From a virus: a stretch of 28,612 bases of DNA. The DNA is taken from IMG/VR virus record IMGVR_UViG_3300034198_014884, positions 1 through 28,612 of that record, one strand, 5' to 3'. Under the pieces are notes generated by a model. The model searched no databases. It was not told the DNA's origin and was given only the letters and a program-made list of their open reading frames with translations. Positions 1 through 28,612 of the stretch are shown here, one piece after another (within the stretch, counting starts at the first letter, position 1; the number at the start of each line of letters is the position of its first letter). The translations under genes were made by a program, and so were the position numbers.

Positions 1-38
1 CATTAAATGAAAATAAATCAGGAACTAAAACTGTTTAA
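1..38 (+). CDS. 3' end of an upstream gene (partial)
   Basis: A reading frame open from the window edge encodes the last eleven residues (LNENKSGTKTV) and ends in TAA at 36-38, two bases before the next start codon. The tight spacing matches the packed gene order that follows. The protein cannot be identified from so short a piece. If the genome is circular or continues from the packaging genes at the other end, a head or portal-module gene is a reasonable guess, but that is inference only. Confidence 0.45.
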   Translation, partial: LNENKSGTKTV

Positions 39-40
39 CC

Positions 41-961
41 ATGATAATTCAAAACCTTGCACAAGTTCAAAAATATGTGAATGTTAGCAATGCTTTTACA
101 GCTACGCGCTTAAATGCACATGAAGCAATTGCATTTGCTAATTTCATCAATAAGTATTTTTCAACTGAATTCTGTGAATTGATTCTTGCATCAACAAGCA
201 CAAATGAAGCTATTGTAAAAGCAAAATCTTTCATTGAAGGTGCTGTTGTTTATTTTTCCATGTTCCAATGGGCGCAAACAGGCGAAGTTGTGATTGGTGA
301 TTTGGGAATTTTACGCGAAGAAAATGAAAATTCTAAAGCAGCTTATTCTGGTCAAGTAAAAAAAGTTGAAGCTTCTTATATTGAAAGTGGTGAAATATAC
401 ATTTCTGAATTGATTCGCACCATTGAAAGTGATGCAGCACAATTTGAAGATTATGAATTGCAAAATGCTTTTCTTTTGCGCAATTCATTGATTATCAAAA
501 CAACATTGGATTTTAATATTCGCCAACACATGGCGCGCCCATATTTATTATTCCCATTATTGGCACAACAGCAAGAAGAAGCAATTGATTTCAATTTGCG
601 TGCAATTTTGACTGATGAAATAGTTGATGAATTCATTGGAATCATTCCAGATGATGCTGATAAACCAGCGAAAGAAATTGCTTTGAAATTTACAAAGAAT
701 GCACTTGTGAATTTTACTGTTGCCAATGCTTTTAGAAAATCACTTGTGAAATTAACACCACAAGGATTGGTTGAATATTCAGCTGATAAAGACACAGATC
801 AACAAATTTATGCACCAGGAAACGCGGATAAAATTCACCAACAAATTTCCAACTTTGAATCAATGGGAAATTCCTATTTATCCAAGGCACAAAATCATTT
901 AATTATTAACGATATATTGCCAGCTCCTGAAGTGGTGGCATCAAAAACTTTTATTGCATGA
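41..961 (+). CDS. DUF6712-like phage structural protein
   Basis: This 306-residue protein has the layout I associate with the DUF6712 family of Bacteroidota phages. It opens with a short strand and helix (IIQNLAQVQKYVNVS), followed by a helical section and a central segment GEVVIGDLGILREE that resembles the family's 'v.isd.Gi.r' stretch. Further helices with a paired-leucine pattern follow (SELIRTIE). There is no signal peptide or membrane segment. DUF6712 proteins are encoded among head and head-tail genes and are presumed structural; their exact role is not known to me. The stop overlaps the next start (ATGA at 958-961), so the two genes are probably translationally coupled. The C-terminal half is less recognisable. 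The family assignment rests on motif memory, not on a search. Confidence 0.55.
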   Translation: MIIQNLAQVQKYVNVSNAFTATRLNAHEAIAFANFINKYFSTEFCELILASTSTNEAIVKAKSFIEGAVVYFSMFQWAQTGEVVIGDLGILREENENSKAAYSGQVKKVEASYIESGEIYISELIRTIESDAAQFEDYELQNAFLLRNSLIIKTTLDFNIRQHMARPYLLFPLLAQQQEEAIDFNLRAILTDEIVDEFIGIIPDDADKPAKEIALKFTKNALVNFTVANAFRKSLVKLTPQGLVEYSADKDTDQQIYAPGNADKIHQQISNFESMGNSYLSKAQNHLIINDILPAPEVVASKTFIA

Positions 962-1272
962 AAAATTCTGAATTTTGGCTTGATCTTATTTCAACTGGAG
1001 TTGGTAGTGGTGGCGCATTGATTAAATCATTAAAGTTGAAATTACCAAGAAGAACAACAATTCTTTCAATGTTAGTGGGTGGAATTGTTGCGTATGGTGG
1101 CATTGCGTTATTAAATGTTTTTTTTAAAGATTTATCACCAAAAATTCTTGTTTTGGCATCATTTTCAATTGGCTGGGTTGCCAATGAATTAACCAGCAAA
1201 TTGGATTCATTTGTTAATGATGTTTATGATATTATAATCTCTAAAATCAAATCAATATTTTTTAAAAAATGA
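958..1272 (+). CDS. Small membrane protein, possible holin
   Basis: The 104-residue protein has a polar N-terminus, a basic stretch (KSLKLKLPRR, about residues 23-32), then two hydrophobic segments at roughly 35-56 and 62-78 separated by a short charged turn. It ends in a lysine-rich amphipathic tail (KIKSIFFKK). Two membrane helices, small size and a basic C-terminus are what class II holins look like, and the turn LSPKILVLASFSIGWVANE recalls LydA-type phage holins. A holin would form the inner-membrane lesion that releases the endolysin encoded at 20993-21508. The gene overlaps both neighbours by 4 bases, in a coupled cluster of small membrane proteins, which supports a lysis role. A structural membrane-anchored protein is the alternative. 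Confidence 0.5.
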   Translation: MKNSEFWLDLISTGVGSGGALIKSLKLKLPRRTTILSMLVGGIVAYGGIALLNVFFKDLSPKILVLASFSIGWVANELTSKLDSFVNDVYDIIISKIKSIFFKK

Positions 1273-1520
1273 AAAATTTAACTTTAATAATTGCGCTTCT
1301 TTTTTGCTTTTCTGCTTTTTCGCAAGATACTTTGACACATTATCAATGGATAAAAGGCAAAAAAGTAATAATTCAAGAAATTACAAATTCATTATCAACA
1401 CCCGAATTGATAGTAAAATCAATTCCAATTGTGTTGTTTGTTGTTGCAACAATCTTATTTATTTTTTACAAACCAAAACCAAAAGATCATGGAAGAGAAA
1501 CGCCCAAAAAAACCGCTTAA
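1269..1520 (+). CDS. Small exported or membrane protein, possible lysis accessory
   Basis: The 83-residue protein starts with a clear signal sequence: two early polar or basic residues, a hydrophobic core LIIALLFCFSAF, and a probable cleavage site around FSQ-DT, a typical Bacteroidota pattern. A short periplasmic part follows, then a second hydrophobic segment at about residues 51-68 and a basic C-terminal tail (KPKPKDHGRETPKK) that would lie in the cytoplasm. It sits directly after the holin candidate with an ATGA overlap and shares 32 bases with the next gene. This topology and context fit a lysis accessory such as a holin partner or spanin-like protein, but no lipobox cysteine or coiled coil is visible, so the function is unassigned. 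Confidence 0.5.
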   Translation: MKNLTLIIALLFCFSAFSQDTLTHYQWIKGKKVIIQEITNSLSTPELIVKSIPIVLFVVATILFIFYKPKPKDHGRETPKKTA

Positions 1521-1662
1521 AGTAAACATTGACACACCAAATGTTGATGTGGATTTCAACAGAAATGAAGTTGGTGATCGCCAATTGAATGTGAAGGTTG
1601 AACCAATTCCATTCATCCAAAAGATTAAAAAAATCGGGAAATTGCTATTTGGGAAACCTTAA
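1489..1662 (+). CDS. Small charged hypothetical protein
   Basis: I chose the ATG at 1489 because the frame upstream lies inside the preceding gene and has only weak alternative starts. The 57-residue product is highly charged: a basic N-terminus (MEEKRPKKPLK), a middle with alternating polar and hydrophobic residues (VNIDTPNVDVDFNRNEV) that could form beta strands, and a basic amphipathic tail (IQKIKKIGKLLFGKP). It overlaps the end of the preceding membrane protein gene by 32 bases and is the last gene before the terminator at 1684. I do not recognise the family. Because of its short length and overlap it could be a non-gene, though its codon pattern resembles its neighbours. Confidence 0.45.
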   Translation: MEEKRPKKPLKVNIDTPNVDVDFNRNEVGDRQLNVKVEPIPFIQKIKKIGKLLFGKP

Positions 1663-1683
1663 TTTTCTAAAAAACAAATGATT

Positions 1684-1713
1684 AAAGGCTTGCAATTTTG
1701 TAAGCCTTTTTTT
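1684..1713 (+). terminator. Intrinsic terminator after the DUF6712/holin cluster
   Basis: AAAGGCTT (1684-1691) pairs with AAGCCTTT (1702-1709). The inner bases GCAA/TTGT can extend the stem, and a run of seven T follows (1707-1713). It closes the leftmost gene cluster and separates it from the promoter region at 1723-1768. Confidence 0.85.
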
Positions 1714-1722
1714 ATATCAAAA

Positions 1723-1749
1723 ATTTAATTCATTTAATTCATTTAATTC
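1723..1749. repeat. Three perfect 9-bp tandem repeats upstream of a promoter
   Basis: ATTTAATTC occurs three times head to tail (1723-1731, 1732-1740, 1741-1749), followed by the related AATTAATTA. The array ends 11 bases before the -7-like box TATATTTG at 1761-1768, so it covers the position where a -33 element would sit. It may be an activator, repressor or UP-like site for the early operon, or simple AT-rich slippage. Confidence 0.7.
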
Positions 1750-1760
1750 AATTAATTATA

Positions 1761-1768
1761 TATATTTG
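1761..1768 (+). promoter_or_regulatory. Bacteroidota-type -7 element of the early operon
   Basis: TATATTTG is a perfect match to the Bacteroidota -7 consensus TAnnTTTG and lies 23 bases upstream of the ATG at 1792. No TTG or TTTG stands at the usual 17-23 base distance; the 9-bp repeats occupy that place. It would drive the small regulators and the primase-helicase. Confidence 0.55.
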
Positions 1769-1791
1769 TCAAAAAATTAATTCTCGCACCC

Positions 1792-1956
1792 ATGAAATTA
1801 AAAGCAATAAAATTATCTAAAGAAGAAAAACTTGCATCTAAATGGATTATTCAAATGATTGAATTTGGATTGGAACCAGAACAAATGATTCTAGTTTTGC
1901 AATTAGCACGCGAAAAGCTAAATTTTTTAAAAGAAGCTGAAAAAATTAAACATTAA
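1792..1956 (+). CDS. Small hypothetical protein, first early gene
   Basis: The ATG at 1792 opens a 54-residue frame. The product is almost entirely helical by composition: MKLKAIKLSKEEKLASKW, then an amphipathic section IIQMIEFGLEPEQMILVLQ and a lysine-rich end. It lies 23 bases after a good -7 promoter box and 25 bases before the next gene, so it is probably the first gene of the early operon. First early genes of phages often encode small host-takeover or regulatory proteins, but I do not recognise this one and assign no function. Its good promoter context and intact frame make it more likely than not to be real. Confidence 0.55.
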   Translation: MKLKAIKLSKEEKLASKWIIQMIEFGLEPEQMILVLQLAREKLNFLKEAEKIKH

Positions 1957-1981
1957 AAATCAAAAATTAAAAATTCACAAA

Positions 1982-2221
1982 ATGGATTACACAGAAGAAA
2001 CTCTTATGCGTTTGCGAAATTCTTTGCCCTGGTGTTATGGTGAAATATTACAAGAACGCATTCTTGAAAAAACAGGAAAGCGATTGATTCCAAACAGTAT
2101 CAGAAGGCATTTAACAGTAAAATATGCCAATACAGAAACAATTACTGAAGCAATGCTTCTTGCTGAAGAATACAGAAAAGAAAGGCAGTTAAAAGCTTAC
2201 ACTTTAGCAAAAAGAAAGTAG
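1982..2221 (+). CDS. Small HTH-like putative regulator
   Basis: The 79-residue protein is basic and helical. A middle section ILEKTGKRLIPNSIRRHLT (about residues 28-46) reads like a helix-turn-helix, with a glycine in the turn and a positively charged second helix carrying the two arginines. A further helix, ITEAMLLAEEYRKERQLK, and a basic tail AKRK follow. Proteins of this size and character are common near the start of early operons in Bacteroidota phages and are usually presumed DNA-binding. It has an A-rich leader (aaattcacaaa-ATG) and no Shine-Dalgarno, as expected for the host group. A role in controlling phage promoters is possible but inferred. Confidence 0.5.
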   Translation: MDYTEETLMRLRNSLPWCYGEILQERILEKTGKRLIPNSIRRHLTVKYANTETITEAMLLAEEYRKERQLKAYTLAKRK

Positions 2222-2275
2222 TCATTTGATTGTTTTCTTAAAAATGTCAATTTTACCACCCCTAATATAAAAATC

Positions 2276-2542
2276 ATGAAAAACTTAAATTTATTCATCA
2301 TCTTAACTGGTGATGAATCGAAAGCTGTCAAACTTTCAAATTATCAAGGCGAAAATGTTAAATCAATAGTCTTAATTGATCAGGAAGATATGGAAGAGAA
2401 TGTGGCGCAATTATTAGAATGCAATCTTGTTGTTAACTGCACGAATGAAACTTCACCAGCAATTCAACATTCGCTAACTGTGGCGCGCATTCTTAATCGC
2501 GAAATCATTCACTTTTCAAAACTTCCTGAATATGTTAAGTAG
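2276..2542 (+). CDS. Hypothetical protein, weakly DUF4406-like
   Basis: The 88-residue protein begins with an apparent beta strand (NLFIILTGDE). Its second half reads LLECNLVVNCTNETSPAIQ, then HSLTVARILNREIIHF, which resembles the end of nucleoside 2-deoxyribosyltransferase-like or DUF4406 proteins, where a 'C/D-hydrophobic-V' strand, a polar loop and an 'H/E..lA..l...ii' helix-strand occur in the same order. The clear DUF4406 protein at 7625-7924 can be compared, but this protein lacks its characteristic start (YISGAIT) and the GWE.SKGA motif. It overlaps the primase-helicase start by 11 bases, so the two genes are probably co-translated. Function unknown. Confidence 0.5.
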   Translation: MKNLNLFIILTGDESKAVKLSNYQGENVKSIVLIDQEDMEENVAQLLECNLVVNCTNETSPAIQHSLTVARILNREIIHFSKLPEYVK

Positions 2543-5500
2543 AACCACCATTGATGCAGTTAATGATTTAGATTTGGTTCAAGTGATTTCCAAATTTGTT
2601 CCTGAATTAAAAAAATCAGGTTCATCTTTCAAAGCAAAATCACCATTCACAGAAGAAAAAAGCGCATCCTTTAATGTTTCGCCTTCCAAGAATATTTGGA
2701 AGTGTTTCAGCACTGGTATAGGTGGCGCAAATGGAATTTCTTTTGTGATGCAAAAATTCTCAATGAGCTATCCAGAAGCAATCAAAGAAATTGCATCTTC
2801 ATTTGGAATTGCTGTTGAATTTGATGATTCGCCAAGATCCAAAGAATACCAGGAAAAAACAGAACGCATCAAAACATTAACTGAAGTCAATCAAGCAGCA
2901 CTTGAATTCTTTACTTCAGAAGAAAACTTGGCTTTGATTCCTATTGATAAAATGAGGGCAAAACCTGAAACTTATCAAAAATTTGCCTTGGGTTATGCGC
3001 CTGATTCATTTGATGCGTTGCAAAAATATTTGAAAGCGCAAGGATTTTCGCAAGATCAAATTATAAAAGCTGGATTAGCTAAGAAATCTGAAAACGGCAA
3101 AGTGTATGATTTCTTTCGTGGTAGAATTATGTTTCCAATTTTCACGGATTCAGGGAAGTTAATCGGTTTTTCTGGCAGAAATATCATTGAAGCAGCAGCT
3201 GGAAAAACAATTCCAAAGATTTTGAACACAGCAGAAACTGAAGCTTATTCAAAATCAAATTCTTTGCTTGGAATTCATTTGGCAAAGTTTTCAATGCGTG
3301 AAATGGGTTTTGCTGTTAAAGTTGAAGGTAATTTTGATGTAACAAGTTTACATGAAATTGGATTTTCAAACACTATTGCACCCCTTGGAACTGCATTTAC
3401 TGTGGACCAAATGCAAATGATTCGCAAATATTGTGATACTGTAATGCTTTTTGTTGATAATGATAAAGCTGGCTTAGCTTCAATCAAAAAAGATACAATT
3501 GCATGCTTGGAAAATGAATTGAAAGTTTACTTGTTTATTCCTGAAGCACAAGGAATGGATCCTGATGATTTGGTGAAATCGCGCCAACCTTCGGAATACA
3601 AAGCTTTGAAAAGTGAAATATTGGAAGGTAAAGTGGATGCTGTTGAATACTTAGTGAAACAAATCTATTCTGAAGCAAAAACAACCATTGAAAAAACAAA
3701 TGCTGAAATTCAAGCTGCTGAAATTGTTGCCGTAATTACAGATGCACAATTGCGCAATTCTTATGTGAAATTGTTTGCAAAAGAATACAAATTAGAGCGC
3801 AAAACAGTTGAAGAAAAGGTAAAGCTTAACTTAACACAAAAAGCAGCACAGAATCAAGAAGATGTGGATGGTTTTGTGTTGCCGCGCCATTTATCCAAAG
3901 ATGAAATTCAAGATTTTAGTGAATTTGGTTTTTATTCAGAAACAGATCCAAAGAAAATTGGTTATTATTTCCCAAAAGGCAATTCTTTCAAGGATTTTGA
4001 ACGCGTTACCAATTTTATAATTAAACCAGTGTTTCAAGTTGGTTCCAAGGATGATTCAGATAGAATTATTGAAATTCAAAATCCACATAAAAAAACAATT
4101 ATTGAAATCAAAAACAAGCAATGGCTTTCTTTGCAAGGATTTCGCGAAGCTGTTGCAAATCATGGAAATTTTTGGTTTAAAGGTTCTGCTTTTCAGCATC
4201 AGAACTTTTACATTAAGTACATGTCAAAATTTCTTTATTGCCAACCTTTAACAACTTTAGGATGGCAGCCAGATAATAAATTTTATGCTTTTGCGGATGG
4301 AATTGCGTATGATAAAAATTTCAAGCGCATTGATGATTATGGATTGATTGAAAAAAATGGTGAAAAATACTTTTTGCCAGCTTTTTCAAAAATAAATACT
4401 GTTTTTAAGAATGATCAAGATGATTATGTTGCTGATCGTTATTTGAAGTATAATTTCAATGAAGAAGTAAATTATAAGCTTTGGAGTGAACAAATTCAAA
4501 AAGTCTATGGCAACAATGGAATTATCACTTCGCTATATATGATTGCGTGCTGTTTTCGTGATGTTATTTACCAATCAACCAATGTTTTCCCTTTGTTGTT
4601 CTTTGTTGGGCAACCACAAACAGGAAAATCAACTTGTGCGCGTTCTTTGAGCCGTGTTTTTTGCTTCAATCAACCAGAATTCAACCTTAATTCAGGAACT
4701 GTTAATGGTTTTCAAAGAAGAATTTCAAGGGTGCGAAATTCTTTTGTGTGGCTGGATGAATACACCAACGATTTAGATGACAAGCGTTTCCAAGCATTGA
4801 AATCTTTGTTTGATGGAGTTGGAGCAGAAAAGGCAATCATGTCAAATGATAACAGAACCAAGCAAGTTTTAATCAATTCAGGCGCTGGAATATCTGGGCA
4901 ACATTATCCAACAAGGGATGAAAATTCACTTCTATTAAGAACAGTTCTTTTGGAGTTCACAAAGAAGCAAGAAGAATTCACACAATCTGAAGTGGACCAA
5001 TACAACATTTTAAATTCTTGGCAGAAAAAAGGCTTATCAAATTTGATTTTGGAAGTTGTTTCTTGGCGCGATTATTTTGAGGATCAGTGGCAAACAGAAT
5101 TTGATGATGTAAGTAGAAGAATGAAGATTGAATTGGCTGCCATTAGTTATGAAGGAAGAACCTTGCAATCACTTTCGATTTTGGTAACTGTTTTAAAAAT
5201 TATGGGTTCCAAAATTGATATTCCAATGGATTATGAAGAAGTGTTCGAAATTTGCAAGGAATGGATTATCAATCAATCTTCTATTGCTTCAGATACGAAT
5301 ATCTTAAACAGCTTTTGGAAAATGCTTGAATTCCTTTCTTTTGATGGTATTCTGAAAAATAATGAAGATTATAAAGTTGCTTGTGTTTCCAGCTTGAAAG
5401 TGCGCGGAAAAGATGATAAAGATGTTGTGATTGAATTTCCACAGAATAAGAATGTTTTGTTTGTTAGGTTCCAGCGCGTGTTTCCTAAATATTCAGAACA

Positions 5501-5759
5501 CCACAGAAAGCAAACAGGCGAAAATGGCCATGCAGAAACATCTTTGAAATCTTACATGAAATCAGATAAGAAATCTTTCATTGGCAACGTGAAAACAGTT
5601 GAATTTGATAATGGCAAAACTTCTGCTTATGCTTTTGACTTTGATAAATTGAATTTAAGCTTGAAAGATGTGGTAACTGGAGCATTTTCACCAGCGCAAG
5701 AAATGAATTACACACCAGCAATTCTAAATGCCAACAAAGAAGATGATGATCCTTTCTGA
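2532..5759 (+). CDS. Fused primase-helicase (degenerate CHC2, Toprim, AAA+/SF3-like)
   Basis: This 1075-residue protein would lay RNA primers and unwind DNA at the phage fork. Residues 1-95 have the fold pattern of the DnaG CHC2 zinc finger (SPFTEEKSASFNVSP, then CFSTGIGGANGISFVM). At the four ligand positions it has S37, T40, C58 and T61, so only one cysteine remains and zinc binding is unlikely. A Toprim domain follows, with E265 (VEGNFDV) and D309/D311 (FVDNDKAG) as the metal-binding acids. The C-terminal half carries Walker A GQPQTGKST at 693-701, Walker B with D742-E743 (FVWLDE) and a sensor-like IMSNDNRT, matching a hexameric helicase ATPase. Between the two lies a long linker of no recognised family. 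The start overlaps the preceding gene; the stop is followed by a 94-base gap with a promoter. Confidence 0.9.
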   Translation: MLSRTTIDAVNDLDLVQVISKFVPELKKSGSSFKAKSPFTEEKSASFNVSPSKNIWKCFSTGIGGANGISFVMQKFSMSYPEAIKEIASSFGIAVEFDDSPRSKEYQEKTERIKTLTEVNQAALEFFTSEENLALIPIDKMRAKPETYQKFALGYAPDSFDALQKYLKAQGFSQDQIIKAGLAKKSENGKVYDFFRGRIMFPIFTDSGKLIGFSGRNIIEAAAGKTIPKILNTAETEAYSKSNSLLGIHLAKFSMREMGFAVKVEGNFDVTSLHEIGFSNTIAPLGTAFTVDQMQMIRKYCDTVMLFVDNDKAGLASIKKDTIACLENELKVYLFIPEAQGMDPDDLVKSRQPSEYKALKSEILEGKVDAVEYLVKQIYSEAKTTIEKTNAEIQAAEIVAVITDAQLRNSYVKLFAKEYKLERKTVEEKVKLNLTQKAAQNQEDVDGFVLPRHLSKDEIQDFSEFGFYSETDPKKIGYYFPKGNSFKDFERVTNFIIKPVFQVGSKDDSDRIIEIQNPHKKTIIEIKNKQWLSLQGFREAVANHGNFWFKGSAFQHQNFYIKYMSKFLYCQPLTTLGWQPDNKFYAFADGIAYDKNFKRIDDYGLIEKNGEKYFLPAFSKINTVFKNDQDDYVADRYLKYNFNEEVNYKLWSEQIQKVYGNNGIITSLYMIACCFRDVIYQSTNVFPLLFFVGQPQTGKSTCARSLSRVFCFNQPEFNLNSGTVNGFQRRISRVRNSFVWLDEYTNDLDDKRFQALKSLFDGVGAEKAIMSNDNRTKQVLINSGAGISGQHYPTRDENSLLLRTVLLEFTKKQEEFTQSEVDQYNILNSWQKKGLSNLILEVVSWRDYFEDQWQTEFDDVSRRMKIELAAISYEGRTLQSLSILVTVLKIMGSKIDIPMDYEEVFEICKEWIINQSSIASDTNILNSFWKMLEFLSFDGILKNNEDYKVACVSSLKVRGKDDKDVVIEFPQNKNVLFVRFQRVFPKYSEHHRKQTGENGHAETSLKSYMKSDKKSFIGNVKTVEFDNGKTSAYAFDFDKLNLSLKDVVTGAFSPAQEMNYTPAILNANKEDDDPF

Positions 5760-5787
5760 TTTTTTTTGAATTATTTTGAAAAAGTTA

Positions 5788-5817
5788 TTGTTTTTTTCAA
5801 AAAGAATATTACCTTTG
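5788..5817 (+). promoter_or_regulatory. Host-type promoter for the second early gene group
   Basis: TTG (5788-5790), 19 bases, then TACCTTTG (5810-5817) matches the Bacteroidota vegetative promoter (-33 TTG/TTTG, spacer about 19, -7 TAnnTTTG). It lies just after the primase-helicase stop and gives a leader of about 30 bases before the ATG at 5854. Confidence 0.7.
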
Positions 5818-5853
5818 TTAAGTCAAAACAATTTACTTATTTAAAAAAAAATT

Positions 5854-6099
5854 ATGAAAGCAACCATTAAACAAGCAGAAGCAAATCAAAGAAATTTGTC
5901 AATCATTTCAACTGGTCGTGGTCATTTTCGCATTGAATGTGATTATAGAGGCAAAACAATTTCTGCAATCACAACAAACACAATGGCAATAGATGGATTC
6001 AAGTCTGAAATTGGTGAAAAAAAGGATGGCAGAAACAGAATTAAAGAAGGTTATGAAGATTTATGCAATGAAATCATTCGTAAAAATTCAAATTATTAA
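5854..6099 (+). CDS. Small hypothetical protein
   Basis: The 81-residue protein has a helical N-terminus (MKATIKQAEANQRNL), a central beta-like section (LSIISTGRGHFRIECDYRG followed by KTISAITTNTMAID) and a lysine/glutamate-rich C-terminal helix (LCNEIIRKNSNY). I see no catalytic motif or membrane segment. The gene has its own host-type promoter and its own downstream hairpin at 6116, so it appears to be a separate transcription unit. This suggests strong or independently timed expression. Small phage proteins with this design may bind nucleic acid, but nothing here proves it. The family is not recognised. Confidence 0.6.
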   Translation: MKATIKQAEANQRNLSIISTGRGHFRIECDYRGKTISAITTNTMAIDGFKSEIGEKKDGRNRIKEGYEDLCNEIIRKNSNY

Positions 6100-6115
6100 T
6101 TAAGCTCTGATACCC

Positions 6116-6178
6116 AACCTTCCCAATCAAAAAAAAACATAAGAATTTCATTGATATATACAATTGGGAAGGTTTTTT
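6116..6178 (+). terminator. Terminator-like hairpin with long loop
   Basis: AACCTTCCCAAT (6116-6127) and ATTGGGAAGGTT (6163-6174) form a perfect 12-bp stem with a 35-base AT-rich loop, followed by a T run ending at 6178. The loop is unusually long for a simple terminator, so a regulated or processed structure is possible. A second, imperfect -7-like box (AAATTTTG, 6180-6187) follows immediately and may restart transcription for the next gene. Confidence 0.7.
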
Positions 6179-6200
6179 AAAATTTTGTAAACTATAAACT

Positions 6201-6455
6201 ATGAATAAATTAAACAATTTACAAATAATTGCTGAAATGGCAAATTTGAAGCTTAAAGCAGAAGTTTTTCAGGTTGCTGATGATTCAGTAAAGAATGCTA
6301 TGCTTTCTCGTAATTTCAGAAGAATTCAACTTACTGAAGATGTTGAAAAGAAAATCTATATCATTCATTGTGATGGTAAAAAAGAAACACGTTATTCCAA
6401 TCAAGAAGCTGTTGATTTGTTAATTGAATTATATACCAATGTAAATGAAAACTGA
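6201..6455 (+). CDS. Small hypothetical protein
   Basis: The 84-residue protein has a helical start (MNKLNNLQIIAEMANLKLK), a basic middle (LSRNFRRIQLTEDVEKK), a beta-like stretch KIYIIHCDGKKETRYS and a final acidic helix (AVDLLIELYTNVNEN). No known motif is visible. It begins 14 bases after an imperfect promoter box (AAATTTTG at 6180-6187) and overlaps the next small gene by 11 bases. It probably leads the operon that ends with the methyltransferase at 9673. Function unknown. Confidence 0.6.
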   Translation: MNKLNNLQIIAEMANLKLKAEVFQVADDSVKNAMLSRNFRRIQLTEDVEKKIYIIHCDGKKETRYSNQEAVDLLIELYTNVNEN

Positions 6456-6600
6456 AACAAGAGGTGGAGCGCGTGAAAATTCTGGGCGCAAATGGATTAT
6501 CAAGAATAAAAAGCAGATTACAGTTCAAATTTCATTGCATAAGAAAGCTGAAATTTTGAAAGCAATTAAAGAATTAAATGAATACGAATACAAATCTTAA
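6445..6600 (+). CDS. 51-residue ribbon-helix-helix-like basic protein
   Basis: This short gene (ATG at 6445) overlaps the previous one by 11 bases. The product starts with MKTETRGGARENSGRKW, a basic Gly/Arg/Asn-rich arm that I know from the N-termini of small ribbon-helix-helix and related DNA-binding proteins (the 'RGGxRxNxGRK' arm). Then comes a predicted strand KQITVQIS and a helix KKAEILKAIKELNEYEY, in the order strand-helix as in Arc/MetJ-type proteins. The second helix of a full RHH fold is missing or very short, so it may be a truncated member. As a dimeric DNA binder it could regulate phage genes; that is inference. Confidence 0.55.
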   Translation: MKTETRGGARENSGRKWIIKNKKQITVQISLHKKAEILKAIKELNEYEYKS

Positions 6601-6615
6601 AAAACAAAAAAAAAC

Positions 6616-7074
6616 ATGTTAGGAATCAGAATTATGTCAAAAAAGAAACTTCAAAAAATTGTTGAAGTTTCAGAATTAAGAGGTGGAAAGAATTCACTGG
6701 ATAAAATTCAAAAATTACAAGCGGAAGTTGAATCGCTAAAATTGAGAAATCATTCATTGGCAAAAGCAATGGATCTTGAAAGCAACTTTGCGCGTGAACA
6801 ACAATCATTGGTGAATATTTCTTTGAAGAATGAATCTGAATTGCGATTAGCAATGCGAGAACTGATTGAAATCTACAATTTGAAACTTCCTGCGATAAGT
6901 ATTTCAAATGAGAAATTGATTGCTGAATTGAAAGGAGTTGTGAAAGATTTGATGGATTATAATTTAAACCATATTTCACTTTTAAATGAAATTTCCGAAA
7001 CTCCTGATGTGAAAACAGTTGCTAAAATTCAAAAATACATTGCTAAATTCACACAAGATGGCGAAAAAAAATAA
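6616..7074 (+). CDS. Coiled-coil hypothetical protein
   Basis: The 152-residue protein is rich in Lys, Glu and Leu and is predicted to be helical nearly throughout. A leucine heptad pattern runs from about residue 25 to 60 (KIQKLQAEVESLKLRNHSLA), which suggests a coiled coil and therefore oligomerisation. A second helical section follows (LRLAMRELIEIYNLK). There is no signal peptide. Two starts are possible, ATG 6616 and ATG 6634 (MSKKKLQ); the first has the A-rich leader usual here and was kept. The end overlaps the next gene by 17 bases. It lies in the replication module and could be a partner of the following DnaA-like protein, but the function is unknown. Confidence 0.6.
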   Translation: MLGIRIMSKKKLQKIVEVSELRGGKNSLDKIQKLQAEVESLKLRNHSLAKAMDLESNFAREQQSLVNISLKNESELRLAMRELIEIYNLKLPAISISNEKLIAELKGVVKDLMDYNLNHISLLNEISETPDVKTVAKIQKYIAKFTQDGEKK

Positions 7075-7600
7075 CGCTGATGGATTTTCAAAAAACAAAA
7101 TTTTTGAAATCAAAAAACAATTGAGTTGCTCATTTTTTCAGCCAGTTCACTTTCTTGAAATTTGCCCTTATTCAATTGAAGAATTAAAATCTGATTCAAG
7201 AATGCGCGATTTAGTTCACTGGCGAAATTTTGGAATTGTTTGGATGTGCTTATGCGGTGAAAATGCCACGCAATCAACACGACTGTTCAATCGCCATCAT
7301 TCTACGCTTTACAATTGCATTAAGAATGTAGAAAATGCACTGGAAGCATATGATAAGCCATTGCTTCAGAAAATCAAATTAGTAGAAGCTTATTCTAATG
7401 AGCTTGGATATATTCGAAGAAAACCTTTAAATCTTTCAGCTAAAGAAATGATTTTATTTCGAAGAAAGCGCATTGATCCAAAATTGAGAATTTGGAATAT
7501 TAGAGAAAAGTACGATAATCGTGAGAAATTATTCACAACTCACGAATTCATTAGAAATAAATGGTTTGTTCCATTTGTACAAGAAACAGATTGCAATTAA
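7058..7600 (+). CDS. DnaA domain IV-like DNA-binding protein
   Basis: I start the gene at ATG 7058 (MAKKNNADGFSK). An upstream TTG at 7019 would enlarge the overlap with the preceding gene and lacks a leader. In the 180-residue product, residues 48-95 (RMRDLVHWRNFGIVWMC, later FNRHHSTLYNCIKNVENAL) closely resemble DnaA domain IV, whose signature is 'GrdHsTVlhaikki' after a helix of the type 'aRqiaMYL'. Key residues N78-R79-H80-H81-S82-T83 match the helix-turn-helix that reads DnaA boxes. There is no AAA+ domain, so this is a stand-alone DNA-binding module. The C-terminal half is basic (FRRKRIDPKLR). It could recruit the primase-helicase to the phage origin or compete with host DnaA; both are inference. 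Confidence 0.65.
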   Translation: MAKKNNADGFSKNKIFEIKKQLSCSFFQPVHFLEICPYSIEELKSDSRMRDLVHWRNFGIVWMCLCGENATQSTRLFNRHHSTLYNCIKNVENALEAYDKPLLQKIKLVEAYSNELGYIRRKPLNLSAKEMILFRRKRIDPKLRIWNIREKYDNREKLFTTHEFIRNKWFVPFVQETDCN

Positions 7601-7624
7601 ATTTTAATTCTTAATAAAAAAAAT

Positions 7625-7924
7625 ATGAAAATCTACATTTCTGGTGCTATCACCAACAACCCAAATGCCAAGGCGCAATTTGACAAAGCAAAAAAAACAT
7701 TAATTGAACTAAATAAAAACTATTATTTTATTTCACCAATGGATTTGCCACATTATCACGATGAAAAGTGGTCAAGTTATATGCGCGAAGATATTAAAGC
7801 ATTAATGGATTGCCAAGCCATTTATTTAATTGAAGGCTGGGAAAAAAGTAAAGGCGCACGCATTGAAAAAGAACTGGCTGAAATTTTAGATTTCAAAATT
7901 ATTCACGAATTAAATGTTGATTGA
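7625..7924 (+). CDS. DUF4406 nucleoside deoxyribosyltransferase-like protein
   Basis: The 99-residue protein shows the full DUF4406 signature: MKIYISGAIT at the start (strand and first loop), a helix with paired lysines, FISPMDLPHY, then YMREDIKALMDCQAIYLIEG, GWEKSKGARIEKELA and a final strand FKIIHEL. The family is related in fold to nucleoside 2-deoxyribosyltransferases, which swap bases on deoxynucleosides, and is widespread in phages. The real substrate is not established. The conserved G-W-E-x-S-K-G-A and the following glutamate are the likely active-site region. The gene is followed without gap by the next one (the TGA of this gene shares a base with ATG 7924), so they are co-translated. 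A nucleotide-pool role is plausible. Confidence 0.85.
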   Translation: MKIYISGAITNNPNAKAQFDKAKKTLIELNKNYYFISPMDLPHYHDEKWSSYMREDIKALMDCQAIYLIEGWEKSKGARIEKELAEILDFKIIHELNVD

Positions 7925-8244
7925 TGAATAAATTAACTCCAGAACAAAAGGCAGTGGTGGCAACTTCGCTTCTGCCTTTGCTCGCTGATATGTTGGAAGA
8001 TATGCCAAAATTTAAGCGCGTGAAAATGCTTTCAAATCAATTGATTGAAGAAATCAGAAAACAAGATGTTGACATTCTGAAAAATGCAGATTCTGAAGGA
8101 ATTGAATTTTCAACCAACTTGCAAATTTTGGTAATGAAAGTGATTGCTGATGTTTTCAAAGGCATTGGCTATTCTGAAGAAGAATTGATTGATTGGCAGT
8201 TGAGAATGAAGTATGAAAATGAAAAATTGAAGCAAAATGATTAA
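7924..8244 (+). CDS. Hypothetical helical protein
   Basis: The 106-residue protein starts at ATG 7924, overlapping the preceding stop codon by one base. It begins MNKLTPEQKAVVATSLLPLL and is helical throughout, with amphipathic segments (MLEDMPKFKRVKMLSNQLI and LQILVMKVIADVFKGIGYS). No membrane segment is convincing and no enzyme motif is present. It overlaps the methyltransferase start by 8 bases. By position it might be an accessory of the DUF4406 protein or the methyltransferase, but nothing in the sequence shows this. The family is not recognised. Confidence 0.6.
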   Translation: MNKLTPEQKAVVATSLLPLLADMLEDMPKFKRVKMLSNQLIEEIRKQDVDILKNADSEGIEFSTNLQILVMKVIADVFKGIGYSEEELIDWQLRMKYENEKLKQND

Positions 8245-9673
8245 AGTAGGATCTGATTTTAGTGGTGTTGGTGCTTTTAATCAAGCATTAATTCGATTAA
8301 ATATTGACTTTGAAGAAGCTTTTGCTTGTGATATGGATAAATCTGCGCGCAAAACATTTATTCATAATTATGGTGAGCCAGAATATTATCCTGAAAATGT
8401 TTATGATAGAAAAATCCCAAATGATTCATTGGATATATATATGACATCACCACCTTGTCAAAGTTTTAGCCTTGCCGGGAAAAGACTTGGTAAGGATGAT
8501 AAAAGAGGTGTTTTGTTTTTTAATTCACATGAATTTATTCAAAAAAATAAACCAAGATTTTTCATTTTTGAAAATGTAAAAGGATTACTTTCTGATGATA
8601 ATGGCAATACCTTTCAAGAATGGATAAATTATTTAGGTGGTAAATCTGTAAATGGCGCACCTACAATTTTTCCAACAGATGAAGCTGTTCCTTATCATAT
8701 TTATTGGAAAGTTTTGAATGCAAAAAAATTAGGCATTCCGCAAAATAGAGAACGTGTTTTTATTATTGGAATTCGTGAAGATGATGATAATATTTTTAAT
8801 TGGCCAAATGAAGTGTATTTAACTAAAAAATTGAAAGATGTGTTGGAAAGCGAAGTTGATGAAAAGTATTTTTTGAGTGAAAAAATGATGGGAAGTTTGT
8901 TAAATGGTGGAAAAGAAGAATGGAGTAATTGCTTTAAACCACATACAATAGATTCAGAACATTCTGATTGTATAACAGCACGTTATCATAAAATGGGCAA
9001 AACAGATCCTTATATTAAAATTTTAGGAAATACACATCCAAGCGGAAATGGAATGAATGGAAATGTTTTTGATGAAAATGGAATTTCACCTACTTTATCA
9101 ACTAATAAAGGCGAAGGAATAAAAATTGGAACTTGGCGCACACACGAAGATGGGAAAGGTTTTAGAGAAACAGAAGATAATAATTGCCCTACAATTCCAG
9201 CAAGAGCAAGAGAAGATGGAAGTGGTCAACCAGTGATTATGATTTCATCAGCAACTTCCAATGGATTTGAATTAGCAACTGAAAATGATTCAATAAATTT
9301 TAGCGTGCCAAACTCTAAAACAAGACGTGGAAAAGTTGGAAAAGAAGTTGCACAAACATTAGATACTTCTTGCAATCAGGGAATTTGCATTCCTGTTCTT
9401 ACTCCAGATAGAGTTGAAAAAAGGCAAAATGGAAGAAGATTTAAAGATGATGGCGAAGAAATGTTTACAATTACAACACAAGATCGACATGGTGTATTTG
9501 ATGGATTTAAAATTAGAAGATTAACACCAAGAGAATGTTTTCGTTTAATGGATTTTCCTGATACATTTGATTTTTCAGTTGTAAGTGATTCGCAAGCTTA
9601 TAAACAAGCTGGAAATTCTATTGTGGTCAAATGTTTAGAATTAATAATTCAAGGATTTAAAAAATTACAATAA
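8237..9673 (+). CDS. dcm: DNA cytosine-5 methyltransferase with repeated target-recognition region
   Basis: This 478-residue enzyme would transfer a methyl group from S-adenosylmethionine to C5 of cytosine. Motif I is DFSGVGAF near the N-terminus, motif IV is TSPPCQSFS with catalytic C74, motif VI is E112-N113-V114, motif VIII is RERVFIIGIR, and the C-terminal motifs IX/X end in AGNSIVV. The variable region between VIII and IX is long (about 200-430). It contains five related units with a T/C-I/L-x-A/T core at residues 245, 286, 319, 374 and 411 (for example TLSTNKGEG, TIPARARED, TLDTSCNQG), which suggests duplicated target-recognition elements. No restriction endonuclease is next to it, so it is an orphan, probably protecting phage DNA from host restriction. 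It is the last plus-strand gene before a convergent terminator. Confidence 0.93.
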   Translation: MIKVGSDFSGVGAFNQALIRLNIDFEEAFACDMDKSARKTFIHNYGEPEYYPENVYDRKIPNDSLDIYMTSPPCQSFSLAGKRLGKDDKRGVLFFNSHEFIQKNKPRFFIFENVKGLLSDDNGNTFQEWINYLGGKSVNGAPTIFPTDEAVPYHIYWKVLNAKKLGIPQNRERVFIIGIREDDDNIFNWPNEVYLTKKLKDVLESEVDEKYFLSEKMMGSLLNGGKEEWSNCFKPHTIDSEHSDCITARYHKMGKTDPYIKILGNTHPSGNGMNGNVFDENGISPTLSTNKGEGIKIGTWRTHEDGKGFRETEDNNCPTIPARAREDGSGQPVIMISSATSNGFELATENDSINFSVPNSKTRRGKVGKEVAQTLDTSCNQGICIPVLTPDRVEKRQNGRRFKDDGEEMFTITTQDRHGVFDGFKIRRLTPRECFRLMDFPDTFDFSVVSDSQAYKQAGNSIVVKCLELIIQGFKKLQ

Positions 9674-9675
9674 CC

Positions 9676-9703
9676 AAAAAGCCACTAACAAGTGGCTTTT
9701 TTT
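9676..9703. terminator. Bidirectional terminator between convergent operons
   Basis: AAAAAGCCACT (9676-9686), loop AACA, AGTGGCTTTTT (9691-9701) and further T to 9703. The flanking A and T tracts allow it to work on both strands. It ends the methyltransferase operon (plus) and overlaps the stop codon of the tape measure gene (minus). Confidence 0.9.
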
Positions 9704-12700
9704 ATGCTTTAAAACTATTTAATTCATTGGTGCGAATGGAAATATCATCAATTTGTTTATCACCAATTTTTACACCCATGTTTGGAATCTTCGCATTTAA
9801 TGCAGTCATGATTGCCAAATTTGCATTTAATAAAGCAGTTAATTGATTATCATTCATTCCATTGGTTGCTGGCATTCCGTTCATTCCAACATTTGCTCCT
9901 TGCTGGTTGGTTCTGATTGCTTCAATAGCATTTACCATGTTGGCAACACGTACATCTTTTAATAAATTATTTGGCACAAAGTATTCTGGTCCAGCTTCAG
10001 AAAAAAGCGCATAAGATGGTGAATTTGGTGTCATACCGCCTTTAAGTGGTGAAACTTTTTGTGCATTGTATGTTTTTCCATCTTGTGCGCCAATTATGTT
10101 TCTGAATCCACCATCAAGAAATTGTGGTAAAGGTTCTGCTGCAATCATTGCTTGTTGTGCAATTCCAGCAGCAATTGTTAAAGCCAATAAGAAAGGATTC
10201 GCCAATACTTTTGAAGCAGCCACAGCAGAATTGATTGCAGCTTCAAACATAGCTATTTGCTTCGCACGTTCTGCTTGTTTTCTTTCAACTTCAATGCGCT
10301 TTTTATCACTTGCATCTTGAATTTCTTGTTTTCTTAATTCAAATTCTTCCCTTGTTTGCAATCCAGCAAGCATTCTTTGTTCTTCAGCTTTAATTGCTGT
10401 GTTTTTTTCTGTATCAATATTGGTTAATTGTGTTTTAAAATACGCATCAAATATTTTTGAAGCTGTTGAAGAAATCTGTTGCAAGGAATTAACAATTGAA
10501 TCAAATCTTTCTTGAAACATTTTCAAAGTTTGTTCTTGTGTTTGCGTTTGGATGCCTGAAATTTGTTCTGCTAATGCAGTTTCATTTTCCAATTTTCTTG
10601 CATCATATTCAGCTTGATTGATTTCGCCATCTTTCAATTGCTTTGCAAGTGCTTCAGCTTTTAATTTAGCTTCAAATTCAAGCTGTTCAATCAATACTGC
10701 ATTTAATTCTTCATTTGCTTGTTGGCGCGTTTTCAAATCAGCATCTTTTACAGCTTGTGCAGCAGCATAAGCGCGTGCAACTTTAATATCCATCAAGGCT
10801 TGTTCTAAGCTTTCAGCTTGTGCCAATTGTTGCGCTGTTTGATTTGCTTGAAATTCCAAAAATTCTGCTTCGCCTTTTGCGCGCCATTTTTTGCGAATTC
10901 CATCTTTTCCAAATTCTAATTCTTCAGTTTGTAAAGTTTCAAGTGCTGCTAATTCCTTTGCTGCATCTTCGCCAATTTTTCCCTTTTCCTTGGATAATTC
11001 GCGAGCAGAATCAATTTCTTTTTGATATTTGGATTTTATTCCGCTTTCAAAAACAAACATTTCTTTGGCAAATTCATCTGTGAATTCTGATAATCTTTTT
11101 TCATATTCAAAATCAATTTTGAATTTTTCTGAAGAAGCAATAATATCAGCCAATGTTTTTTGAAGTTCCTTCCATTTTTGATCTGCTGCATCAGCTTGTG
11201 CTTTTGATTTTACAGCGGCTTTTTCAGTTGCAATTCGAGCTTTTTCTTTATCTTCTTCTTCTTTTTTATCTTTGATAAACTTCTTTTTTTCTTCTTCAGA
11301 TTGTGCCTTCAAAACCTTTAAGATTTGTTCTTCAGATTTCATTTGGCCTTTAAAAATATCTTCCATCCAAGAACCTTTGAACAAATTTTGATTTACTTTT
11401 AATCCATTGATTTTATTAATAGATTGTTCAATCAATTGTGTTTGTGTTGCAAATGTTTGCCCAAAATTCAAATTCAATCCTTTGATTCTTCCAGATACAT
11501 CTTTCATTGTGTTTGGTAAATTTTCCAATTGATCTTGTGATTTTTTCAATTGTTCTTCCAAATCGGCTGCATCATCTGTGAATATATCAGCAACAAAATT
11601 TGTTATTCCAAATCGGTTTTGTTCTGTGGCGCGCTGTTCTGCAATTGCCATTGATTGTTGCACCATTTCAGCCAATAATCTTTCAGCTTCAGTTGCTTGA
11701 ACTGCTGCAATAGATTGATCCAATAGATTAGCTGTGATTTCCTTTTGCAAATTACTTAATTCTCTTCCTGAAGCTGATTGTAAATCATAATTTTTGGTTA
11801 ATTCAGGATATTTTGAATTTAATTGTTCAATGATTAATGCGTTTTCATCTTGAATTTTTTTAGATTCCAAATCTGTTAAATTCTTTGATCTTAAAGCTTT
11901 GTTGTTTTGGTCCAATGCCATTGTTAAAGTTGCCGCTTCATCAGCTTGTGATTTCATGCCATCCACAACTTCTTGTGTTAATCGATTCATTCTTGCTTGT
12001 TCATCAATGGCATCACGAATGGAATCACCAAAAAGGAACATCATTGGATTTAAGTAAGTCAATGCTTTGCCGAAATCAAGCAAAACTTCTTCAAATTTCA
12101 ATTCATCCCATTCAGTCAATAAGCCAATAACATCTGAAATCCAATTCAAAACTTCGGTACCAATTTGCACAATTCCGCGCATTGGTGATTGTGCTGCTGA
12201 AGTTGAAAGTGTCAATCCTTCCCATGCAGAAGATAATTTCTTCAAATCGCCATCCAAATTATCATTATTTATTTTTGCTTGAACATAAGCAGTATTTGTT
12301 CCTGTAACAGCAGTATTCAATTTTTCAAAGTGATCAACATTTTGCAATATAGTTTGGCCAACAACAACATTTTCTTTTCCAAAAACGCGCAATAAAGCAG
12401 TTTGATCGCCTGAAATTTTGCTCATTTCTTGCAATCTTTCATTGAATGGCACTGTTTTATCCATCACCAATTCAACATTTACACCAAATCTTTCTAATTC
12501 TTCAACTGCTTTGGCATCCAATGCACTTGCTGTTGACATTGCCAATAATACGTTTCTTAATTGTGTTCCAGCTTCAGCTCCTTTGATGTTTTTTTCTGAA
12601 AGCAATTCAGTCAATGCAACTGATTCTTCAATTGTAACATTGTTGGCATTTGCCACAGTTCCAAATCTATCAATGGAAGCTGTTAAATCTTCAATTTCGG

Positions 12701-13385
12701 CAGCTCCAGCAACAGAACCAGCTGCCAAAGTATTAATGATTCTTTTTGATTGATCAGCACCAAGATTAAATTGATTCATAGAAGATGCCAAAGCTTGTGC
12801 TGCTGGTGCCAATTGCATTCCAGCTGCTTCAGATAAAATGATTGCTTCATGCGTAACTGCTGCCAATGCTTCCCGGTCTTTCAATAAATCTGGGCGCGCG
12901 GAACCAATTAACTTAAATGCTTCAACAGCTTGGATTGCAGAAAGTGTGGTGGTTCTTCCCATTTCCTTTGCCGTTTGTTTATAATATTCAATATCTTGTG
13001 CTGAAGCTCCAGTAATTGATTGCAAAGAAGAAAGGCTTTTTTCCATCTCTTTGTTGTTTCGATACCAGGAACCAACAGCAGCAGAAATTCCTTGAATTCC
13101 AACAGAAATCAATCCAGCAACACCAACAAATGGAAGTGCGCCAGAAATCAATGATTTCATATTGTTTTTCGCTGGAACATACGAATCAGAAACTGCTTTC
13201 ACATCTTGGCGATGTTTTGTAAGTGCTGCTGATGCTGTTCCAAGCTCTTTCAATTTATTCTTGTATTCATCAGAATTCCTTGGAAGCTGGCGAATTTCAT
13301 TGTTTAATTGCTTTACATTTTTTTCAATCTGTTTCAATGTTTGCCCAGCTTGTGTGCCGTCAATAAAGATGTTAGTTTTAGCCAT
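9702..13385 (-). CDS. Tail tape measure protein (TP901 type)
   Basis: At 1227 residues this is the largest gene. It is the scaffold that sets tail length and may enter the host envelope with the DNA. A hydrophobic segment occurs at about residues 80-100 (GVAGLISVGIQGISAAVGS). Next comes the TP901 core: KEMGRTTTLSAIQAVEAF, LSEAAGMQLAPAAQALASS and AEIEDLTASIDRFGTVANA. The centre is long, helical and Glu/Lys/Gln-rich. The C-terminus has a second hydrophobic stretch (PFLLALTIAAGIAQQ) and the usual GGF and SEAGPEYFVP motifs. It follows the gp10-like gene with a one-base overlap (TAATG). No tail assembly chaperone pair is next to it, and its strand is opposite to all other structural genes. Confidence 0.92.
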   Translation of the reverse strand: MAKTNIFIDGTQAGQTLKQIEKNVKQLNNEIRQLPRNSDEYKNKLKELGTASAALTKHRQDVKAVSDSYVPAKNNMKSLISGALPFVGVAGLISVGIQGISAAVGSWYRNNKEMEKSLSSLQSITGASAQDIEYYKQTAKEMGRTTTLSAIQAVEAFKLIGSARPDLLKDREALAAVTHEAIILSEAAGMQLAPAAQALASSMNQFNLGADQSKRIINTLAAGSVAGAAEIEDLTASIDRFGTVANANNVTIEESVALTELLSEKNIKGAEAGTQLRNVLLAMSTASALDAKAVEELERFGVNVELVMDKTVPFNERLQEMSKISGDQTALLRVFGKENVVVGQTILQNVDHFEKLNTAVTGTNTAYVQAKINNDNLDGDLKKLSSAWEGLTLSTSAAQSPMRGIVQIGTEVLNWISDVIGLLTEWDELKFEEVLLDFGKALTYLNPMMFLFGDSIRDAIDEQARMNRLTQEVVDGMKSQADEAATLTMALDQNNKALRSKNLTDLESKKIQDENALIIEQLNSKYPELTKNYDLQSASGRELSNLQKEITANLLDQSIAAVQATEAERLLAEMVQQSMAIAEQRATEQNRFGITNFVADIFTDDAADLEEQLKKSQDQLENLPNTMKDVSGRIKGLNLNFGQTFATQTQLIEQSINKINGLKVNQNLFKGSWMEDIFKGQMKSEEQILKVLKAQSEEEKKKFIKDKKEEEDKEKARIATEKAAVKSKAQADAADQKWKELQKTLADIIASSEKFKIDFEYEKRLSEFTDEFAKEMFVFESGIKSKYQKEIDSARELSKEKGKIGEDAAKELAALETLQTEELEFGKDGIRKKWRAKGEAEFLEFQANQTAQQLAQAESLEQALMDIKVARAYAAAQAVKDADLKTRQQANEELNAVLIEQLEFEAKLKAEALAKQLKDGEINQAEYDARKLENETALAEQISGIQTQTQEQTLKMFQERFDSIVNSLQQISSTASKIFDAYFKTQLTNIDTEKNTAIKAEEQRMLAGLQTREEFELRKQEIQDASDKKRIEVERKQAERAKQIAMFEAAINSAVAASKVLANPFLLALTIAAGIAQQAMIAAEPLPQFLDGGFRNIIGAQDGKTYNAQKVSPLKGGMTPNSPSYALFSEAGPEYFVPNNLLKDVRVANMVNAIEAIRTNQQGANVGMNGMPATNGMNDNQLTALLNANLAIMTALNAKIPNMGVKIGDKQIDDISIRTNELNSFKA

Positions 13386-13768
13386 TACATTTCCATTTTT
13401 GTAGAATCAACTTGAATTTCTTCAATAATCAATTGCGCATAATAATCCGCAAAATCTTCAGAAATTTGTGGTAATTCTTGATTTATAGCCATTGATCGCC
13501 AAGGCTGTTTTTTAATTTTTACTCCTTTTCCAAATGCGTTATCAACTCCAATTTCATGGAATTTACCATACCATTCATAAGAAAATTGAATTCTATCAAC
13601 TTCGCCCTTGGTACTTCGCACACTTGATTTTATTGATTTTAATAAATTTCCTTTTTGCACCAAATCCATTGACTGAATGTTCTGCATCATTTGTTGCGTA
13701 ACATTTGCACCATGCTTTTTTGCAAGTTCGCGTGCTTTGGTGATGTCGTATTTCTTGAAATCTATCAT
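13385..13768 (-). CDS. gp10-like tail completion or virion morphogenesis protein
   Basis: I place the start at the ATG 13768 (MIDFKKYDITKAREL) because the promoter box GAATTTTG lies 5 bases before it; an in-frame ATG at 13786 would put the box inside the gene. The 127-residue product has the general order of HK97 gp10-like and related proteins: an N-terminal helix (KAREL..KHG), a polar helix ending in VQKGNLLKSIKSS, strands with YEWYGKFHEIGV, a positively charged loop (FGKGVKIKKQPW) and a C-terminal helix. Such proteins sit at the head-tail joint or tail end. It precedes the tape measure gene in the same minus-strand operon. The call is by pattern, not search. Confidence 0.6.
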   Translation of the reverse strand: MIDFKKYDITKARELAKKHGANVTQQMMQNIQSMDLVQKGNLLKSIKSSVRSTKGEVDRIQFSYEWYGKFHEIGVDNAFGKGVKIKKQPWRSMAINQELPQISEDFADYYAQLIIEEIQVDSTKMEM

Positions 13769-13773
13769 AATAT

Positions 13774-13809
13774 CAAAATTCAACATTTATACGCGCGCAT
13801 GAAAGGACT
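13774..13809 (-). promoter_or_regulatory. Late-type promoter for the minus-strand tail operon
   Basis: Read on the minus strand: AGTCCT (13809-13804), 22 bases, GAATTTTG (13781-13774), 5 bases, then ATG at 13768. The same two boxes with the same spacing occur at 13944-13979 and 22872-22907. The very short distance to the ATG implies a nearly leaderless mRNA. Confidence 0.65.
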
Positions 13810-13825
13810 TAGATAATAGTGAAAA

Positions 13826-13859
13826 TTTGCATTGAATATTGAGAAAAGCTGTATATTTG
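13826..13859 (+). promoter_or_regulatory. Host-type promoter in the divergent control region
   Basis: TTTG (13826-13829), 22 bases, then TATATTTG (13852-13859), a perfect TAnnTTTG -7 box; a TTG at 13832-13834 gives a 17-base spacing instead. It points toward the terminator at 13910 and not directly at a gene. Confidence 0.55.
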
Positions 13860-13864
13860 CCACA

Positions 13865-13941
13865 AGTAGTTTTGACAAACTTGTTTTTTCATGATTTTTT
13901 TTTAAGCAGAAAAGCTCCATTCGTAAGTTTGGAGCTTTTTT
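13865..13941 (+). ncRNA. Candidate small RNA between the divergent tail operons
   Basis: A transcript from the promoter at 13826-13859 would start near 13865 and end at the terminator at 13941, about 77 bases, with no open reading frame of note. An inverted repeat ACAAGT/ACTTGT (13862-13867, 13879-13884) followed by T6 lies right at its 5' end, and a stronger hairpin with a T run is at its 3' end. It could be a regulatory RNA, an attenuated leader of the plus-strand tail operon, or a by-product of promoter insulation. The start site is inferred. Confidence 0.35.
13910..13941 (+). terminator. Intrinsic terminator upstream of the plus-strand tail operon
   Basis: AAAAGCTCCA (13910-13919) pairs with TGGAGCTTTT (13930-13939) around a 10-base loop, followed by T to 13941. 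It lies in a divergent intergenic region, where no upstream plus-strand gene needs a terminator, and ends 2 bases before the box TGTCCT. Confidence 0.8.
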
Positions 13942-13943
13942 GT

Positions 13944-13979
13944 TGTCCTAACTTTTTTCTGATAAAGTATTGACTTTTG
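13944..13979 (+). promoter_or_regulatory. Late-type promoter for the plus-strand tail operon
   Basis: TGTCCT (13944-13949), 22 bases, GACTTTTG (13972-13979), 4 bases, then ATG at 13984. Boxes and spacing agree with the promoters at 13774-13809 (minus) and 22872-22907, so this seems to be a common late class giving leaderless or nearly leaderless transcripts. Confidence 0.65.
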
Positions 13980-13983
13980 TAAC

Positions 13984-14514
13984 ATGAGTACATATAAAGA
14001 TGCTGTTGAATACTTTAAATCTTTGGCAATAGCCAATGTAGATATTGCGCACACTGATGCTGAAGGAAATAAGAAGTTTTTTCGCTTGGATATGGCTGAA
14101 TTTTATTCAGGAACAGTTGCACAATTGCCTTCTGCTGATGCTGGTCCATTCATGGTATTATTCAACTATATCACTGATTTTTCGCGCATTGATTGTGTGA
14201 ATCAAAAGAAACAGTTTATGTTTATGATTTTGCAAGCTTATTCAAAAGATGATTGGAATGCTGAAGAAGATGCGCTTGATTTGTGCGAAAATGTGATTAA
14301 AGAAGTTGTGAATAAAATCAATTTTGATTCCAAAACTTATTCTGAAAATGAATTTTTGTATGGTGGATTTGAATATGAAAATGTGCGATTAATTCCATCT
14401 GATAAAATAAGAAATTCAACTGGATTATATATTGGCTGGCAATGTTCATTTTTCTTGAATGAGCGAATCAGCACAGCAATTGATCCAACTAAATGGATAA
14501 CCCCTGAACCATGA
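13984..14514 (+). CDS. Putative tail completion or terminator protein
   Basis: The 176-residue protein opens the plus-strand tail operon. It has an N-terminal helix (YKDAVEYFKSLAI), a polar strand section with DAEGNKKFFRLDMAEF, a central MFMILQAYSKDDW stretch and an acidic helix (EDALDLCENVIKEVV). It ends GWQCSFFLNERISTAIDP, a strand-and-turn end that I associate with tail terminator or head-tail joining proteins of Bacteroidota phages. Size and location between the gp10-like gene and the large tail genes support this. No catalytic motif is present. The ATGA overlap with the next gene indicates coupling. An alternative is a minor tail protein of unknown fold; the family is not firmly recognised. 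Confidence 0.45.
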   Translation: MSTYKDAVEYFKSLAIANVDIAHTDAEGNKKFFRLDMAEFYSGTVAQLPSADAGPFMVLFNYITDFSRIDCVNQKKQFMFMILQAYSKDDWNAEEDALDLCENVIKEVVNKINFDSKTYSENEFLYGGFEYENVRLIPSDKIRNSTGLYIGWQCSFFLNERISTAIDPTKWITPEP

Positions 14515-17309
14515 TAACAATTATTAAACAACCTTACATTTGTTCTTTAACAAAAAATGCAATTGACTTTACAGTTCAATCTAATTTGTATTTTGAAACT
14601 GCAACTGTTAAGCCATTTATTCGCTTACTGTTTGAAGAACTTCCAGCAATTGGAACAACTTACAGATTTGCATTTACTAATCCTGAAAATGGAAATAGAG
14701 AAAATATTGATTTGGTTGCTGTGGATGGAACTAATGCAGAAAACTATTTGAATTTATGGCAGATTCCAGGATCAGGATTTGGTGGCACATTGGCAGAATT
14801 TCGTTCAATTATGTTCGAAAAATTGCAACAAAGATTTATTCTAAATGCTTTTTATGATTTAGAATTTCCAATAATAGAGTTTCCTGGAAGCACACCCTCT
14901 TTTATCATTCGTGCAAAAGAAGCAATCCAAGAATTGGTGATTGAATTCACAAGCAATCAACCAGATTCACCTGATAAATACATAAGCGAAGCCAATTCAA
15001 TTGCCTATCATCAACCAGGGGTGCGAGATGGATATGAGTTGAAGGCTTCGCTTTTTTTAGAAACGCAATACAATTCTGGCAATTTTGATTTTGTTACTTC
15101 AATTGATTGTGTATTGGATGAAAATTCAATTTCACATGTTGATGTTTCAAAATATATTGATGCAGAAATTGAAGCTTCTTGGCGCGAATATCCTGTTCCA
15201 TTTGAACAAACATTTGGCTACATTGCGCCAAATTTAAGAAGGTATTATGTTCAATTTTCAGAAACATTTACCAACGAAACACAAGCAATTGAAACAACAA
15301 GTGAAACACTTTTTGCACACTGGGGTGGAGCTTCTTCAGATGATAGTTACACAAGTGATTTAATTGCAGCACAAAACACAAGCGGAAAATTTCTTACTTG
15401 GTGGCCTTCTGGAAAGCGCATTTTGAAAGAACAATCTGATTGGTTGGCTTGGATGAATGGAGCTGATATTCATTACTTAACAATTGATGCAATTGCTTAT
15501 GGTTCTGTGATTTATGAAGGTGAAAGTTTTGTTTATGAATTTACCCAAAATTTGGTGTCAAATAAAAGAATCAATCCATTCGAATCACATATTCAAAACA
15601 TAGGTTTTGATGTGAATTTTAAAGAACAAATAGATCAGTTTCTAACCGATAATCCTGAAATTGAAAGTGTTTACATACAAAGATGGGAAACACGAAAATA
15701 TAAAATAAATGATTTAATAATTGGTTTTTATACAACCAATTATCCGGGTGCAGTTCCTACAAATTATACTTTATCACCTTCTGGTTTTGAAAATGGAAAA
15801 AGAAAATTTGGTTTAGAATCATTATCTCCTTTTATTAAATTTGATGGAGTATGGAGATGTTATATAGGTGGAATTGAAGGATTGGTTTATTGCGGATTTT
15901 TGAATACAGCGGATGAATTCCCTTATGGAGATTTTGAAATTATCGAAAATCCATACATTATAAGTTTTTCTGTAAACGGAAGAAATGTTTCAAATGAAAT
16001 AGAAGCAATTCAAACTTTCTATCCTGAAAAATCTTGTTTAACAAAACAAATTGTTTATTTTAATTCATTTGGTATTCCTGAAAGTTTCATTCTTTCGGCA
16101 AATTGGCAACAAAATATCACCACTTCGCAAGAATTAGCAACACGCACAGAAAGCTATGCGCTTGATACCTTATTTCCACAGAATTATATTTTTGATTCAA
16201 AAGCATTGATCAGTTACCAAGCTGAAACAATGATGTTAAAGAATTTAGAAGCTGAAAGATTGATGCCATTGATAAATTCAACGATTACTTTCATTTTAGA
16301 AAATGGCAACTTCATTCCAGTAATTATCAACGCTGGAACAACTGCTGTTTTTCAAGTAAATGCTTTCTTACAAAAGATTCAATTGGATTTGGTGCGCGCT
16401 AATGAAAGCAATCGCGTTTCTTACTATGAAGTGCTTCCAGATTTTGAGATTTTGAAAACAAATTCAATTGGTTTTTCAATTATTTCATTGAAAAGAAACT
16501 TATTAAACATCACTGATTTTGGTTCAATTAAGATTTATAAAGAAGGAATTGAATTAGAAGAATTTACTTATGCTCCAACACAACAGTGGTACACTGGAAC
16601 ATCAATCACAACTGAAGGCATTTTAACACTTGAATTAACTTGTTCTGTTAATGATGTTCAAAAAATAGTGCGAAAACAAATAAACAATCAATGGGATGAA
16701 TTGAAATATGAAGTTTTTGCAATGGCAAATACTGCTATAATTAGATTCAGTTCAATTTATACCGGTGGCACACCAATGCGCATTGATTGGAGTGATGGAA
16801 CTGTCGATGATGTAACTGTTTCAACAGCTTCTTTGTTTACAAAAAGTTACAGCACAAATGGAAAAAAATTGATTCGTATTTCAAAACCTTCATTTTTTGA
16901 CATCACACAATTCACCATTCAGAACGCATCCAATAATTTTGATTTTTCAAAATTTAATAGTTTAAAAGATTTGATAATCACCAATTGCGCTGCTGGAAAT
17001 TATTATCTTACAGCATTGAATAAATTGGAAGAAATAACTTTCATTAATACAACAATTTATCAATTAAATCTTGGATTTCAAAAAGATTTGGAATTTTTGA
17101 TTTTGAACAACAGTAATATTTCAGTTGATAATTTTGAATTGCTGATTCGTGAAATTTGGAATTTCAGAAAATCTTATGATAATGCCTTTGAAATCAGAAT
17201 AACATCAGAAGTTGTTGTGAATTCAGTTGCACAAGCAATCATTGATGGAACTGGTGCTTATGCTGGTGATGGATTGGCTGATTATGGAATAACACTTGTA
17301 AACATTTAA
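14511..17309 (+). CDS. Large distal tail protein with PKD-like and leucine-rich C-terminus
   Basis: The 932-residue protein starts MITIIKQPYICSLTKNAIDF and has a long beta-rich body with repeated strand patterns (for example DGYELKASLFLETQYNSGNF). Proteins of this type follow the tail genes of Bacteroidota phages and are presumed baseplate or tail-tip components. The last 200 residues differ. A PKD-like domain lies at about 735-795, with the core DWSDG at 759-763 followed by YSTNGKKLIRIS. After it come leucine-rich-repeat-like units at about 800-890 (SLKDLIITNCAAGNYY, LTALNKLEEITFINTT, KDLEFLILNNSNIS). Such domains bind protein or glycan surfaces, so a host-contact role is likely but inferred. 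It is coupled to the preceding gene and lies one base before the next. Confidence 0.65.
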   Translation: MITIIKQPYICSLTKNAIDFTVQSNLYFETATVKPFIRLLFEELPAIGTTYRFAFTNPENGNRENIDLVAVDGTNAENYLNLWQIPGSGFGGTLAEFRSIMFEKLQQRFILNAFYDLEFPIIEFPGSTPSFIIRAKEAIQELVIEFTSNQPDSPDKYISEANSIAYHQPGVRDGYELKASLFLETQYNSGNFDFVTSIDCVLDENSISHVDVSKYIDAEIEASWREYPVPFEQTFGYIAPNLRRYYVQFSETFTNETQAIETTSETLFAHWGGASSDDSYTSDLIAAQNTSGKFLTWWPSGKRILKEQSDWLAWMNGADIHYLTIDAIAYGSVIYEGESFVYEFTQNLVSNKRINPFESHIQNIGFDVNFKEQIDQFLTDNPEIESVYIQRWETRKYKINDLIIGFYTTNYPGAVPTNYTLSPSGFENGKRKFGLESLSPFIKFDGVWRCYIGGIEGLVYCGFLNTADEFPYGDFEIIENPYIISFSVNGRNVSNEIEAIQTFYPEKSCLTKQIVYFNSFGIPESFILSANWQQNITTSQELATRTESYALDTLFPQNYIFDSKALISYQAETMMLKNLEAERLMPLINSTITFILENGNFIPVIINAGTTAVFQVNAFLQKIQLDLVRANESNRVSYYEVLPDFEILKTNSIGFSIISLKRNLLNITDFGSIKIYKEGIELEEFTYAPTQQWYTGTSITTEGILTLELTCSVNDVQKIVRKQINNQWDELKYEVFAMANTAIIRFSSIYTGGTPMRIDWSDGTVDDVTVSTASLFTKSYSTNGKKLIRISKPSFFDITQFTIQNASNNFDFSKFNSLKDLIITNCAAGNYYLTALNKLEEITFINTTIYQLNLGFQKDLEFLILNNSNISVDNFELLIREIWNFRKSYDNAFEIRITSEVVVNSVAQAIIDGTGAYAGDGLADYGITLVNI

Positions 17310-17310
17310 G

Positions 17311-19452
17311 ATGTTAGAAATTAGAATCAATTCAGATATTTTCGATTTGCCTGAAGATATTCAAGTGCCAATTGTGGCTTCCAATCCTTTGGTTTCTGAA
17401 ACAGGATTCAATGAAATTTTCACTTATTCATTTTCATTAAAAGCTTCGCCAAGAAACATTGCTATTTACAATAAGTATTTCCAAAAATCACCAAAGATTA
17501 CACTTTCATTTCAATCGCATAAAATAACAACTGGAGTTGCAAGAATGAAACGCGATTCAAGTGGAATTTCTATAATGATAAAAAATGAAGGTTTGGATTT
17601 GCGACAATCTTTAGAAAATATTGGATTTGATCAAATTGAATTGCAAACAATTCAGGTTTATGATTTTGAAGATACTCCAGAAGAAAAAATTCAAGCTTGG
17701 AATGATTTGATGAATGCTACTTTGCCACAGAATGAAGCTGTGAATGTTGGTGATTTTAAGTTTCCACCAATTGAAGCTTTTCCGCGCGAAGAATGGAAAA
17801 TCAATGGTGAAAATGGTGCTGCCATTAATAAAGGCATGAATCAAAATAATTGGTGCGCCAATCGTTATGATTTGGCAACTGGTGAACATGTGAAAAATAT
17901 TGGTGTATTGCTTCCAATTCAAGAAGTTACTTATTTAGAAGTTGATGATTCTGCTTCGCTTTCTGGTGGCGAATATTTTACAATCAATTCTGCAAATAAT
18001 TTTAATCGATATTATGTTTGGTTCCAGCGCATTTTTGGATTTACACCAATAGGAGTTGATCCAGTTGTTTCAGGCAGAACAGGAATAAGAGTTCAATTAA
18101 CTTATACTGCAACAGCTGAAGAAGTACGTTCACAAATGATTGGTGAAATCTTAAATGTTGTTGAAGATTTTGAGTTTTTTACATTGATTGGAACACCAAC
18201 AAATGGAATCTATATCAGAAATGTAAAAGGTGGAACAACTGATGATTCAGCCATTGGAACTTTGCCTGGTGCGTGGTCCATTACAACTTCAACACAAGGA
18301 ACTGGATTGATTCAAGATTTCACAAATAATTGGCAAACAACTGTTTCTCCTTGCTTAAAAGTGAAACATTTATTTGAAAAATCACTTGAATTTTTGAAGC
18401 TAAATGTGGATAGTTCAATATTAAACAGCATTGATGAATATCAAGAATTGATATATTTTTCTAGTAAAGTTCAAGATTTGCGCCAAGATGAAGATGGCTA
18501 TCAATACAATGTTCATGGTCAATATTTGGATTTGAACAATTTCAAGCCAGCAAATAAACTGATCGATATTTTTAAAACTTTGCGCACGCTTTTTGGAATT
18601 TCATTTGATTTGGTGAATAATAAATTAACCATTCAAAGAATTGCAATCAATACAAAAGCAGCTGATTTATCAAAATTTTGCCTTCCAGATTATACTTATG
18701 AAGAACTTGATTCAAAAGCTTTACTTTTTGGTTATGGCCTTGGCGAAGAATCATGGAAATATTTAGATTTTATCAATGGATTTGCAACTGATAAATTCCA
18801 GGATAAAACAATTGGAATTTCAACAAATGATCCTGTTATTGAAGAAGTGAATTATTTGCCAATGGTTTCACAGAATAAAAAGCCAACAACATTGCATGTT
18901 CCTTTTCTTGCAAAATCTGAAGCTTATAATGAAAATGATTGGATTGCAAATGAAAAGTTAAATATTGGCTTATATCGTGGAAATTATCTGATTGATTTCA
19001 CAATTGGTTCTGATGGTATTAATCCACCAGCAGAATTTTCTGAAGAAAGATTAATTTGCTATAATTCAAATTCTATTCAATCAAATAATGTTGAATATTT
19101 TGGTGAATTCATCAATTATGTTGGCGCATTTGGAACAGCTTCAATTTACTTCAATGATGAAGATTCACATTTAGATATTTATGCAAAGTTTATGAATTTG
19201 GTTAAAATTTACAATCGCCAAATTGAAAAGAATCTTAACCTTTCATTTCAAAACATTCTTGAAATAATGAAATGGAAACAACCGATTCACACTATTCAGC
19301 AGCGCAATATGTCCTTTGTTGGAATTGTAAAAGAGTTGAAATTTACACTATCGAAATCTAATGTTTCGCCAGTTACAATCACTTATTTATCAAATAAGAA
19401 AGTTGGTTCTGGTGATTATAATTCAGATTTCAATGTAGATTTCAATTCTTAA
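17311..19452 (+). CDS. Tail hub/baseplate-like protein with an inserted domain
   Basis: The 713-residue protein begins MLEIRINSDIFDLPEDIQVP followed by SNPLVSETGFNEIFTYSF, a start I know from tail proteins of Bacteroidota phages that often follow the large distal tail protein. The middle contains a separate domain at about residues 207-332. It reads YYVWFQRIFGFTP, GRTGIRVQLTYTATAEEVRS and FFTLIGTPTNGIYIRNVKGG and ends STQGTG, a module found in many unrelated phage tail proteins. The body resumes with SPCLKVKHLFEKSLEFLK and YQYNVHGQYLDLNNF, and ends in polar, mostly beta-like sequence. A role as baseplate hub or tail-tip component is likely from position. There is no signal peptide or enzyme motif. 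Confidence 0.6.
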   Translation: MLEIRINSDIFDLPEDIQVPIVASNPLVSETGFNEIFTYSFSLKASPRNIAIYNKYFQKSPKITLSFQSHKITTGVARMKRDSSGISIMIKNEGLDLRQSLENIGFDQIELQTIQVYDFEDTPEEKIQAWNDLMNATLPQNEAVNVGDFKFPPIEAFPREEWKINGENGAAINKGMNQNNWCANRYDLATGEHVKNIGVLLPIQEVTYLEVDDSASLSGGEYFTINSANNFNRYYVWFQRIFGFTPIGVDPVVSGRTGIRVQLTYTATAEEVRSQMIGEILNVVEDFEFFTLIGTPTNGIYIRNVKGGTTDDSAIGTLPGAWSITTSTQGTGLIQDFTNNWQTTVSPCLKVKHLFEKSLEFLKLNVDSSILNSIDEYQELIYFSSKVQDLRQDEDGYQYNVHGQYLDLNNFKPANKLIDIFKTLRTLFGISFDLVNNKLTIQRIAINTKAADLSKFCLPDYTYEELDSKALLFGYGLGEESWKYLDFINGFATDKFQDKTIGISTNDPVIEEVNYLPMVSQNKKPTTLHVPFLAKSEAYNENDWIANEKLNIGLYRGNYLIDFTIGSDGINPPAEFSEERLICYNSNSIQSNNVEYFGEFINYVGAFGTASIYFNDEDSHLDIYAKFMNLVKIYNRQIEKNLNLSFQNILEIMKWKQPIHTIQQRNMSFVGIVKELKFTLSKSNVSPVTITYLSNKKVGSGDYNSDFNVDFNS

Positions 19453-19455
19453 AAT

Positions 19456-20964
19456 ATGACTGAAGCTGAAGTAATTGATAGAATCAATTCAACAATTAAA
19501 AAAAACGGAAACAGAACAATAACTGGTGATGAAATGAATTTCATTTTGAAAGCCATTATTGAATTGATTGTTGAATCTGGTGGATTAAAGCCATTAGATA
19601 GTGTTCTTGCTGATGGAAATGAAACACTTGAATACGATATTATTCTTACTGAATTAGATCGAATTGTTGTTGGTGCAAATCGCGCTGGATTAGGCAAAGG
19701 AACATTCAACACTGGAAGAGGTGGCGATAAAGGTGTTTCCCTTCAATGCGCTGTGGAATTGGAATTAAACTGGCAAGCTGGATTTTTAAGAGTTTTGGCA
19801 CCAGGTGGTGATGGAACACCATTGATTTTGCAAACTGATTCTGAAATTGTTTATACATCACTTGTTCCAACAACACCAACTTATGGAAGAAGCTTGATTG
19901 ATAAAGATTATCTGGATGGTGAATTAGCAGGAAAAGAAGATACAGCGAATAAAGGTGCTGCAAATGGTTATGCACCATTAAATTCTTCAAGCAAAATAGA
20001 TAACACTTATCTTCCATCTTATGTTGATGATGTTATTGAAGTTGCAAATTTTGCAGCTTTACCACCAACAGGCGAAGTTGGTAAAATTTACATAACGCTT
20101 GATGATAATAAAACCTATCGCTGGAGCGGTTCTGCTTATGTTGAAATTTCCGCTTCATTGGCACTTGGTGAAACTTCAGGTTCTGCTTATCGTGGTGATA
20201 GAGGAAAAATTGCTTATGATCATTCACAAACAACTGGAAATCCACATGGCACAACAGCAACACAAGTTGATGCTTTAAAACGTGATGGGAGCAATGCGAA
20301 TTCTGATATTGACATTAGCAATTATGATTTAAACATCAAAGGTATTAAAGTCAAAGGAACTGCTGGAAATGGCCATTTGAATTTAAAGCACCAATCAATC
20401 GCTTCAACTGCTGGCGGTAATGAATCTGTTCTTTATGCTGATTCTATTGGAAATCCAAGATGGAAAAATGATGGAAATGCGGTTCAAAATGTCATGCTTG
20501 AAAACGCACCAATAACTCCAGGAACTTATAACGAAGTAACCGTAGATTCTAAAGGATTAGTAACAAGTGGTTCTGTAAAGTGGGGTTTACTTAGTGGTAA
20601 TCCAAATTCAGCAACTGGTGTGTTATCGGGTAGTGCAAGATATTACACGTTTGGCGATGGTGTGCCTCAAAATGCTTATACCTTTAGACAGATTGTGTTT
20701 GTTCAGCCAACAATCGTGAAATTCTTTGCAATAGTTACAATCACTTCACAACCAGCAACAGGAAGTTGTGTGTTTACAGTTCAAAAAAATGGAGTTGATA
20801 CTGGGATAGTAATAACAGTTGCAAGTGGTGCCGCTAGTGGCACGTTTTCAGAAATTGCAACACAAGTATCTTTTAGTCAATTTGACACGATTAGCGTAAA
20901 AGCTGTAAATAATGCTGCTTTAACAAGTTGTGTTGTTGCTTCACTTTCAATTGGAATACAATAA
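19456..20964 (+). CDS. Tail fibre protein, likely receptor binding
   Basis: The 502-residue protein begins with a helical attachment section (TEAEVIDRINSTIKKNG, then ITGDEMNFILKAIIELIVES). Residues about 166-270 contain a widespread phage fibre cassette: ANGYAPLNSSSKIDNTYLP, VDDVIEVANFAALPPTGEV, YRWSGSAYVEISASLALGE, then YRGDRGKIAYDHSQTTGNPH. The rest is beta-rich with a compact C-terminal domain from about residue 410 (FRQIVFVQPTIVKFFAIVT, FTVQKNGVDTGIVITVASG) that looks like a jelly-roll or other knob domain, the usual place for receptor binding. The order of trimeric shaft segments and terminal knob fits a tail fibre. Mosaic cassettes like these are known to be exchanged between phages. 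It is followed by the endolysin gene. Confidence 0.75.
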   Translation: MTEAEVIDRINSTIKKNGNRTITGDEMNFILKAIIELIVESGGLKPLDSVLADGNETLEYDIILTELDRIVVGANRAGLGKGTFNTGRGGDKGVSLQCAVELELNWQAGFLRVLAPGGDGTPLILQTDSEIVYTSLVPTTPTYGRSLIDKDYLDGELAGKEDTANKGAANGYAPLNSSSKIDNTYLPSYVDDVIEVANFAALPPTGEVGKIYITLDDNKTYRWSGSAYVEISASLALGETSGSAYRGDRGKIAYDHSQTTGNPHGTTATQVDALKRDGSNANSDIDISNYDLNIKGIKVKGTAGNGHLNLKHQSIASTAGGNESVLYADSIGNPRWKNDGNAVQNVMLENAPITPGTYNEVTVDSKGLVTSGSVKWGLLSGNPNSATGVLSGSARYYTFGDGVPQNAYTFRQIVFVQPTIVKFFAIVTITSQPATGSCVFTVQKNGVDTGIVITVASGAASGTFSEIATQVSFSQFDTISVKAVNNAALTSCVVASLSIGIQ

Positions 20965-20992
20965 TTGATTCCAGAGTAAAAAAAAATATAGT

Positions 20993-21508
20993 ATGTACGA
21001 ATTCCTACCAAAAGAAACAGCACCAAAAATCTTGATTCAAGCAATCAAATTAATTGGAACAAAAGAAATTGTTGGCAAAACACATAATCCAACCATTCTT
21101 GAATGGGCAAAAGAATTGGACCTTGAAAAAATATATACTAATGATGAAATTCCTTGGTGTGGATTATTCGCTGCCATTTGTGCAAAGCGCGCTGGATTGG
21201 AAGTTGTAAAATCGCCATTATGGGCATTAAGCTGGGCAAAGTTTGGAACAAAACAAGAAGTGCCAATGCTTGGTGATATTTTGACATTCAAAAGAAATGG
21301 CGGTGGCCATGTTGGAATTTATGTTGGCGAAGATGATACTTGTTTTCATGTGCTTGGTGGAAATCAATCCAACCAGGTTAATGTTACAAGAATTGAAAAA
21401 AAGCGATTGCATGAAGCAAGAAGAACACCTTGGAAAATAGCACAACCAGCAAATGTTCGCGTTATCAAATTGACATCAAAAGGTGTTATCTCAAAAAATG
21501 AACAATAG
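20993..21508 (+). CDS. Endolysin, TIGR02594/NlpC-P60-like peptidase
   Basis: The 171-residue enzyme would cut peptidoglycan peptides to release progeny. It has the TIGR02594 layout: a helix (ILIQAIKLIGTKEIVG), NPTILEWAKEL, then IPWCGLFAAICAKRAGLE with the presumed nucleophile C56. Next comes PMLGDILTFKRNGGGHVGIY with H106, followed by VGEDDTCFHVLGGNQSN. Cys-His in this order with a polar third residue is the papain-like NlpC/P60 or CHAP arrangement. There is no signal peptide, so it needs a holin; the candidate at 958-1272 is far away, meaning the lysis genes are split. It is the last gene of the tail operon, with a terminator 50 bases after the stop. Confidence 0.85.
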   Translation: MYEFLPKETAPKILIQAIKLIGTKEIVGKTHNPTILEWAKELDLEKIYTNDEIPWCGLFAAICAKRAGLEVVKSPLWALSWAKFGTKQEVPMLGDILTFKRNGGGHVGIYVGEDDTCFHVLGGNQSNQVNVTRIEKKRLHEARRTPWKIAQPANVRVIKLTSKGVISKNEQ

Positions 21509-21558
21509 AATAAATTTTTTAAAAATTAATTAGTTGATTTAGAACTGATTAACCTATA

Positions 21559-21592
21559 AAAAAAGCCGATTTTTCACTAAATTGGCTTTTTT
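21559..21592 (+). terminator. Terminator after the tail/lysis operon
   Basis: AAAAAAGCCGATTT (21559-21572) pairs with AAATTGGCTTTTTT (21579-21592), one G-T wobble, loop of six bases. A-T flanks make it potentially bidirectional. It marks the left edge of the non-coding repeat region. Confidence 0.88.
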
Positions 21593-21595
21593 ATT

Positions 21596-21646
21596 GTTGA
21601 ATCTTGCGAAAATAGAAGATAAAAAGTTGAATCTTGCGAAAAATAG
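21596..21646. repeat. 17-bp direct repeat pair, 30-bp period
   Basis: GTTGAATCTTGCGAAAA occurs at 21596-21612 and again at 21626-21642, both followed by A/T-AG. The 30-base period (about three helical turns) puts both copies on the same DNA face. The pair lies between the terminator and the CCGCTTTT repeats and could be a binding site for a replication or regulatory protein. Confidence 0.8.
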
Positions 21647-21693
21647 CCACTTTTTACTGTTTTTTGCCATTTCCTGAAAGTTGTGTGAAAATT

Positions 21694-21933
21694 CCGCTTT
21701 TCCGCTTTTCCGCTTTTTTATTATATATATATGTTATAATTATATATAAATCAGTTAGTTATCTCTTTATTTTTTTGGGAGCGGTTTTTTTTAAATCCGC
21801 TCCAAAAAAAGCGGAAAAGCGGAAATGTTTTTTTCTGTCTAAAAATTCCGCTCCTTCAATACTGGCGTGGGATTGATGCCAATTAGGGCAAAAACCTAAT
21901 TTATTGATAATCAGCAAGGTGGCAGAAAAGCGG
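21694..21933. other. Candidate replication origin (iteron-like repeats around AT-rich core)
   Basis: This part of a 500-base gap without convincing genes contains three tandem CCGCTTTT units (21694-21717). Next comes an almost pure A/T stretch (21717-21752), then inverse copies AAAAGCGG at 21807-21814, 21815-21822 and 21926-21933. GGAGCGG (21778-21784) and CCGCTCC (21797-21803, 21848-21854) are a related set and form a hairpin. Iterated short sites beside an easily melted region are typical of phage and plasmid origins, and the window encodes a DnaA-like protein and a primase-helicase. No direct evidence of initiation exists; a regulatory or packaging site is also possible. Apart from these repeats, 21934-22012 shows only AT-rich sequence. 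Confidence 0.4.
21699..21825. repeat. 21-bp perfect inverted repeat with internal hairpin
   Basis: Bases 21699-21719 (two CCGCTTTT units plus flanking T) are the exact reverse complement of 21805-21825, with 85 bases between. Inside lies another stem, GGAGCGG (21778-21784) with CCGCTCC (21797-21803), itself flanked by T7 and A7. As DNA this could extrude cruciforms; as RNA it would form a very stable structure. Confidence 0.85.
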
Positions 21934-22015
21934 TTTTTTTTTGCTTTTTAGCTTTCAAAATGAATTTTTTACAGAAAAAAAATAGTTCTGAATCTAAAAT
22001 GAATTAAGTTTTTTG

Positions 22016-22023
22016 TACATTTG
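22016..22023 (+). promoter_or_regulatory. -7 promoter box for the head operon
   Basis: TACATTTG is a perfect TAnnTTTG box only 4 bases before the ATG at 22028, so transcription would begin at or next to the start codon. No good -33 box or GTCCT box is seen upstream, so this is a host-type box without its partner, perhaps activator dependent. Confidence 0.5.
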
Positions 22024-22027
22024 GCAC

Positions 22028-22363
22028 ATGGAAGCACCCCGAATTCTAAAATATACCAATGTTGATAAGTGTGTTCAATTTGGTTTTTATCCAAAAATTT
22101 TGCCTTACAAAAAAGGAACAATTTTGGATTCTCATTTGCCAAAAAAAGTCATTCTTTGTGATTTTGAATCAAGAAAAGAATATCCAGCAGAATTGATTGA
22201 ACTTGTTCCATTCAATATTGCCATTCCTTCTATATTCTCAAAATTGGCGCGCAATCTTGATCCCGAAAATTTAAGACTTCAATTATTGAAAGAATATCCA
22301 ACCAAATCAATTGAAGATTTTGCTTTTTATCTTTATCAATTTAATGCTGCGCCAAATGAATGA
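22028..22363 (+). CDS. Hypothetical protein, head operon
   Basis: I take the ATG at 22028 as the start because a -7 box ends 4 bases earlier; a TTG at 22013 would lie upstream of the box. The 111-residue product starts MEAPRILKYTNVDKCVQFGF. It has a beta-like first half (ILPYKKGTILDSHLPKKVI, LCDFESRKEYPAELIELVP) and a helical second half (FSKLARNLDPENLRLQLLKE) ending DFAFYLYQFNAAPNE. No motif is recognised. It overlaps the next gene by 8 bases. Position just before the protease and capsid genes suggests a morphogenesis or accessory role, but this is inference. Confidence 0.6.
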   Translation: MEAPRILKYTNVDKCVQFGFYPKILPYKKGTILDSHLPKKVILCDFESRKEYPAELIELVPFNIAIPSIFSKLARNLDPENLRLQLLKEYPTKSIEDFAFYLYQFNAAPNE

Positions 22364-22868
22364 ATACACAATAACAGTCAAAATTCCGATTAGATCATAT
22401 TTAAAGAAATTCATTGCTGGTTCCAATAATGTGGAACCATTCAAAGTTTCAATTAAAAGATGCCATTTTTCAGCAATCATTCTGGAACCATTGCAAAAGG
22501 AAAAAGTAATTGTAAAAGAAGTTGCAAAAATTCGCTGGAATGATGAATTGATTTGTGCATTTGATACTGATTCATTGAAAGAAAAGAAATTTTGGATTTC
22601 AATTGAAGCAATGAATTCAATTGATTTCAGATTAAAATCATTATTTGATCAATCATTGATTGATTTCATAAACATCAACCATAAGCGCGGAACAACCATT
22701 GAAGAAAACATTTTGAAATTTCTGAATTATTATCAAATTTCTGAAGATGATCTTTCAGTTGAAACAGCGCAAAAAATGTATTATCGCGCACGCTATCCAC
22801 AGCATGTAATTTCATCAAAAAAGCGAAAAGAAGTCATTGATTCACAGCCTAAATTATTTGATTATTAA
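22356..22868 (+). CDS. Hypothetical protein, head operon
   Basis: The ATG at 22356 (MNEYTITVKIPIRSYLKKFI) overlaps the preceding stop by 8 bases and is favoured over an upstream start inside that gene. The 170-residue product has an N-terminal strand, a basic helix (RSYLKKFI), a polar beta section (VEPFKVSIKRCHFSAIILEP), a central FWISIEAMNSIDFRLKSLFD stretch and an acidic helical end with KMYYRARYP. It reads like a small DNA-binding or structural protein but matches no family I know. Its stop is followed by the late-type promoter of the protease gene, so it closes a two-gene unit. Confidence 0.6.
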   Translation: MNEYTITVKIPIRSYLKKFIAGSNNVEPFKVSIKRCHFSAIILEPLQKEKVIVKEVAKIRWNDELICAFDTDSLKEKKFWISIEAMNSIDFRLKSLFDQSLIDFININHKRGTTIEENILKFLNYYQISEDDLSVETAQKMYYRARYPQHVISSKKRKEVIDSQPKLFDY

Positions 22869-22871
22869 TTC

Positions 22872-22907
22872 TGTCCTTTATTCACTGTTTATTAATAGTG
22901 AATTTTG
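22872..22907 (+). promoter_or_regulatory. Late-type promoter for the protease/capsid operon
   Basis: TGTCCT (22872-22877), 22 bases, GAATTTTG (22900-22907), 5 bases, then ATG 22913. It agrees in boxes and spacing with the promoters at 13774-13809 (minus) and 13944-13979. An inverted repeat TTCACT/AGTGAA (22881-22886, 22897-22902) lies in the spacer and could be an operator. Confidence 0.65.
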
Positions 22908-22912
22908 GCTTC

Positions 22913-24160
22913 ATGAATGCACTACTTCGCACAATTATTTCTTCAGCTTGGGCAATCGATGAAGCTTATGCTTTATCTGTAAATCCTTTGATGCAAAAAG
23001 TTCTATCTGGTGAAACAATAGATCTTTCGAAAATGCTTAAATCTTCAACTGAAGTTGAAATGATTGCAGCAAATTACAATGGTTTAAATATTGCTGTTGT
23101 TGAAATTGAAGATGTATTGATGCGCGAAGATCAAATGTGTGGTGGAATGGGAACTGAATCAATTGATGCGCTGTTAAAAGAATTAGCTTCCAATCCTTCA
23201 GTTGGTGCTGTTATTCTTTCTTTCAATTCACCAGGTGGTCAATCAGAATATATTGAAAATGTAGCAAAAACAATTGGCGATTATCCAAAACCAATTGTTT
23301 CTTGGGTTTCAGGTTCTTGTGCTTCTGCTGCTTATTGGCTGGCTTCAAAATCTGATGCTATTTTCACGAGCGCAAAAACAGATCGTGTTGGTTCTATTGG
23401 AACAATGATTTCATACTACAAAGCAAATCCTGAAGCTGTTGATCAACCAAGATATTTGCAAGTTAATGTTTATGCTTCAAGATCTATTGATAAAAATCGC
23501 GCTTTTGAAGATATGCTTGATGGTGAATATGAAAGAATAATTAAAGAAGTTCTTGATCCAATCAATGCTGTTTTTATTGAAGATGTTCAAACAGGGCGCG
23601 CGCAAATTGATGAATCAACATTGACTGGTAAAATGTACTATTCTTTTGATTCTCAAAAATTAGGATTAACAGATGGAATCAAATCATTTGATGAAGTTGT
23701 TGCCTATGTAACAGAACAAATCGCTAATTCTCAAAACCAAAATACAATGGGATTATTTTCTAAACACAAAAAACCACAACCAATGAAAAATGAATTATTT
23801 TCAAGCATCTTGGAAAGAGATGTGAATGATGGTGAAATTCTTTCAGCTGATGATTTGCAAAAAGTGCAATCACATATTGAAGGATTAAACCATTTAGCTC
23901 CAGCAGCAGTTGTTGAAGATCTAATCAATAAAGCAGAAGAAGCACCAGTTCTTTCTATTGCTGATGTTGTTGCAAATGCTGTAAGCGAATCAATGAAATC
24001 TTTTAACCAAAGATTTGAAGCAATTGAAACTGCATTGGAAATTAAACCAGCAGCAACTTCAACTGTAACAGCTCCAGTTAGCACAGATGAAAAATCTTTT
24101 GATGATGAACCTTGGAATGATCCAAACAGATCTTACAATAAGCTTGTTCATGGTCTTTAA
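22913..24160 (+). CDS. S49 (SppA-like) capsid maturation protease with scaffold-like C-terminus
   Basis: The start is taken at ATG 22913 (MNALLRTIISSAW), directly after the promoter box; a GTG at 22898 is the alternative. Of 415 residues, about 1-270 form a SppA/S49 peptidase: VGAVILSFNSPGGQSEYIEN, WVSGSCASAAYWLAS with the presumed nucleophile S138, and TDRVGSIGTM. In phages such enzymes cleave scaffold and capsid proteins during head maturation. From about residue 279 the sequence changes to polar, acidic helix (MGLFSKHKKPQP, later LSADDLQKVQSHIEGLNHLA), ending in a Pro/Thr-rich segment. This resembles a scaffold domain. In-frame ATGs at 23747 and 23783 could make the scaffold part alone, as in the lambda C/Nu3 arrangement. 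Confidence 0.85.
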   Translation: MNALLRTIISSAWAIDEAYALSVNPLMQKVLSGETIDLSKMLKSSTEVEMIAANYNGLNIAVVEIEDVLMREDQMCGGMGTESIDALLKELASNPSVGAVILSFNSPGGQSEYIENVAKTIGDYPKPIVSWVSGSCASAAYWLASKSDAIFTSAKTDRVGSIGTMISYYKANPEAVDQPRYLQVNVYASRSIDKNRAFEDMLDGEYERIIKEVLDPINAVFIEDVQTGRAQIDESTLTGKMYYSFDSQKLGLTDGIKSFDEVVAYVTEQIANSQNQNTMGLFSKHKKPQPMKNELFSSILERDVNDGEILSADDLQKVQSHIEGLNHLAPAAVVEDLINKAEEAPVLSIADVVANAVSESMKSFNQRFEAIETALEIKPAATSTVTAPVSTDEKSFDDEPWNDPNRSYNKLVHGL

Positions 24161-24165
24161 TTTTG
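24158..24165 (+). promoter_or_regulatory. -7 promoter box before the major capsid gene
   Basis: TAATTTTG (24158-24165) matches TAnnTTTG and begins on the stop codon of the protease gene, 23 bases before ATG 24189. No clear -33 box is present. It would give the capsid gene extra, independent expression. Confidence 0.45.
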
Positions 24166-24188
24166 TAACCTTTTAATTTTTATATACA

Positions 24189-25310
24189 ATGAAGAAAATC
24201 TTCAAATTAGCAACAAGCTTTGCCCTTTTATTAGTGGCTTTTGCTTTAGGTTCATCAGCAGGAAATGCTTTTGGAATCGATGGAACCATGACTGGTTCAC
24301 TTTTTACTGCTGGCGCATTAATTGCTAACAATCCAGTTGGTTCATTTGCAAGTGGTATTTCGCTTTCTGGTGTAAATCCAGCAACTATTGTTGCTGATTT
24401 ATCCAAATACATGGCGATTGAATCTAATCAAATGAATTTCTTTAGACAGTTAAGAAATGGATTAGAATTAGCTCCTTATGTAAAGTCAATCGGAAATCAG
24501 CGCGGAAATTATGTTGGTGTAAGTTCTTCAACTTCTGAATTATTACAAGCATTTCAACAGGGTTGGACTCCAAAGGGAACAACTTCTTTTGTAGGATACA
24601 ACAATCCAATCTTTAAATTGAAAATGGATTTCATCTTGGATAACATTGATTCAATTACAGATTCATGGTTGTTTTTCCTTTCAGATGAAACAAATTTAAG
24701 AAAAGATTGGCCATTGGTTCGTTACATCATAGAAATGGAATTGTTGCCAAAAACAATTGAAGAAATGAACACTGCAATGTGTGTTGGAAATTATGTTGCA
24801 CCAACACCTGGAACAGCTGGAAATTCAGTTGATTCAATGAATGGAATCTTAACAATTGTGGCTGATGAAATCACAGCAACAAATTTAACTCCAATCGTTA
24901 CTGGTTCAATTTCAGCTTCAAATGCTGTAACAAGATTTGAAACATTCATGGATGGAATCAATCCATTAGTTGCAAATAAAGGTGGAAGAATCCTTTGTTC
25001 AACAACTGTGGCGCGTTTCTATAAAAAACATTATAGAACATTGTTTGGTGCAACAAATGATCAGTTGGCAAAAAACAACTTGAAAATGGATGAATACAAT
25101 GTGGAAATCGTTCCAATCAATGGATTTGGTACTTCGCAAAGATTGGTATTCGCACAAGAAGGAAACTTGATTCATCTTTATGATAAATTAGTTGCTCCTT
25201 CTGGATTCAATGTTCAAGAAGATAAAAGAAATGTTGCAATCTTTACTGATTGGCATTGTGCGATTGGTTTCCAATCATTGCAAGGAATCTTTGTAAACGA
25301 TCAAGCATAA
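24189..25310 (+). CDS. Major capsid protein with signal-peptide-like N-terminus
   Basis: The 373-residue protein follows the protease/scaffold gene, the usual place of the major capsid protein. Its middle has features of Bacteroidota phage capsids: NQMNFFRQLRNGLELAPYVK, IIEMELLPKTIEEMNTAM and GRILCSTTVARFYKKHYRT. It ends DWHCAIGFQSLQGIFVNDQA. Unusually, it opens MKKIFKLATSFALLLVAFAL, then GSSAGNAFG: two lysines, a hydrophobic core and small residues, which is a textbook signal peptide or membrane anchor. This leader may be removed by the adjacent S49 protease as an N-terminal delta domain, or it may hold prohead assembly at the membrane. A terminator right after the gene favours high capsid output over the downstream genes. 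Confidence 0.78.
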   Translation: MKKIFKLATSFALLLVAFALGSSAGNAFGIDGTMTGSLFTAGALIANNPVGSFASGISLSGVNPATIVADLSKYMAIESNQMNFFRQLRNGLELAPYVKSIGNQRGNYVGVSSSTSELLQAFQQGWTPKGTTSFVGYNNPIFKLKMDFILDNIDSITDSWLFFLSDETNLRKDWPLVRYIIEMELLPKTIEEMNTAMCVGNYVAPTPGTAGNSVDSMNGILTIVADEITATNLTPIVTGSISASNAVTRFETFMDGINPLVANKGGRILCSTTVARFYKKHYRTLFGATNDQLAKNNLKMDEYNVEIVPINGFGTSQRLVFAQEGNLIHLYDKLVAPSGFNVQEDKRNVAIFTDWHCAIGFQSLQGIFVNDQA

Positions 25311-25317
25311 AACCTTT

Positions 25318-25350
25318 GCCAGCTGATTGAAAGATTGGCTGGCTTTTTTT
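25318..25350 (+). terminator. Terminator/attenuator after the capsid gene
   Basis: GCCAGC (25318-25323) pairs with GCTGGC (25338-25343), with inner wobble pairs extending it, followed by T7 (25344-25350). It begins 8 bases after the capsid stop and precedes more head genes, so partial read-through is likely. Confidence 0.85.
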
Positions 25351-25368
25351 AAATCTTATAAAAAAAAC

Positions 25369-25740
25369 ATGGAAAAAGAAATCACATTAGAAGAAGCAAA
25401 AGCAGAAATTGCAGCTTTGAAAAGTCAATTGGTAGAATTAGCAGAATCACCATCACAATTGCAAACAGCACTGGAAGAAAATGAATCTTTAAAAGCTGAA
25501 ATTGCTGAATTGAAATTGGTAACTGATAAAGTTTCCCAAAAAACAAATGTTGTTCCTGGAACATACAAATCTAAAGCGCATAAGAAAACAATTCGCTTTA
25601 AAGATGGAATGGTAAAAACAAATGTCAATGGTCATTTAGTTGATTCAGCTGAAGTGATCAAAAACGAAGATGGAAAATATACAGAAGTGCTTGATTTCTT
25701 TATTGAAGTAGGTGCTGGTGTTATTGAAATCGTTGATTAA
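25369..25740 (+). CDS. Coiled-coil head accessory protein
   Basis: I choose ATG 25369 (MEKEITLEEAKAEIAALKSQ) because upstream frame sequence lies inside the terminator hairpin. The 123-residue protein has an N-terminal coiled coil (about 1-55, with leucine/alanine heptads: LQTALEENESLKAEIAELKL). A short linker and a compact beta-like C-terminal part follow (GTYKSKAHKKTIRFKDGMVK, VDSAEVIKNEDGKYTEVLDF, FIEVGAGVIEIVD). A helical trimeric stem plus small beta knob is the usual build of head fibres and decoration proteins, and the place after the capsid gene agrees. No search confirms it. Its expression is probably reduced relative to the capsid by the terminator upstream. Confidence 0.6.
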   Translation: MEKEITLEEAKAEIAALKSQLVELAESPSQLQTALEENESLKAEIAELKLVTDKVSQKTNVVPGTYKSKAHKKTIRFKDGMVKTNVNGHLVDSAEVIKNEDGKYTEVLDFFIEVGAGVIEIVD

Positions 25741-25773
25741 TTAAATTATTCACAAACACAAAAAATTTAAACC

Positions 25774-26304
25774 ATGGCTGATATAGCAGATTTAACTGGT
25801 CAATGTGGTGTAAGAACCATTCCAGGCTTTAAAACATTATTGTATGCAGTATGTGCATGCGACATTCTTACTTTTCCTGAATACAAAACAACAACTGGTG
25901 TTGGTGATTCTATCACATTAGATGGAAACATTGTTTTGAAAACAGGCAAAAAATTCGCACAATTAGAAGTGATTTCTGAAACTGGTAAATTAACAGAAAC
26001 AGAAGTTGGTGTTGTTGGATCACAAGTATTCCAATCACAGTTTGAATTCAAATTGGCAAAAACAATTGCTTCAGATGAATGGTTAGATGCTAATCCAAAT
26101 TCTTGTATGGTTTTCGTTATTGAAGATAAAGATGGCAACCAACGTGTTATTGGAAATGATAAAGTTCCAGCAACAAGAATGGCAACTGTTGGAAACAATG
26201 GTCCAGCTTTAGCAGATGAAAAAACTTGGGCAATCACAATCATGGATAATACTGGTCGCATAGCTCCGTACTATGAAGGTGTTATTGATGTAACTGGCGC
26301 ATAG
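25774..26304 (+). CDS. Probable structural protein of the head/tail module
   Basis: The 176-residue protein begins MADIADLTGQCGVRTIPGFK, has cysteines in a short segment (YAVCACDILTF), then beta-rich sequence (GVGDSITLDGNIVLKTGKKF, VGVVGSQVFQSQFEFKLAKT). The end is IAPYYEGVIDVTGA. Proteins of this type occur downstream of the capsid gene in Bacteroidota phages. The beta-rich composition and lack of enzymatic motifs suggest a virion component such as a tail tube or decoration protein. A tail tube gene is otherwise missing in this window, so this is a candidate for it; that part is inference. It has an A-rich leader and lies 33 bases after the previous gene. Confidence 0.5.
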   Translation: MADIADLTGQCGVRTIPGFKTLLYAVCACDILTFPEYKTTTGVGDSITLDGNIVLKTGKKFAQLEVISETGKLTETEVGVVGSQVFQSQFEFKLAKTIASDEWLDANPNSCMVFVIEDKDGNQRVIGNDKVPATRMATVGNNGPALADEKTWAITIMDNTGRIAPYYEGVIDVTGA

Positions 26305-26308
26305 TCTA

Positions 26309-26545
26309 ATGGCTAAGAAAAAACCATTAAAACCTGATTTCAATTCTTTACTTTCAAAAGAAGTTGCTGAAAAGTTTGATATCAGGTTAAACTATCCTCG
26401 TTTAATCTCAAAGTTTTCAATTGGAAAATTCGGAGTAATCGATTTGAAAACATTGTCCTTAGCTCATGCACAAAGATTGGTTAATTTAGGAGCTGAATTC
26501 ATAGCACCCAAAACCAATGCAAAGCCAAGCGAACAACCTGATTAA
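26309..26545 (+). CDS. Small hypothetical protein
   Basis: The 78-residue protein is basic at its start (MAKKKPLKPDFNSLLSKEVA), has a possible beta section (FDIRLNYPRLISKFSIGKFG) and a helix (LSLAHAQRLVNLGAEFI), and ends in a polar, disordered tail rich in Lys, Pro and Ser. The pattern 'G-V-I-D-L-K-T-L-S-L-A-H-A-Q-R-L-V' recalls small phage proteins found next to capsid genes, but no function is known to me. It is four bases after the preceding stop and overlaps the next gene by 29 bases, an unusually long overlap here. Confidence 0.55.
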   Translation: MAKKKPLKPDFNSLLSKEVAEKFDIRLNYPRLISKFSIGKFGVIDLKTLSLAHAQRLVNLGAEFIAPKTNAKPSEQPD

Positions 26546-27230
26546 CGAAATTAAATCTTATATTGAAGGAAAGCTCAACTACAATGTTGGGCTTTCTTTA
26601 TTTATGCGAATTTGTTCTGATAAATCAGTTTTGGTTGAATTGTTTGGTGCTGAAACAAATGCAAAAAAACAATTATTAACTGATAAATTGCTTGAATATT
26701 ATGAAGAACAAGAACAATTGGACCAACGCAAATGCGCGAGCATACGAAATTCTAAAAACAATAATTCCAGTTCACGAAACAATGCTGAAGGCAATGAAGA
26801 TTCTATTCTTCGGCCAGATAATTATCGCTTTGTTGCAGTTAGCAATATTCCTTCAGATGATTCTATAATTGAAAGCTTAGAATCTGAATGGCGCAATCTT
26901 TATCGCCAGCGTGGAATTATCCATGTTGATTTGTATAATGCAATCAGTGATGAAAAGCGGCATGAAATTGCTTTGAATTTAATGCGCATTCAAAAACAAA
27001 TTGATGGAATCAATGAAGAAAAAAGAAAAGTGAAAGCTGGTTCCATTCCAGAAAGATTTATTAAACAATCGCGATCAGCTGAAGAATTCATTGAAATCCA
27101 AAATCTGAAATCATACATTGCCAAATTTGAGCGATTGCTGAAGAAAGAAATTACAGCTGAAGAACGCGAAAAATATCAAAGGCTTTTAAATAAACATCAA
27201 TTAAAACTTGAAAAAATTCTCAATGGCTGA
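26517..27230 (+). CDS. Hypothetical coiled-coil protein next to the terminase genes
   Basis: The 237-residue protein starts at ATG 26517 inside the previous gene. Its N-terminal section is helical (LINEIKSYIEGKLNYNVGLS, LLTDKLLEYYEEQEQLDQRK), followed by a low-complexity Asn/Ser linker (RNSKNNNSSSRNN, about 76-90). The C-terminal half is a long charged helix with heptad character (LMRIQKQIDGINEEKRK, later YIAKFERLLKKEITAEEREK). It may be a DNA-packaging accessory, because it is followed with an 8-base overlap by the small terminase candidate and then the large terminase. It has no recognised domain. Confidence 0.55.
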   Translation: MQSQANNLINEIKSYIEGKLNYNVGLSLFMRICSDKSVLVELFGAETNAKKQLLTDKLLEYYEEQEQLDQRKCASIRNSKNNNSSSRNNAEGNEDSILRPDNYRFVAVSNIPSDDSIIESLESEWRNLYRQRGIIHVDLYNAISDEKRHEIALNLMRIQKQIDGINEEKRKVKAGSIPERFIKQSRSAEEFIEIQNLKSYIAKFERLLKKEITAEEREKYQRLLNKHQLKLEKILNG

Positions 27231-27816
27231 TATTGAAAAAATAGAAGATTCTTATGGTAACATTGAAAGATATTACAAGAATCAAGGTAGGTTAACAAAG
27301 AGGGAACAGGAACTTGTGGAACGCTGGGAAACTGCTTGGTCATTATTGCGCGCCAACAGAAACAAAATAGTTGCACAAAAGAAGTATAAATCTTTGATGC
27401 TGAATAAAGGAATCATTCTTTCTGATAATGATGTGTATAGAGATTTCAGATATTGTGTTCAATTATTTGCGCCAATTTCAACACACACAAAAGATTTTCT
27501 TCGCTTGGTTTTGACTGATGCAGCAATGAAAAGAAATGAAATCAATGAAAGGCGCGCGCGAAAATTCTTTGAAGATGGCAAAACTGCTGAATATGAAAAA
27601 TTAATCAAGCTTATTCAAAAGGATGAAGAACTAATTATGAAGATTAATGGATTAGATTCTTCAGATCCTGACATGCCAGATTTTTCTAAAGTTGAAATGA
27701 CGCAAATCAATATCAACATTGATTCCAATAATTCGAAAATATTCCAAAGAATACTTGGCCAAGGTGCATTTGATATGAATGAAATAACTTATGATGATGA
27801 ATCACAATCAGAATAA
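27223..27816 (+). CDS. Small terminase subunit candidate
   Basis: The start is set at ATG 27223 (MADIEKIEDSYGNIERYYKN), which overlaps the preceding stop by 8 bases; a TTG at 27208 is the alternative. The 197-residue protein has an N-terminal helical section with RLTKREQELVERWETAWSLL, typical of a DNA-binding or oligomerising region. Basic helical sequence follows (RANRNKIVAQKKYKSLML), then a central TKDFLRLVLTDAAMKRNEIN and a C-terminal acidic, variable tail. Being directly before the large terminase, with overlapping frames (27791-27816), it is the natural place for TerS, which selects the packaging site. The sequence alone does not show the family clearly. Confidence 0.55.
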   Translation: MADIEKIEDSYGNIERYYKNQGRLTKREQELVERWETAWSLLRANRNKIVAQKKYKSLMLNKGIILSDNDVYRDFRYCVQLFAPISTHTKDFLRLVLTDAAMKRNEINERRARKFFEDGKTAEYEKLIKLIQKDEELIMKINGLDSSDPDMPDFSKVEMTQININIDSNNSKIFQRILGQGAFDMNEITYDDESQSE

Positions 27817-28612
27817 AGAACTGCAACTGAATGATGCACAAGCATTGTTTATGTATTCTATTTTCTTCATGCTTTCAGTTTCTATTCGCGTTATTCGCTG
27901 GGGAAGGGGAACAGGGAAATCCACCATTCTTGCATTGTATATTTCAGAATGTGTGAAACAAATGCCAAGATCAACTGGTGTAATGGTGGCACAATCATTT
28001 GCACAAATCAAAACAAGAACACTTCCATCCACCATTCAAGGATTGGAACAGCTTGGATATTATAAAGACATTCATTATTTTGTTGGCAAAAAACCACCAA
28101 AATCTTGGAAGTGGCCAGAACCTTATGAACCACCTTTGGATTACAGCAATTCAATGTATTGGTACAATGGTGCTATGATGGCATTTGTTTCACAAGATGG
28201 TGGAGCTGCTTCAGGTCGCGGAATGAATGTTGATTGGGTAGTTTCAGATGAATCAGCTTTATTGGATGAAGAACAATTCAACACAGATGTATTGTTAACA
28301 AATCGTGGTGGCGAAGAAAAGAAAGCTTTTTATCCAGATGGTTCTTACAAATTATTCAAAGATTGTTCATTGCACCATTCAATCACATTGTCAACATCAA
28401 CACCAGTAACAGCAAAAGGAAATTGGATTTTCAAATATGAAGAACAAGCAAAGCTCCATCCTGAAAAGGTGCTGTTCCTTTCAGCCAATGCTTATGTGAA
28501 CAAAAAGAATTTAGGGCAACAGTATTTTGATAATGCCAAAGCAATCATGCCTGATTTCCTTTTTCGTGCTGAAGTATTGAATGAACGCATGAAGCAAGTG
28601 GAAACATGTTTC
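27791..28612 (+). CDS. terL: Large terminase subunit, ATPase part (cut by window edge)
   Basis: An open frame runs to the window edge and is therefore incomplete (274 residues seen). A stop at 27785-27787 limits the start to one of three successive ATG codons (27791, 27794, 27797). The first is used here. The motor ATPase motifs are clear: Walker A GRGTGKST at about residues 38-45, Walker B with D153-E154 in VDWVVSDES, and the coupling motif ITLSTSTPV. The RNase H-like nuclease domain must lie beyond the window. The enzyme pumps DNA into the prohead and cuts the concatemer. The start overlaps the small-terminase candidate by 26 bases. A membrane-like stretch before Walker A (FMYSIFFMLSVSIRVIRW) is the normal buried strand. 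Confidence 0.9.
   Translation, partial: MMMNHNQNKELQLNDAQALFMYSIFFMLSVSIRVIRWGRGTGKSTILALYISECVKQMPRSTGVMVAQSFAQIKTRTLPSTIQGLEQLGYYKDIHYFVGKKPPKSWKWPEPYEPPLDYSNSMYWYNGAMMAFVSQDGGAASGRGMNVDWVVSDESALLDEEQFNTDVLLTNRGGEEKKAFYPDGSYKLFKDCSLHHSITLSTSTPVTAKGNWIFKYEEQAKLHPEKVLFLSANAYVNKKNLGQQYFDNAKAIMPDFLFRAEVLNERMKQVETCF

What the first reader, a model, noticed from the sequence alone, without database searches (positions are those of the whole stretch)
13774..22907. A phage-specific late promoter class: nGTCCT-N22-GAnTTTTG placed 4-5 bases before ATG
Three structural operons, on both strands, share the same two boxes with identical 22-base spacing: minus 13809-13774 (AGTCCT...GAATTTTG, ATG 13768), plus 13944-13979 (TGTCCT...GACTTTTG, ATG 13984) and plus 22872-22907 (TGTCCT...GAATTTTG, ATG 22913). 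GTCCT is rare in this AT-rich sequence; by eye I found only two others on the plus strand (about 19313 and 26455), both inside genes and without a proper second box. The -7-like GAnTTTTG differs from the host TAnnTTTG at its first base, as if a phage factor replaces -33 recognition. The start site would coincide with the ATG, giving leaderless mRNAs.
Basis: partly seen in the sequence, partly recalled or inferred. Interest (0 to 1): 0.72.

Follow-up and report, generated by a model that had tools for sequence, protein, structure and literature searches.

The report
Phage late promoters with GTCCT box
Three gene-switch sites in this virus of Bacteroidota bacteria belong to a family of late-gene promoters found in many related viruses, apparently turned on by a previously undescribed small viral protein encoded beside one of them.

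Summary
Three of the window's five GTCCT sit in it. Within the window alone this is weak once free choice of boxes is allowed. Relatives make it decisive. In 24 related phages plus Polaribacter phage Leef_1, an ATG lies 39 nt after GTCCT in 47 cases against about 2 per other offset. Spacing to a [G/C]AnnTTTG -7 box is fixed at 22.

I read it as a phage late-promoter class. GTCCTTT replaces the host -33 element, and a weakened -7 lies where host sigma-A expects it, so transcription should start at the ATG (leaderless).

The likely activator is a ~170-aa protein of no known family (22356-22868), next to site 3. Its family is in every motif-bearing phage long enough to tell, in 0 of 26 genomes with chance hits, and predicted motif-bearing prophages in a motif-blind draw. 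Flavobacterium phages 6H and laban6-1 carry diverged members and diverged boxes (GTCTT, GTCAC) at nearly the same distance from -7.

Transcription, timing and DNA binding are inferred. A beta-clamp-like tail (QLxLF) in half the family hints at replication coupling.

The parts
13774..13808 (-). Late promoter 1: GTCCTTT box 13808-13802, N22 after GTCCT, -7 GAATTTTG 13781-13774; drives the 127-aa gene and tape measure gene; start ATG 13768
   Evidence: orthologous copies in G001 and G002 with drifted spacer. An in-frame upstream ATG at 13786 lies inside the promoter and is not used if transcription starts at 13768.
13945..13979 (+). Late promoter 2: GTCCT 13945-13949, N22, -7 GACTTTTG 13972-13979; start ATG 13984 (39 nt after G of GTCCT)
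22873..22907 (+). Late promoter 3: GTCCTTT 22873-22879, N22 after GTCCT, -7 GAATTTTG 22900-22907; start ATG 22913 of S49-type head maturation protease and head operon
22356..22868 (+). Candidate late activator, 170 aa (ORF call 22344-22868): N-terminal strand plus two helices, helical C-terminal half ending in a basic helix, C-terminal QPKLF tail
   Evidence: homologs in 21 of 24 motif phages at first pass, G034 weakly; AlphaFold pLDDT 77 and 83.7; no Pfam, PHROG or NCBIfam assignment and no PDB fold match
9702..13768 (-). Late operon 1: 127-aa gene 13385-13768 and tail tape measure protein 9702-13385
13984..21508 (+). Late operon 2: tail region (176, 932, 713, 502 aa, then a CHAP/baseplate lysozyme-like 171 aa)
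22913..28612 (+). Late operon 3: head maturation protease, 373-aa protein shared by 22 of 24 phages, further head genes, start of terminase-like gene 27791

Best explanation
The three sites are promoters for the phage's structural operons and belong to a widespread class in tailed phages and prophages of Bacteroidota. Host RNA polymerase with its main sigma factor contacts a weak -7 box (SAnnTTTG instead of TAnnTTTG). It fires efficiently only when a phage-coded activator is bound to GTCCTTT at -39 to -33, where the host -33 element would be. The activator is most likely the 170-aa protein encoded at 22356-22868, made before the late genes. Transcription starts at or one base from the ATG, giving leaderless late mRNAs. 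Shown: motif, geometry, conservation, co-occurrence of the protein family. Inferred: promoter activity, late timing, start site, DNA binding by this protein. I put about 0.9 on the promoter class and about 0.7 on this protein being its factor.
For: Exact sites. Conserved at orthologous places in G001 and G002 while spacers drift. A scan of IMG/VR finds the motif before recurring phage gene families; 49 sites in 33 records versus 1 control, spacing always 22. Independent of -7: ATG 39 nt after GTCCT 47 times, background 2.2. Related or same-host phage stretches without a GTCCT-type promoter system show none at 39 nt and one chance hit at 40 nt in about 350 kb. The candidate family is the only protein shared by nearly all motif phages that is neither head, tail nor packaging-like. 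It is present in 16 of 19 genomes with motif sites before phage-type genes and 0 of 26 with chance hits; a 17th, a Marinilabiliaceae prophage, has a weak diverged match plus 3 boxes. A motif-blind draw of 394 further Bacteroidota genomes gave 4 new family members: the three with enough flanking sequence, and a second Hymenobacter prophage, each carry at least two boxes at the right distance. Leef_1, a cultivated phage, has the family protein (gp39) and six GTCCTTT boxes. 6H and laban6-1 have diverged family members; unbiased 7-mer enrichment upstream of their late genes finds CATGTCTTAAA (4 sites, N21) and ATGTCACAA (5 sites, N22), followed by a -7-like box in nearly all cases. Boxes found without a GAnTTTTG criterion start with C 26, G 12, T 8, A 0. 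Host -7 lies at -12 to -5 (PMC9723704).
Against: No transcript, binding or genetic data. Co-occurrence of protein and box is confounded by shared descent of these phages. The fold has no convincing match in PDB; ribbon-helix-helix hits in viral models are weak, E about 0.3. A LuxR/sigma-like protein is shared by 11 of 24 phages and could act instead in those. 6H has spacing 21 and one -7 that fits poorly (CAATATTT). In two contigs (G001, G027) the protein was not found, plausibly because they are fragments.
Confidence: 0.66

Rival explanations
1. The promoter class is real, but the box is read by another phage factor: the LuxR/ECF-sigma-like protein of the early region, or an early HTH protein such as window 7058-7600.
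For: G030 38898-39470 matches PHROG transcriptional regulator and sigma factor families; Leef_1 gp22, laban6-1 gp54 and 6H gp61 are annotated as LuxR-like or transcriptional regulators; window 7058-7600 weakly resembles the DnaA C-terminal HTH.
Against: The LuxR-like family is in 11 of 24 motif phages and absent from the window and G002; the DnaA-like protein is in 3 of 24.
Confidence: 0.17
2. GTCCT is an operator for a phage repressor or host regulator overlapping ordinary sigma-A promoters, keeping late genes silent rather than activating them.
For: The box overlaps the -33 position, and many carriers are prophages, where repression is useful.
Against: The -7 box avoids the host consensus first base and no host TTG lies at -33, so there would be little to repress; spacing to -7 is rigid, as expected for polymerase contact.
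Confidence: 0.1
3. The motif is a translation-start or other non-promoter element placed before ATG.
For: Fixed distance to the ATG in most phages.
Against: In 6H and laban6-1 the box-to-minus-7 distance is kept while the ATG lies roughly 15-45 nt further downstream, so the unit is box plus -7, not box plus ATG; -7 matches host sigma-A in form and place.
Confidence: 0.03
4. Chance, picked by eye.
For: Free choice of two words and spacing gives many three-copy pairs in shuffled sequence.
Against: 47 cases at one offset versus 2.2 background over relatives; a motif-blind prediction was confirmed.
Confidence: 0.01

Closest known systems
T4 middle promoters (MotA box, sigma appropriation by AsiA/MotA)
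   Same: Phage box replaces the host -35/-33 element, host -10/-7 recognition kept, phage activator (PMC6755090, PMC2988021)
   Different: MotA box centred near -30, needs AsiA, drives middle genes; here the box is -39 to -33, drives structural genes, mRNAs look leaderless, and the candidate protein has no match to known families
T4 late transcription (gp55, gp33, sliding clamp gp45)
   Same: Late structural genes; C-terminal clamp-binding tails on the transcription factors; coupling to replication (PMC2988020, PMC7892883)
   Different: T4 late promoters have only a -10 element read by a phage sigma (own knowledge); here both -33-region and -7 boxes, and the tail is present in only about half the family
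Mu C/Mor and P2 Ogr/Delta late activators
   Same: Small phage proteins that activate late promoters of host RNA polymerase (own knowledge)
   Different: No sequence match of the candidate to any such Pfam family; box here abuts -33 rather than lying further upstream
Host Bacteroidota sigma-A promoters (TTG at -33, TAnnTTTG at -7)
   Same: -7 form and position, -12 to -5 (PMC9723704)
   Different: First base of -7 is G/C, no TTG at -33, GTCCTTT in its place, start at ATG; only 5.5% of F. psychrophilum mRNAs are leaderless (PMC9723704)
Helgolandviridae and Duneviridae phages (Leef_1, 6H, laban6-1)
   Same: Carry the candidate activator family and box-plus-minus-7 promoters before late genes
   Different: Boxes GTCTT and GTCAC in 6H and laban6-1, leadered mRNAs; the Leef_1 paper does not mention promoters (PMC8776804)

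Membership tests
Host sigma-A promoter | TAnnTTTG at -7 | tested here: not met
   AnnTTTG kept, but first base is G in all three window sites; C/G in 38 of 46 sites found without a GAnTTTTG criterion
Host sigma-A promoter | TTG at -33, about 17-23 nt before -7 | tested here: not met
   No TTG at that distance in the three sites (sequence)
Phage activator-dependent promoter with box replacing -35/-33 | Conserved box at -33 region with rigid spacing to -7 | tested here: met
   GTCCTTT, spacing 22 in all 49 sites and at modal ATG offset 39
Phage activator-dependent promoter with box replacing -35/-33 | Cognate phage protein binds the box and activates transcription | not testable with these tools
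   Candidate found by co-occurrence only
T4 MotA/AsiA system | MotA and AsiA homologs | tested here: not met
   No Pfam or PHROG match of this kind among the window proteins scanned
T4-type clamp-coupled late transcription | C-terminal sliding-clamp-binding motif on the transcription factor | tested here: inconclusive
   QLxLF-like tail in 12 of 21 family members versus 9 of 772 other phage proteins; consensus QL(S/D)LF from PMC9690074; binding untested and members not independent
T4-type clamp-coupled late transcription | Phage sigma (gp55-like) and phage clamp | tested here: not met
   No sigma or clamp family found among the window proteins scanned
Mu C/Mor or P2 Ogr activators | Family domain in candidate | tested here: not met
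   No such Pfam or NCBIfam hit in family members scanned
Leaderless mRNA | Transcription start at the start codon | not testable with these tools
   Predicted from -7 position and ATG offset 39; no 5'-end data

The most novel reading that the evidence does not exclude
The candidate activator couples late transcription to DNA replication by docking on the host beta sliding clamp through its C-terminal QLxLF tail, a bacterial-clamp counterpart of T4 gp33/gp55, evolved independently in Bacteroidota phages.
Probability: 0.15. Interest if true: 0.9.

Novelty: new variant of a known kind. Interest (0 to 1): 0.72.

Why it matters
Little seems to be known about how tailed phages of Bacteroidota turn on late genes; my searches of the open-access library found no described late promoter or activator for them. 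This gives a specific, testable promoter grammar and a candidate activator family with no known fold match, spanning hosts from Flavobacterium and Sphingobacterium to Hymenobacter, Spirosoma, Saprospiria and Marinilabiliaceae. Cultivated phages (Leef_1, 6H, laban6-1) make it testable now. It would also supply phage-dependent promoters for genetic tools in Bacteroidota, and a natural set of leaderless late mRNAs in bacteria that do not use Shine-Dalgarno sites.

Tried and rejected
Single-protein scans for relatives gave few loci; the DNA pattern scan was what opened the family. The DnaA_C-like protein 7058-7600 was the first activator candidate but is in only 3 of 24 phages. The LuxR/sigma-like family was rejected as the common factor (11 of 24). 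Fold searches of two models gave no PDB relative. The sRNA-like stretch 13863-13942 is only in the three closest phages, so it is not part of the class. Flavobacterium phage 6H was chosen as a negative control because earlier tblastn queries had not shown the family there, but a profile search found a diverged member; it then became a positive case with a diverged box. Sabulibacter (G066) and Bacteroidia SKYB87 (G059) motif hits have no family member and are probably chance. In the look-elsewhere test the window alone was not significant.
Full report
1. Observation. The three sites are exactly as reported: minus 13808-13774, plus 13945-13979, plus 22873-22907, each GTCCT-N22-GAnTTTTG, followed after 4 or 5 bases by ATG. 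GTCCT occurs five times in the whole window on both strands and three of those are these sites. The exact motif is expected 0.002-0.005 times per simulated window. However, if both words and the spacing may be chosen freely, simulated windows also hold hundreds of three-copy pairs, so the window by itself would not prove the point.

2. Close relatives. Two IMG/VR contigs carry the sites at orthologous places: G001 (about 97% identical, two sites; it does not reach the third) and G002 (about 77%, all three). The alignments show the boxes kept while spacers drift.

3. Wider scan. A scan of IMG/VR for GTCCT-N22-GAnTTTTG-N4/5-ATG returned hits in which the ATG opens one of a few recurring phage gene families: an about 100-aa gene, an about 200-aa gene, and S49-type head proteases. 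In 33 of these records there are 49 sites with spacing 22 and one hit of the reversed control; spacings 21 and 23 gave none. Each record was selected by one site, so the 16 additional sites are the unbiased part.

4. A test that ignores -7. Across 24 phages plus Leef_1, I counted the distance from GTCCT to any ATG opening at least 60 codons. Distance 39 has 47 cases, 38 and 40 have 11 each, other distances about 2.2. Twenty-one control stretches (tail-gene relatives and the Flavobacterium phages FCV-1 and 6H) have no case at 39 and one at 40. The consensus is TGTCCTTT, with SAnnTTTG starting 22 nt after GTCCT, 4 nt, ATG. In boxes not matching GAnTTTTG, the first -7 base is C 26, G 12, T 8, A 0, whereas background xAnnTTTG in these phages is 40% A and 22% T.

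5. Leaderless prediction. In F. psychrophilum the sigma-A -7 box spans -12 to -5 and only 5.5% of mRNAs are leaderless (PMC9723704). With the modal distance of 39, SAnnTTTG spans -12 to -5 if +1 is the A of ATG, and GTCCTTT spans -39 to -33. So host polymerase with normal geometry would start at the start codon. In the window, site 2 fits exactly and sites 1 and 3 give one extra base. Sites 1 and 3 also have an in-frame start codon inside the promoter (ATG 13786, GTG 22898), which gene callers may choose wrongly.

6. Candidate activator. Iterated profiles from every window ORF, and from the ORFs of three other phages, show which proteins the motif phages share. Apart from proteins that are structural or look so, only one family is universal: window 22344-22868 (start probably 22356), in 21 of 24, plus a weak C-terminal match in G034; the remaining two contigs are fragments. 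It sits just upstream of the head operon and its promoter. No Pfam, PHROG or NCBIfam family applies. Two AlphaFold models (pLDDT 77 and 83.7) show a strand followed by two helices at the N-terminus and a helical second half ending in a basic helix; PDB has no match, and viral models give Leef_1 gp39 (E 3e-9) and weak ribbon-helix-helix hits.

7. Co-occurrence in host genomes. A GTDB scan for a stricter motif gave 106 hits. By ORF context about 20 looked like prophage sites. The activator family is in 16 of 19 of those genomes and in 0 of 26 genomes with chance hits, 11 of which carry Bacteroidota-type names. A Marinilabiliaceae genome missed by the first profile has a weak diverged match and three boxes. 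Hosts by record title include Pedobacter, Sphingobacterium, Flavobacterium, Aquimarina, Hymenobacter, Spirosoma, Flavilitoribacter, Plebeiobacterium and Crocinitomix. The sorting into prophage and chance hits was mine, made before the protein search.

8. A motif-blind prediction. Drawing about 400 Bacteroidota genomes and searching only for the protein gave four new members. The three with enough flanking sequence, and a second Hymenobacter prophage, each carry at least two GTCCT boxes 38-40 nt before an ORF start on the expected strand.

9. Diverged pairs. Leef_1 (Helgolandviridae) has family member gp39 and six GTCCTTT boxes with varied -7 sequences. Flavobacterium phage 6H has a diverged member (E 3e-8) and no GTCCT promoter; instead CATGTCTTAAA occurs four times, all on the late strand before late genes, 21 nt from a -7-like box. 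Phage laban6-1 has a member 36% identical to that of 6H; unbiased 7-mer enrichment upstream of its late genes picks ATGTCACAA, with five of six genome copies of ATGTCAC there, each 22 nt before a -7-like box (TACTTTCG, AAACTTTG, AATCTTTG, TAAACTTG, GAATTTTG). In these two phages the ATG lies roughly 15-45 nt further on. The unit is therefore box plus -7, not box plus ATG, which argues for a promoter and against a translation signal. The GTC core is kept while the next bases change as the protein diverges.

10. Mechanism and alternatives. The simplest model is a class of activator-dependent promoters like T4 middle promoters in principle (PMC6755090): a phage protein takes the place of -33 recognition and a sub-consensus -7 keeps host polymerase from firing alone. 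What is not shown: transcription, timing, binding. The main rival is another phage factor; a LuxR/sigma-like family is in 11 of 24 phages and absent from the window.

11. A more novel possibility. Twelve of 21 family members end in QLxLF or QLxLx[LFY]-like tails, against 9 of 772 other proteins of these phages. The bacterial clamp-binding consensus is QL(S/D)LF (PMC9690074). T4 late factors use C-terminal clamp-binding tails to couple late transcription to replication (PMC2988020). Short-form members lack the tail and members are related by descent, so this is a lead, not a result.

12. Verdict. Observation confirmed, interpretation supported in its main points and refined; a candidate activator is added. 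It is a new variant of a known kind.

Noticed in passing
window 13827-13942 (+): Host-type promoter (TATATTTG at 13852) followed by an about 80-nt stretch with a strong terminator, ending 2 nt before the GTCCT box of promoter 2; nearly identical in G001 and G002 while flanks drift, fold z -3.6, no Rfam match. A possible phage small RNA between the two divergent late promoters.
   Followed up: partly
window 6640-9663: Region differs from G001, which is otherwise about 97% identical; it includes a DNA cytosine methyltransferase (8237-9673) absent from G001 and G002, suggesting a recently swapped module.
   Followed up: no
window 7058-7600 (+): 180-aa early protein with weak DnaA C-terminal HTH similarity, found only in G002 and G048 besides the window.
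   Followed up: partly
L165 18898-19470 (-), L202 19714-20301, L364 41889-42461 (-), L363 44905-45462 (-): LuxR/sigma-like early regulator shared by 11 of 24 motif phages; Leef_1, laban6-1 and 6H carry proteins annotated similarly; possible early or middle regulator.
   Followed up: partly
L179 8208-8738, L165 11455-12288: Other phage proteins with C-terminal beta-clamp-like tails (SQLALFN, EQLTLFNN); function unknown.
   Followed up: no
window 9676-9701: Strong hairpin between the converging methyltransferase and tape measure genes, called on both strands, probably a bidirectional terminator.
   Followed up: no
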